DNA of 64,000 bases, taken from Prorocentrum cordatum. Its lineage: Eukaryota; Sar; Dinophyceae; Prorocentrales; Prorocentraceae. This document shows positions 1 through 64,000 of the stretch, piece after piece. Both the position numbers and the translations under genes were made by a program. Under the pieces are notes generated by a model. The model was not told where the DNA came from, did not search any database, and saw only the letters and a program-made list of their open reading frames with translations. Position 1 is the stretch's first letter. Each line of letters opens with the position of its first letter. The stretch spans positions 142,001 through 206,000 of the forward strand of contig CAUYUJ010015513.1 in assembly GCA_963575745.1 (NCBI GenBank), given 5' to 3'.

Positions 1-600
1 CATGGTTTTTCTAATGGTTTCCGCCTTCTCACGTTTTCCCGCTTCCAACCCTCAAAGATCGAGGATTTTGAAAAGAAGAATAAAAGGAATTCCCAGAATT
101 CCTTTTCTTTTCCAAAGTGGTCCTACTCGGAGATCCCACACATCCCCTGACATCTGGCCGGTACCGCGCCTCCCGGCTTCCCAGGGGGGTCCCCAAGACG
201 CCCAAGGACAGCCCACGACGACCCCAAGGAGCCCCCAGAACGTTAAGAACGGCCCAACACGCCCCCGCGCAGCCAGAGACACCCTTCCGACGGCTATCCA
301 GGCCTCCAGGAGGCCTCCAGAAACCCCAGGGGGTCCGGAAGACTTTCCGAGTTTGGCCCCTGGTCTATTCTTGCACAACAGACCACAATTCAGACCCCCC
401 TCACCTTCCAAAAAAGAACCCAGAAAGCTTTTGAGTGCCCCAAACCGTTGAATACCTAAAGGAAATGAATGATGTCTGCGTTTCCGCACTTCCCTTTCTG
501 TACGATTCCGAGGCTTGCGCAGGGCCTCCAAGGGAGCCCTTGGACGCAAGAAGCGACCAAATGAGATGACATGAGTTAGCCGATCAAGCCTACCTAGAAC
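1..600. other. No gene recognised
   Basis: Open frames exist on both strands here but none shows a motif I recognise. The sequence is C/A-rich on the + strand with many CCAGG/GGAGG words, which keeps frames open without coding. A short inverted repeat of alternating GC lies just after it, near 605-624, where the complex repeat array begins. Confidence 0.5.
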
Positions 601-635
601 TTGAGCGCGCGCGAAGCGCGCGCAATGGTTCTAGT

Positions 636-656
636 GTGTATATATATATATACATA
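636..656. repeat. Short (TA)n tract at start of array 1
   Basis: A run of alternating TA precedes the first degenerate TGGTGCAA words. A TA tract also precedes the anchors at 3440 and 26,705, so it seems to be an optional part of the repeat unit. Confidence 0.7.
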
Positions 657-3174
657 TATTTACATGTGCGTATGTGTGTGGTGCAACCGATGTGGTGCAA
701 GATATGTTGTACAATTCATGTGGGGCAATTCTGCGCTGTGCAATATCTAGGGTTCATTCTGCGGCGTGCAATATATGGCGCGCACTCTACGTTGCGCGGA
801 ACAACATGTGCGGATCAAACTATTGTGATACAAGATATGATGCGCAATCTATGTGGCGCAATATGGGCGGTGCAAGGTGCAACCTACGCGTTGCAACCTA
901 TGTTGCGGCGTACTCTACGCGGCTCAACCGACGCGGTGCAATTCACCCTGCCGAGCTTGAAATTATCAACCCCACCGTTCGCACAATCACCCCACCCACC
1001 ACCAGCAAGTTGGTTTGCAAAACCCTTGCGGCGGCGATTGCGACGAGTGCTTGGCGCTGGTTGGCGCATCGCCGCGGCGGCGTTAGCGCACGCGGGCTCG
1101 CGCGCAGAGTGGCCAGCTAGCCTGGCGCGATCGACGTGGCCGCACGTGTGCTGACCGCTCGGGACTCCACAGCGGGTCGCGCAGGCCACGCTGACGCGCG
1201 GGCACGTCAGCGCGAGCTGGTGAGTCGGGCGGGCACGGCATCGCGGCGACGCCGACAACGGCAGACACGACGATGCTTTTAGTGATGTTAGTGATGATGG
1301 TGACGATGACCACGGCAAGGCCAATGACGACGCCGATGCCGATCACGCCGACGATGGTGATGGTGCCCACGTGCCGGAAACGTAAATCGCGCAAGCATTT
1401 CGACATGCGCGCGCGGCCGACGAGCATGAGTGGCCCGCATGATATCATTTGACAGGGATCGTGCCCCCCCAATCTCGCGCGCAAGGGCGTTCGAATGATG
1501 TCGACATGCACGCGCGAGGGGCACGTTTAGATGAAATTGATGAGAACGTTGGCAACCAACGAAGTGCGCAATTTTTCGCAGGAATGCGCGCGGAGATTCT
1601 TGATCCCATTCATGTTGCCAAAGGGTTCTTTCAATGTTTTCGGGGCGCTCGATTTTGTAATCTCTGCAGAACCTAAGGTGTCCAGAGGATTTCGGCACGC
1701 GCGCGCGACGACGCGCGCGCACATTTAGTTTGTTGTTGTTTCTATTGCGAGAGCTTTTTGAATCTATTGATGATTTGTGACGATCGAATGCGAGCGCCTC
1801 GTTTTTTTCTGGGCTTGGGATGACGGGGGATCGGTGCCCGTTTGGCGGGGGCCATATGAATTTGTTAGTTGAAAGAACAATGGGGCAAAATCCTGCGCAT
1901 ATTGCACATCCCCCGCGGAGGCGGATAATCCCGGGAGGGGTAGATCCTTTTTGGGGGGGACAAGAGAACTTGGTTGGAGCAGTCTACGTGGCGCAATGCA
2001 CCTTGCCCGAGTTGAAGTTGCCAACTCTCCTGCTCGTTCAAGTGCCCCACCCGCAATTTGGTTCGCAAAGCCCTCGCGGCGGCGATTGCGATGACTGATT
2101 GGCGCTGCCTGGCGCGTCGCTGCGGCCGCGCTAGCGCGCGCAGGCTCGCGGTCAGAGCGGCCTGCAAGTAAGCCTGGCGCAACCGAAGCGGACACGGTGG
2201 CGTTGACCGCGAATTATTTCCCACCGCGTTTCGCACGCCGCGCTGACGCGCGGCCACAACAATGCGAGTCGGCGATTCGGGCGGGCGCGGTAGCATTGCG
2301 ACGTGAACAACGGCAGGCACGATGATGATTGTAGCGATGTTGGAGATGACGGTGACGACGACGGCTGCAAGGCCAATGACGGCGCCGATGCCGATCACGC
2401 CGTCACAGCGATGATTGTAGCGATGCTGGCCACGACGATGACGATGACGACGGCAAGGCCACTGTCGGCACCGATGCTGATCACGCCGATGGCGATGATA
2501 GTGCCCACGCGTCGACGATGTGTGTCGTGAAAGGGTTTCGACATGCGCTCGCGGCCGACGGGCGCGAGCGATTCGCATGATATTATTTGACAGGGATCGC
2601 GCCCCCTCCGCCCCCCCTCTCAAGCACGCGCGCAAAGGCATTCCAATGATTTCCATATGCGCGCGCGAGAAACACGGTTGAAGGTGTTGAAAAACAGTGG
2701 CATCTCTTTAAACAAAAAAGGCGCGCGCAGGCGTTGGAACATTCACATTGCGCAACAAATGCTTCGTATATCTTTCCGGGGCACTAAATGAAATGCTTGC
2801 GAAATTCTGGGTTTTCGTGAAAGGATGTTTGCATGCGCGCGCGACGACGCGCGCGGGTGCACTTGGTCACATATGCGGAAAAGGATGGTTGAAAATGGGT
2901 AGTCTTTGATAAACGAATGTGCGCGCGTAGTGTTTTTCGCTCTGGAAGGGATACGGGGGGGGAGCGAACCAGGCCTGGTTAGGATTATAGGGTTTCATTC
3001 ACATTTAGAAAGAGAGATGGGGCAAAACAAATGAATTGCACATCGCGAGGCCGGACGGATAAGTCCAGTTGGGGAGGGTGATATATTCATTTTTTGTAAG
3101 CGAGGAGAATAGACGTGGTGCGATCTCTGTTGTGTACGCCACGTTGGGCAACATAGATAACAAAACAAGTGATT

Positions 3175-3178
<4 letters not shown>

Positions 3179-3212
<34 letters not shown>
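3179..3212. repeat. (AT)n microsatellite
   Basis: About 16 perfect AT dinucleotides, followed by an AT-rich 150 bp stretch with ACATATACAT words, upstream of the anchor of repeat unit 3. Confidence 0.95.
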
Positions 3213-3214
<2 letters not shown>

Positions 3215-3529
3215 AATTTATATAGATGGACACGTACATCAACATGTACATATACATTTACGTAGACCTATACATATACATCTCTCTGTACATATACATA
3301 CACATACGCATGGATTGTGCAATCGATGTTATGTAATATAATATATGCAACATACGTTGTACAATCGGCGTGATGCAACCTATGCGGCGAATTATATGTG
3401 GTGCAATTTACTTTGACTGTCATGAAGCTGTCTTCTCCACTGCTCGCGCACACAGCCCACCCTCCCACCCGCAACTTAGTCGCAAGACCTCTTAAGACCG
3501 CGTCGGTGGGCACCAAATTTCATTTGGCA

Positions 3530-4072
3530 ACGACACCGACGAAGACGCCGACGACGACGACGACGACGACGACGACACCGACGACGACGACGACGACGAC
3601 GACGACACCGACGACGACGACGACGACGCCGCCGCCGACGCCGACGACGACGACGACAATGACGACGCCGACGACGATGACGAAAAAAACAACCGACGAC
3701 GACGACGACGACGAAGACGACGACGACGACCACGACGACGAAGACGACGACGACGACGACGACGTCGCCAACGAAAACGGCGACGACGACGACGAGGGAG
3801 GAGGGAGGACGACGACGGCGACAACGACGACAACGACGAGGGAGGAGGGAGAACGGCGACGACGCGAACGACGAAGAAGGAGGGAAGACGGCGACGCCGA
3901 CGACGACAACAACGAGGGAGGAGGGAAGACGACGACGACGACGGCGACGAAATAGGAGGGACGACGACAAACGCCGACGACGGACGACGACGACGACGAG
4001 GGACGAGGAAGGACGACCACGGCGACAACGACGACGACGCCAAGACGACGACGACGACGAGGAAAGACAGAG

Positions 4073-4110
<38 letters not shown>

Positions 4111-4137
4111 AGGAGGGAGGACGGCGACGACGACAAC
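3530..4137. repeat. (GAC)n/(ACG)n expansion in repeat unit 3
   Basis: About 600 bp of GAC triplets, interrupted by GAGGGAGGAGG blocks and GCC variants. All frames are open on one or both strands (poly-Asp, poly-Thr, poly-Val or poly-Arg translations), which is the expected artefact of a triplet repeat and not evidence of a protein. It sits where other units carry their GACGACGACGGCAAGG core, so it probably grew from that seed. Confidence 0.9.
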
Positions 4138-5154
4138 CCGTGTTGCGAAACCTTGTGTTTTCGTATGTTTTTTTGGACTCGATTCTGACATGTTCCGACA
4201 CTAAAGGATTCGGGCATGCGCGCGCGACGACGCGCGCGCGCGCATTTCGTTCCAGTTTTTTGCAGACGATTTTCACGACGGCACGCGCGCAAGGGCGTTC
4301 GAACGATTTCAACACGCGCGCCCGCGAAGCCCGTCTGGTAGTATGGTCCCAAACATTTTTAGGAAAACATATTGTTTTGTTCAGATTTCGCAAGAGCGCC
4401 CGCGTAAGTTTTTTACGAAAAGCCGTGTTGAGAAGCCATGTGCTGTTGTATGTTTTTTGGAAACTCGATTTTGAAATTTCCCGAAACCGAAGATGTTTAA
4501 AGGATTCGGGCATGCGCGCGCGACGACGCGCGCGCGCATTTCGTCCCAGTTTTTTGCAGAGGATTCTCACGACGGCACGCGCGTAAGGGCGTTCGAACGA
4601 TTTCGACACGCGCGTCCGCGAAGCCCGTTTGGTAGTACGTTCTGAAACTATGGAGGAAAACAGGTTTTTAGGAAAAGCCGTGTTGAGAAACCATGTGTTT
4701 TTGGATGTGTTTTGGAAACTCGATTTTGAAATTCTCCGAAACCGAAGGTTTTTGAAGGCATGCGCGCGCGACGACGCGCGCGTGTACATTCCATTTCATT
4801 TGTTGCAAGGAGCTCTTGAAAATTTATGATTTGTGGTAAACGAGTGCGCGCGCATAGTAGGTTTTGCGGAGGATGGCGGGGCGGGGCCGATACCGGCCCC
4901 CCAGGGATAGTGCAAATTCATATTTCGGATGGACGGTTGGGCAGGATCACGTATAAATTGCAATACGAAAAGGGGGACCTGTAAGTCCAGGGGGGGGGGA
5001 GGGTGGTAGAATCTGTTTTTAGAAAAAAAGAAGACTGGATGTGGTGCTACCTATGTTGCGCAATCAATCACATGCTCAACTTGAAGCTGTCCTCTCCATT
5101 GCTCGCGCAAGCATCCCACCTTCACACCTGCGACTTGGTCGCAAATCGCACTTG

Positions 5155-5621
5155 GCAAAGACACCGACGCCGACGACGGCAGCGACAACGACGACGACGA
5201 CGCCGACGACAACGACAACGACGACACCGACGGCGTTTCCAACGACTTCGACGACGACGACAACGCCGACGACGACGACGACGACGCCGACGCCGACAAC
5301 GACGACTTCGCCGACGCCGACGACGACGACGACGACGACGACGCCGAAGACGTCGTAAACGAAGACGACGACGATGACGACGCCGACGACGATGACGAAC
5401 AAAAACAACCGACGACGACGCCGACGACGACGACGAAGACCACGACGACGACGACGTCGCCAACGAGGACGACGACGACGACGAGGGAGGAGGGAGGACG
5501 ACGACGACGACAACGACGACAACGACGAGGGAGGAGGGAGAACGGCGACGACGCGAAAGACGAAGAAGGAGGGAAGACGGCGACGCCGACGACGACAACG
5601 ACGGGGGAGGAGGGAACACGA

Positions 5622-5655
<34 letters not shown>

Positions 5656-5785
5656 GGAGGAGGAAGGACGACCACGGCGACAACGACGACGGAAACGACG
5701 CCGACGCCAAACAGGACGACGACGGCGACGACGACGACGAGGTAGGAGGGACGGCGATGACGACGACGACGACGACGACGCAACA
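5155..5785. repeat. (GAC)n expansion in repeat unit 4
   Basis: About 630 bp of GAC/GCC triplets with the same GAGGGAGGAGGGA interruptions as the tract in unit 3, so the two expansions share an ancestor or exchanged sequence. Confidence 0.9.
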
Positions 5786-6584
5786 GCGCGTGCACACGCT
5801 TTTGTTGAAAATCCGTGTTGCGAAACCATGTGTTTTTGTTTGTGTTTTGGACATTCGATATTGAAATCATGTTGAAACTGGAGATTGTTGAAGGATTTCG
5901 GCATGCGCTCGCGACGACGCGCGCGCGTGCATTTCGCCCCGTGTTTTGTAGAGGATTCTTGCGACGGCACGCGCGCAAACGTTCAAACGATTTCGACATG
6001 CGCGAGAGGGAAACCCTCTTGGTAGCTACATGTTGAGCATCTTCAAAAGCCGATGGTTTTCTTAAGATTTCGCAGGAGCACGCGCGTAAACTGTTTGGGA
6101 AAGCCCGTGTAGAGAAGCCATGTGTTTTTGTATGTGTTTTTGAAGACTCGCTTTTGACATCCATCCGAAACCGAAAATCTTTGAAGGATTCGGGCATGCA
6201 CGCGCGACGACGCGCGAGTGTGCATTTCGCTTCATTTGTTGCAAGACATTCTTGACAAATTATGATTGTTGGGCGCGCGCATAGTGTTTTTTGCAGAGGA
6301 TGGCGGGGGGGGGCGATACTGGTTTGGCTGGGATAGTATGAACTCACAGGTCGGATGGACATTGGGTCAGAGTCCGATGTGTTTTGCATTGGTTCCCGGG
6401 TGGTCTTTAACCCCGGTGGGGAGGGTGGTAGAACATATGTTTTTTCCCAGAAACAAAAAAGATCATATATTTTGATTGTCTTGATGTTGTCCTCTCCGCT
6501 GCTCGTGCAAACACCCCACCCTCCCACCCACAACTTGGTCGCAAGACCTCTGAAGACCGTGACGGCAGGTACCAAATTGCATTT

Positions 6585-6885
6585 GGCAACGACACCGACG
6601 ACGACAGCGACGACGACGACGACGCCGACGACGACGACGACGACGACGACGACTATGACGACACCGACGACGACGACGACGACGACACCGACGACGGCGA
6701 CAACGACGGCCACGACGACGATGACACCGACGACGACGACGACGACGCCGACGCCGACGCCGGACGACGACGACGACGACGACGACGACGCCGACGACGC
6801 CGACGACGACGACGACGAAGACGACGACGACGACGAAATAAAAGAGACGACGACGAGACGCCGACGAGGAAAGACAGGCTGATCA
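6585..6885. repeat. (GAC)n expansion in repeat unit 5
   Basis: About 300 bp of GAC/GCC triplets. Its 3' edge runs into GATCACGCCGACGACGATGACGG, the ordinary core sequence of unexpanded units, which shows where the expansion was inserted or grew. Confidence 0.9.
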
Positions 6886-7796
6886 CGCCGACGACGATGA
6901 CGGCGTCGTCTCGTCGGTGATGAAGGTTTTCGAAGGAATTCGAAATGCGCGCGCAGCGGACGCGCGAGAGTGGCTCGCAGGGCAGTATTTGACACGGATC
7001 GTGCCACCCCAGCACGCGCGCAAGGGCGCCCGAACGATTTCGACATGCGCGCGCGAAGCCCGTTTGGTAGCATGTTATATGAAAATGTTGAAAACCGATT
7101 GTTTTCTTAAGAATTCTCAAGAGCGCGCGCGCACGTTTTGTTTTGACAATCCGTGTTGCGAAGCCAATTGGTTTATATCTTTTTTGGACCGCCGACTTGA
7201 ATGCCTTCCGAAACCGAAGGTTGTTGAAGGATTTCGGCATGCGCGTGCGCACTTCGTTACTTTCTGTTGCAAGGGATTCTCTCGACGGCACGCACGCAAA
7301 AGCGTTCGAACCATTTCGGCATGCGCACGCGAAGCCTGTTTGGTAGCATTATATGAAAATGTTGAAACACGCATGGTTCCCATGACAATTCGCAAGAGCG
7401 CGCGCGCACTTTGTTTAATCCGTGTTGCGAAACCGTGTGCTGTTTAATGTGTCTTGGGCACTCGATTTTGAATCCCTTCCGAAACCGAAGGTTTTGAAGG
7501 ATTTCGTCACGCGCGCGCGACAACGCGCGCGTGTGCACTTCGGAAAGGGATCCTTGGACAATTATGATGGTTGGTAAACGAGTGCGCGCCTAGTTTTTTT
7601 TGGAGGGATGGCCGGGGGGGGCGATACCGCCCCCCCTGGGATGATGTATATTCATATTTGGGATGGACCACGGGGCAAAATTATATGTCAATTGCAATAC
7701 TGAAAAAAAGGGCCCTTCTTAAGATCGGGGGTGCCAGGGTGGTAGAACCTTTCTATTTATACATCTATAGAATGACAATCTAAGTGGAGCAACGTA

Positions 7797-8032
7797 CGTG
7801 GCGGCGACGGGGCTGCGACGGCAACAACATTGCCGCCAGAACGGCACACAGGCCCAGACAACGGGCGGCGACGAGGCGGCGACGGGGCAGCGACGGGGCG
7901 GCGACGGCGACAACATAGCCGCCAGAGCGGCAGACATGCCCAGACGACGGGCGGCGACGAGGCGGCGACGGGGCGATGGCGACGGCGGCAGCATAGCCGC
8001 CAGAGCGGCGGACAGGTCCAGCTCCGTAGAAG
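7797..8032. repeat. GGCGAC-rich minisatellite closing array 1
   Basis: Three diverged copies of a ~70-75 nt motif built from GCCGCCAGAGCGGCAGAC, CAGACGACGGGCGGCGAC and GAGGCGGCGACGGGGC. The same motif closes array 2 at 53,985-54,190, and a looser version lies at 26,210-26,350. After it comes a GARAANAGANNAGAAACCCT-like word that is again shared with the end of array 2. Confidence 0.85.
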
Positions 8033-8269
8033 AGAAATGAGAAACCCTATGCGCAGACATTGTTTTTGGAGAATTTGTGGTAGTCGCAGTACTAGCATGA
8101 CGTATTCGCTTAGTCGCAGTGGAGTGTTGAAATGATTGAAAATTTAGTGTGGGCCGAATTTTCAGGAAATGACGTGGGGGGCAAAAAGCGCCCCACGAAC
8201 ACGTACCCCGATTCAGAGAATGAAGTTTGGTCGGCTCTGGCGACAGGGTGGGCCTTTTGATCGGCCTCC

Positions 8270-8775
8270 GTTGAATGTGTTCGTGGCCTCGGTATATGCG
8301 AACGCGTCGCAATTTACCATTCTTTATAGCCTCGGGAGCGCGAATCTACCACAAAGTAAACGATGTGTGGTCTCGGGAGCGCGGGTGCGACGTATTCATT
8401 AGATATTGTAATTCGGAGAGGACAATTCGCCATACTTCAACACGAGTTATTGGCCCCGGAAACGCGAACGTCATGCAGTTGACAAGCGAGAGTAGTTTCG
8501 GGAGCGCGAGCGCGGCGTGATCTACTATGGGTTTGCAGCTCCGAGTGCGCAAGCATGGCGCATGTTGTCAGGGTTTGGGGGGCTCGGGAATCTGGATTCG
8601 TAACGGCTTAACAAAGATTATGGCCACGGGGTCGCAAACATGTGGCAATTTATTGAGGAGCGGGTCTGTTGCTATCGACCAAGGATTGTGGCTTCGGGAG
8701 CGTGAATTCGTTATAATAAACGCCAGGTTGCGACCTCGGATACGCAAGCGTGCTGCGATTCCCTAACCAGCGATT
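8270..8775. repeat. Degenerate ~55-60 nt repeats with CTCGGGAGCGCG core
   Basis: The words CTCGGGAGCGCGAAT, CTCGGGAGCGCGGGT, CCCGGAAACGCGAAC, TTCGGGAGCGCGAGC, TTCGGGAGCGTGAAT and CTCGGATACGCAAGC recur every 50-60 nt, each followed by an A/T-richer stretch. Two further copies occur at 9545-9600. No coding frame runs through them. Confidence 0.7.
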
Positions 8776-9240
8776 GTGAACATGTTCTAAGAAACCGAAT
8801 GCGGGGATCGCCGGATCTGGGATCGGTCGGGCGCCTTGGCTTCCCGTGGTTTCCTATCGCATGCGCATGATTGATATGAGTTGTTGGTACTAATCGTACG
8901 AGTAGTACCTTTAGAAGTATTGGTACGACAAGCAGTAGTATTATTTTGAAGTCTCGCATTGGCAGTCGCCTTCCTCATTATATCCGTAGTTGTCGGATGA
9001 TTACGAGCACGGTATCGTTAGTACAAGTACTAGGATTCATTATTCTCTTCTTCTTGTACTTGAGCCTTCTTCCAGATTCTCACTGACGCCCAACCATACC
9101 ATCGTCGATCTCACAGGTACTCCAGCCTTCTCCTCCTCCTCCTCGTCATCCTTCTCTTCTAGCCCCTCCTTATCCATTAGAACCATATACTATAGTCGGG
9201 CAGATGTGTGCTATAGTATACTTTTTCAGCACATGCCCCC
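8776..9240. other. No gene recognised
   Basis: Unremarkable mixed sequence with short TAGTA/GTACGA words around 8880-9040. I see no motif, RNA gene or convincing exon. Confidence 0.5.
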
Positions 9241-9305
<65 letters not shown>

Positions 9306-9330
9306 ACATACATACACACACAAACACACA
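9241..9330. repeat. (CA)n microsatellite
   Basis: About 30 CA dinucleotides followed by an imperfect ACATACACA tail. Cysteine/valine-rich frames on the opposite strand are products of the dinucleotide repeat. Confidence 0.95.
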
Positions 9331-9774
9331 CATGATGATAGAGGAAAACAAATAGTAAATATGCGGTACCATTCCCCACAAGGACACACATATGTATAGA
9401 CAAAAGTGTATCATACCGTACTACGGTTTTATATGTTGTTGTCTCTCTAGGTGTCTCCATCTATGCCGCTCTCTCTTTGACCCACGTTGGAAATTGTTTA
9501 GGGCATGTTGCCGCAATGGTGTAGTATATAAGAAGTTGTTGCTTCAGGAGCGCGAGTCTATCCTAATTTTCAGTGGGGTGTGGCCTCGGTGGCGCGAATA
9601 TGTTGTATTTCGCGTGTCCCAGGACACCTCCAGAAATTCAGAAGAACGCATGACTCTGAGAGGGGGAACAGCCGCTTTTCGGCTTGGGCTCCTCGCAATG
9701 GACCTGTTGCAGGGAACAAGAAACCCAGTCCTCGCAGCCTGTTGGCCCCACAGTGGCTGGCGGATTGCGCTGCG

Positions 9775-9925
9775 GATGTGCACGTTACGTGGCGCAAGGT
9801 ATGTAGTGCAAGCTATGGAACGCAGTAGCGTGGCGCAAGCTGCGCGGTGCAAGCTTTGTGGTGCAAGCTATGTGGAGCAAGATATGTGGTGTAAGTTATG
9901 TGGTGCAAGATCTGCGGTGCTGATA
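9775..9925. repeat. Degenerate 15-17 nt repeats (TATGTGGTGCAAGC)
   Basis: About ten copies of a word such as GTGGTGCAAGCTATG. The same word family opens the complex repeat units (640-930, 3340-3420, 25,800-25,940, 44,630-44,750, 47,030-47,170) and recurs at 10,755-10,860, on the other side of the pentanucleotide satellite. Confidence 0.75.
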
Positions 9926-10059
9926 ATTCCCTACCTAGGCTCTGCCTAGAGGGTTCTTACTCTCTTTCTTAAAGGGGCCGGGCAGTGCACACCGCCCTGG
10001 GCGGTTCCCCCAGTATCCGCCCCGCGGTTCCCCCAGGTACGTCCCCTTAGCTTAGCGTT

Positions 10060-10660
10060 GTTGATCTCATCTTAGCTTAGCCTAGCTTAACTTAGCTTAG
10101 CCTAGCCTAGCCTAGCCTAGCTTAGCTTAGCTTAGCTTAGCTCAGCCTAGTCTAGTTTAGTTTAGCTTCGCTTAGCTTAGCTTCGCTCAGCTTAGCTTAG
10201 CGCAGCATGAGCATAGCATAGCATAGCATAGCATGTCATAGCATATCATAGCATAGCGCAGCATAGCATAGCGCAGCACATCATAGCATAACATACCATA
10301 GCATAGCATAGAGCAGCATCGCATAACATAGCATAGCATAGCATAGCATAGCCCAGCTTAGCATAGCACAGCGCAGCATAGCATAGCATAGCATAGCATG
10401 GCATAGCATTGCGCAGCATAGCATAGCATAACATAGCATAGCATAGCGCAGCATAGCATGTCATAGCATAACCTAGCATAGCATAGTGTAGCGCAGCATA
10501 GCATAGCATAGCATAGCATAGCGCAGCATAGCATAGCATAGCGCAGCGTAGCATAGCATCGCATAGCCTAGCATAGCATAGCGCAGCCTAGCATTGCATA
10601 GCATAGCATAGCATAGCGCAGCATAGCGCAGCATAGCATCGCATAGCATAGCATAGCATA
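10060..10660. repeat. Pentanucleotide satellite (CTTAG)n then (CATAG)n
   Basis: The first ~140 bp are CTTAG/CCTAG pentamers and the remaining ~460 bp are CATAG/CGCAG pentamers. A change of one or two bases per unit separates the two blocks, so the second probably arose from the first. Flanks carry CTACCTAGGC (near 9931) and CCTAGGTAG (near 10,712), which are mutually inverted. Confidence 0.9.
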
Positions 10661-11006
10661 GGAGGACGGCGTTTACCGTTACTACTAATATTGTTCTCCT
10701 CGGGGCTCAAATTCCTAGGTAGGGTCGCTCTGGGATAAGCTGTGTTTGCTAAGTTATATCAGTTGTGTGTGTCGCAAGCGGTGTGGTGCAAGCCACGTGG
10801 TGTACGACAGCTACGCGGTGCAAGCTATGTGGTTGTTGAATCTCTTTGGTGCATTCTACGCGGCCGCCCAGCGCACGAGGCGCACACGGCCGGACACCAG
10901 GCGAAGCCTCGGCACACCCACCCACCCGGCGCACGAGGCGCACACGAGGCGCCCTCGAGGCGGCCACCGGCCGGGCACCAGCACAAAAGCCAGCACATCC
11001 ATCCAA

Positions 11007-11119
11007 GAGGAGGAGGAGGAGGAGGAGGAGGAGGAGGAGGAGGAGGAGACGGAGAAGGAGGGGCAGGAGAGGGAGGAGGGGCAGGAGGAGGAGGAGAAGG
11101 AGGAGAAGAGGGAGGAGGA

Positions 11120-11150
<31 letters not shown>

Positions 11151-11241
11151 GGCTAGGAGGAGGTGAAGGAGGAGGTGGAGGAGGAGGATGAGAAGGAGGA
11201 GGAGGAGGAGGAGGAGGAGGAGGAGGAGAGGGAGGAGGAGG
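11007..11241. repeat. (GAG)n/(GGA)n tract
   Basis: Purine-only on the + strand apart from a few interruptions. Long poly-Glu, poly-Gly and poly-Pro frames are artefacts of the triplet. Confidence 0.95.
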
Positions 11242-11854
11242 AATTACCTTCTGGAAGCGAAGTAGGAACCCATAAGTGCAAGCACTGCTGTGCGGGGGAA
11301 GCACGACGGGAGGTGTTTGACCTGGTCCTGCATGTTTTGGAAGGTGCCCCCGCGACCACGGCTGCATTTGCTCGGAGGCCTTGGCCAGAGCACACCCATG
11401 GAGAGGCCCAGAGTTATGATGTTCCAACCTTTAGCCTTGACAACCAGAAAGAATTTCGAGCGCCGAGAAAGTACCGAAACTTGAAGGTTTTCACGTGTCG
11501 GGCCTTGGGAGGCGATATTCGTTCGACACTGTTTCGATACTTTCCTGGGTGCTCGAAATTATTTCTGGGATGTCGTCCTCAAGTACGATGGGAGCAGCAT
11601 AAGCCCAGAGGTCGATCTTGACAGAGGCATCCGTGCTTCCAGAGGGGGGTGAGGGGGGGCGAGGTTTCGCAGCGATTTTGGCAAGAGCTGTTGATATTCT
11701 GCTTTGGGGGCCTTGGACAGGCCACCAGGCTATCAGAAATCGGTTCGCGATGGAGAGCCAGCCCTAAGAAGGGGGTTCAGATCTCTGGGGACCCAGGCGG
11801 TGCACCAATCACGACGTCGGGGATCCAGGCAACTGTGCACGAGGATCTGGCTCT

Positions 11855-12463
11855 GTGGATGGCAGCTGCGTTTTTTGTTGCCACTCTCCGCAGGCCAAGC
11901 GGTGGGGTCTAGCCAGAGCTCTGCGCAGGGCCGTCGGACGCGTTCACATCACCAAATTCTACATCCGCCACACTTCCCGGCTCAACCGCACAGACTCGAA
12001 TGCAGAGGTGGAGACCGATTTCGAGGTGGATGAGGAAGAAGTCGACGATGCCAATGAACTCGTCAATTTGATTACGAATTCTTCTGACGACATTCAGAAT
12101 GAGACCGATAGCGCCATGTTGGAGCAGGATTGGACGAACGAGACGTCGTCTGTAATCGAGGCGCCTGTCACGATGGATCTTACCGCTGTGGAATCTGCAG
12201 AAGTGGTCATCGAAGAATCAGAAAAGGCACACACAAATGAGGCGTTCCTCCTCATCCTCCTCCTTCGATCTCCTTCGAGGACCGAAGGAGTTGGCATCTC
12301 CTCATTGGCGGAAGGCGGCGGAAGGGCGCAGAAGCCCACGGGGAACGAAAGCGAGGGCAGCTCCGCTGGCGGAAGCTGGCCAAAGGCCAACGGAAGTTGG
12401 CGGAAGTATAAGTCTGTCCATTCCTCCTCCTCCTCTTCCTCCTCCTCCCAAGATTTGGCTTAA
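11855..12463 (+). CDS. Acidic hypothetical exon (uncertain)
   Basis: An open frame of about 200 codons whose middle (roughly residues 45-130) is rich in Glu, Asp, Ser, Thr and Asn, without being a simple repeat, for example EVDEEEVDDANELVNLITNS. Amino-acid use differs from the Arg/Pro/Gly-rich shadow frames around it. The last ~40 codons run into a CTC tract and an M1 element and are unlikely to be coding. It may be an upstream exon of the VWD-like gene that follows on the same strand, or an unrelated pseudo-exon. I recognise no family. Confidence 0.3.
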   Translation: MDGSCVFCCHSPQAKRWGLARALRRAVGRVHITKFYIRHTSRLNRTDSNAEVETDFEVDEEEVDDANELVNLITNSSDDIQNETDSAMLEQDWTNETSSVIEAPVTMDLTAVESAEVVIEESEKAHTNEAFLLILLLRSPSRTEGVGISSLAEGGGRAQKPTGNESEGSSAGGSWPKANGSWRKYKSVHSSSSSSSSSQDLA

Positions 12464-12618
12464 GTCGGGCGTGTCCCTCTACAGGGGGAATATTCACACG
12501 TAGCCTAGAAATAGTCGGGGCACTACTTTTCTACTATTTGGAATTCGTTTTGCATTTGCTTGGAATATTTCTCATCTGTCCTCCAAAATCCGCCTGTAGG
12601 AGGACATGCTCAACCTAA
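12460..12618. mobile_element. M1 inverted-repeat element, copy 1
   Basis: A 159 bp non-coding element. It begins TTAAGTCGGGCGTGTCCC and ends in the inverted complement, TTAGGTTGAGCATGTCC. Flanking octamers GATTTGGC (12,452-12,459) and GGTTTGGC (12,619-12,626) match at 7 of 8 positions, as expected of an 8 bp target-site duplication. Confidence 0.8.
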
Positions 12619-12675
12619 GGTTTGGCGCCAGGTTTTGTCGGTTCAGGGGTTATTGAACTCGCCAAGTGGCCCGCG

Positions 12676-12984
12676 GTACGCGCAGACTTCGTGGGTCGGC
12701 GCCGGACCCCCTCCCAAACACCCTCTGCACCGGCGCGCGGAGCGCGCCAATGGCGGCGCCAGGGGCGCCGACCCGGAGTGCGAGGAGGGGGGTCCAGCGT
12801 TGAGTCGGGCTTGTCCCTCTACAGGAGGAACATTCAAAAATTGCCAAAAAATGTCTGGGGACGATGTTTTGACTATCTTTGAGTGTTGTTTACATATTTG
12901 TTGATTGTTCGCCCAAAATCCGCCGGTAGGGGGACATGCCCGACCTACGTCCAGCGCCGACCCGAGAAACCCGCGTCGAGCTTC
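12676..12984. mobile_element. M2 inverted-repeat element, copy 1, interrupted by M1
   Basis: The left arm contains GGGTCGGCGCCGGACC and the right arm, once the nested M1 copy 2 is removed, reads GGTCCAGCGCCGACCC. The arms extend outward through CGCAGACTTC and GAAACCCGCG. Its interior is GC-rich and non-coding. It therefore predates the M1 insertion inside it. Confidence 0.6.
12800..12948. mobile_element. M1 inverted-repeat element, copy 2
   Basis: A 149 bp element with TTGAGTCGGGCTTGTCCC at the left and the complement of GTAGGTCGGGCATGTCCC at the right. It is flanked by perfect 8 bp direct repeats GTCCAGCG (12,792-12,799 and 12,949-12,956). Removing the element and one octamer restores the right arm of an M2 element. 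Confidence 0.9.
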
Positions 12985-13022
12985 GAACATCGAAGAACCA
13001 AAAGCGGCATGAGCAGAAGTTG

Positions 13023-13157
13023 TCGGCCGTCCGCACGGATCTCTTGGATCGGTGTTGGGCCCGCTCATAGCGGCGCCACCGGCGCCGCCCCTGGCGCTCC
13101 GCGAGGCCAGGGAAGGCGGTCCAGCGCAGATCGAGAAATTCGTGCGGACCGTCGAAA
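13023..13157. mobile_element. M2 inverted-repeat element, copy 2
   Basis: Left arm GTCCGCACGGATCTCTTGG then ATCGGTGTTGGGCC; right arm, read as the complement, GTCCGCACGAATTTCTCG then ATCTGCGCTGGACC. The interior is GCGCC-rich. No reading frame spans the arms. Confidence 0.65.
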
Positions 13158-13386
13158 GTTTAATGTTGTATGCCGTTGTTCTTCTTCTGGAAGGGTTTAG
13201 GCTTACGCTTGCAGTAAGGGGTTTGCCAAAGGTTTGCCACGAAGCCCCTGCTGGGGCCTCGGTTGCGCTCTGATGTGCGAGAAACGCCAGGGGAAGACTA
13301 TGATTAGGGAACTTCGAGCCCCTTCCGAGACCAAAAAGGACCTCATCCCAAAGTTTTGACTGCATGCCGTTTTGGAAGCCTTCCAG

Positions 13387-13563
13387 GTCACCGAAGCGCC
13401 CACCGCAGCGCCCACCGCAGCACCCACTCCGGCGCCCACCCCGAGCCCCACGCCGAGCCTCTCGCCAGCTCCCACGCCGAGCCCCAGCCCCGTCGCAGGC
13501 CCTGTGAGCGCCGTGGGCGATCCCCACCTGCAGAACGTGCATGGCGAGAAGTTTGATCTGATG
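13387..13563 (+). CDS. VWD-like secreted protein, exon 1 of the visible part
   Basis: Starts after a CCAG acceptor and is open in phase 0 for 59 codons. It encodes a Pro/Thr/Ser linker (TEAPTAAPTAAPTPAPTP) followed by SAVGDPHLQNVHGEKFDLM. The GDPHLxxxHGxxFD core resembles the start of a von Willebrand factor type D domain, and I know this exon type from dinoflagellate gene sets. The likely donor is GT directly after the ATG codon at 13,561. The continuation, GNHVLVHIP, is found ten kilobases downstream at 23,742 in the same strand and phase. Earlier exons are not identified. Function is unknown; an extracellular or cell-surface role is suggested by the linker and domain type only. Confidence 0.6.
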
Positions 13564-14000
13564 GTGGAGGTCGTAGGGCGCCAACTATGTCCTGAGATCC
13601 AGGCGTCGCGAGTATTCACGCCCGGCGTGTTCTCCCAGCTTCAGTCCCCCGGGTCTTTCGGAGTGCCCAGGTCGAGAAATGCCGCAGAGAGGTAGGATCT
13701 CGGGCTCAAGGGACGTGATGTCGCACGATTCTGCAACTTTTCCGCGACGTCAGACCCCAGGGTACACCCATCCATTGTGGCGTCTTGAAGGAATCACGAC
13801 GGAAGGTGTCTGGTCACTTTCTCCTCCGGGGGCCTTTGCCAGATCCCGTGGCCGTGTAACGAGTCAGGGTGAGCAGCAGGTCCCCGGGAAGTGTGCGAGA
13901 CTTCTCGGAGCCCACGATGTGGAAACGCACGACGTCGGGGGCCTGAGTATACATTTGATGGGCCGAGTTTCCACCACCACTACCATAGGCAGGAGAGGGA

Positions 14001-14140
14001 GGCGGGAGAAAGAGGGGGAGGAGGAAGAGGAGGAGAAGGAGGAAGAGAAGGAGGAGGAGGAGGAGGAAGAGGAGGAGGAAAAGGAGGAGGAGGAGGAGGA
14101 AGAGGAGGAGGAGGAGGAGGAGGAGGAGGAGGACAAGGAC
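14001..14140. repeat. (GAG)n tract
   Basis: GAG/GGA triplets with AAG interruptions, inside the long intron of the VWD-like gene. Confidence 0.95.
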
Positions 14141-14379
14141 CTCCACATCCTCCCTCCTCCCCCGTCCTACTTTTGGCACGATTCCGGTCACGCCCCGCTC
14201 GGGCCGAGGAACGGCGCATGCGCCTCCCCGGCCAGGCCACCGGCCCCGGGCCCAGGGTGGGCCCGGGGGCAGGATCGGGCCCGGGGCCAGAGGACCGATC
14301 AAGGCACAGGGAAGAAGATCGGGGGCGGCCCACTTGGATCGCCGCGGTGGTTGCGAAGGGGATGGGGGGGGGGTTAGAG

Positions 14380-14555
14380 TTAGGTCGGGCCTGTCCCCCT
14401 ACAGAGGGGATTTTCGACGAAAAATAAAAATATTTCAAAATACCCCAAGAAGGTCAAAAAATATTCCAAAAATACTCCCCAGACTATTTTTGGATTATTT
14501 GGGGGGATTTGTTTTTCGTCGAAAAGACCCTGCATGGGGGACAGGCCCGACTTGT
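14380..14555. mobile_element. M1 inverted-repeat element, copy 3
   Basis: A 176 bp element and the most hairpin-like copy: beyond the TTAGGTCGGGCCTGTCCC terminus, the arms continue with GATTTTCGACGAAAAA against TTTTTCGTCGAAAAGA. Flanking octamers GGTTAGAG (14,372-14,379) and TGTTAGAG (14,556-14,563) match at 7 of 8. Confidence 0.85.
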
Positions 14556-14689
14556 TGTTAGAGGTGGATGCTAAAGTGGGTTTTGTCTGGCCTCGCCCAC
14601 CTTATCAGTGGGTTACAAGCATCCCATGTTGTTCAGGATGATGAGGTAACTCCGCTAAGGGGGCTCCGCCCACTTGGCCCAGTTCTGCA

Positions 14690-14760
14690 CGCCCTCAAGC
14701 CATTTACGGCACGTGCAACCCCCTTCTAAGCTGGGTCAGGCTGGATAGAACCCACCTGAA
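14690..14760. repeat. Dispersed repeat, also at 17,783-17,850
   Basis: Both sites share the words CACGTGCAACCC, AGAAGCTGGG or TAAGCTGGG, and CTGGAACCC or ATAGAACCC in the same order and spacing. Their nature is unknown. Confidence 0.5.
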
Positions 14761-14814
14761 CATCCACCTGTGTCGCCCTATCCTCTTAGCAACCCCCGCG
14801 GCGATCCAAGAAGA

Positions 14815-14965
14815 GGGGGGTGATGACTAGGGAGGGGGGGATATCATGGCGGAGGCCATGACATCGCCCCAGATGTCATGGTGCCTCCTCTTGTTCCAAC
14901 ACGTCCCTGGCCCCCCCCCTGGGCCGCGCACGTGCCGCCGGCCATGATGTGCACCCCTCCACCTC
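14815..14965. repeat. Dispersed repeat pair, copy 1
   Basis: About 150 bp matching 16,312-16,460: GGTGATGACTAGG, TCATGGCGG-GCCATGA, CCCAGAT-TCATGG, ACGTCCCTGG and GGGCCGCGCAC occur in the same order in both. Each copy follows GC-rich or GAG-rich sequence and precedes C-tract/CTCTTGG words. Confidence 0.75.
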
Positions 14966-15102
14966 TTGGACGCCCCCCTCTTGGACGCCTCCGCAGAAAA
15001 CAGCTGCAGAAACGTTAGAAACGTGCACCCCCCCCCTCTTGGACGCCCCCCTTTTGGACGCCCCCGAAGATAGCTACGGAAACACAGCAGAAGCGCTGAG
15101 GA

Positions 15103-15193
15103 ACGCGCGGGATTCCCGGATCGGCGCTGGACGACCCCCCCCCCCCAGGCGCCGCCAGGGGGGCCCAGCGCCGACCCGCGGAGCCCGCGCGTC
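15103..15193. mobile_element. M2 inverted-repeat element, copy 3 (short)
   Basis: Left arm CGCGCGGGATTCCCGGATC then GGCGCTGGAC; right arm, as the complement, CGCGCGGGCTCCGCGGGTC then GGCGCTGGGC. Only about 25 bp of C-rich spacer remains between the arms. Confidence 0.6.
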
Positions 15194-15239
15194 ACTTCGG
15201 GCTCGCACGCTTTTACGTCGGCGCCTGCTGCCCCAAGAC

Positions 15240-15427
15240 TTGGGTCGGGCGTGCCCCCCTGCAGGCCGATCTTCGGCGAACAATAGGAAGAGTCCAAAAA
15301 GATCTCCCAAAAGAGCTCCAGAAAATGCTCGAAACATCGCCCCCCGACTACTGTTTCGACTGTTTGTTCGATTCTTGTTTGACTATCTTTGGACATTTCC
15401 TCCCGTAGAGGGACACGCCCGACCCGG
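15240..15427. mobile_element. M1 inverted-repeat element, copy 4
   Basis: Termini TTGGGTCGGGCGTGCCCC and, inverted, CCGGGTCGGGCGTGTCCC. Flanking octamers CCCAAGAC and CCCAGGGC agree at 6 of 8, so a target duplication is possible but weaker than for copies 1-3 and 5. Confidence 0.75.
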
Positions 15428-15603
15428 CCCAGGGCGAGCCCCTGCGCTCGGAGCGGGGCGGGGGCCGAGGCGGCGGCGGCTCGCGGGCCGCGCAAGGGGG
15501 GGGCCCGTCGCACCGCGTGCTCGTGACCCCGAGCAGGGCCCCGCCCCGTCGCGGCGGCGGCGGCGGCCTGGCTCGGGGGCGGCAGAGAGGGGGGTGATGA
15601 CTA

Positions 15604-16190
15604 GGAGGGGAGGAGGAGGAGGAGGAGGAGGAGGAGGAGGAGGAGGAGGAGGAGGCGGAGGAGAGGAGGAGGACGAGGAGGACGAGGAGGACGAGAGGAG
15701 GAGGAGGAGGAGGAGGAGGAGGAGGAGGAGGAGAGGAGGAGGTGAGGAGGAGGAGGAGGGAGGAGGGGGAGGGGAGGGGGAGGGGGAGGGGGAAGAGGAG
15801 GAGAGGAGGAGGAGGCGGAGGAGGAGGAGGAGGACGAGGAGGAGGACGAGGACGAGGAGGAGGGGGAGGGGGGGAGGGGGAGGGGGAGGGGAGGAGGGAG
15901 GAGGAGGAGGAGGAGGAGGAGGAGGAGGAGGAGGAGGAGGAGGAGGAGGGAGGAGGAGGAGGGAGGAGGAGGAGGAGGAGGAGGAGGAGGAGGAGGGGAG
16001 AGAGGGGAGGAGGGAGGAGGAGAGGAGAGGAGGAGGAGGAGGAGGGAGGAGGAGGGGGGGAGGAGGGGAGGAGGAGGAGGAGGGGAGGAGGAGGAGGAGG
16101 AGGAGGAGGAGGAGGAGGAGAGGAGGAGGAGGAGGGAGGAGAGGGGGAGGGGGGGGGGGGGGGGAGGGGAGGGGGAGGAGAGGAGGAGGA
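15604..16190. repeat. Long (GAG)n/(GGA)n tract
   Basis: Almost 600 bp of purines on the + strand, the longest such tract here apart from 61.6-62.2 kb. All three frames are open on both strands, giving spurious poly-Glu, poly-Arg, poly-Gly, poly-Pro, poly-Ser and poly-Leu translations. Confidence 0.95.
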
Positions 16191-16311
16191 CAAGTGCAAC
16201 CCAAAGACGGGCCCGTCGAAGTCTGGGCGGGCAGTTCTTTTCGTGTCGCTCCACTGCGTGTTGCGTGCCCGGCCCTCCCTGGGTCCTCTCGGGGTCGGGG
16301 GCGGAAAAGAG

Positions 16312-16460
16312 GGGGGTCATGATTAGGGGGAGGTGGATGTCATGGCGGGGGCCATGATATGTCCCCAGATTTCATGGCGCCTCTTCTTATTTCACTACGT
16401 CCCTGGTCCCCCCGCTGGGCCGCGCACATGCCGGCGGCCATGATTTGCACCCCCCCCCCT
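16312..16460. repeat. Dispersed repeat pair, copy 2
   Basis: Second copy of the 14,815-14,965 repeat, in the same orientation; see that entry for the shared words. Confidence 0.75.
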
Positions 16461-16741
16461 CTTGGGCACCCCCCTCTTGGCCGCTCCCGACTGGCGGCCC
16501 GCACAGAATCGTGTATAGCCAGGACCCCTGGTAAGGGGACCGGTTTAGTAGTAGGGCCCCAGAGCCCCTAAGGTGGCCACAGGATCTTTGAACCAGGTCT
16601 GCCGTAGCTGGAGTTTTTCGTGTGGCGGCAGCTCCGGTCAGTGGAACGGGGCGGGGGGGGGTCCCCCAGTACACATCACTAAACCAGGTCCCACTAAACC
16701 CAGTTCTGCCAACGCCCGACAGAAGTCGGTTGTTGCCAGAA

Positions 16742-17107
16742 TTAGGTCGGGCGTGTCCCTCTACAGGAGGAATATACAGTGGGGGCGCGCATCAAGAAAC
16801 CATATGCTTTTCGCCAGGGTGTCCTGGGTGTCTTCGCTCCTCGCGCCGCGCGGCGACTTCCCGCAGCCGTCGAAGGAGCTGTTGCGTTCAGGGTGCTCCA
16901 GGTTTCCCTTCAGGTGCACTTCGCGCACGGGTTCTCAGGGTTGGGTTTCTTGCGAGGGTTTCTTGCGGCCGCGTCCGCACTGTATTCAAAAGTGGTCAAA
17001 AAATAGTCTGGGGACGATCTGTTGATTTTGAGCAGTTGTTGATCATTCTTGGGGTATGCTTTATTTCTCGTCCAAAGTCGACCTGTAGGGGGGCATGCCC
17101 GACCTGA
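16742..17107. mobile_element. M1 inverted-repeat element, copy 5 (long)
   Basis: At 366 bp this is the longest copy. The termini are TTAGGTCGGGCGTGTCCC and, inverted, TCAGGTCGGGCATGCCCC. Flanking octamers TGCCAGAA (16,734-16,741) and TGCTAGAA (17,108-17,115) match at 7 of 8. About 200 bp of GC-rich sequence near 16,790-16,980 is absent from other copies. The subterminal TTTATTTCTCGTCCAAA matches copy 7. Confidence 0.85.
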
Positions 17108-17127
17108 TGCTAGAAGGAAGGGCCCCC

Positions 17128-17244
17128 GGCCCAAGGTGCCCCCAGGATTTCCAGGGAGGCCCCCACGGCCTCCTCAGCACCCCATCGCGAGGGCCAGGGG
17201 GCCCCCCGGGATGGAGCGACAAGCTGGGGGCACCTTGGGCCAAG
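17128..17244. repeat. Inverted repeat with GC-rich loop
   Basis: GGCCCAAGGTGCCCCCAG at the left is the exact complement of CTGGGGGCACCTTGGGCC at the right, with about 80 nt between them. It begins about 20 bp after M1 copy 5 and could be another small inverted-repeat element. Confidence 0.6.
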
Positions 17245-17552
17245 GGTACACGCCAGTCGTTGAAAGTAGGTATTTCTGGATTCCCAGATCCCAACCTACT
17301 TCAAGCGCCTTCCTACGTCAAGAGTCGAGCGGTTTTCCTTCTTTCCTCCGCTTCAGGGGGCGGACGGAAGTCCAATCTACTTCCAACGCTTTCGTGCTTC
17401 ATGTGTCTACCCACTTCTTCCGACTAGCGTGTACTTTTTAGCAACCCCCGAGCAGAAAGGGGGGGCGCACAGGCGGGGGGGGGCTTCTAAGAAGGCAGGG
17501 GTGCTCAGAGGGCAGCCTCCTGCTCCTGCTCCTGCTCCTGCTCCTCAACCTC

Positions 17553-17625
17553 TCCTCCTCCTCCTCCTCCTCCTCCTCCTCCTCCTCCTCCTCCTCCTCC
17601 TCCTCCTCCTCCTTCTCCTCCTCCC
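17553..17625. repeat. (CTC)n tract
   Basis: About 24 CTC triplets, preceded by CTGCTC hexamers at 17,517-17,545. Confidence 0.95.
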
Positions 17626-18035
17626 CTCCGCGTCTGCGCCGACAACGGCGCGTGAGCTGCCCGCGTAAGGTCGCGCTTATGCGCCCTCGCTTCCGGCGTG
17701 GCGTGCTGCACTGGCGGCCCGCGCGAGCCACCGCGCAGGGTCCTTGTGTCATTTCGCGGCCTCACCACCCTGAGCCACACAAGGCCACGTGCAACCCACT
17801 CAGAAGCTGGGCTGGGCCAGCTGGAACCCGCCTTGGCGCCCACCTCGAGCCCCCGCCTACCCCCGGCGACCACCGCGGCGCTCCGAGCACCTCCTCCGAC
17901 CGACGCGCCCGGCAGGCCGCCCGGCCCCTCCATGACGAGGCCCCCGCCCGTCCGAGAAGCGCCCCCGGGGCCGCGTCCCCCGGGGGGGAGCCGCCCCCTC
18001 GCGCCCCCCCCTTGCCCTATAGCGCGTGCCGCCGC

Positions 18036-18195
18036 GGAGGGGGCCGCCGAGGGGGCCGCCCGAGGGGGCCGCCCGAGGGGGCCGCCCGAGGGGCCCCACC
18101 GAGGGGCCCGCCGAGGGGGCCCCCCGAGGGGGCCCGCCGGGGGGCCCGCCGAGGGGCCCGCCGAGGGGCCCGCCGAGGGCCTCCAGGGGGGAGGC
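18036..18195. repeat. GC-rich minisatellite (GCCGAGGGGGCCCGCC-like)
   Basis: Roughly ten diverged 15-18 nt units. Gly/Arg/Pro-rich frames across 17.65-18.8 kb on both strands depend on this composition, and I do not accept them as genes. Confidence 0.8.
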
Positions 18196-18854
18196 CGCTC
18201 CTCCCGCCCAGCGCGGCTGCCGCCGCCTCGGCTCGCCCTCCTCGGCTCGGCGACTGCCAAGGGGAACTCGTTGCGCTGGGATGCGGTCTGCGATGGGCAC
18301 CCGTCGGGGCCTGGGGAGCGACGACGCTGTCCTCGTCGGGCCGCATCGGGGCGCGGCGGAGAGCTCCGTGGAGGTCCTCGCCCGCGGTCCAGCGTGCCCC
18401 TCTTGCAGACCACACCCCTCTGCAAACCACACCCTTCGGACATTCGCCGATCGGCGGGGCCCCGCCCAGGCTCCACCCCAGGAGTGGCGGGCAGGTTCGA
18501 GGTTCTGGGTTCCGTGAGGTTTTCTGCATCCTTGGGCCTGTGGAGACCTCTTTCGGGCCCCAGGGCCGTGAACAGCGGATGCCAGGTGAGAAACCGATCT
18601 AGGTGCACCCGGGCACCCGGGGAGGGGTCTGGGGACCGATTTTGAGCTACTTTGGTTCCATACCCCCTCATGGCCGATGATCTGGGGTCCTGAGTAAGAC
18701 CCCCGCTCTCTCGAGCCGCGTGCAGCCGTTGCGACGGGAGCTTCCCAGCGGGCCCGGGCGAGCGTCGAAGCGTACTGGTGTATGAGATGTGGCGTCGAAG
18801 AGCTAGAGACGGCACGAGAATGATCCATCGGAGCTCTGGAAGTTTATGTTGATT

Positions 18855-19110
18855 CAGGTTGTTGCTGCTTCTGTGTCTGCGATTGGCGTCATCTGGGGAT
18901 CCATTTCGATCCGATCGATCAGATTCAATGCCGATTTCGGCCAGCTGGATCCGATTCGATTTCGCACGATTCGTTCGATCCGATGCGGCTGGATGCTTGC
19001 ACAGCGCAGTTGCGTATCCAGGCGCAGTCGATGCGATTCGATTTCAGCTCCGCATCGATGCATCCCGATTGGATGCTCGTTCCGACGCGGTGGGATTTCG
19101 CGATCCGGCG
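18855..19110. repeat. Degenerate GATTCGATCCG repeats
   Basis: Words such as CGATTCGATTTC, GATCCGATTCG and GATGCGATTCG recur every 20-30 nt. A similar block lies around M1 copy 6 at 24,100-24,310, beyond the other side of LINE A. Confidence 0.6.
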
Positions 19111-19139
19111 GTGCTGGCTGATCCCGTCTCCCTGCGGAT

Positions 19140-19200
19140 GAAGGGTTTCTCCGAAGGGCTTAGGCGACCCGTCCTCCTCCTCCTCCTTCTCCTCCTCCTC
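19140..19200 (-). repeat. Sequence shared with 63,270-63,330
   Basis: Read on the - strand, a GGA tract is followed by ACGGGTCGCCT, AGCCCTTCGGAGAAACCCT. The + strand near 63,270-63,325 has the same order with two or three differences. It directly adjoins the inverted end of LINE A here. Confidence 0.75.
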
Positions 19201-19258
19201 CGCCTCCTCCCTCCTCCTCCTCCCTCCTCCTCCTCCTCCTCCTCCTCCTCCTCCTCGG
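19170..19258. repeat. (CTC)n tract flanking LINE A on the left
   Basis: CTC triplets on the + strand run up to the last recognisable LINE A codon. A second CTC tract in the same orientation abuts the other end of the element at 23,616. Confidence 0.95.
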
Positions 19259-19261
19259 AAA

Positions 19262-19662
19262 AACTGGGCCAGAAATGATAGCACTGACAAGGCTTGGGTG
19301 GAGTAGGAGCGGAGGGAGGCATCAGAGGGGGCACGAGTGGTGGGGATGATGTAGGCTCGCTCTAGCCATTTCTGCTCGGCCGATTTCCATTGATCGAGGT
19401 TGGTGGCTCCTGGGCCAATTTGGACCCCCAGGTACCGGGCGAAACTGGAAACTTTAAATCTCGACCATTCTGGAATCAGCCGTAGCAGCTGCGATTCGAT
19501 CTCTAGGCGCACGTCCGGAGAGACCTCGCACCATAATGGCACGAGCACTGTTTTCGCGGCTTGCAAATGCAATGCCGCTAGCCGCTCAGAGGCCTCGAAA
19601 ACGGGGCGCACGCTCAGGAGGTGCTCGAATCTCTTCAGCATGGCCCCACGTCGTCCGCGCAT
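19262..19662 (-). pseudogene. LINE A reverse transcriptase, thumb region
   Basis: Continues the RT domain after a frameshift near 19,640-19,660. Contains AAKTVLVPLW, which corresponds to MAKTVVVPLW in LINE B, and then FARYLGVQIGPGA (LINE B: ASYLGFKIGPA), the usual LG motif after the RT palm. The frame then runs into the CTC tract, where it is no longer element sequence. Confidence 0.75.
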
Positions 19663-20294
19663 GCTCCGGCGTCGCCCTTGCCGGTGGCGACGATCTCACG
19701 ATGTAGGTGCCGCAGTATGGGGTCCATTGCCATCGCCCATAAAGTTCCCGACAACGGGCAACCTTGGGCGACGCCGCCTGTGGCCCAGAACATCGGCACG
19801 TGGAGGTGCCCAATGCGGCTGAAGACCAAGCCGTTCTCGTAGAGCGACATGATGGCGTTGATGTACCCGTCAGGCAAGAGGAATCGTCGGAGGACTCTCC
19901 AAAGCCACCCCCGCGCCAGCGAAGGGAAGGCCGCCTTCACGTCGAAGCTGATGAAGCATGGCTTGGCCTCGACCGCATCCAACTGGTTCGAAGCGATGCG
20001 CGATTGGGCGTCCAGCCGTGCAACATGCTGGATAAACTGGCGCTGCGGGATGAAGCCCTGCTGGATGACGTGGACTTCCTGCTGCGCCACGGTCTTCAGC
20101 TTCAAATTGATCGTGGCCGCAAGGAGTTCGCTGTCCGTGTTCTTGAGCAGGAGTGGTCGTAGCGCATGTGGATGCCGTAGTATTTCAACGCGGTCCTCGA
20201 ACTCGTCGCCTTTCGGCAACATCACCAAATCTCCATAATTGAGACCAGGTGGCACCGGGTGGCCGGCAAAGATGCGCAGCAGCATGCCGAACAA
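19635..20294 (-). pseudogene. LINE A reverse transcriptase, palm region
   Basis: RT motifs in order: PHALRPLLLKNTD (fingers), GFIPQRQFIQHV, FDVKAAFPSL (motif A, first catalytic Asp), GVAQGCPLSGTLWAMAMDP (motif B) and ACADDVG (motif C). The position before ADD is Cys rather than the usual Tyr or Phe. A stop in this frame just after motif C and the change of frame relative to both neighbours make the copy inactive as read, unless the shifts are sequencing errors. Confidence 0.8.
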
Positions 20295-20321
20295 GCACTC
20301 GACGAACTTATCATTGGCCTG

Positions 20322-22607
20322 CTACGCCGAATACGGCAGTCGATCTGGGCCAGGCGCAGAATCTGATACGCGTGCTAGCACCCGCCGCATGTCTGATATG
20401 GAAGGGATGTCGATGTTGGGCGAGGCGCGGGCAGGCATGTGCTCATCCAGATAGCGATCAATTGCGTCCTCATCGACGCGGGTGTCCCTGAAGATCGGTT
20501 CCCAATGTGCTGCAATGGCCTGGATGATGTCCTCCGGCCGCCGAGCGATGCCCGCCTCGTCGGGATGGGAATGCGCGGCGTGCGGATCTTGCTGAGGGTC
20601 GTGAGGTTGATTCTGTGGCCTTGTTCGGCCCCCGGGCGGCGCCGGCAGGTCACCGTCGTAACGCGGGTCTTGCTGGAGGTCGCGAGGTGGACTCGGTGAC
20701 CTGTTTGGCCCGCCGGGGGGCGCCGGGAGGTCACCGGAGCAATGCGGATCTTGCTGGAGACCGCCAGGTTGAGCCATGCGAACTCCTGACAATACGAGTC
20801 GTCGACGTTGCGGCGCCCACATCATGGCGCGTCGCTGGGCCGCTCGAGCGATCTTCCTAGCCGAACTTGCAGACAGACGCTGCTCTCCGACTCCATGCTG
20901 ATGCCGGCGCTGTAGGCGCTCTGCCGCCTGCGCCTGCTGCCGCTCGGCCCAAGCGATGTTCAGCATGCCGGTGTAGTGCTCGAAGTCCTGCTGGTCTGTG
21001 AGCGTGATCCTCGGTGTGAGCTCATCGTCGGTCTCGCTGATCATCAAGTATTTCCGCCCGAGCTGCGTGGTGGCCACCAGCCTGGAAGCCAGGCGCGCGT
21101 CCTGTAGCCAGGCGCATCGTGCAATCGATCTCATAGTGAGGCGGCGTGCGTCCTCCGCACCTTCGGAGGAATCCCCGATGGGCAGCTGAATGAGTTCGTT
21201 CCTCGTTTCCTGCGCTGCATTCACCATGATGCCCTTGCAAGTTTGCCACGCGCGCGTGACGCTCATATACTCCCACGAAGTCTGCTGAACATGCTGCTCA
21301 TCACGCCGTTTGAACCGCGGGTGCTTGAAAATAAATGCTGGAATGTGCTGGTCCTTCTGGTGCATTGGACACTTCACCTGAAGCTTGAACTCGATAATGG
21401 CATGGTCACTCAGGTGCCAGTCGCTCAAGTGCTCGGCCTCCTGCAATACAGTGACCGTGCAAGTGGTCTCCTGGATGTAGTGCGGCGAGGCGGATATGAA
21501 GATGCGATCGATGAAGCTGCAGGATTGGTGATGCTTCGAGTAGTGTGTAGGCAGGTTGGTTTCCATCTCCACCATGCCGCTGTCGTAAAATAGCCGTCGC
21601 CAGAATGGCTGTCCATGCTGCGCTCTACTCGCCTCGCCTCGTGGCAATCCTGCGGGATGGGTAAGTGAGCAAGCCGGCTTGTCAGAAATATTGAAGTCCC
21701 CGGCCGCGATGAATAATTTGTCCAACTCGTCGTCCTTCGCCCACCGCTGCGAGGCTAGCCAAGCTCGACGAACTCGTTGCCTGTCGCCGTGCGTCAGGTT
21801 GTGGTTATGGACGTTGAGAATGCGGAGCTCCTGCCGAGATACTGGGTTAGCAATGCTGACAAGTGATATGCGGCCATCGACTATGACCTCATGGCGCACT
21901 TGAGGCTGCTCGTCTGGAGGTATCGCTGCGAGTGCAGCGTCTGTGTGCCAAGGGATTAGGATCGCCTCGCCGCCGCTGCCTCGGTGATCACCAGGGTTGA
22001 AGGTGAACGTGTACTCCGTCGGGTACTTGTTCAGAATGGTCCGCAATGTATCTGCGCACCCATGGCACTCTTGCAGTAGGATGAGTGCCCGCTGCTTCAT
22101 AAAGGGTTGCAGCCGTTGAAATTTCAGACGCCTCTTGCGACTGTTCAGACACATGAGGCCGCGGCAATTCCATGTGAAGACCTGGAGAGGGGAGGTCTCG
22201 TGCTTGCTGGTCATGGTAGCACGCGACGTCGTGGGTGCGTCGGGAAGGGCGTCGGGAAGGGCGTCGGGAGGGGCGTCGGGAAGGGCGTCGGGTAGGGCGT
22301 CGGGTAGGGCGTCGGGTAGGGCGTCGGGTAGGACGGCGGGAAGGGCGTCGGGAAGGGCGTCGGGTAGGGTGTCGGGTAGGGCGTCGGGTAGGGCGTCGGG
22401 AAGGGCGTCGGGTAGGGCAGGAGGCGTGGGAGGAGGAGGAGAAGGATTGAGTTGCCGCGCTGGGTATTGATGTCCAGACGGGCATTGCGGCTGCCCCGGC
22501 AGCGGGAGCGGCGGAGCAGGTGATGAATGCGACATCTGTTGATCTTCTTGGCCGTGACCTGGTACGGGTACATGTGGAGGCCGCGGAGGAGCCGGCATAG
22601 CCGGCAT
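20322..22607 (-). CDS. LINE A ORF2, endonuclease and start of RT
   Basis: About 760 codons. The order is: a Pro-rich N-terminal ~75 residues; a run of PDAL repeats; then an apurinic-type endonuclease (EEP) domain with [33 protein letters not shown] and LSDHAIIEF. The catalytic Glu, the GDFN and the SDH motifs are all intact. A helical linker follows, with three [13 protein letters not shown] repeats, and finally APGPDRLPY at the start of the RT domain, where the frame breaks (near 20,300-20,320). By family knowledge the domain nicks target DNA for target-primed reverse transcription. The true start is uncertain because the 5' end was probably truncated at the inversion junction. Confidence 0.8.
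22226..22424. repeat. 12 bp minisatellite (GCGTCGGGAAGG) within LINE A
   Basis: About 16 units of 12 bp, in frame with ORF2 on the - strand, giving tandem PDAL. The length is a multiple of three, so copy-number change would not disrupt the frame. Confidence 0.9.
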
Positions 22608-22621
22608 AGCCGCCCTCTCCA

Positions 22622-23585
22622 GTCCATGCTTGATCGTGAACGCCTCTTATTGCATCGTGTTTTGCGCCTCCCTCCGAATTCATTCGATGGCCCTACGCTT
22701 CACTCATTGTGTGGCTGGGTCCCGGGAGGGCGCCATAAACCGCTTGCGCCCTGGTGCCAGGCTCACCTGTGGCGCACGGGTGGCCTTACGGTGCAAGAAT
22801 GGGGCCCCTGGATCGAACAGTTGCGAACCAGCGCGGAAAATTGCCGTGAAGTTGTCGCGATTATCCGCGGCGAGTGGTCTGGACCATTATGGAAGGAGCC
22901 ACAGGCCATAGTACAGAGGTGGGCCGAAGCATTAGACAGCATACCGTGGCATAAAATGTCACGGTCGCGCCTATGCACGGCAAGTCAGGCAGCGACCCAA
23001 GGATGCGCTGCTGCCGCTGCCGAGCAGCGCCGAGCACGGCCCCAGAGTCTGTACCTCTCCTCCCTCGTCACCTCCCTCTACCCCGACACCATGCCCAGCC
23101 TCTTGCGGAGGCGGTTTGAAAAATGGGTTGGTGAATTAGCTGCGCCAGAGCTCCGTGAGCTCCAGCAGACCTGGCCGGAGCTGAAAGCGATTTTCATGAA
23201 TTCAAGGCCAGCGTGGGTCTGGGCACACATCAAAACCATAGTGGGCGGTTGGACGACCACACACAGAGTCAAGGTCGAGGCGCCTGCCAACTGCCTTTTC
23301 GGATGCCCTCATTGTCGGGATTATTTTCCTCACTACCTCACTTGCCCCCGCCTCCTTGGCTTCATGTCCCTCGTCCGCTCCCCTCTCCCCTCCGACCCCG
23401 TCATCCGCATCGGGCTCGCTCTCCCGTCATTGTATACTTCCCAGTTCGAGCGAGAGAGTGCCCATGCATACACGGTGCTGTCATTTCACTTTTATAACAA
23501 AGTACGGCACGCTGCATCCCCACCCCAATCTCCCTCATCATACGTTCACTTACTGCGCGCAGCTCAAGCTGCCATCAGCATGTAG
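22622..23585 (+). pseudogene. LINE A ORF2, C-terminal module (sense orientation)
   Basis: Open to a TAG at 23,583. Begins within [19 protein letters not shown] and ends with a cysteine/histidine cluster, CLFGCPHCRDYFPHYLTC, matching CTLGCSCSARDCIEHYAMC of LINE B. Such C-terminal zinc knuckles are common in LINE ORF2 proteins. The upstream part of this frame is junction sequence. It lacks any RT or endonuclease domain on its own strand because those lie inverted on its left. Confidence 0.75.
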
Positions 23586-23615
23586 ATGGGATCGGCACCT
23601 GCTGCGCCTCATGCT

Positions 23616-23702
23616 ACTTGCGCTCCTCCTCCTCCTCCTCCTCCTCCTCCTCGTCCTCCTCCCCCTCCCCCTCCTCCTCCTCCTCTCCTCCTCCTCCTGG
23701 GG
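23616..23702. repeat. (CTC)n tract flanking LINE A on the right
   Basis: Starts about 30 nt after the LINE A stop codon and has the same orientation as the tract at 19,170-19,258. It ends about 40 bp before the next exon of the VWD-like gene. Confidence 0.95.
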
Positions 23703-23741
23703 TCGCCTGCAGCCCACGGGGGAAGCCGTGCACCTGCGAAG

Positions 23742-23897
23742 GGCAACCACGTGCTGGTGCACATCCCGCTCGGGGCGCCCGCCAGGGACGCCCTGCTCCG
23801 GGTGCGGGCCGAGGCGCGCAGGCTCGGCTCGGGGTGCGCCGACATGTACTTCACGGCGCTGAACATCACGGGGGCATGGGCCACGGCGAAGCGCAAG
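23742..23897 (+). CDS. VWD-like secreted protein, middle exon
   Basis: 52 codons in phase 0, after a GCGAAG acceptor. It encodes GNHVLVHIPLGAPARDALL, then EARRLGSGCADMYFTALNIT and GAWATAKRK. This continues the FDLM of the exon at 13,387, as in other dinoflagellate members of the family I recall (FDLM followed by a short link and HVLIHIPRG). The donor is probably GC (GCAGGG at 23,898). The two cysteines expected of a VWD fold are not evident from this exon alone. Confidence 0.6.
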
Positions 23898-24167
23898 GCA
23901 GGGCTCGTGCTGCTCCCACCGCACTTGAGCACCACATCCCAGAAGTCACTTCGAGCACCCAGAAGGGTATCGGAACGGCGTCGAACGAGTACCGCCTCCC
24001 AGGGCCCGACACGTGAAAGCCCTCCAGATCCGGCACTTCCCTGGTGCCCCAAAATTCTTTTTGGCGATCAAGGCTAGAGCAGGTTGGAACAATCATAAGG
24101 CAGGGCCCGTTGTCGATCCGACCGATCCGATCTGACATCGATCCCGGCCGGCCCCATCTGATTCGCG

Positions 24168-24268
24168 TTAAGTCGGGCGTGTCCCCCTACAGGGGGATTT
24201 TCGACGAATTCTAAAAAATACCCAAAAATAGTCGAAACTCCCCCTGTGGGGGGACAGGCCTGATTTAA
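24168..24268. mobile_element. M1 inverted-repeat element, copy 6 (minimal)
   Basis: At 101 bp this is the shortest copy and almost pure hairpin: TTAAGTCGGGCGTGTCCC against the inverted TTAAATCAGGCCTGTCCC. Subterminal GATTTTCGACGAATT is retained. I find no matching octamers at its flanks; instead GCG and CGC extend the inverted repeat outward. Confidence 0.85.
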
Positions 24269-24421
24269 CGCTACCGATTCGATCCGCCATTCCCCGAGTC
24301 GATGCTGACTGATCCTGCAAGGGCGGATACCGCTACCGAGCGGACCACGCCAGCAACTTGTCGGAAGGGTGGATACCATTCCACGGGGTAGCCGAGGCAC
24401 CAGAAAATTGTACAAGCATGA

Positions 24422-24564
24422 GCTTCAGAGCTCCACGCAGATTTCTTGGATCTGTGCTGAGCCCCCCCTGGCGCCCCTTTCCCGCGCCGCCCCTGGCTCG
24501 CCCCGCGCGCCAGGAAAAGGGTGCCCGGCGCTGATCCGGGGTATCCGCGCTGAGCTCTGACAGT
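24422..24564. mobile_element. M2 inverted-repeat element, copy 4
   Basis: Left arm CAGAGCTCCACGCAGAT then GGATCTGTGCTGAGCC; right arm, as the complement, CAGAGCTCAGCGCGGAT then GGATCAGCGCCGGGC. It lies about 30 bp before the last exon of the VWD-like gene. Confidence 0.65.
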
Positions 24565-24594
24565 TTAGCCGTGTGCCGTTTTTTGTCCTCACAG

Positions 24595-24834
24595 GTCAAG
24601 TTGAAGGTTGCTCATGGACGTACGCTTCGTGGCACCAGCTACCTGAACTTCTACGTCAGGCATCTCAGCACAGCGGCACTCCCTGTTGGGGGCCTGCTCG
24701 GCGAGGATGACCACCGAGCGGTAGCTACGCCCACGGAGTCGTGCACGAAGCGCCTATCTCTGCACTCGCACCGCTGGGGGGCGCGCGGCGCCGAGAGGCC
24801 CGAGGGCTCCACGGCGTCGGCGGAGCTGATGTGA
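24595..24834 (+). CDS. VWD-like secreted protein, last exon
   Basis: Preceded by TTTTTTGTCCTCACAG, a good polypyrimidine-AG acceptor, and open in phase 0 for 79 codons to TGA at 24,832. It encodes VKLKVAHGRT, YLNFYVRHLS, and LPVGGLLGEDDHRAVATP. The segment is characteristic of the C-terminal part of the dinoflagellate VWD-like family; the G-LLGEDDH stretch resembles the end of a VWD domain. One or more small exons may be missing between this and the exon at 23,742. Confidence 0.6.
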   Translation, partial: VKLKVAHGRTLRGTSYLNFYVRHLSTAALPVGGLLGEDDHRAVATPTESCTKRLSLHSHRWGARGAERPEGSTASAELM

Positions 24835-25799
24835 AAGCTGTCTTCGCGGGGGCCCCCTGGCCGCCCGTGTGGAGCCAGACAGTGCGGACGGGAGCAGGCG
24901 CGGCCAGGAACGTTGGCGCAGCATGTCGCGCCGCCAGCTCTGGCCCGCCGCGCACCGGCGCGACACGCGACCCACGTCCCAGCCCCCAAGTCGTCAAAGT
25001 CCCGGGCCTTTCGGAGCCTCGAACCCCGCGGAGCGGAGCGAGACGCTGTCAGATCGCAAGGGATAGTGTGTCGCTGGGGCCGCCGCCGCGACACGCGAAG
25101 CAAAAGTTCCTGACCGTAGGGGTTGGAGGACTGCGCCGCGTCGCAGGAGCATCGACGATGAATGCTCGATCTGGAGCCCGATCTGGTCCATCCCGAGGTC
25201 GCCAAAGCACCAGCGATTTACCGGCGAAACGGCACGATCCTCCGACCCAGTCCGGTCCCGTCTGGGCAGCGTCCGGCGACGGACTCACAGACGGGCATTC
25301 GCGTGCGCGCCACGGCGCCGTCCCTGCAAGGACGCAGGGGAAACGCCGAAGCGCGTCAAGTTTTGATTTTTGGGTTGGTGGCAAACGACCATGGATTCCC
25401 TGCTATCTCAAGCCCCAGGCGCATAAGCTGCCGCTGGCTGCCCCTTTTCCTTAGGATACGCCTCAACGTGACCCTTCGACATCGTGTTTCTATGTGCGGG
25501 CCCACGGGGATCCCCCGCGGTGGATTGCTCGGACCCTTGGCACAGGCTTGAGCGCATGGAATTGGACTCAAGGCACAGGCTTGCGCGCGTGGATTTGGAA
25601 TCCCCTGCGGTCCGCGGCCCCCGGGAGCCGAGCGCAAAAGGTCAATCTTGCATCGGGTAATTCTTTTGTGTAGCCGATTACGGTTCGGTTTACGCTTATA
25701 TTTGATTCTTACGCCTCGGCCAGCAGCAATCCTCGCCAGAAGGTCCACACGTGTGAAATTACCACAGATCAAGGTGTTTGGACTCCAGACAGTAGGTTC
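24835..25799. other. No gene recognised
   Basis: GC-rich sequence with several open frames on both strands but no motif. Two near-identical CACAGGCTTG words at about 25,540 and 25,576 are the only local repeat I noted. Confidence 0.5.
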
Positions 25800-26645
25800 T
25801 TGCACGATCGATGTGCGTCACGCGTGGTGTGGGCCATCTTGCTGCAATCTACGCGGTGGCGTATACGTTGTGTCATCTATGGGGTGCGCTATCGCGTGCA
25901 AGCTACGAGGCGCAAGAAACGTGATGCAACCTACTCGCGGAACATGGGCGAGTTTACGCACTCACGCTCGCGGGACTGCCACATTGTCTGCAGTTGCACT
26001 TGTGGGCGGGCACCAGGCCCAAACCCGAAAGGCCCAGACAGCACACATGTTTCATCGCGGCGCGGCAGAGGCAATCCGCACGCGCGCTCGTAGTCCGGGG
26101 CACGGAACAGCGATGGTCCGGCGGCACGAGAGGGCGGAAGGAGGAAGGCGGCCGCGGGGGGGGCGGAAGGAGGGGAGGTATTCACAGCGCGATGGACCCA
26201 GGCAGCGCACGACACGAGATGGCGATGAAGCGGCAAAGAATGGGCACGGGGCGAGCACTTGGCAGACCCAGCCAACAACACGAGGAGGCGACGAGGCAGC
26301 GACGGGCGGGCACTGGGCGGACACACCTGGAAGGCCCGCCCAGTTGGCCCGGCAACCGAAGCAACAGCCCCGGAGTGCAAGCACGGTTTGGACAACTACG
26401 CGGGTCGCCACGTCGTCAGTGGGCAAGTCGGGGCGGAAAAGCAACGGTTTGTTGCCGCTGTGGCAGCGTTTGTCGCGGCACGTTGGTTTTAGCTGAACAC
26501 TGCCCGATACATGTTGCCCCGAGGCGCGTTGCAATGTTCGCCAGTGCGGACCCCAAACAGTGCGCCTCTAGCAATGTATGTTGTGCAATATATGTGACGC
26601 AATATCTGTGGGCCAAAATTCGTGGCGCAATTGTTTTTTATGTAT
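25800..26645. repeat. Leading part of array 2
   Basis: Begins with degenerate CTACGCGGTGGCG/GTGCAAGCTACG words and passes through a loose version of the GGCGAC minisatellite (26,210-26,350, GACGAGGCAGCGACGGGCGG). It then returns to ATGTTGCGCAATATATG words before the TA tract. Confidence 0.6.
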
Positions 26646-26647
26646 TT

Positions 26648-26651
<4 letters not shown>

Positions 26652-26701
<50 letters not shown>
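26652..26701. repeat. (TA)n microsatellite
   Basis: About 25 TA dinucleotides, immediately before a repeat-unit anchor at 26,705. Confidence 0.95.
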
Positions 26702-26704
<3 letters not shown>

Positions 26705-27932
26705 ACATCCCACGCTCTTGCAAACATCCCTCCCACCCACCCACCCGCAATTTGGTTTGCAAAACCCACGCGGTGGCGATTGCGATGACTGTTTGACGTT
26801 GGCTGGTCCATCTCTGCGGCCGCGCCAACCCGAGCACGCGCGCGCAGTGGTCAGTTAGTTTGTCGCGACGGACGCGGCCGCGGTGGCGTTGGCAGTTGGG
26901 TACATCCTGGCGGGCACTTCGTTGCGAGTCGGTGATTTGGGCGGGCGCGGTATCATGACAACGTCGAAAGTGGTTGACACGGTGATGGTAGTCGCGATGC
27001 CGGTGACGATGTTGGCAACGACGGCGGCGCGGCCAGTGCGGGCGCCGATGCTGATCACACCGACGGCGATGACGGCGCCCTTGCGCAGGCGATGATGAGT
27101 TCGACATGCGCGCGCGGCCGCCGCGCGAGAGTGGCCCACACGGTAGTATTTGACACGGATCGTGCACCCCCAGCGCGTTCGCAAGGGCGCGCGAATGATG
27201 TCGGCATGCGGCGCGAGAGGCCCGTTCGGCGCAATTCCATTAAAAATGTTTTGCCAAATACAGCAAAAATCCGTTTTCGTCTCAAGAATTCGCAAGTGCG
27301 CGAGCGCGCGCTTTCTTGAAAATTGGCGTTGCGAAACCATGTGTTTTAGCATGTTGTTTTGACACTCGGTTTTGTCATCGCTACGACAACCAAGGTTTTC
27401 AACGGAATCAGGCATGCGCGCGCGACGACGCGCGCGCGTGCATTTCGCTTCTGTTGTCCACAGGGTTTTCGCGACGGCACTCGCGCAAGGGCGCTCGAAC
27501 GATTTCGACATGCGCGCGCGAAGTCCGTGTGGTAGCATGTGGTAAAAATGTTGGAAAATATTGTCTTACGAATTCGCAAGAGCGCGCGCGAGAGCATTTT
27601 TGAAAACCCGCGCTGCGAAACCATTTGTTTTCTGTAAGTCGCTTGGACACTCGGTTTTGAAATCCTCACGAAACCGAAAGTGTTTGAAGGATTTCGGCAC
27701 GCGCGCGTGACGACGCGCGCGCGTGAACTTCGTCATCTCTTTTCCTGTGATGTTGGAAAACTGCTATTTTATGATAAGCGAGTATGCGCGCATGTAATCT
27801 GTCGCAGAGGATGACGGGGGGGGGGCGATGCCGGTCGGGCCGGGGTAATGTGAACGCATGATTAGGATGGACGATGGGGCAGAATCATACGTAAGTTGCA
27901 GCGCCGATAATCCCGGGGGTGGCAGAGTTCGT
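26705..27932. repeat. Complex repeat unit, left part of array 2
   Basis: One full unit with anchor, GC-rich core, two GCGCGCGCGACGACGCGCGC words (about 27,415 and 27,700) and the tail GATGGACGATGGGGCAGAATC. It stops at GGTGGCAGAGTTCGT, where the 15.7 kb element starts. The missing continuation of the unit appears on the far side of that element, at 43,590. Confidence 0.85.
27927..27932. repeat. Candidate target-site duplication, left copy
   Basis: GTTCGT here and GTTCTT at 43,590-43,595 flank the 15.7 kb element directly, matching at 5 of 6. Confidence 0.55.
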
Positions 27933-27967
27933 CCCAGAGGTCTTTTAGATAACGTTTTGTTACCGGG
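27933..27967 (+). repeat. Left terminal inverted repeat
   Basis: Starts CCCAGAGGTCTTTTAGATAACG and ends GTTACCGGG. It pairs with 43,555-43,589 at 25 of 35 positions. The outer 11 nt match at 10 positions and the AGATAACG block is identical. Confidence 0.7.
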
Positions 27968-27977
27968 CTCAACGCAA

Positions 27978-28012
27978 CGTTATCTGATAACGCAAGGCGT
28001 TATCAGATAACG
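27978..28012. repeat. Perfect subterminal palindrome
   Basis: Two perfect 16 nt arms, CGTTATCTGATAACGC and its complement, separated by AAG. Each arm is itself a near-palindrome of GTTATC and GATAAC. Position next to the terminus suggests transposase-binding sites, by analogy with other DNA transposons. Confidence 0.85.
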
Positions 28013-28290
28013 TGTGCCACGTGTTTCTTGTATACCATTAATTTTTCCACCCAAAACATTATCATCACATCACCATCATCATCACATATAATATGTTCAC
28101 GCGTTTATCATTTTATAGCGGCTCTCGCTTGAGACATTCTCTTCATATTATCTTGGAAGCCTGGCGTTGCCTGTCTCGGGCGCCAGTAGTGAGTCGTTGT
28201 GCGAGTGCGAAGCTCGGGTGACTGAGGATTGAGAGCACATCGAAGATACCTAGGAGGATGGCGATGACGAAGAGGGCAAGGATGACGAGG
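28013..28290. other. 5' region of the element before its first gene
   Basis: A/T-richer than the surroundings, with ATCATCACATCACC words. No ORF of note. It probably contains the promoter of the first gene, but no recognisable element can be named. Confidence 0.4.
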
Positions 28291-28292
28291 AG

Positions 28293-28480
28293 GAGGGAGG
28301 AGGAGGAGGAGGAGGAGGAGGAGGAGGAGGAGGAGGAGGAGGAGGAGGAGGAGGAGGAGGGAGGGAGGGAGGGAGGAGGAGGAGGAGGAGGAGGAAGAGG
28401 AGGAGGAGGAGGAGGAGGAGGAGAAGGAGGAGGAGGAGGAGGAGGAGGAGGAGGAGGAGAAGGAGGAGGAGGAGGATGAG
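28293..28480. repeat. (GAG)n tract
   Basis: GAG/GGA triplets just upstream of the first candidate exon of the element. Confidence 0.95.
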
Positions 28481-28657
28481 GAATCAATGACGTTCGTGAG
28501 GGCAGATGGGCGTCAGCTCGACTGTCATCGATCCGTTGTCACTGTGCAGCCGTTCTGGCTTCGGATGAGATCCTCCAGGAAGCTGGAGTTTTCGTTCCGT
28601 CCCAAACAGTTTTGGGACACGCCGCTCGGCCGCCAGCTCGAGCGCAACCGAGCTGTC

Positions 28658-29485
28658 ATGAGCGCTGCGACGGAGGCGGAGCTCCGCCAGCAGCTCGCCG
28701 AGCAGGCCGCCGAGTTGCAGGCCATGCGAGAGCTCTTGAACAGAATCCAGGACACGGTCGATGCACCCGAGCCTCGCGTGGCCGCCGCCGCCGCCGAGGT
28801 GCCCAGTGCTGCTGCTCCCGCGCCCGAGGCTGCGCCTGCCGAGATGCCGCTCGAGGTCGGGCCGCCCGTCGTTGCCTCGCCCACGCCTGTCGAGCGCCCC
28901 AGCGAGCCCGATCGCGGCGAGGTCATCAACATCGGTGATAGCGTCGACAGTGCTGATGATGCGCCGTCCACCGTGCAGGGACACCCTGAGGAGATGCAGA
29001 CGCAGCTGGACGGTGTCTCGCACTTCGAGGACGCTCAACTACCGCTGGGTTCCAGCTTCGTCGACGCCGGCGGCCCTGGTGCAGCCGAGAGCATCGAGCA
29101 GGCCATCCAGCAGAGCCTCGAGCAGGCGCAGAAGGACGGCGTGGACCCATCACTGGTGCCTGACTTCGCGACGGACGCGAGCCACACGGCGAGGTCTGCG
29201 AGCTGGCGTGCTGATGACATCGAGGGCGGCGGCACCAGAGGCGATGGCAGCGCCAGGTCGCGCAGCGGGAGCACGCGCGGGGCGGCGTCGGCACCTCGGG
29301 CGGCCAGCAGGAGGCAGAGATCGTCGGACATCGACTCCGACGACGCCCCGCTGTCGATCAAGTCCGAGCGCCCGCCCACGGCGCCGAGGCGCAGGAGTCG
29401 CAGCAGGAGCCGCACCTGCGACGCACACGCGTCGCTCGGCGACCTGACGGAGCAGGACCGCACCGAGGGGAAACCAATAGGATGA
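28658..29485 (+). CDS. Gene 1 of the element, first exon: coiled-coil and UIM-like protein
   Basis: An open frame whose best internal start is the ATG at 28,658 (MSAATEAELRQQ). Residues 4-35 form a probable coiled coil (heptad-like AELRQQLAEQAAELQAMREL). An Ala/Pro/Glu-rich linker follows. The stretch ESIEQAIQQSLEQAQ fits the ubiquitin-interacting-motif pattern (hydrophobic-x-x-Ala-x-x-x-Ser). The C-terminal part is rich in Arg-Ser with RRRSRSRSR, suggesting nuclear location. Codon use is GC3-rich and unlike the neighbouring microsatellites. The frame ends at a TGA near 29,483, but a donor shortly before it is likely. I do not recognise the family. Confidence 0.5.
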   Translation: MSAATEAELRQQLAEQAAELQAMRELLNRIQDTVDAPEPRVAAAAAEVPSAAAPAPEAAPAEMPLEVGPPVVASPTPVERPSEPDRGEVINIGDSVDSADDAPSTVQGHPEEMQTQLDGVSHFEDAQLPLGSSFVDAGGPGAAESIEQAIQQSLEQAQKDGVDPSLVPDFATDASHTARSASWRADDIEGGGTRGDGSARSRSGSTRGAASAPRAASRRQRSSDIDSDDAPLSIKSERPPTAPRRRSRSRSRTCDAHASLGDLTEQDRTEGKPIG

Positions 29486-29654
29486 GGATCCAGGAGTAAA
29501 CGAATGAGCAGGACGAGGGAGGATATAGGTTTCATGCAGCAATCTCACTGTTGTGGAAGCGTTCTAGGCGAACGCGCGTACTCGATATACAACACAATGT
29601 ATATCGGGTCAGGGACTCGGTGAGTCCAATGAGTTTGAGGCTTGGGTGAGGGTG

Positions 29655-29729
29655 ATGTTGATGATGATGATGACGATGACGGTGGTGCTGATGATGCTGC
29701 TGATGATGATGATGATGCTGGTTATGGTG

Positions 29730-29761
<32 letters not shown>

Positions 29762-29793
29762 GATGATGATGATGCTGATGCTGATGCTGATGC

Positions 29794-29826
<33 letters not shown>

Positions 29827-29830
29827 CACA
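29655..29830. repeat. (GAT)n/(ATG)n trinucleotide tract
   Basis: GATGATGATG with GCT variants. All frames are open; poly-Asp, poly-Met and poly-His products are artefacts. Confidence 0.95.
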
Positions 29831-29899
29831 CTGTGTACATGCATATTGATTTGATTAGTTCGGTGAGTCTGAGGCTCGGATGAGGGTGATGATGATGAC

Positions 29900-29985
29900 G
29901 ATGAGGAGGAGGAGGAGGAGGAGGAGAAGGGAGAAGACGAGGAATGTATGAGGAGGAGGAGGAGGAGGAGGAGGAGGAGGAGAAC
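29900..29985. repeat. Two short (GAG)n tracts
   Basis: GGAGGAGGAG runs separated by GGGAGAAGACGAGGAATGTATG. Confidence 0.9.
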
Positions 29986-30141
29986 GGTGGAGGAAATGTG
30001 AACAGTAGTGGCTTGGAAGAGGTGAGGGGTCTAGGTATGGTACCAATCCCTCATGGAGATGACTGGGGGTCCGAGGGTATGCAGTATACAGAGGATGGAT
30101 ATGGATGTGATCGGAGGAATGACACTGTAACGTGAATAATT

Positions 30142-30193
30142 CGCAACCTCCATCGCAAACTCCATCGCGATGGAGATTGCGATGGAGGTTGCG
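30142..30193. repeat. Hairpin H1 (TCCATCGCGATGGA family)
   Basis: A 52 nt palindrome centred on TCGCGA with a single mismatched pair. Arms contain CGCAACC, TCCATCGC and CTCCATCG in order. It lies in non-coding sequence between candidate exons of gene 1. Confidence 0.9.
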
Positions 30194-30408
30194 TTTCGGG
30201 TATCATCTGCGTTTCCGTGCACGTGCTCTGGGTGGCCGGATTGCCCCGGTGGGTTGTGTTTATCTAGAAACCCACGCAAGAACACTAATATTGGCTGATG
30301 TCGGACTCGTCCGATTGGTACCATACCCAATGTCTCCTCACCCCCCCACCCCCACCCCTGATCGCGCCCCCCACCCCCTCTCCTCCCACCGCCCCTGCTG
30401 CGCCCAGG

Positions 30409-30498
30409 AGCTGCAGACGCCCAAGAAGGTCACGCGCAAGACCGCGTGTGAGGTGGCGATGGGCAAATTCGACAACATCGAGGCCACCGCTCTAGCTC
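30409..30498 (+). CDS. Gene 1, possible second exon
   Basis: After a CGCCCAG acceptor, about 30 codons read ELQTPKKVTRKTACEVAMGK then FDNIEATALA, with the GC3-rich codon use of the other exons. The flanking sequence on both sides is Pro/His/Ser-rich and looks intronic. Linkage to the exon at 28,658 is inferred from strand and order only. Confidence 0.3.
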
Positions 30499-30908
30499 TC
30501 TTTCCTCATCCGCCTCTGGCTCCTCCCTCTCCTCCTGGTCACCATCGCCCTTCACGCCATTCAAACGTTCCGTCATCGTCGGTTCTTATCCACTACCGCC
30601 TTATCATCATGATCATCGTATACTCTCCCCTCGAGCATCATCATCCCCTTCTCCTCGTGACAATATCCCCTCTCGTCCTCCACCTCCCCATCGCCCTCCA
30701 CCTCATCCAGCAGCATCCTGCTCCATATCTATAGATGCCCCTTCATCTTCGCAACCTTGCTCGTCATGGTCGTTGCTGTCACTGGCCACCGCCGCTCGCA
30801 TCGCAACAGTCGCCGCTCGTGCTCCCGGATGCGTCGCCATGATAACCACCTCGTCATTCATATCGCCATCGAGGCTCGAGACAGCGGGCATCGCTCGAGT
30901 CAGAGGCG

Positions 30909-31172
30909 GTGCGGATGAGCGACGACGACGGGAGTGAGATCGACAGATCAGCGCTGAAAGCTGTCTGGTCTAAGTATATAGTCGGCCCAGATTTTCTGCA
31001 ATATACCTCGGCAGTAGCAAAGCAGGCCAAGTTGGACAGAGATCTCCTTTTAAAGTACAAAAAGCTATTGAAGGACACTCGCCAAGTTTCAGAGCACGTC
31101 CCTGTTCCTGTTGCCAAGGACACCTGGGCCGATCAAAACCGAACCATTAGTTTTAATAGTTATACTAGCTAG
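30909..31172 (+). CDS. Hypothetical exon in the element
   Basis: Encodes SDDDGSEIDRSALKAVWSKY, then AKQAKLDRDLLLKYKK and LLKDTRQ. Downstream, at about 31,180-31,360, a second frame shows FVNMLRDTRQ, a partial echo of LLKDTRQ that hints at an internal duplication. Charged and helix-prone. Family not recognised; exon ends unresolved. Confidence 0.3.
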   Translation: MRMSDDDGSEIDRSALKAVWSKYIVGPDFLQYTSAVAKQAKLDRDLLLKYKKLLKDTRQVSEHVPVPVAKDTWADQNRTISFNSYTS

Positions 31173-31737
31173 TGGGCCTCTAATACAGGAGATCCTGCTG
31201 TCCGTGGCCAAAGATAAGGAATCGACGTGGCACTTATCGACATCAGCAGACAACTGGGCCACGGACACGAGCAAGCAATTCGTCAACATGTTGAGGGACA
31301 CCCGCCAATCTATCTCCAAGTGTCGGGACCCCAAACTGACCACCACAAACACTTGTAGTTGAAAAAATCGTGACCGTGGCCCCTTAAATTAAACAATGCG
31401 TCGCAGGCAAGCTGTGTGGGCTGAGTGCTTCAAGAAATCCGAGGACGAGGATGACCGAGAATCTGAGGCCGAGGATGAGGACGATTTGGGTTGGTCGAAA
31501 CCACTTCGCACCTCACCTTCCCGAGCCTCCTCCTCCTCCTCTTCCTCCTCCTCCTCCTCATTACCATCCTCCTCCTACCAGCTCACCATCTTCGCCCCCC
31601 TCGTACCCTCCCCCTTGAGCGTCAAGTGCAATTCCATCCTCGTCAGGATCATCCTAACATCCTCCTCGCCCACCCTCTTCATCCTCCTCGCTCCAACATC
31701 CCCAGTCTTGCCGTTTTGGCGATCGCGCGTGCAGGAC

Positions 31738-31910
31738 ATGACTGCCGCAGCCGATACGGCCAAGCGGCCCGCGGCTGCAGCATCCGGCGCCCGCGCCAGC
31801 CCCAGCCACAAGAAGCTCATCGCGCTGGCCGTGGAGACGCTCGACGGCTGGAGCTTGGGTTATCAGCAGGAGCTGCAGGCGACATTGATGCAGCAATATC
31901 CCCGCTTGAA
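31738..31910 (+). CDS. Gene 2 of the element, first exon
   Basis: ATG at 31,738 gives MTAAADTAKRPAAAASGARA followed by HKKLIALAVETLDGWSLGYQ. Lys/Arg-Pro-Ala-rich N termini of this type are frequent in predicted dinoflagellate nuclear proteins. The 3' boundary is uncertain (31,900-31,925). The next exon needs one base from here to stay in frame. Upstream, an in-frame ATG at 31,396 opens an acidic Ser-rich stretch through a TCC tract, which I think less likely to be coding. Confidence 0.4.
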
Positions 31911-32050
31911 TATCAAGCATAGTGGATGGCACGGACGGGGTGGCAGCACACTGTCGCCCTGACCTTGTCACCCAACGGGTACGGATGTTGACCCGAGGCC
32001 ATCGCCAGATCCAACGCGATCGACGTGGTGGTAGCCCGTGAACGGGCTGT

Positions 32051-32088
32051 TCCATCGCGATCTCCATCGCGATGGACTTCGCGATGGA
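32051..32088. repeat. Hairpin H2 (TCCATCGCGATGGA family)
   Basis: A 38 nt near-palindrome, TCCATCGCGATC then TCCATCGCGATGGA and its outward complement, with two mismatched pairs. Lies in the presumed intron between the exons of gene 2. Confidence 0.9.
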
Positions 32089-32173
32089 CTCGGGTCGACA
32101 TCCATCTCAAATAAACGAACGCCGTGCGAGTATCAACTGAACAGATGATATTCACAGCGGTCGTGACTTCAAG

Positions 32174-33081
32174 ATGTGGATGTTGTTGCATCGGCCCCTC
32201 AGTCAGCGTGGCGCGTCAAGACAGACGACGCGGGCGCCTTGCCGCAGTACGCCAGAGTCGCTCGGGTCGAGGGCGAGGAGACCCTCGTCGCGAAGTGGGC
32301 CGACGACGACTTCGAGTGGAAGATCCCAGGCACGACGGCAGGCGCGGCGCCGCAGGACAAGGACACGCAGACGCTGTGGTCTGGACGCGACATGGACGAG
32401 GACAAGGTCACGGTGATCGTCGTCAACCACAAGACCAGAGGCGTGTGGCTTGCGATCAGGAAGGGGTCGAGGACGCAGGTGGTGCAGATGCAGGGGTTCA
32501 ACCCGAACAGCATGGGCGACGCCAAGAAGAAGATGATGGAGTGGGCCCAGTCGTTCTGCTCTGCCAAGATGGACAAGCCAGCGATTGAGGCCGCGAAGGC
32601 GGAGTGGCTCAAGGTGAACCGTCCAGACGGCTGGGCCCCGAAGGGCAAGGGCAAGGGCAAGGGCAAGGCAAAGTCGAAGGGCAAGGCCAAGTGCAAGGCA
32701 GTGCCGAAGGTCAAGCACGAGGCTGACAAAGCTGAACACGACGCAGGTGAAGGTGCTGAGAGTGAGAACCATTCCGAGACATCGGAAAAGGAGAGCGACG
32801 CTGGCGATGATGATGAGGATCGCGGTGACGGAGCTGCTGAGGGTGGTGGGCCAGATGAGGCAGACGAGAAGCAGGATGACAACACCGCCGACGGTCATGT
32901 GGTGAGGAAAAGGCCATCCGCAGCGGCGCCTGTCGCCAGCCCGTCGAAGAAGCCCGCTGCTGCCATCGAGACCACGCCGCCGACTGCGGCGGCAGCATCC
33001 GCGGTGGCGCCAGCCGCTCCCAGCCCAGGTCCGATGGCGCTCAAGCCACCGCCACTGCCCGACGACATGTTCATTGACTAA
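32174..33081 (+). CDS. Gene 2 of the element, main exon
   Basis: Follows a GACTTCAAG acceptor and is open for about 300 codons to TAA at 33,079. The N-terminal ~150 residues look globular: LPQYARVARVEGEETLVAKW, KVTVIVVNHKTRGVWLAIRK and MMEWAQSF. Then comes a Lys-Gly run (KGKGKGKGKAKSKGKAK), an acidic stretch (SEKESDAGDDDEDRGDG), and a KRPSAAA / PSKKPAAA tail. The charge pattern suggests a nucleic-acid-associated nuclear protein, but this is inference. No enzyme motif seen. Confidence 0.55.
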
Positions 33082-33404
33082 GGGGCACATGTGTTGTCAA
33101 AAAAAAGTGCGCCATCAGTCATATCATCGCTTCGGCTGCTGCTGAACGTCTTACAGTCAGAAGTTGCTTGACCGCAGTCAGATGTGGATGCGTGCATCGT
33201 GGGCCTCTCGGGCCTGAGGGTGATCATATGTGCCTGGGTTTGTGGGTGCCCGTCCACGGCATAGCTGCGGGTTGCAGAAGTATTGCGGTTCCCTGTCGTT
33301 ACTTTCGTTGTGTGATTGCGTTGCGTTCTGCATTGGACTTGTGATCTGAAGGTGCAGCGACACCATGTGTGCATTGCATTGCGTTCATCGTTCCACGGAG
33401 CACC

Positions 33405-33525
33405 GAGATCGAGATCGAAATCGAATTTCAACATCGAAGCTTCGAAACTTAACACTACGATACGAAGCTCAAACCTTCGAAAGCAACACCGAAACTTCGA
33501 AGTCGAACTCGAACTTCGGACCTGG
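33405..33525. repeat. TTCGAA-rich short repeats
   Basis: CTTCGAA, TTCGAAG and ATCGAAATCGAA words recur every 10-20 nt between gene 2 and gene 3 of the element. Several are self-complementary. Confidence 0.7.
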
Positions 33526-33640
33526 TTAAGGTGTGGCCGTCGATGCATGTCGTTCAGCATGGCAGATCGTCCTTTCATATCGTGGACCTGGCACTTCCTG
33601 GAGTCTCGCACATCCCCCCTCGCCCAGCGCCTGTCAGGCG

Positions 33641-34183
33641 ATGATCCGCATGTCGCAGAGCGGGCAGCCCGACGAGCTGGAGGTGGCCAAGCAGTTCATT
33701 GACGCATACAAGTCGCAGAACTTGAAGGTGATTCGGTCGCTGAAGGGCCAGTCGGACGATACGAACTCACAGTTGGCTGGTGACGTCGACGCCGAGGGGA
33801 AGCTCGTGAACCCGTCCAGGTGGGGCTTGTTGACCGACGGCGACGCCAGCAACCACCAGCCATGCGGAGCCGAGCCGCCGAAGAAGCGAGGCAGGGGCAA
33901 GCCATCGATGGAGGATGAGGAGAAGTTCTGGGAGGAGGTCAAGCAGGCAGACTTCCAGGTGCCAACAGATGGCAGGCTCGGTCGAATCGCAAGCCGTTGG
34001 AACCGCGCCATCAAAGACCCAGAGCTGAAGAAGAAGTACGACTCGACTACACAAGCGGTCGGGCAGAGCATGGACGAGGCCAAGCGCCAGTTCCGCGTGG
34101 ACTGGGCCAAGGACGAGTATAAGGCGTTCTTGAAGGAGAAGAGCATCACCACCACGAGCTCGCGCAGCACCTTCACCAACATG
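33641..34183 (+). CDS. Gene 3 of the element, exon 1
   Basis: First of three exons that join in frame into a ~468-residue protein. ATG at 33,641; a second one at 33,650 is also possible. Encodes MIRMSQSGQPDELEVAKQF, then FIDAYKSQNLKVIRSLKGQ, a basic KKRGRGKPS patch, and a helical stretch, FWEEVKQADFQVP to YKAFLKEKS. The Trp/Lys-rich segment GRIASRWNRAIKDPELKKKY is loosely like a small DNA-binding helix bundle but not assignable. The donor is GTGTAC at 34,184. Confidence 0.6.
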
Positions 34184-34343
34184 GTGTACCTCCCTCTTGG
34201 GCGTATAGCTCATAAAGAGGGAGGAGGCCGCTTGGGGTGGATCCAGGCGGGCTCGCACTCCCCCATCCTCCTTAACCCACCGTCTCTCCATATAACCATC
34301 ACTGCTGATGTCGCGCTCGCCATTGCCCACTTCATCTGGCGAG

Positions 34344-34501
34344 GCGGTGAAATACGTGTCCAAGGCCCTCGTCATGGGGGCGCCGTGGGTCCTCTGGGAT
34401 GAGATGACGGAATCGGTCCGAGTGCTGTACGTGACGAAGGGGATCAACCAAGTGTTCACGGTGGCGTGGCAGCAGCATGAGAAGTGGACCAACGAGGAGA
34501 C
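34344..34501 (+). CDS. Gene 3 of the element, exon 2
   Basis: Encodes AVKYVSKALVMGAPWVLWDE, then TESVRVLYVTKGINQVF and WQQHEKWTNEET. It joins exon 1 in phase 0 across a 160 nt intron. It joins exon 3 in phase 2 using a GC donor (GCAAGG at 34,502), which removes the in-frame TAA that would otherwise follow. Confidence 0.55.
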
Positions 34502-34772
34502 GCAAGGATAACACTAGTTCGGTAAGAGATGTATCCAGAGGCGGACGATGAGGAGGACACGGACGATGAGGAGGTGGAGGAGGAATAATGAGGAGGAGGA
34601 TGATGAGGATATGAGGAGGAGCACGAGGAGGAGAAGGAGGGACATGCGGAGGAAGCGACGAGGGAAGACGTGGACTACGAGGAGGAGGAGGAGGAGGAGG
34701 AGGAGGAGGAGGAGGAGGTACGACACGGTTGGGAGTGCAATGTTGTGAGACCACTCGATCTCAGGATCCCAG

Positions 34773-35478
34773 GGCGCTGGGCAACGGCGTGCGGCTGACC
34801 TCAGAGGAGAATGCTGGATCCACAGGTGCGGGATCTACAGGTGCGGGATCTACAGGCGCTGGATCAACAGGCGCTGGATCTACAAGTGCGGGATCTACAG
34901 GTGCGGGATCTACAGGTGCGGGATCTACAGGTGCAGGATCATCTACAGGTGCGGGATCATCTACAGGTGCGGGATCTACTGGCGCTGGATCTGCAGGTGA
35001 TGGTGCAATCGCCACTGCCAAGCAGAAGGCGAGGGCCAAGGGCAAGACCAGAGCATCGTCGGCTGGTGGTGGAAGCGGCGGTGATGGTGGAGATCATGTG
35101 CAACCCACTGACAGGGTGAAGGAGCTGGAGGGCGAAGCGAAGAAGGTCTTGCTCAGGTACGGTGTTGCGTCTGGCACTGCCTACAACATCATGATGAACG
35201 TGGAGAGGCATCCTGAATGGGCGTGGGGCAAGAACGACACTGATGTGAACGCGCTCAAGGCAGCGACTGGGGAGCTCGCGGACACGGTGATCCAGAACTC
35301 GCTCTTGAGCAAAGCCATGACGTCCAAGTTCAGCGGGCTGAAAGCAGTGTTCGGTGACAACTACTTGGTGGGCCTCCAGTCCTTGAAAGAGCTTGGCCCC
35401 AAGCTGGACAACATCGTGAAGCTCACGGAGACTATCGTCGGGGTGCACAAGCTGAAGACGAGCGACTCGCTGTCCTGA
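34773..35478 (+). CDS. Gene 3 of the element, exon 3
   Basis: Starts after ATCCCAG and ends with TGA at 35,476. Encodes ALGNGVRLTSEEN, about twelve GSTGA pentapeptides (34,813-35,003), a basic KQKARAKGKTRASS patch, and a ~120-residue helical C-terminal domain (TDRVKELEGEAKKVLLRYG to VGVHKLKTSDSLS) with a well-mixed composition. Function unknown; the fused protein has a globular N-terminal half, a flexible repeat linker and a helical C-terminal domain. Confidence 0.55.
34813..35003. repeat. 15 bp minisatellite in gene 3 (GGTGCGGGATCTACA)
   Basis: About 12 tandem 15 bp units with two 3 bp expansions (ATCATCTACA). In-frame length keeps the reading frame open and yields a Gly-Ser-Thr-Gly-Ala linker. 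Confidence 0.9.
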
Positions 35479-35678
35479 ATCACTCTCGCGATGCACGGCA
35501 TCGTCTGGCATCGCGGTGGGGTTCCGCGAGCTGGTGCGCCCCGCGCAGGTGCGTTCGACACCGAGGGGCGCCAGGTGCACCTGCAGCCAGGCGCTCCTGG
35601 GGATTCAGGCGCGCAGTCTATGATGAAAATCTGACTGAGCAGCAAGTTTGTGATCACATTGAGCATTTTTGAAACTGG

Positions 35679-35868
35679 AGACCCGGTAACCCAATCATTT
35701 CATGGTTTCAGAGGGCCGGTTTAGCGATGGAATCCATCGCGATGGAATTTAGCGATGGAGCCATCAAACCATATATATATACGAAAATTAGCGATGGAGT
35801 GGACTCCATCGCAAACTCCATCGCGATGGAGTTTGCGATGGAATCAGGGGCCCGGTAACACCCGGTAA
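35679..35868. repeat. GGTAAC-flanked hairpin cluster, including H3
   Basis: Bounded by ACCCGGTAACCC at the left and GGCCCGGTAACACCCGGTAAC at the right. Inside are several GCGATGGA words and a perfect 38 nt palindrome at 35,805-35,842 (TCCATCGC-AAAC-TCCATCGCGATGGA and complement). The CCGGTAAC words resemble the GTTACCGG near both ends of the 15.7 kb element. Confidence 0.8.
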
Positions 35869-37075
35869 CTTTTGAAGATGTTGGACAGTTTCGGTCAGAT
35901 TTTCATGTCGGTGTTGTTTAATTTCCCGACTGGGGAGGCACGCCGTGCAGACAGTCACGTCTGAGATGGCGCGTGCCAGCGATTTGAGGTGGGGCCTCGA
36001 TCACATGTCTGAAACACGGTGCGAAATCTCATGCACTATAGTGTACTGGAGGCTATTCGAAGCCAACAAAGTTCGGTAATCTCGAGCTGGATCGCTCGCG
36101 GGTGCAGCAATGCGTTAGTTTACTAGGTGCTTGCCCGCGGCACCAATGGCCACGGCTCGGTTCGTGATGCATTGGCGTCGCAACCCCTTCCCCTCAACAG
36201 TTCCGATATTTCAGATATATGGGCCCACTGTTCCAGAAGGGTATACCTCCTCTCCTCGACTGCGCGCCGTGGCCAAGTCTAGCGGGCACATCTGACCAGC
36301 TGTGTTTCAACGCAAGCTGGTGGCAGCGCCAGTGGTCAAGCATGGCGTGAGTGGAGTGATTTCGTGATATTGCTGCACGTGCGTCTTTTGATGCAAAACA
36401 CAACACCACCCGTAGCATGGCACGGGATCGGACTGAGTCTCGTTGTTCAGGATCTCCTCGTCGCATCAGATGGGCGCAACCGAATGCTGGAATAGAAGAG
36501 GGTGGCCGTAACCGTGTAATCATAGCATGCCATGCACCGCACGGCACAATCAAACTAACAAAAAACGCACTCGGCACCATCAACATACACCTCATCCACC
36601 TCCAAATCCTCCACCTCCATCTCAGCCACTCACATCTCCTCATCTCCTGATGTGCCTCCTCCACTAGAGTAAAATCACCACCCCGCCCCATCCACCACTC
36701 GCCCCACGCTCACCGCACTACATGCCCTGGCAGCGGAGGGGGGGGGTCACGATGTTCGAGAGATATCACTTGACCAGTGACGGGGGCAACGGCTTAGAAC
36801 CTAAGCGTGGTCCGATCGAATGTTGACCGACGAACGCAAACGGGGGCGATGAGGAGAGCGACGATGAACAACAATGATCATGACTCAACCAACGGCACAC
36901 AACAACAAAAAAAACACGGAATGGACATGCAATAACAACACATGTAAACATAGAGTTGGGGATGGCGATGATGGGTAATCGAATGTAGATACAGGAGATG
37001 ATATGATGCATGCGTGCGTGAGTGTGTTTTGTGCATAGCTATTTTTCTCAAACGGGTCAATGCAAGCACGGGGCC
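35869..37075. other. Intergenic region upstream of the transposase-like gene
   Basis: No convincing exon. A/T-richer than the window average, with CACCTCCA words near 36,590. Presumably holds the 3' end of gene 3 and the promoter of the next gene, but nothing specific can be named. Confidence 0.4.
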
Positions 37076-38680
37076 ATGCCCCCCGACCGAACCAGATCAC
37101 CACCACTCGACCGCAGGCGATGGGTCCCAACCAGCAGCTCACAGCGCGAGGCGGGGGCCAAACTGTTCGAACACATGATTTCCCTATATGCTCGCTGTAA
37201 ATTATCAGCCAAGGACTTCAGCACAGCGATGTGGTACCTTGGTGAGGCGTCAACGCCTGGCGCTGATTTCAAGCTTTACGGTTTGCACCCCGACAGCCAG
37301 ACTGGAAAATTCCAAGATCACTTGGACAGGGTGTTACCATCACCACAGCACTTATACATGTTGGCAGTCCCAGGCAATGAACATGGGAAGGCGATCAGAC
37401 ACGTGACACATCATGCTATGAAGTGTGTGTGGGAGTCACTGGAGGAAGAACTCACACAGCGGCAGTTCGACGATAACAACGCCATGCGGATCATGCAGCA
37501 ACATCCAGCCGAGAGGGGTGAAACGATATTAGACACCACCGCGTACAAACATCATCCAGTCACAGTGCGGTGTCGGGAAGCACATCTGCATCCTCCAGTA
37601 CCCCTGGCTCTCTACTTAGACGGTGTGACCTATCAAAAAGGTGCGTCTGGTCGTAACGACACAGCTGTCGGGTACTGGTGCGTCAACCTTCTCACGCGGC
37701 GGAGGCACTACATAGGATCGCTGCGCTCATCAGACGCATGCCAGTGCGGTTGTCGGGGATGGTGCTCCACCTTCCCGATGCTTGAATTTTGCAGGTGGCA
37801 ATTCGAAGCTATGTCAAACGGTCGGCGCCCAACCATGCGTCATGACGGCAGCCCATGGCCAATCAATGACCCATTGGGATCGGGCGCCGAGCTGTCATAT
37901 ACAGCGTGTCTCCTTTGGGTCAAGGGTGATTGGAGCGAGCACGCCCACTCACTCGGACTTCAGAGTTGGGCGTCGAAGTTCAGCCCGTGTCAGTTCTGTT
38001 CGCTGACCAAAGAAGAACTTCACTCTTTAGACGAGCACCTCGGCGATGTCGAAGGACCGCCGTGGCCGCTGCGGAACCACAATGACTACTTCAGGGATTG
38101 TGAGCAGTGCGAAGTGAAATTAACATTGCAAACTCCAGCACATCGCGCCGCGCTCATGGAACACATGTCGTGGATTCGGGCCACCAAGAAATCCATGGGC
38201 GGCCGCGTGATCAGGCGTGATGTTACTATCAATGGAACTGTTTTACTCGACGGCGACAGACTGGAACCCAGTAGGGAGCTTCTCGACACAGGCATGCTCG
38301 AACGAGTGGCTCTGCCGATTGCAATTGTCTTTTGGCGTGCACGACGGAGCGGGCAGTCTGTCATAGATTCAGTGAATCACCGATGTCCGATTTTTGCGCC
38401 CGAGCTCGGGACGAGCCCACACGCTAGTCTAGCAATCGATTCATTGCATTGCGTCTTTCTGGGGCCAGTGATGCGGTTCACATCATCCGCCTTGTGGCGC
38501 CTCGTGTTGCATAATCCTTGGGGGTGCACTGGCGACTCAGATACTGTGCTCAGCATCGGTGTCAGTTTGCTGACGGCCGAGCTCGAAAAATGGCAAGTCG
38601 ATGCAGGCATTCGGCATCGGGATCGCATCAAGTCCTTGACGCTGAAGATGCTCGGCAAACGGCGGGGATATTCCCTCCAG
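37076..38680 (+). CDS. Transposase-like protein (dinoflagellate DDE-type family), exon 1
   Basis: ATG at 37,076; 535 codons, the first of three exons giving a ~706-residue protein. Motifs: ALYLDGVTYQKG with Asp182; SSDACQCGCRGWC, a cysteine cluster at 222-230; WVKGDWSEHAHSLG; SPCQFCS and CEQCEVK, a second cysteine pair set; and SLAIDSLHCVFLGP with Asp455 and His458. DG near the start and D-x-L-H-x-x-x-LG further on parallel the catalytic regions of CACTA/Plavaka-like DDE transposases. The CxCxC cluster recalls the KDZ group. I recognise the overall family from dinoflagellate gene models, but its transposase identity is inference. The donor is GA (CTCCAG|GACGC). Confidence 0.65.
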
Positions 38681-39035
38681 GACGCATTTTTTGCTTGCGT
38701 TCATATGCTAGCAAATAGTGCGGTGATGAGTGTAGTGAAGATTGGGGGTAATGAGGATGAGGATGGGCGTGGAGTGCGAGGCTGAATGATAGGGTGGTTG
38801 GAAGGTAAGCCACGAGGGAGGGATAGCCCGACAAGATAAGGAGGGAAGGAGGAGGAACCATGGTAAAGCACGCGCGTTCGCTTGGGACATCCTCACAATC
38901 TGGTTCGCGCTTGTGTAGGTGTGGGGACCCCACTCGTATCGAAGCACAATGTTTTCTGATGTTGGATGGTGTGGGTTTTGGCGGTGCACGCGTTCTAACG
39001 TGGGCATGCTTGAGAGTATAATACTCGCTCTTCAG
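38681..39035 (+). other. Intron 1 of the transposase-like gene (GA-AG)
   Basis: 355 nt. Excision joins SLQ to EKNHPGGHLSCKAAEAN in phase 0. Both borders read CAG|GA, so the exact cut is ambiguous by a base or two. Without this intron the frame runs on into EDGRGVRG and a stop. Confidence 0.6.
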
Positions 39036-39334
39036 GAAAAGAATCACCCTGGGGGACACCTATCCTGTAAAGCAGCAGAGGCGAATATCCTCATGCGGTT
39101 CGCACTAGACAGGCTCGAGGCGCACGGGGGGGGGCGCGTGTTTGGAAGCGCTCTGGTTGGAGCAGGGCAATCACTGGTCGAGCTCGTAGATATGATCAAG
39201 CAAAACAAACATCAACCACCACTACCTGTATTCCAGTCAATGCTCCGTGCTATGGACATGCACATCAAGTTTGCCAAACATGCGAAGGTAGGGATGACGC
39301 CAAAACACCACTTGATGTGCCACATGCTCGCCAG
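39036..39334 (+). CDS. Transposase-like protein, exon 2
   Basis: Encodes HLSCKAAEANILMRFALDRL, then GQSLVELVDMIKQNK and AKVGMTPKHHLMCHMLAR. The Glu in KAAEAN, or an acidic residue of the next exon, is the best candidate for a third catalytic residue, judged only from position. The MTPKHH-M-HM stretch is conserved in the family as I remember it. Ends CGCCAG before a GA donor. Confidence 0.6.
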
Positions 39335-39677
39335 GACTGTTGCGGTTGAGACGGGGGTGATGCAACATTGTTGTGTTTGTCGTGGGGACCTCTTGTCATT
39401 CAAGGTTGGATCTACTCGAGATTCTGAGATCACTGCGGCATTATCGTGCAGTCGGGCGCCACCATGGAAGGTGGCATGTATTGTTCACCGATAGTCATTC
39501 GTCCTTATGTGTAATGTTTACTGTTTATCCTGGTCGCTTCAACCTAATTCACGAACCCCCTAACCCTCGTTTCCCTCACCACCCCCTACCACCAACAACT
39601 GCCCCACACCCCGTTCTAGTTTCTAGTTTGGAATGCTGCATCGCCCCTGGCTTTGGGCTGTGTTGGGAAAACTCCAG
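39335..39677 (+). other. Intron 2 of the transposase-like gene (GA-AG)
   Basis: 343 nt. CCAGGA occurs at both borders; splicing joins HMLAR to IPTHGGPKQY in frame. The repeated CCAGG at both ends resembles the direct repeats described for introner-type introns in dinoflagellates. Confidence 0.6.
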
Positions 39678-39894
39678 GATTCCGACACATGGTGGACCTA
39701 AGCAATACGATTGCTTCTTAGACGAAACGTTAAATATTATGTTACGCGATGTTGCACAGTTCAGCCATCGGCTCACTTTTTCGCGAAGGTCGCATCAGTC
39801 GATCGAATTGCAGGGGTTCCTTGCAGGGCCACACTCTAAATACTTGGCATCGTCAGCGGGATGGTCTCGTCTTTCTTCTCGACAGCGGTCGTGA
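39678..39894 (+). CDS. Transposase-like protein, exon 3
   Basis: Encodes IPTHGGPKQYDCFLDETLN and FSHRLTFSRRSHQS, ending at TGA 39,892. The P-x-Y-x-x-FLDE-LN pattern is the expected C-terminal signature of the family. It overlaps the ATG proposed for the next gene by 34 nt. An alternative reading is that this exon splices onward (a CAG|GG at about 39,812) and the two proteins form one fusion. Confidence 0.55.
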
Positions 39895-40405
39895 TGTTTG
39901 CTCTGTTGCCTGTGGCGCTTGGTATCCCAGCCGGCGTTGATGGTGGTGATGTGAACACGGCTGCGTTCCTCTGGGCTACCTCCAAGGCTGTAACGTTGAA
40001 CGAGCTTCCAGGTGATGATTTCCTTGACATGCCAAACATGTTCTTGCGCAAAGCCATCGGGCACATAGTTGAGGAGCTCCCAAATATCCCCCGCACCACT
40101 GCTCTATTCGAAGTGTTTGCAGGCAAAGCCTCAATCGCACGTGCAATGAGAGTACGCGGGTTTTCTGCATATTATTTTGAGCGCGACAAGCATCCTTGGC
40201 ACGATGCGTGTACGTTTGTGGGAATATTATACTGCCTCTGGATGACAGCATCTGTGGTGGAAACTGGGCTGGTGTGGTTCAGTCCCCAATGCAGCACCTG
40301 GGGCCAGATGTGCAACCACCACACGCAGAGGTCGACTGGCATGCCGCTCGGGGACCCTGATCGTCGTTTGGACGTCCGCGAGGCGAACTTCATTTCTCAG
40401 CTCCT
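39861..40405 (+). CDS. Cytosine-C5 methyltransferase-like protein, exon 1
   Basis: ATG at 39,861 begins a hydrophobic stretch (FFSTAVVMFALLPVALG) which may instead be intron. The domain proper starts around codon 75: TALFEVFAGKASIARAMRVR matches motif I of C5 methyltransferases (F-AG-G, SAM binding). FERDKHPWHDA follows in the motif II position, and VWFSPQCSTWGQMC sits where the PC catalytic loop (motif IV) is expected, with PQC instead of PPC. The family is abundant in dinoflagellate gene sets. It could act on cytosine or be a diverged, inactive relative. The donor is GTGACC at 40,406. Confidence 0.5.
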
Positions 40406-40750
40406 GTGACCAGGGATGGAACTAAGTGTGGCACCAGTGTTCGCTCAGGTGGGGCAGTTGATTTCGTCGTCACGCTGGACTCGCCTCGATCGCGTGCCAA
40501 TGCATGCGAAACGAAAGTTTCACAATCAACACGATTGCTTCCAGGTCCGAGATGGTTGCGGTTGTGGCCGAATCGGTTGACCCCCCCCCATATCCCAGGG
40601 AGTTCCCACGGTCGAAGCATGGTTGACGCGTTTGGTTTGTGCAATTATCCAATGCACCATTCGGCCAGCAACTGCAGCGTGAACCGTTCTCGGTGATGCC
40701 CCCCCCCCACTTGAACGTATTGTATGGGATTGTGTTGCGCCCGCGATGTG

Positions 40751-40809
40751 CTCCATCGCAAACTCCATCGCGATGGACTTTGCGATGGAGGTCGCAATGG
40801 AGGTTGCGC
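40751..40809. repeat. Hairpin H4 (TCCATCGCGATGGA family)
   Basis: CTCCATCGCAAA then CTCCATCGCGATGGA and its outward complement, followed by an extra GTCGCAATGGAGGTTGCG. Lies in the intron of the methyltransferase-like gene. Confidence 0.9.
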
Positions 40810-40874
40810 TGGAGCTCTTCGCGGGCTGACAAATCCCATGACGTAGTGTTCTAGACTGTTCTGTCGCTCCAGAG

Positions 40875-41334
40875 GTCGTATATGTTATTTCTTGCAGATG
40901 TTCGCCACGTTCGGTTTGTGGTGGAGCAGCCGATCAACAGTTTACTGTATCACGTTCAGCACGTGAAAGACGCTATGTACATCACAGGCGCAACCAGGAT
41001 GATTACACACCTCGGGGCGTTCGGTGGCCGCACGGCGAAACCATTGGAGGTGTGGACGACCTTGGGTTTTTCTGATATTATCAGGCTGTCAAAGTCCAGG
41101 CGCGAGGCTCAGGTCATGCTCGGTGGTGCGAAGCTCTATGCTGCCAAGGTCTCCAAAAAAATCTCATCAGATCGGCCGCGGGCAAAAGGATGGTGTAAGG
41201 ACACGTGGATATCAAAAAATGGCACTGCGATGAAGTCGACGCAGGAATACCCAAATGCTTTCAGTGAACTTGTGGCGTCGATCGCCCTAGACAATTTGAA
41301 TGGTGTTGCAGTTATTGCATCTTCGTCGCCATAG
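40875..41334 (+). CDS. Cytosine-C5 methyltransferase-like protein, exon 2
   Basis: Joins exon 1 in phase 2 (CT|G) across a 469 nt GT-AG intron, to give a ~334-residue protein ending at TAG 41,332. Encodes VRHVRFVVEQPINSLLYHVQ, where VEQP occupies the place of the ENV motif (VI) of C5 methyltransferases, then ITHLGAFGGRTAKPLEVWTT. The downstream target-recognition domain is short, and motifs IX and X are not obvious. Confidence 0.5.
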
Positions 41335-42285
41335 GCGCGCCGTGTGATGCACGCTGTTTGGGCGTGCGCGGGTCAGCCGCACGCTGTATCGCAGCAACTA
41401 CATTTGTTTGAGTGCAAGCACTGTGAACAATCACGTGAGTTCCGTGGCACATACAGTTTGTAAGTTTCAGATTGTTTAGTCGCGGGTTCTATCGCGATGG
41501 GCCCAACGATGGAACGCGTGGCGCGCCCAGCCGCGGCGCCTGGGCGCCCGTGACAACTCGCCACGTCATTCCATCGCAATGTCCATCATGATGGTATTCG
41601 GATTTAAGCAATCTGGCGGTTAGATGACCATCCAGACATTTAGGCGCCATGCAACAGCAACATTATCATTGGAGGACGTCTCAGGCGAACCGCCAGAGCT
41701 ATATCATAAACTGTGTAGTGCGGAAACAAACCGAAAATATCCACGACGACCGATCGCGGCGGAGGGGGCCGAACGGAATACGAGTGAGGATACACCATGC
41801 CAACAACTACATACTCACCCCACCAAGCGCTCTCAAACTTCTGGTTTTCAACGGTCCATCTGTTCGCCCTGTTAGCGTGACAACGGTCCCGTCAGCATCA
41901 TCTATCCGAATTGCGGGGGGGGGGTTCGCCATGTCGCGCACAATTGCGCTTAAACTTAAAAATCGGCCTCGTTTGGCCCAACACGTTATTTAAGACCTTG
42001 AAACCGATGACGAAAGAGGTGGACAGTTGCAACCATACCGTCAACATAGTTTCGTGAAGCCGACCCCTCGTCTGAATCATCATTCGATTATTCATCATTC
42101 ATCTCCCCCATATCGCCCCATCGCTATTATCACCTACATCCTCCTCTTCATCACCAGCATCTGCCCTCCTCGTCCTCCTGCTCATCGTTCCCTGCCTAGT
42201 CAACCTCTTCCCGCTCACATCCTCCTCCTCGTGCTCCTTCCTTCCCACCCTCGCCTCCCCCCATCATCCCTCGCCACTTCTTCCT
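41335..42285. other. 3' region of the element
   Basis: No recognised gene. Contains two weak members of the hairpin family: CTATCGCGATGGGCCC near 41,489, and TTCCATCGCAATGTCCATCATGATGG near 41,569. Confidence 0.45.
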
Positions 42286-42289
42286 CGTG

Positions 42290-42420
42290 CATTCCTCCTC
42301 CTCCTCCTCCTCCTCCTCCTCCTCCTCCTCCTCATCCTCCTGCTCCTCCCCCTCCTCCTCCTCCCCCTCCCCCTCCTCCTCCTCTTCCTCCTCCTCCTCC
42401 TCCTCCTCCTCCTCCTCAGC
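42290..42420. repeat. (CTC)n tract
   Basis: CTC triplets; further shorter CTC/TCC tracts follow at 42,570-42,610 and 42,715-42,745, with GAG tracts at 43,030-43,060 and 43,215-43,275. Confidence 0.95.
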
Positions 42421-42477
42421 ATCCGCCTCATCATCGTTACTTGCTCCATCGTCCTTTTCATGCCTCGTTCCCCCTAC

Positions 42478-43235
42478 CTGCACGTGACGTTCGCCCACTA
42501 CGCGAACTTCGAATCCCGTGGCGCGTTCGGCGCGGGCGCGCCCGCGGTAAACCGTGCCTCATCATATTTCCCCTCCTCCTCCTCCTCCTCCTCCTCCTCT
42601 TCCTCCTTATCCTCCTCTTCCTCCTCATCCCCCTCCTCCTTCACCTCGCCTTCCTCCTCATCGTCCTCATCCTCCACTCTCTCATCGTCCTCATCCTCGT
42701 CATCTTCCTCATCCTCATCCTCCTCCTCCTCCTCCTCCTCCGCCTCCTCGAGGCTCCTCCTCCTCACCTTCGCCCTCCTCATTTTCCCCATCGTCGTCAT
42801 CATTATAATATCCCTCTTCATCTTCCTCACCCTCCTCATCATCCGCATGCGCTCTCTCCCCCATCCTCCTCCCCATCGTCATCGTCTGCGTCATCATCCT
42901 TATCCCCGTCGTGCCTCAGCCGCGCGGTGACAGGAGACGGGCGGGCTCGGACTCGGGAGGTTTGGGGGCGGGGTCCCAAAGCAACGCGAGGGTCATATCC
43001 CGAGGAGTGCACGCGTGGAGCCAACTGCGCGGAGGAGGAGGAGGAGGTGGAGGAGGATCCTCCTCCTCCTCATCCCCCTCCCTCCTCCGTGTCCGGAACT
43101 CCTTATGGGGCCACGGAACGCGTCTGGCAGCGGGTCGGGCGGGCGGGGCGGCTCTTCGCGCTCACCACGAACGGCGCCACCTGGCGCAGGCTGGGGGGGG
43201 TACAACAGGAGAACGGAGGAGGAGGAGGAGGAGGG
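42478..43235 (+). other. Exon-like islands between microsatellites (uncertain)
   Basis: Three short stretches have mixed, protein-like composition between CTC/GAG tracts: VTFAHYANFESRGAFGAG (about 42,483-42,550), TREVWGRGPKATRGSYPEEC (about 42,950-43,015) and YGATERVWQRVGRAGRLF (about 43,100-43,160). They are not in one frame. They may be small exons or pseudo-exons of a last gene in the element. Confidence 0.2.
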
Positions 43236-43554
43236 GGAGGAGGAGGAGGAGGAGGAGGAGGAAGAGGGCGAGGAGGAGGAAAATGGTGTGAGCGCCTCCC
43301 AGAGCCCAAGCATACCCGATTCATGTTGCTTCGACCCTCCTCCCATATATCATCTTTCCCATTTGGTTCAATATTATGCGTATGATGCTCATATATGTTC
43401 AATAAGAGTTTGCTTTCCCAGTTCAAACTTCGGCAAATATTGCTAACATGCGGAAGCTAAACTGAAACAGCACGAACTCCACACTCGAATCGAAAACGCA
43501 AATTTTGCTGCATAGTGAGGTTACCGGAGAAATGGTCGGATAACCCCAAAATCA

Positions 43555-43589
43555 CCGGATAACTTTTCGTTATCTGTTAGACCCCTGGG
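43555..43589 (-). repeat. Right terminal inverted repeat
   Basis: The complement reads CCCAGGGGTCTAACAGATAA and continues CGAAAAGTTATCCGG. The adjoining interior has two more GGATAAC words and a GTTACCGG, mirroring the subterminal words at the left end. Confidence 0.7.
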
Positions 43590-43595
43590 GTTCTT
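43590..43595. repeat. Candidate target-site duplication, right copy
   Basis: GTTCTT, against GTTCGT at 27,927-27,932. Confidence 0.55.
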
Positions 43596-45075
43596 TTCTT
43601 AGGAGAAGTACGCAATGCTCACTAATGAGTTGTCAACTCCACTGCTCGCGCGGTTGCCCCGCCCGCCCGCCCGCAAATTTGTTTGCAGAACTCTTGCGGC
43701 TGCGATCGCGATAACTGCTCGGCGCTGGCTGGCGCATCACTGCGGCCGCGCTGGCGCGCGCAGGCTGGCGCGCAGACTGGCCGGCAAGTCTGGCGCGACC
43801 GACGCGGCCGCGGCGGCGCCGACCGCCGGGGATTCCCCCGCGCGCCTCGCAGGCCACGCTGACGCGCGGGCAATTCAGCGCGAGTCGGCGGGTCGGGGGG
43901 GGGCGCAATATAACGGCGACGTCGACGACGGCAGACGCGGCAAAGCAGTTGCGATGTTGGCGACGATGATGACGACGACGTCAGCGAGGCCAACGACGGC
44001 GCCGATGCCGATCACGCCGCAGACGACGATGGCGCCCACGCGTCGGCGATGAAGCTCGGGGAAGATTTCGAGATGCGCGCACGGCCGACGGGCGCGAGTG
44101 GCCCTCGTTATAATATTTGGCAGGGGGCGCCCCCTCCCGCCCCCAGCGCGCGCCCCAGGGCGCTCGAACGATGTCGGCGCGCGCGCGAGAGGCCCGCTTG
44201 GCCGCGCTTCATGAATGCGCGGAAAGACGCGTGGTTCTGTCAATTTGCAGCAGCGCGCGCGCGGGTCTTCTCGCCGATAATTCGCGGCTCAAAATTCTCA
44301 GCGCTGCTCCGGCGACCTCGGTCGCACAATCCTTGCGAAACCCAAGGTCCATGCAGGATTTCGGCGCGCGCGACTCCGCGCGAACGTGGACTCTGTCGCG
44401 CGCGTTTGCAAGGGCCCCATGAAGATTGATGAGTCTGGATGGAACAAGCGCGCGCAACCTCCTCCTGTCACGGATGAAGGGGGGCGATAACGGCAGTCCT
44501 TGGGATGGCGCCGAGGTCATATTCAAGATGGACGATGAGGCAGAAAACATGTCCCGCTCGCAATGCCCCAGGGCGGTCGCGAAACCCGCGGGGGGGGGGG
44601 CCGCGTTTTGTTTGCTTAACAAGAAAGCCACGTGGCGCAAAGTTTGCGGCGCGACGTCGGAAATCCACGTCGCGCGATCGACGCTGTGCAATCTACGCGG
44701 CGGCACGCAGCGCGCGTCGCGCAATCTACGCGGCGCGAGCGTGCAAGCGCCAATTCCATTGCTCGCGCAATCGCCCCACCCGCCCACCCGCAACTGAGTT
44801 CGCAATGCCCATGCGGCGGCGATTGCGATGACTGCTCGGCGCCGGCTGGCGCGCCGCCGCGGCCGCGCTTGCGCGCGCAGGCTGGTTCGCAGAGCGGCCA
44901 GCTAGTCTGGCGCGACCGACGCGGGCGCGGCGGCGCTGACCGCCGGGGGCGCCCTGGCGCGCTTCGCCCGGGCCGCGCTGACGCGCGGGCAACTCAGCGC
45001 GAGTCGGCCGGCCGGCCGGGCGCGGCATCGCGGCGACGTCGACAGCGGCAGACGCGACGACGATTGCAGCGACGC

Positions 45076-45107
<32 letters not shown>

Positions 45108-46071
45108 GCAAGGCCAATGACGGCGACGGCGCCGATCGCGCCGACGACGACGATGGCGCCCACGTGCCGGCGACGAAGGTTGCAAAAGGACCACGACGCG
45201 CGCGCGCGGGGCGCGACTGGCCCGCACGGCACAAGTCGACACCGATCGCGCACCCCCCCCCCCCCCAGCACGCGCGCAAGTGCGTTCGAAAAATTTCGAC
45301 GCGCGCGCGAAAGGCCCATTTTACCGAATCTGGTGGAAACGTTGAAACCCGCGGTTTTCTCAACAAGTCAAGAGCGCGCGCGCGCATTGTGCGTTCGTTT
45401 TGAACATGCACGCCGCGAAACCACCGGCGCCAAATGTTTCCGGGGCAAACAAGTGCGAAATCCTTCCTAACCGGCGTCGACGTGTGCGCGCGACGACGCG
45501 CGCGTGCGCGCCTGGTTTTTTCCCCTAACGAGTTTTCGGAAATTGATGGCCATTGACAAATGAGCGCGCGCGCGCGGCGTTTGCTGCCATGGATGACGGC
45601 GGGGAAGTCGATGCCAGTTCAGCTGGGGCCATATAAACTCGTGGGCAAAATATGCGACAGAGCAAAATCAATTGTGAATTGCACGCCCCCTGGGAGCGCC
45701 GATAAGTTCAGCCTCGGGAGGGCAGCAGATGTTGTTTTAACTCGAGTAAAGAAAATCTACGCGCCTCAATCTACGGGGCGCAACTCACGCATCGACTTCT
45801 ACGCGGCGCGATTTCTCCTGCAGAACCTGGAATTGCCAATCCCACCCGCTGCTCGCGCAATCGTCGCGCCCGCCCACCCACAACCTGGCGCGCAAAACGC
45901 ACGCGGCACCGACTGCGACGAGTGCTTGGCGTTGGCTGGCACATCTGCGAACGCGGCGGCCCACGCATTCGCGCGCGCACAGCGGCCAGCAGGCGTGGCG
46001 CGACCGGCGCGGCGGGAACTTCCCAGCGGGCATTTCAGTGCGAGTCGGCGACCTGGGCGGGCGCGGTAGGA

Positions 46072-46110
<39 letters not shown>

Positions 46111-47204
46111 CCGGCGCGATGATGATAGTAGCGACGACGGTGACAACGACGACGACGACGACGGCAAGGCCGACGACGGCGCCGACGTTGGTCGCGCTGA
46201 CGACGACGACGGTGCATTCGCGTCGGCGACGAAAGCGTTTGGATGGAGTTCGACGCGCGCGCGCGGCCAAAGGGCGCGAGCGGCCCGCGCGGGCACTTTC
46301 GACCTGGGTCGCGCCCCCCAGCACGCGCGCCACGGCGTTCGAACGATGCCCGCGCGCGGCGCGAGAGACCCGTTTGGTTGAATTCGAGGAGAATATTAGA
46401 AACGTGTGTGTCGAATTCAAGAATTCGCAAGAGCGCGCACACTTCTAAAAACTGACGTTGCAGAACCACGCGTGTTTTTCGTGCTCGTGGAAATCCTGGC
46501 GAAAACCAAGGTTGTCTGCAGGATATCGGCACGCGCGCGCGGCGACGCGCGCGCGCGAGGGCGCTCGACCGCCTTGGATTTGCGCCCGCGAGAGGCACGC
46601 GCGGTACAATGCGATGAAAATGTTGCCACATTCGGATGTGGAACATCCGCAAGAGCGCGCGCATATTTTTGTGAGAATGCACAGCGCAAGCCGCGGGCGT
46701 TTGAAATGTGTTCGCGGCGCGCGATTTTGACGTCTGCGCGACGCTTGCCCAGCGCGCGAGACGGCGCTCGCGCGCGCTCCATCCTATATTCCGGCACGGG
46801 ATCATGACAAATTGATGGGTGATTCGCGATAAACGAGCGCGCGCAACTTTTCCGCCGCGGGGACGAGAGGGAGGGGGGGGGGGCACGAGAGATCACGCCC
46901 AGGGCTGCGCGAGCCCATATTTCTGATGGGCGAGCACGGAGAATCGCGCGCGAAGAACAGAGCCAAAAGGCGGGCCGCTCAGTCCGGGAGGGGATCCATC
47001 CTGATATTTCTGGCAGGGGGAAACTACGTCGCCCAATCTGCGCCGCGCGGTCTACGCCGCGCAACCTGCGCCGAGCGAGCCATGGCGCGAATCGACGAGG
47101 CGCAAGCTACGTGGCAAGCCTTTCGCACGATCTAGGCGGGGCAAACTGGCGCAATCGACGCGGCGCGACTCACTTATGTTCGCGGCGAGTTGCCAATTCC
47201 ATTG

Positions 47205-49060
47205 CTCGCGCAGCCACCCCGCCCGCCCGCCCGCGCCGCAACTTGCAACGCCCGCGCGGCAGCGATTGCGATGACTGCTTGGCGCTGGCTGGCGGATCGC
47301 CGCGGCCGCGGCAGCGCCCGCAGGCTCGCGCGCGCAGCGGTCAGCTAGTTGGGCGCGAACGACACTGACGTGCGGGAACTTCGCCGCGAGACTCGGCGAC
47401 TCGGGCGGGCGCGGCATCACGGCGACGCCGACGACTGCAGACGCGGCGATGATTGCAGCGACGCTGGCGACAATGACGACGGCGACGGCAAGCCAATGAC
47501 GGCGCCGACGCCGACCGCGCCGATGATGATGATGGCGCCCACGCGTCGGCGATAGAGCGTGGAGGGAGTTTGACACGCGCCCGCGGCCGACGGGCGCAGG
47601 CGGGCCGCGCGGCATCAGCTGGCAGAGCAGAGATCGCGCACCCCCCCCCCCCCCCCCGCCCCACCCCACCCCCCGCACCACCACCGCCAGCAAGCGAGCA
47701 AGGGCACCCGATTGGTTCTGGCACGCGCGCGCGAGAGGCCAGCGCGGTCGCAGTCGATGAACAGGTTGGAACACGAATGGTTATCGCTGGAATTAGCAAG
47801 AACGCGCGGACAATTCTGTTTGTGTTGAACTAAGTGCGCAAACATGTTGTTTTTGTTCACGTCTTCCAAACTACGATCTCGAAGTCGCCGAAGGATTCGG
47901 GCGCGCGCGCAACGCCGCGCGCGCGTGGATTTCGCCAACTCCTCCGCAAGGGGCTCTTCAAAATCTACGACTTCGATAGACGGGCACGCGCGTAATATTG
48001 CTCGGTCGGGGATTTGGGCGGGCGCGGGGGGGGAAGCCGGGTAGGGGGGGGGGATCATACGTTGTAACAGATGAGAACCTACGCGGCGCAATCAACGCGG
48101 TGCGATTAGTTTCTGTTCGCAGCGGGTCGTCAACCCCATTGCTCGCGCAGCCGTTCCACCCACCCGCCCGCAACTTGGTTCGCCGAACCCACGCGGCGGC
48201 GATCGCAATGACTGCACGGCGCTGGCTGGCGCATCGCTGCGGCCGCGCCAGCGCGCGCGGGCTCGCGCGCAGGGCGGCCCGCGCGAACGGCGCGAACGAC
48301 ACTGACGCGCGGGCACTTCGCCGCGAGACTCGGCGATTCGGGCGGGCGCGGCATCACGGCGACGCCGACGACTGCAGACGCGGCGATGATTGCAGCGACG
48401 CTGGCGACAATGACGACGGCGACGGCAAGCCAATGACGGCGCCGACGCCGACCGCGCCGATGATGATGATGGCGCCCACGCGTCGGCGATAAAGCGTGGA
48501 GGGAGTTTGACACGCGCCCGCGGCCGACGGGCGCAGGCGGGCCGCGCGGCATCAGCTGGCAGAGCAGAGATCGCGCCCCCCCCCCACCCCCCACACCACC
48601 ACCACCAGCAAGCGAGCAAGGGCACCCGACTGGTTCTGGCACGCGCGCGCGAGAGGCCCGCGCGGTCGCAGTCGATGAACAGGTTGGAACACGAATGCTT
48701 CTCGCTGGAATTAGCAAGAACGCGCGGACAATTGTGTTTGTTTAGAACTAAGTGCGCAAACATGTTGTTTTTGTTCACGTCTTCAAAACCATGATCTCGA
48801 AGTCGCCGAAGGATTCGGGCGCGCGCGCAACGCCGCGCGCGCGTGGACTTCGCCAACTCCTCCGCAAGGGGCTCTTGAAAATCTACGACTGCGATAAACG
48901 GGCGCGCGCATAATATTGCTTGGTCGGGGATTTGGGGGGGCGCGGAGGGGGGGTCGCGAAAGCCGGGTAGGGGGGGAGATCATACGTTGTAACAGATGAG
49001 AACCTACGCGGCGCAATCAACGCGGTGCGACTAGTTTCTGTTAGAAGCGGGTCGTCAACC
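47205..49060. repeat. Recent tandem duplication of a unit in array 2
   Basis: About 47,355-48,120 and 48,290-49,050 are far more alike than other unit pairs. Shared distinctive stretches include GAACGACACTGACG, GAGGGAGTTTGACACGC, CACCAGCAAGCGAGCAAGGG and AAACATGTTGTTTTTGTTCACG. The unit starting at 49,062 keeps the same first ~150 bp but then diverges, suggesting unequal exchange. Confidence 0.8.
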
Positions 49061-52000
49061 CCATGGCTCGCGCAGCCGTCCCACCCACCCGCCCTTTTTG
49101 GTTCGCCGAACCCACGCGGCGGCAATCGCAATGACTGCACGGCGCTGGCTGGCGCATCGCTGCGGCCGCGCCAGCGCGCGCGGGCTCGCGCGCAGAGCGG
49201 CCCGCGCGCCCGGCGCGACCGACGCGGGCGCGGCCGCGCTGACCGCCGGGGCATTCCCGCGCGCCTCGATGGCCGCGCCGACGCGCGGGCACTTCAGCGC
49301 GAGGCGGCGACCCGGGCGGGCGCGGCATCGCGGCGCGCGCGGCCGACGGGCGCGAGCGGCCCGCTTGGCATCGCCTGACAGGGACCCCCCCCACCAGGCA
49401 AGCGCGCAAGGGCGTTCGGGTGATTCTGGGGAGCGCGCGCAAGAAGCCAACAGGGTCGCAGTGGATGAACAGGTTGAGGGACTTCTGATCTTGCCGGAAT
49501 TAGCACGAGCGCGCGCACAGTCTCTTGCAAAACAATCAGCGTTCGAAACATTGGTTGTGTCATGCTTTCGGAACCTCTATTTTAAAACCGAAGCGAAACC
49601 GAGGATTCCTCAAGGGTTCTGGCATTCGCGCGCGACGCCCCGCGCGCGTGGACTTCGTCGGTTTTCCCTTCTAGGGGATTCTGGAAAATTGCTCAGCTGC
49701 GCCAAACGAGCGCGCGCGCATAAAATCACGTTTCCCGGGATGGGGGAATAGCGGGAGGGGGTTGGGAGCGGGGTCGATGATGGCGCCCCCTGGGATGTCA
49801 TGCACACTGAAACTGCACGATGGGAAATCATCACATGCAAATGGCACACCCCGCGGGCGCTGCGAAACCCGGGGGGGTGGGGGGGGAGCGATCATATTTA
49901 TTGCTTGCAGGGGGGATTCTACGCGGCGCAATAAATATTGGACAATTTGGAGTTGCCGGCTCCATTGCTCACGCAATCGCCCACCCCCACCCGCCCGCAA
50001 CCAGGTTTGCAAAATTCTCACGGCGCGATTGCGACGAGTGCTTGGCGTTGGCTGGTGCATCCCTGCGGCCGCGCATGTTCGCGCGCGCAGCGGCCCGGCG
50101 CGACCGACGCGGCCGCGGTGGCGCTGGCCCCCCGGCACTTCCCAGCGGGCATCTCAGTGCGAGTCGGCGACTTGGGCGGGCGCGGTATCTTGGCGAGGTC
50201 GACAACAGTGGGCACGATGACGACAATGGCAATGATGGCGACGACTATGACAACGGCAACGGCAAAGCCAATGACAGGGTCGATGCTGGTCACGCCGGTG
50301 ACGATGACGACGCTCTCGCATCGGCGATGAAGGTTTTGGCAGGAGTTCGACATGCGCGCGCGGCCGACGCGCGCAAGTGGCCCGCATGGTACGATTCGAC
50401 ATCGATCGCGCCCCGCCGCAGGACGCGCGCGAGGGCGCTCGAATAATTTCGACGCGCGGCGCGAGAGGCCCGCCTGGTCGAACTGCATAAAAGTGTTGAA
50501 CACCTGATGGTTGTCGCAAGAGTTCGCATCATCGCGTGCGCAGCCTTTTTTTTCGAAAACTGAGGTTGTAAAACCATTGGTGTGATGCGTTTGCGGGGCA
50601 CTCGATCTTGAAATCCGCACAAAACCTAAGGTGTTCAAGATATTCTGGCACGCGCGCGCGCGACAATGCGCGCGCGAGCATTTCGCTTCGTCTGTTGCAA
50701 GAGATTTTCAGGATAGCAAGCGCGGAAGGGCGTTTCAACGATGCCGACATGCGCGCGATAGGCACGTTGGGTAGCATGTGTAAAACATAGAAAGTGTTGT
50801 TCAGAATTCGCACGCGAGCGCGCGCGCATGCTTGCCATGACAATTCCCGATGCGAAACCACTTCCGCTGCATATGCTCTCGGGGCGCTCGATGTTAAAAT
50901 CGTCGCGCATACGTAGGCGTTTCAATGAGTGCGGCACGCGCGCGAGACGACGCGCGAGCGCATCGTCCTATCTGTTGCAAAGGACTCCTGGAAACTGCTG
51001 GCCCACCACAAACAAGCGCGCGAATGAGATCTGTCGCGGGGGAGGGGGGTGGGCGATCAGGGGCCGCATGGGATGGCGCGACGTCGCATTTAGGATGGAC
51101 GCGCGCGCAGGCTCACACACGAAGAACAATGCGAACAGGCGCGCGGTTAAGTCCTGGCGAGCAAGGGGGGGAGGGGGGGGAACACTCTACCCCCGCGCCA
51201 CATCGACCACGCGGCTCAATGGGGGGGAGAACTACGCGGCGCGATGACTTTCTGTTCGCAGTGAGTTGTCAATTCCACCGTTCGCGCAAATCATCCCACC
51301 CACCCACCTCCAGCTTGGTTTGCAAAGCCAATGATGCGGCGATCGCGACGACTGCTTGGCCCTGGCTGGCGCATCGCCGCGGCCGCGCTAGCGCGCGCAG
51401 GTTCCCGCGCAGAGCGGTTTGGCCTGCGCGTCTGGCGCGACCGACGTGGCCGCGGTGGCGCTGACCGCTGGGGAGTTCCCAGCGCGCCTCGCAGGCCGCG
51501 CTAACGCGCGGGCACTTCTGTGCGAGTCGATGACACGGGCGCGCACGGCATCCTGGCGACGTCGACAGCGGCGGCCACGATGATGTTTGTAGCGATGTTT
51601 GCGACGACGACGACGACGACAGCGACGACGGCAAGGCCCATGACGGCGTCGATGCCGGTCACGCCGATAACGATGGCGGCGTCTTTGCGTCGGCGATGAT
51701 GGTGGCCAAAGGAGTTCAACACACGCGCGCGGCCGACGGGCGCGAGCGGCCCGACTGTGACGATTCGGCACAGGTCGCGCCCTCCCCCCCCCCCCAGCAC
51801 GCGGCCAAGGGCTCTCGAAGGATTTCGGCATGCGTTTGCGAGACGCACGTTTGGTCGGACGCATGAAAATGTTGAAAAAATCCGATGGTAGCCTTCAGAA
51901 TTCGCACGGTTGCGCGCGCAGACCTGATTTGAAAAAATAGGTTGCAACAACTATGCATGCGCATATGTGTTCGGGACACTCGATGTTGAAGCACTTGCGG

Positions 52001-53984
52001 AACCTAAGGTTGTTGATGGATTCCGGCATGTTCCCGCGACGATGCGCGCGCAGTTCGCCATTGCCTCTTGTTGCAAGGGGTTTTCGAACATGGATTATTC
52101 GATAAACGAAAGTGCGCGCTTGGGTTTTGCAAAAAGGGTGGTGAGGGCGATACAGGTTGGGGTGGGTTGGTTTGATTTCACAGGTAGAATGGACGACGGG
52201 GCTGAATCAGATGCATACTGCACACTCCCAGAAAGGGGATATGTTTGGATTCGGGAGGGTGGTGGTTTTTGGGGGAGAAGAGAATCTATGGCGTGCAATT
52301 TGCGTTGCAATATCTAGTTGGCGCGATCTGTTTGCGCAACCGACGTGGCGCAACTAATGTTTGATCGCAGTGAGTTCTCAACTCAACTGTTCGCGCAATC
52401 GTCCCGCCCGCCCACCCGCAGCTTGGCACGCCAAACCCACGCGGCCATGATTGCGATGATTGCTCGGCGCTGGCTTGCGCATCGCCGCGGCCGCGCTGGC
52501 GCGCGCGGGCTCTGACCATCGACCGACGCGGCCGCGGTGGCGCTGACCGCTGGGGACTTCCCAGCGCGCCTCGCAGGCCGCGCTTACGCGCGGGCACTTT
52601 TGTGCGAGTCGGCGATTCCAGTTGGCGCGGTATCGCGGCGACGTCGAAGATGGCAGGCGCGACGATGACTGCAACGATGCTCGTGACGACGACGACGATG
52701 ACGATGGCAAGGCCAATGACGGCGCCGATGCTGATCACGCCGATGACGATGATGGTCTCCGCGCGTTGACGACGAAGGTTTCGCGGGCGATTTCAACGCG
52801 CGCGCCGCCGACGGGCGCGAGCGGTCGCATGGCAGATCTGACAGGGATGGCCGCCCCCCCCCCGCTGCGCGCGCGCAAGGGCGTTCGAATGATTTCGACG
52901 CGCGCAAGCGAGATGCCCGCTTGGCCGAATTCTATGGATAGACTTGCTTTTAAAGGTAATGTTGAAGAACAAAGTGTTCGCATGTGTTCGGGTCACTCGA
53001 TGATGAAATCCTTGCGGAACCTACGGTTTTCAAGGATTGGGGCATGCGCGCGCGACGACGCGCGCGCGTGCAATCCGTCAAGTTGTTTGCAAGGGGTGTT
53101 CGACAACGTATGATTTGTGAAAGACGAACGCGCGCGCATCTTTGGGCGGGCAAGACGGGGGGGCGATGCTGGCCGGGCAGGGGTGGTATAATTTGCATAA
53201 GGAATGAACGATGGGGCAGAATCATGCGTAATTGCACATCCCCAGGGTGGACGGTTAAGTTCGGCCCCGAGGGAGCGGTGGGATCGATTCGCATAGAGAT
53301 TGGAGAACCTACGTGGTGAGATCTATGCGGTGTTTTTTTGTCGCGTTTTATGTCGCGGAGTCCATGCGGCACAATTCGTTTCTGCCGAATGTTGCCAACT
53401 CCCACGCTTGCGCAATCACCCCACCCGCCCACCCGCAACATGGTTTGCAAAACCTACACGGCGGCGATCGCGATGACTGCCTGGCGCTGGCTGGCGCGTC
53501 GCCGCGACCGCGCTAACGCGCGCAGGCTCGAGCGCAGAGCGGCCGGCTTGTCTGGCGCGACCGACGCGGCCGCGGTGGCCCTGACTGCCGGGGATTTTTC
53601 CAGCGCGCCTCACAGGCCGCGCTGACGCGCGGGCACTTCAGTGCGAGTCAGCGACTCGGTCAGGCGCGGTACAATGGTGGCATCGACAACGGGAGGCGCG
53701 ACGATGAGGGTAGCGATGCTTGCCGAATATGATGACGATGGCGTTGGCAAGACAATGCCGCGCCGATGTGTGAGAAACGAGTGTGCCCGTGTAGTGTTTT
53801 TTTTTCTACCAGGGATCAGGCGGGGTCGATGCCGGTTTGGTTGGAATGGTAACCTTTTTGTAACATGAACGTTGGGGCAAAATCGTCTGTGTAGATTGCA
53901 CATCGCGATGCTGGAGTGAGGAGTCCCGAGGGTGGGAGGGTGGTAGATTCGAATTCCTCTTGAGAGGCGAATATCACGCAAGGC

Positions 53985-54190
53985 CTTGACGAGGCGGCAA
54001 CTGGGCGACGACGGCGGCAACATAGCCGCCAGACCGGCACACCGGCCCACACGACGGGCGGCGACGAGGCGGCGACCGGGCGGCGACGGCGGCAACACAG
54101 CCACCAGACGGGCACACCGGCCCCGACGACGGGCGGCGACGAAGCGGCAACGGGGGGCGACGGCGGCTACATGGCCGCCAGACCGGCACG
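53985..54190. repeat. GGCGAC-rich minisatellite closing array 2
   Basis: Nearly three copies of a ~70 nt motif (GCCGCCAGACCGGCACACC, GACGACGGGCGGCGACGA). The counterpart of 7,797-8,032 at the end of array 1. Confidence 0.85.
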
Positions 54191-54760
54191 TCAGCCAATT
54201 TCCTTAGAAAACAGATTAGAATCCCTGAGTGCGAGCAATGTGCTGGCGCAAAAAAGAACGGCACCCATGGGCGACCTTATGGCACAATCTGGCGAGTACG
54301 CAGCACTCGGGCCCACGAGAAGTCTGCGGGGGTGACACGAAGGTGCGGAGGCGGAGCGAAGGGAGCAGGGCCGAGCGACAAAGGCTGGATCAAGACGAAA
54401 GAGTTGTTGGAGATTTTGGCCCACCGCCACCTTGCGCATCAAGCGCAAGACGGCGATGTCCCAGCGGAGTGCCAGCGGAGCCCAGGAAAATGGGAGCATA
54501 GCATCGGTTCGGCATCTTCAGGGCCTGGGGGACATGCCGTTGAATGACAACCAGGGAACGCGGGACATGACAAGTCTGCGATATTCAAGATACGGCAACA
54601 CATGGTTGCGCACGGCTTATTATTTATCACTCATCATCATTGTCATCATAATCTACAAGGACAAGGCTTGGCTCAAGCCACTTCTGCCAAGCCACTTCTG
54701 CCAATCACCTCACTGTAATCATTTGGGTTTGCCTGGACTCTTGGGGTCAGTCTGGGTATT
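54191..54760. other. No gene recognised
   Basis: Mixed sequence between array 2 and LINE B. The first ~40 nt resemble the sequence after the minisatellite of array 1. Around 54,685-54,705 the word AAGCCACTTCTGCCA is tandemly doubled. Confidence 0.5.
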
Positions 54761-54781
54761 CGTTGATTCGTGTGGGGCGCG

Positions 54782-55818
54782 ATGGTGACCAGTGGGCAGC
54801 AGAAGAAGAAGGGCTCGCCGAAGAAGGAGGACGTTCAACGTGAGGTGCGGCAACGGGCGGATGAGCCTATGGACGACGCTGCGGAGGTTCGCGTCGCACC
54901 TGCGGTTCACGCACCGGGCACTTCGTCTTCGTCCTCCTGGGGACTTTCGGTGGCCGGGGACTTGAACGCAGCCCCGACGCTCGGCCAGATTCAGACGATG
55001 ATGGAACAAATGGTGATGCACATGACGACGATGACGAACAATGTAAAGACTGAGGTGACGAAACATTTCGACGATCAGATCGGGGACGTAAAGCAGCAGC
55101 CCGAGGCAAGCCAGGAGGAGTTACGCAGGGTGGCTTCTCTTGCCAGCGGGGCTCAGGAGGGCGTGGTTGCTACGCGTTTCGAGATCGCTAAGCTCAGGGA
55201 GGAGAAGGTCAGCAAGGAGGACGTTACGAAGATGATCTCTCAAACTATGGGTCAAAAAGGACCTGTGAAGACCGCTGAGCGCCCTGGTGCGCAACCTCTG
55301 ACATGGGTCGACCGGGACAACAATCCGATGCCCCAGGAAAAGGTTGAGCAGCTCGAGCGGACGGCAATCTTCAAAGGATTCCCGAAGGACACCAAAGAGA
55401 GCAACATCGTGGAGGTCATCACTGCGAACTTGGGGGAGCATGCGAACGAGGTCGAAGGCAAGGCATACACCACCACGAGGTGGAGGACTTCATCAAGACG
55501 GCCAGGAACACCGACAGGATTCAGTATAAGGACGCGCCGATCTCTATAGGACCCGATCGAGGACCAGTTTTCGGTGCAAGGGTCCGCCGGCTAGCTGTGT
55601 TCAAGAGTGTCCTTGTGAAGAAAAACGTTGAAGAGGACGCCATTGATTTTGACATTCGCATGGGTGTGCTGATGGTGAACGACACGCGGATCGGCGAGCT
55701 CAAGGGCGAGGGTGTGCTTATCCGGGTGGAGATCAACTGTCAGAACGTGGAGAGCATGGGCTGGACGTTCACGGGCAAGGACTTGCAGCTGGAGGTCGAT
55801 CGCGCTTTGCGCGAATGA
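54782..55818 (+). pseudogene. LINE B ORF1, frameshifted
   Basis: From ATG 54,782 the protein has a Lys-rich N terminus (QQKKKGSPKKED), a helical stretch likely to form a coiled coil (MMEQMVMHMTTMTNNVKTEV and EELRRVASLASGAQEG), and TAIFKGFPKDTKESNIVEVI, typical of the first RNP region of an RRM-like fold. The frame shifts by one base near 55,465-55,480; the second part, HEVEDFIKTARNTDR to LEVDRALRE, ends with TGA at 55,816. By analogy with LINE ORF1 proteins it would bind element RNA as a multimer. Confidence 0.65.
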
Positions 55819-55929
55819 CCCGCATTTGTGCCGCCTAATTCTGAAGTTGTTATCTCTTCCCCTTCTTCCTCCGCTCCTTCTCCTCCGTCTCGCCCCTCTC
55901 GCCTCTCTTCGTCTGCGCTTCCTTTCGCC

Positions 55930-56050
55930 GGTGACTTCTCTGGGTGTTCCTGGAACGCCCAGGCTTTTTTCTCTAGTAAATTGTGCCAGCAGCGTCGCAG
56001 GCATAAGTTTGTGGAGTTTTTGACGCAAAAAGTCGGGGCTGCAAGAGGTG
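55930..56050 (+). pseudogene. LINE B ORF2, N-terminal endonuclease fragment
   Basis: In one frame GCSWNAQAFF then RRRHKFVEFLTQK matches the first strand and helix of an EEP endonuclease. The following GLQEVHG, with the catalytic Glu, lies in the next frame, so a frameshift falls near 56,030. Upstream sequence is Ser/Pro-rich and the start codon is not clear. Confidence 0.6.
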
Positions 56051-58320
56051 CATGGCACCGCGGGCCGTGAGCTCGCGTTCGAAGCCTTTCCTGGCACTCG
56101 TGCCTTTTGGTCTCATCTAAGCAGGTCTCAAGCGGGGATTGCTATTTTCGTCACTCTCAGATTTTTGTCCCAATTTGATTCTCACACGTTCCATATCGTA
56201 GAAGACGGCCGGGCTGCAGTTTTACGTCTCCGCGGCCCTCTTGGCGGCCTGGACGTGTGGACTGTTTATCTGGATGCCCACTCCCCGGTTGCGCGCGCCA
56301 GTTGTTTAATTCAGATTGCTGATAATTTTCCAGATCCCAGGAAAGTCACTTCAGTGCGCTCTGGTGATTTTAGTTTCACGGAGAGCAAGCACGACCGCTG
56401 GCAAAAAGAATCTGGGCAATGGTCTGGGCACACGAACCGCATTGAGACAGTTGCGTTTCACACTCATCTGCGCAGTGCTTTTTGTTTAGAGGAGTGGTTG
56501 CAAGAGCGATTGACTTGCGATAGTGGCACGGCTCTGTCCCGCATCGACCGCATATATTGCAATCAGCATAAATCCGAGGGGCTAGATCGGCATATAGAGT
56601 GTTCTGTGCTTCCCTCCCCGTGCCACTTGTCCGCTCACAAGCCGCTGCTTTTTGCCAGGCGCAGCGGGGCTCGTGCTTCTGAGAGGGGCAATGTGAGACC
56701 AATCCCGGCCACTCTCATTGACCACCCGGATTTCCGTAGGCTCGTGCTGCAAGAATACGAAAGAGAGGCAAGTCTCAATCCGCATGCGCTTGCACTTGAC
56801 AATATCTGTATTGTTAAACTCGCCATCCGCCGCGCATGCAAAATCATAGGGCGATCTAGTGTGATCAACTTGGCGTCCAGCGCTGAAGGCAAGCTTGACG
56901 CTTCTATGGGCCTCCGCCGGTGCCTTGAAAACGGGAGGGCCGACCGCGCGCATCAGTTTATGACTCTCTACCCGCATCTGCGCTCTCTTGTTGGCCTTTC
57001 GCTTTTGCCCACCCCTGCACTACGCGACCACTGCGTGGAGCTGGCGAGGCAGGAGGTTGTTGAGAGAGCGGACGCTCTCAAGGGCCAGCGGGATAAGTTG
57101 TCCGAGTTTGAAGTCGCGTCCCGTAAAGAACACATTCTGCGAAAGCTGCAAAAGCTCATCATTGGTGAGTGCCCAGCTCTCTCAGTTCTCGCGTCCCCTG
57201 GTAGTGAGGAGTTTGCGACGCAACCCAATGCTATTGCATCTTTGTTGACGCAGCACTGGGGTGGAGTGTTCACCCGGCGCCCAGTTGATTTAGCCAGAAT
57301 GCGGCACTGGGACGTCCATAGTTTCGGTTCTTTTTCCCAGGCAGGGTTGCCAGCTGAGCACCCTAAGTGGCAGTTGCGTCTGTCGCACGTCGTTGAAGCA
57401 ATTCGGACCTCTGGCGATTCCTCCCCAAGACCGGACGGAATACCGTACCGGGCGTGGAGAAAGCTGGAAGAGCTTGCTGCTCCTATTCTGTATGACGCAG
57501 CTCTCTCGATGCAGGAGGGCTCCACGATCGACAATGTGCCGCCGAATTTTAACCATAGCTATCTGTGTTGCCTTCCAAAGAAACCCGCAGGGACCCATCC
57601 TGCCTTCGGCGAGTTTTACACAGCTGCCAAGACTAGGCCTTTGTCTCTCATAAACACTGACAACAGGCTTTTGGCAAGCTCGTACAGGAACTTGCTGGAG
57701 CCTCTCGCTGACGCAGTCGTGTCTCCCATGCAGCGGGGGTTCTTGAGAGGCCGTTCCCTCCTCAGGAATGCGTGCGAAATTGATCACGCTAGCATGTTGG
57801 CCAGCCTCGAGGAAAGGAACGTGGCCTTAATTTTATTTGATTTTGAATCTGCATTCCCTAGTATATCCCAGGGTTTTAGACTAGCCGCACTGGATGCTAT
57901 AGGCGTCCCTCCTTTCATATGCAATGTCGTCCGCTGTTTTTATAGGGACAACACGTGTGCGATCAAATTGAAAGGGCAGGTGTTTGAAGGCTTCTCCATG
58001 ACCAGCGGCGTGCGTCAGGGCTGCCCGCTGTCACCTTTGATCTTCGTGCTAGCCACAGATATGCTATTGCACCGAGTGTGCCAGCAGTCGCCTCGGAGCA
58101 CGGTTCGTGCGTATGCGGACGACGACGCGGTGGTGGTCCGCAATTTCTGGCGCGAAGCGTCGACTGTTTTGCGCGTGTACAAGGAATTCGAAGTGTTGTC
58201 GGGCCTGCGCCTTAACATGGCGAAGACCGTCGTTGTTCCGCTCTGGGAAACTTCAGGGCATCAATTTCGCCGTGCGGTTCGGGATATGCTACCCGAGTGG
58301 GCGGGGCGGAATTCGTACTG
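56036..58320 (+). CDS. LINE B ORF2, endonuclease and reverse transcriptase
   Basis: Begins within LQEVHGTAGRELAFEAF. Endonuclease motifs: SQAGIAIFV, LDVWTVYLDAHS, SGDFSFTESKHDRW, LSRIDRIY and LSAHKPLLF. Two catalytic positions differ from the norm: GDFN is GDFS and SDH is SAH. RT motifs are well kept: SSPRPDGIPYRAW, KTRPLSLINTDNRLLAS, LFDFESAFPSIS (motif A), SGVRQGCPLSPLIFVLATDM (motif B), and VRAYADDDAVV (motif C). MAKTVVVPLW follows. The frame changes near 58,300, just before the LG motif; the residues read after that in this frame are spurious. Confidence 0.8.
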
Positions 58321-58665
58321 CAGGCCTCGTATTTGGGATTCAAGATCGGCCCTGCCCGGTGTGCGGCCGAATGGGCCCACGCAGTGTCCAAGTATTCCAA
58401 CCGTGTTCGTCTGTGGTCCGGGCTCGGGCTCGGGTTGCAATTGAATGCCAGAGTTTATAACATTTTTGCTGCGCCGGTATTGTCACATCTTTGGCAACTT
58501 TGCGATCCGCCCCCGGAGGTTGCAGCTGCAGAGGCCACTGCACTCACGCAGCTCTCTTCTGGACCGGACGGGTGGCGTACAGCAGCCGATTTGTTTAATC
58601 TGCAATCGCTGATTTCGTTTCCCGTCGGCTTCCGCTGCCTCTCGGACTGCGCATGGGCCGCCACG
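58297..58665 (+). pseudogene. LINE B ORF2, thumb and connection, shifted frame
   Basis: GGAEFVLQASYLGFKIGPA, then ARVYNIFAAPVLSHLWQLC, then TALTQLSSGPDGWRTAADLF. The last two segments correspond, respectively, to the two sides of the inversion junction in LINE A, which supports the reading that LINE A is a rearranged copy of a similar element. Confidence 0.7.
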
Positions 58666-59428
58666 AGTGACAAATACTGCCATTCAAGATCACAGTGACA
58701 TGTCGACGCAGCTTGCCTGGGCGCGCTTGGGCACGCAGTTCCCCGCGCGCGCGGCTGCATGGTCAGAGTGGTATGCTGCGCACTTCCCTTCAGTGCTAGG
58801 TTCGGCCACCCGCCGCGCGAGTTCGAACGGTCTTCGGGCTTCCGACTGTCAGCGCGCTCTCTATGATTCAATTCGGGCTTTGCACGCTAGCCCTGCATGC
58901 ATCGAAGCCCGTTTCCGCCACAAGCTGTCCAGATGGCCCCTTTCAGCTCCAATCGGCCGCCTCGCTCGCCGAGCGCCGGGTATTTTCGAGAGGCTGAGCC
59001 TGTTGGCACCGCCACGTGTGGCGGCCGCAGTCTGGAGGACGCAGTGGAATGGGTGGTGCACGGCACGCCGATTCCAAAATGTGGGACACTGTACTCTGGG
59101 GTGCTCATGTTCAGCGCGAGACTGCATTGAGCATTACGCTATGTGCCCATTGGTCGCCAAGCTCAGGTGCAGATTTCTCGGGCTCCGGGACGTGAGCTTG
59201 GAGAGTTTCCTGTGCCTTGGCAGCGCCGGGGATAAGGAGCTCAGCCTGGCAGCGCTCGCCACGTATGCCGTGTTCTGGGCGACGAACCACTTCCGTGGTC
59301 GCGCGGCGCCTGATGCCCAAAAGGTTTCCGATGCACTGGAACACTGGTGCAAAATTGGGGCGCAAGGCCACGCTAACCTTACCCGGGCTTTCGACAGGAG
59401 GTGGCATCGCCATGGTGATACGCGGTGA
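58660..59428 (+). pseudogene. LINE B ORF2, C-terminal zinc-knuckle region
   Basis: Frame changes again near 58,655-58,680. Encodes FRHKLSRWPLSAPIGRLARR, VWRTQWNGWCTARRF, and the cluster CTLGCSCSARDCIEHYAMC, ending at TGA 59,426. The Cys/His cluster matches that of LINE A. Confidence 0.7.
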
Positions 59429-59429
59429 C

Positions 59430-59885
59430 TTGTTTCACTCTTCTGATGTCTGCTATCGCCCTGTCTTTTTCTCCCCTGCCTCTCCCTCCCTCCTCCCCTT
59501 CCCTCCCTCTTCCTTCTCCTCTCCCTTGTCGTCGTGCTGGTCGTTTTTCGTGTCTCTCCCTTCCTCTCCTTGTCCACTTGCTCCTGGCCCAGCGCGAGAC
59601 GTGGATCGTCTTGCTCGGGCCGCGCGCGTTGGTGCGTGCGTGGGGCTCGCGCCCTTCTCGCCCCTTCCGGCCCTCTCTCCCTCCTCCGTCGTCCGCTGCT
59701 GCTGCTCCCTTCCTTTCCTGTCCCTCCTTTCTCTTTCCCCCTCTTCCTCCTCCTCTTCCCTCCTCTCCCTCACCGGTGGAGCCGCTATGTGGTTCCAGTG
59801 GAGCCCATCTTTGTTCCCAGCCCCATATCGCGTTCGGAGGCCTTCCCTGTTTGGTGAGAGCCCATCCCGTGCGCGGCAGCAGGAA
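59430..59885. other. Pyrimidine-rich stretch after LINE B
   Basis: CTCCCTCC/TTCCTC-rich sequence without a recognised gene; it may include the 3' untranslated end of LINE B. Confidence 0.5.
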
Positions 59886-59899
59886 AAGATGTCATCCGA

Positions 59900-60003
59900 A
59901 TCTACAGCAGCAGCATCAGCATCAGCATCATCATCATCAGCATCATCATCGCCGTGTCCATCATCAGCATCATCATCATCATCATCAGCATCATCTTCAT
60001 CAG

Positions 60004-60048
<45 letters not shown>

Positions 60049-60775
60049 TGTCGGCATCATCATCATCACAATCATCAGCAGCAGCATCATCAGCAGCATC
60101 ATCATCACCTGCATCATCATCATCAGCAGCAGCATGATCATTGGCGGTATCACCATCATTGGCTACAACATTGTTCTTATCACAACCATCATCATCATAA
60201 TCATCATCATCATCACAATCGTAACCATTATCATCATCGCAGTCTGTTCATCATCAGCATCATCATCAGCAGCATCATCATCGCCGTAATCAGCATCCTC
60301 ATCAGCATCACCATCAGCATAAGCAGCAGCATCCACATAATCAGCATCGTCACCGTAATCAGCATCATCATCATCATCAGCATCAGCAGCAGCATCATCA
60401 GCATCATCACCATAATCGGTTTCATCGTCACCATCGTCAACAGCAGCAGCAGCATCATCTTCAGCATCATCAGCAGCATTAGCATGTTTGCCAGCATCAT
60501 CATCACCGTCATCAGCATCATCGCCAGTATCATCAGAATTGCCAGCATGAGTATCATCGTCATCATCATGACCAGCAGCACTGCCATCCTCAGCATCATC
60601 ATCATCACCAGCATCAGCATCATCAGCAGCAGCGCAGTCATAATCAGCCTCCGTACCATCAACGCCAGCATTTGCAGCAGCAGCAGCAGCGGCAACCTCA
60701 GCCATCCACAGCAGCACCATCACCAGCGTAGCATCGTCACATCACGACCATCACCATCAAGATACGCATCAGCAT
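59900..60775. repeat. (CAT)n/(CAG)n trinucleotide region
   Basis: Nearly 900 bp of CATCATCAGCAG-type triplets with scattered substitutions. All frames are open on both strands; poly-Ser/Ala, poly-His, poly-Ile, poly-Met and poly-Asp frames are artefacts. Confidence 0.95.
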
Positions 60776-60778
60776 CGT

Positions 60779-60830
60779 GAGGAGGAGGAGGAGGAGGAGG
60801 AGGAAGAGGAGGAGGAGAGAGGAGGAATCA
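60779..60830. repeat. (GAG)n tract
   Basis: Short purine tract directly after the CAT/CAG region. Confidence 0.9.
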
Positions 60831-60984
60831 AGATAGGCGCGCCCGCGCCATATCTGACATCCGATCCCGCCCTCCCGTCCCTCCCACTGCGCTGGCTGGT
60901 CCTCTATCCGCACACGCGTGCCATAGCCGATTTGGAACTCCACAAAATACCCCATCGTGGCATGCGCAGTCGGAAAAAAAGGGA

Positions 60985-61395
60985 ACCGTGTGGGACTTGT
61001 GCGATTTGGGAGACTTCCGTGGCCTGTGGGACCCGTGAAGCCCGCGATGTGTGTGTGAGATGTGTGCGATTTGTGGGATTCGTGGGACCTGCGGGAATCC
61101 CGTGATTTGCGAGGTTTGTTAGACGTGTGGGACATGTGGTATTGGCAGGACTTGTGAGATTTGCAGGACATTTGTGGGGCTTGTGAGGCATGCGGCACCG
61201 CTGGGACCTGTCGGGCTTGTGGGACTTGTGGGGCATGCGAGATGTGCGACAATTGTGGGATTGGTGGGACTTGTGGAACCTGTCAGGCCTGTGGTACTTG
61301 TGGGGCAACCTGCGACACTTGTGGGTCCTGGGGGACCTGAAGGGCCTGCGAGACATGCGAGACCTGTGGGACCTGCGAGATCTGTAGGATCCAGA
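60985..61395. repeat. Degenerate 9 bp minisatellite (TGTGGGACC)
   Basis: About 40 diverged units of TGTGGGACC, TGCGAGACA, TGTGGGGCA and similar. Because 9 is divisible by 3, all frames stay open (SHKSHKS-like on the - strand, WDLRDL-like on the +). Confidence 0.85.
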
Positions 61396-61564
61396 TAATG
61401 GCCCACGCGCGGGCGGGAGCGCCATTCTGGAAGGGCCGAAAACGTCTGGGTTGGAAAAACACAGTTGGCCGACCTATGGTAGGAAATCCAATATGTAAAA
61501 CGCAATACGTGGACGGGGGCAGGATGCCAACTCGGCGTCGTCAGGGGAGAGTGGATAGCGCAAG

Positions 61565-62200
61565 TGTAGAGGACAGAGGGAGGAGGGAGAAGGGAGAAGG
61601 GAGGAGGAGGAGGAGGGAGGCAGGAGGGAGGAGGGAGGAGGGAGAGGAGGGAGAGGAGGGGGAGAGAGGAGAGGGGAGAGGAGGAGAGGAGGAGGACGAG
61701 GAGGAGGAGGAGGAGGAAAGGGAGGGAGGGAGGGGGAGGGAGGGAGGAGGGGGAGGAGGGAGGAGGGAGGAAGAGGGAGGGAGGATTGCGGAAGGAGGAG
61801 GGAGGAGGGAGGAAGGAAGAGGGAGGAGGGAGGAAGGAGGAGGGAGAGAGGAGGAGGGGGAGGAGGATGGGGGAGAAGGAGGGAGGAGGAGGAGGAGGAG
61901 GAGGAGCAGAGGATGGAGGAGGTAGGAAGGAGGGAGAGAGGAGGGGGAGGAGGAGGGAGAAGGGAGAATGGAGGAGGGAGGAGCGAGGAGGGAGGAGCGA
62001 GGAGGGAGGAGGAGGAGGAGGAGGAGGAGGAGGAGGAGGAGGAGGCGGAGGAGAGGAGGGGGATTTGGTTGGAGGAGGGAGGGCAGAAAAGGGAGGAGAG
62101 AGGAGGGAGGGAGCAGTGAGGAGGAAGAGGGGGGACGGAGGAGGGAAGTGGGAGGAGGGAGATGGGAGCAGAAAGGAGGGGGGACGGGGGACGGAGGACG
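61565..62200. repeat. (GGAGGGA)n/(GAG)n purine tract
   Basis: Over 600 bp of almost pure purine on the + strand with GAGGGAGGAGGGA units; it passes into GAC triplets. Confidence 0.95.
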
Positions 62201-62296
62201 ACGACGACGACGAAGACGACGCACGCTTACGCCGACGACGCCGACGACGACCACGACCACGACCACGACGACGACAACGACGTCGACGACGACGCT

Positions 62297-62335
<39 letters not shown>

Positions 62336-62435
62336 GGCGACGAGGGCGACCGACGACGACGAGGGCGACGACGCCGACGCCGACGACGACTACGATGATG
62401 ACGACGACGCCAACGCCGACGACGACGCCGACGAG
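62200..62435. repeat. (GAC)n tract
   Basis: GAC/GCC triplets similar in type to those of array 1 but without its anchor sequence. Confidence 0.9.
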
Positions 62436-62690
62436 GGGGAGGAGGAAGAAGAAGGAGGCGGAGGAGGAGGAGGAGGAGGAAGAGGAGGAGGCGGAGGAGG
62501 CGGAGGAGGAGGAGGAGGAGGAGGGAGGAGGAGGGAGGACCGAAGAGGGAGGAGTGAGGATGGAAGAAGAGGGTGGGAGCAGGAAGGAGGGAAGAGGGAC
62601 GAGGAAAGGGAGGAGGAGGAGGAGGAGGGATGTGGGAGGAGGGAGAATAGGGGAGGGAGCAGGGAGGAGTGAGACGGGAGGAGGGAGGAC
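62436..62690. repeat. (GAG)n tract
   Basis: GGA/GAG triplets between two GAC tracts. Confidence 0.9.
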
Positions 62691-62898
62691 GACGCCAACG
62701 CTGACGCCGGCACCGCTGACGACGCCGCCGACGCCGACGACGCCGCCGACGACGACGACGACGACGATGACGCCGCTGCCGCCGACGACGACGCCGACGA
62801 CGGCGACGACGCCGACGACGACGGCGACACCGACGACGACGACGACGACGAGGAGGAGGAGGAGGAGGAAGAGGTGGGGGAGTGGGAGGGGGAGGGAG
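62691..62898. repeat. (GAC)n then (GAG)n tract up to the assembly gap
   Basis: GAC/GCC triplets to about 62,850, then GAG triplets that run into the Ns. Confidence 0.9.
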
Positions 62899-62998
62899 NN
62901 NNNNNNNNNNNNNNNNNNNNNNNNNNNNNNNNNNNNNNNNNNNNNNNNNNNNNNNNNNNNNNNNNNNNNNNNNNNNNNNNNNNNNNNNNNNNNNNNNN
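62899..62998. other. Assembly gap (100 N)
   Basis: Exactly 100 unknown bases in a purine repeat, so the length is probably a placeholder. Frames crossing it are meaningless. Confidence 1.
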
Positions 62999-63149
62999 AT
63001 CTGGTCATGACGTGGGCCCCCAGGGGTCTGGGCCCCTTCCAGGGCCAGCGTTGCATCCCGAGTCCTCTGGGCGGACGGCTCCGAGGCTCGGTCAGGTCCC
63101 CCAGAGCACTCCTTCCCCCGGGGCCGTAGGGCGACCCGGGAGGAGGGTA

Positions 63150-63290
63150 GGTGAGCGAGGAGGAGGAGGAGGAGGAGAGGAGGAGAGGAGGGAGGAGGGT
63201 GGTGGGCGGAGGGAGGAGGGTAGGAGGGGAGGGGGAGGAGGGAGAGGAGATGGGGAGGGAGGAGGAGGAGGAGGAGGAGGAGGAGGACGG
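63150..63290. repeat. (GAG)n tract
   Basis: Purine tract followed by ACGGGTCGCCTCAGCCCTTC, the sequence shared with the left border of LINE A at 19,140-19,200. Confidence 0.9.
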
Positions 63291-63674
63291 GTCGCCTCAG
63301 CCCTTCGGAGAAACCCTCCACCCCCAGAGGCCGAAGGTTGCAAAAAGATATCCAGCTGGTCACCAGAGCGAATGCATCGTGGGCTCGATGCGTCGGGGTG
63401 GCCTTACGATCGCTTCGCAGCAAGCGAAGCGGCCCGACGCGCACAAGACGCCGCAAGCGCGGTGGCGGACATGTCGCCACGATTGTCTCACGACCCGAAT
63501 GGGTCTGGGATCCCCGCCGTTCGCCGCTGCCGTGGCTCCTATAGCGATAAAAGGCCCAGGGTTCCCGCTGGGGGTGCCTTTCAGAGCAGCCGCAGCCCTC
63601 CGAAGAAAACCCTCCGAGAAGGGTTCCGGGAGGCTCTTCGGAGGGCTTCGGGAGGGTCTTGGAAGGGTTTTTGG
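63291..63674. other. No gene recognised; imperfect inverted repeat
   Basis: CCCTCCGAAG near 63,596 pairs with CTTCGGAGGG near 63,634, with a further GAGGGTCTTGG beyond. No coding motif seen. Confidence 0.5.
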
Positions 63675-63832
63675 TTAAGTCGGGCTTGTCCATCTACAGG
63701 GGGAATATTCAGAAATAGTCAAGAAATAGTCAGGGGACGATTTCTTGATCATTTCTGGGCAGTTTGGAGTATTTTTGAACATGTGTTATTTCTCGTCCAA
63801 AATCTGCCTGTAGGGGGGCATGCCGAACCTAA
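63675..63832. mobile_element. M1 inverted-repeat element, copy 7
   Basis: At 158 bp it is close to copy 1 in size and interior (GGGGGAATATTCA, GAAATAGTC, TTATTTCTCGTCCAAAATC). The termini are TTAAGTCGGGCTTGTCC and, inverted, TTAGGTTCGGCATGCCCC. No octamer match; longer flanks TGGAAGGGTTTTTGG and TGGAAGTGCTTTCGT are loosely alike. Confidence 0.85.
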
Positions 63833-64000
63833 TGGAAGTGCTTTCGTCGTGCTGGGGGGAAGCCAGAGCCGACCTTCCCGCCTGTGGGGGACCTCGCCCG
63901 CCCGAGCCCGACCTGCCCGTGGGGTTCGCGCGTGCTCACCCGAGCATGCCCCACACTCTATAGTGCCCCGCCCGCCCGACCCGACCAGCTTGTCGGGGTC
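63833..64000. other. Window end, no gene recognised
   Basis: GC-rich sequence with CCCGCCCGA words. Confidence 0.5.

Follow-up and report, generated by a model that had tools for sequence, protein, structure and literature searches.

According to PMC12730594, DNA transposons of the CMCT clade, which includes RAG1, encode a D-D-E transposase in which the second D and the E are separated by C(2)C and H(3-4)H motifs, make target-site duplications of 2-5 bp and, "in most cases", have 5'-CA..TG-3' termini. The same source gives CAC..GTG termini and a 3-bp duplication for EnSpm/CACTA, TGT..ACA (A type) or CATCA..TGATG (B type) termini for Plavaka with duplications of 2 bp in PlavakaA and 2 or 3 bp in PlavakaB, and 7-8 bp duplications for KDZ elements (Zisupton, Kyakuja); it also reports TET/JBP genes in fungal transposons (KDZ, Plavaka, EnSpm and others) (PMC12730594). 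Very large elements have been described as well, such as the Plavaka giant repeats of Amoebidium, which reach 50 kb and contain tandem gene clusters with many tyrosine recombinases (PMC11244446), and the 21.5-kb giant Sola1-1 of Ectocarpus, in which a ParB-like domain is joined to a methyltransferase domain of the N4-cytosine or N6-adenine type (PMC12477816). In Symbiodinium, SymbioLINE-Dnmt and SymbioDIRS-Dnmt3 are retrotransposons with a cytosine methyltransferase gene (PMC5890265).

Here, we describe an element of the red-tide dinoflagellate Prorocentrum cordatum, found in a window of 64,000 nucleotides (the whole stretch of DNA analysed), which is a new lineage and a new arrangement of an already known kind, methyltransferase and TET/JBP genes having been described before in giant DNA transposons. 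The sequence-only reading could name no known element with these genes, and none was found in the literature consulted, though algal giant transposons with other methyltransferases exist (PMC12477816). Like Sola1-1, it is a giant DNA transposon of an alga, and it resembles that element in bringing along a DNA methyltransferase, here a protein that is methyltransferase-like by motifs; however, Sola1-1 is a Sola-1 element whose methyltransferase gene lies on the opposite strand, in a ParB-like fusion. The Symbiodinium elements are also dinoflagellate mobile elements carrying a cytosine methyltransferase gene (putative in our case), but they have a reverse transcriptase and recognised DNMTs, whereas the window element is a DDE DNA transposon with a far more divergent protein. 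Fungal TET/JBP transposons similarly combine a DNA transposon with an accessory enzyme acting, or seeming to act, on DNA bases; theirs is a dioxygenase, whereas ours is methyltransferase-like and adjoins the transposase across families. The Amoebidium repeats share the very large size and a CMCT-type transposase but form tandem gene clusters, and the consulted part of PMC11244446 describes no such methyltransferase-like partner. KDZ elements differ in duplication length, which is 2 bp here.

The insertion is real and mobile (Table 1). Its boundaries at 27933 and 43589 are precise, as other genomic copies begin and end at the identical bases in different flanks. The 4.13-Gb genome contains three further end-to-end copies in other flanks (97-98% DNA identity) and a sister subfamily of three copies that has coding blocks in common with the window element and a transposase at ~73%. 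Across the eight copies compared, the termini are CCCAG..CTGGG, except in the decayed copy C13223, whose left end reads CCCGG, and the target-site duplication is 2 bp, with exact dinucleotides in six of the eight (chance 1.5e-6). A giant DNA transposon inserted into a repeat array, as proposed from the sequence, is thus borne out by multiple copies, exact common termini, 2-bp duplications and a DDE-type transposase, and a search for its ends found them elsewhere in the genome. The flanking hexamer, matching at five of six positions, that had been read as the duplication is present (GTTCGT/GTTCTT), but comparison of the eight copies gives 2 bp (GT), so the extended match is best regarded as coincidence; a 6-bp duplication is rejected, 2 bp fitting the set of copies.

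Table 1. Features of the element, in positions of the window
Feature	Positions	Strand	Description	Basis
Whole element	27933..43589	+	15,657 bp, 5'-CCCAG...CTGGG-3'	Copies C13432, C14529 and C4214 match end to end, 97.4-98.3%, same end bases
Target-site duplication GT, left	27931..27932	.		Comparison of 8 copies
Target-site duplication GT, right	43590..43591	.		Comparison of 8 copies
Left terminal and subterminal region	27933..28013	+	CCCAGAGGTCT and five GATAAC/GTTATC words	80-83% identity in three sister copies, then unmatched stretch
Upstream gene or genes	28580..35466	+	Coding blocks 28580-29221, 30870-31121, 31186-31326, 31705-31878, 32167-32634, 33635-34249, 34335-34505, 35104-35466	Protein conservation between subfamilies
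Transposase exon 1	37076..38680	+	Start, first catalytic D, Cys cluster, second D, C(2)C	Boundary from comparison with sister subfamily
Transposase exon 2	39036..39334	+	PKHHLMCH, H(3)H motif	
Transposase exon 3	39678..39894	+	FLDETLN, last catalytic E; TGA stop 39892-39894	
Methyltransferase-like gene exon 1	39861..40405	+	ATG 31 nt before transposase stop; 34-nt overlap counting stop; -1 frame	
Methyltransferase-like gene exon 2	40875..41334	+	EQP motif, KPxE block; stop at its end	
Right terminal and subterminal region	43518..43589	-	CCCAGGGGTCT on minus strand, three GATAAC/GTTATC words	~80.5% identity in three sister copies

When re-measured, the imperfect inverted ends again matched at 10 of the outer 11 nt and at 25 of 35 overall, a level reached by 23 of 200,000 random 35-mer pairs drawn from the window. 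The subterminal GATAAC/GTTATC words noticed at both ends are likewise concentrated there: 8 of the element's 12 fall in the outermost 100 bp on either side, where base composition predicts 0.07 per 200 nt. All recognisable genes had been read on the + strand, and the coding blocks kept in the sister subfamily do all read in this direction. The upstream blocks have a pooled dN/dS of 0.33 (seven blocks), and the ORFs scanned there (those of blocks 28580-29221, 31705-31878, 32167-32634, 33635-34249 and 35104-35466) match no Pfam family above its cutoff. Over the 20 ORFs scanned, such matches occur solely in the flanks (Exo_endo_phos, 20325-22646, minus; RVT_1, 56024-58441, plus).

The transposase (three exons, 706 aa) has a dN/dS of ~0.08, and its D-D-C(2)C-H(3)H-E motif is that of the CMCT clade (CACTA/EnSpm, Mirage, Chapaev, Transib). 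Among the covered rows of the homologue alignment, C(2)C is present in 73 of 73, the two H in 39 of 40 and 38 of 41, and the E in 27 of 32. A structure search with the predicted fold of exon 1 ranked RAG1, RAG-like and Transib structures first; no EnSpm or Plavaka structure is known to have been solved, and none was listed in the fold searches. The transposase is related to RAG1, the enzyme behind our antibody genes, and to Transib in motifs and, judging from the model, apparently also in fold. A PDB sequence search gave nothing credible. Of the 73 homologues, one is a eukprot protein that bears the label Pyramimonas and the others are jgi, ena, lgn and ncbi records; they do not establish the proposed restriction to dinoflagellates. 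In prokaryote contigs, searched with the transposase, pattern matches yielded no confirmed relative.

The methyltransferase-like protein (334 aa) has a dN/dS of ~0.12. E-x-F-x-G, P-Q/E-C-S-T and EQP are conserved over 30 loci, with exceptions, and the order E-x-F-x-G, acidic residue, P-Q/E-C-S-T, EQP has few exceptions across families with 36-44% identity to the window protein. This order fits motifs I, II, IV (catalytic Cys) and VI of C5 methyltransferases. The protein has no Pfam match above cutoff and no NCBIfam match, and its best PDB hit (E 1.9) is unrelated. The model of its exon 1 is too poor for use; the best-ranked structures are mostly ion-channel receptors, a likeness dismissed as meaningless. 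A hydrophobic, signal-peptide-like leader is present in 11 of the 12 partner leaders examined. Gene models are given for both genes first noticed inside the element, transposase-like and methyltransferase-like; the latter is cytosine-C5-methyltransferase-like by motifs, and its methyltransferase activity is putative.

The partner gene is a long-term coupled companion of the transposase, the pair being kept together, mostly overlapping, across deep divergence. At least 150 related partner-gene loci are present in the genome, and at 29 of 30 loci examined the last transposase exon lies directly upstream. Nine of 10 families have the partner ATG in the -1 frame, 31-37 nt ahead of the stop codon of the transposase, and one further family has both proteins fused in frame.

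Could the element belong permanently to the repeat array, with no insertion at all? It sits between units of an array that are diverged (mostly 65-80% identity, one pair 90%) and spaced, on our reading, at roughly 0.9-1.3 kb. However, seven other copies lie in other flanks, some outside any such array, and the other units in the window lack the element. Moreover, the flanks rejoin into an array unit as suggested earlier: once fused, they align with junctions of other units, loosely at the junction itself, where the last 32 bp of the left flank and the first 36 bp of the right flank are not covered by any BLAST match. Such an origin is therefore hardly conceivable. An integrated DNA virus or a Polinton-like element might also have 15-16 kb, inverted ends and several genes, but this is very improbable given a transposase with CMCT motifs, a 2-bp duplication and no viral hallmark family among the 20 ORFs scanned; in viral contigs, queries with both gene products gave pattern matches and no confirmed relative.

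Kinship within the CMCT clade is harder to delimit. The element agrees with the clade in a D-D-E transposase whose second D is followed by C(2)C and H(3)H before the E, in a 2-bp duplication within the 2-5 bp range and in RAG1/Transib ranking first by predicted fold; it differs in CCCAG..CTGGG, in its own transposase family without a Pfam match and in the overlapping methyltransferase-like gene. Termini other than CA..TG lower but do not exclude membership, because these are given "in most cases" (PMC12730594). The same likenesses, including a duplication as in PlavakaA (2 bp) and PlavakaB (2 or 3 bp) (PMC12730594), would suit a merely sequence-diverged member of an established family (EnSpm/CACTA or Plavaka). 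We consider this unlikely, though far from negligible: CCCAG..CTGGG is neither the CAC..GTG of EnSpm/CACTA, which also has a 3-bp duplication, nor the TGT..ACA or CATCA..TGATG of either Plavaka type, and none of the 45 transposases scanned matches a transposase family in Pfam even when E values as high as 1 are admitted, a result still compatible with distant kinship. Somewhat more weight is due to the idea that the second protein is another SAM-fold enzyme, an inactive accessory or an ER/plastid-targeted protein, with the FxG/PQC/EQP pattern a chance likeness. The lack of family or PDB matches above threshold, the poor exon 1 model and the leader favour it; the motif order kept at 36-44% identity, its fit to the C5 motifs and the low dN/dS speak against it, and on balance we doubt it.

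The element is highly likely to be a cut-and-paste DNA transposon, full in length and recently active, that carries a CMCT-clade DDE transposase and a coupled methyltransferase-like partner. In such a transposon, the transposase would most likely bind the subterminal GATAAC words, cut at the observed CCCAG/CTGGG termini and insert through a staggered cut of 2 bp, the length of the observed duplication. The pair may be co-expressed by re-initiation after the transposase stop, by -1 frameshifting or through a spliced leader just upstream; inspection of the overlap by eye in the window copy found no slippery site for -1 frameshifting. As its likeliest role, the partner might mark transposon or target DNA and thereby alter excision, target choice or host silencing.

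Dinoflagellates have huge genomes with poorly catalogued mobile DNA. Exact ends, the duplication, gene models and two subfamilies are now given for an element related through its partner gene to at least 150 loci. More tentatively, and with somewhat less than even confidence, we suggest that giant DNA transposons with CCCAGAGG termini form a new major lineage, in which a RAG1/Transib-like transposase is in fixed coupling (by the short -1 frame overlap or by in-frame fusion) with a DNA-modifying enzyme, whose base modification would be read by the transposase or the host, tying mobility to DNA state. The dinoflagellate genome is rich in unusual base modification, and that a transposon in such a genome may carry its own DNA-marking enzyme is directly testable.

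The ends proposed in the sequence-only reading, 27933 and 43589, proved to be exact, with the termini 5'-CCCAG..CTGGG-3'. A 97-base left-end query retrieved eight places in the genome at which similarity starts at or adjoining CCCAG and the flanks differ. One of these places is that of the window itself, which sits in contig C14664 of an assembly of 4.13 Gb and 21,875 contigs (the P. cordatum genome has been published as 4.15 Gbp in 22,724 scaffolds with 59.7% GC; PMC10666404). We fetched the seven non-window places and compared them with the element. Three (C13432, C14529 and C4214) are end-to-end relatives of 15.5-15.7 kb with 97.4-98.3% identity, and three others (C20058, C16378 and C14844) form a sister subfamily of 15.2-15.4 kb that matches the window element mainly in coding blocks, DNA identity being mostly 67-77% and about 73% in transposase exon 1. 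The C13223 copy is rearranged and lacks both the transposase and the methyltransferase-like partner gene.

Both flanks of the element are part of a diverged array. Comparison with other units shows that the rejoined flanks fit a unit junction, although divergence prevents a firm alignment over the final 32 bases on the left and the initial 36 on the right. Exact 2-bp duplications were present at six of the eight copies (GT in the window, AA, TA, CT, CC and TT), for which the chance of six or more is 1.5e-6 at 1/16 per copy; a single shared base was seen at C14529 (GG/GA) and C13223 (CG/CA). The inverted match of the outer 35 bases was 25/35 in the window copy and 26/35 in the sister copy C16378, and the share of GATAAC/GTTATC words placed no more than 100 bp from an end was 8 of 12 for the window element, 7 of 11 for C4214 and 8 of 11 for C16378.

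With up to two mismatches, CCCAGAGGTCTNNNNGATAACG occurred 351 times in the genome versus 93 for the reversed control, an excess that is in part due to another repeat (CCCAGAGGCCTCGGCGATAATG and near it). This second word, or one near it, is frequent genome-wide (e.g. G000:C4345:30420-30441) and probably belongs to a different repeat family, one with an end or core similar to the element terminus. Nine of the ten exact CCCAGAGGTCTNNNNGATAACG matches were at ends of the compared copies, and the tenth, on C15622, was 2.9 kb past a partner gene that belongs to one more copy, a decayed one.

Upstream of the transposase, no fewer than eight coding blocks are kept between the subfamilies, with a pooled dN/dS of 0.33 for the seven blocks tested. 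One of them shows a single stop when aligned with any of the three sister copies; this stop may not be part of the true exon. A Pfam scan of the scanned ORFs of this region assigned no function. In non-coding parts of the element, three blocks contain many occurrences of CGATGGA and of its reverse complement, some of these blocks being partly kept in the sister subfamily; they are possibly introner-like.

Features of the element and its surroundings (window positions)
Feature	Position	Strand	Remark
TAGCA tandem array	10073-10661		589 bp
LINE-like long open frame	20325-22646	-	element flank; endonuclease/exonuclease/phosphatase domain
Upstream coding blocks	28580-35466		at least eight
Block with a stop in sister alignments	33596-34213
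CGATGGA-rich blocks	35706-35851, 40737-40812, 41508-41600
Partner gene	exons 39861-40405, 40875-41334	+	334-residue protein
LINE-like long open frame	56024-58441	+	element flank; reverse transcriptase domain

Two protein searches returned five and nine relatives of the partner protein, each covering the exon-1 part at most. In its own genome, exon 1 gave 1,787 candidates, of which 150 were scored and all 150 matched, three with an internal stop; thus, the genome holds at least 150 partner copies. Motifs conserved across 30 loci, which comprise 26 different exon-1 and 25 different exon-2 sequences, resemble those of C5 methyltransferases, with exceptions such as locus L045, whose EQP lacks its glutamate; profile, PDB-sequence and fold searches did not confirm this identity (the exon-1 model was poor). 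A rough dN/dS estimate was 0.124. Of 12 leaders examined, 11 have first ~35 residues that are hydrophobic and resemble a signal peptide. An ordinary nuclear enzyme would have no need of such a leader, which is present in the overlap families (range L023-L052) and absent from the L035 family.

Two database proteins labelled as eukprot Pyramimonas sp. AAC.1 were identical to the C16378 copy (P0076) and 99% identical to the window copy (P0081); a wrong label or contamination seems a more probable source of these matches than transfer. The L050-L052 family, whose partner protein is 37% identical, was retrieved by partner protein alone. In the two copies whose right end was read (C2681 and C13271), similarity ends at ...GGACCCTCTGGGT, so the CCCAGAGG terminus is common to this family and the element at the right end; the last T is possibly part of a duplication, or chance. 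The subterminal words differ, GATAAC and GTTATC being absent from the 4.5 kb read there. No published description of this lineage was recognised from titles and abstract openings, a survey with most subscription papers and bioRxiv outside its scope.

Transposase exon 3 was located upstream on the same strand in 29 of 30 fetched partner loci, the exception being L031. Excluding the decayed L030 and L031, the distances between partners were correlated with those between transposase exons 3 among ten family representatives (r 0.74; none of 5000 permutations gave as high a value). Twenty-three of the 29 loci have the partner in the -1 frame with respect to the transposase; the other six are the decayed L030 and L035-L039. 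In 22 of the 29 loci (L034 has its ATG at -34 but an internal stop) and in nine of the ten family representatives, an open-frame ATG precedes the transposase stop by 31, 34 or 37 nt. At locus L056 (G000:C11024:175400-177700, minus strand), the transposase C-terminal motif and the partner share a single open frame, and in the database protein P0082 the partner start comes after a DESLN motif similar to that of the transposase. Both are apparent in-frame transposase-partner fusions, in contrast to the overlap in the window.
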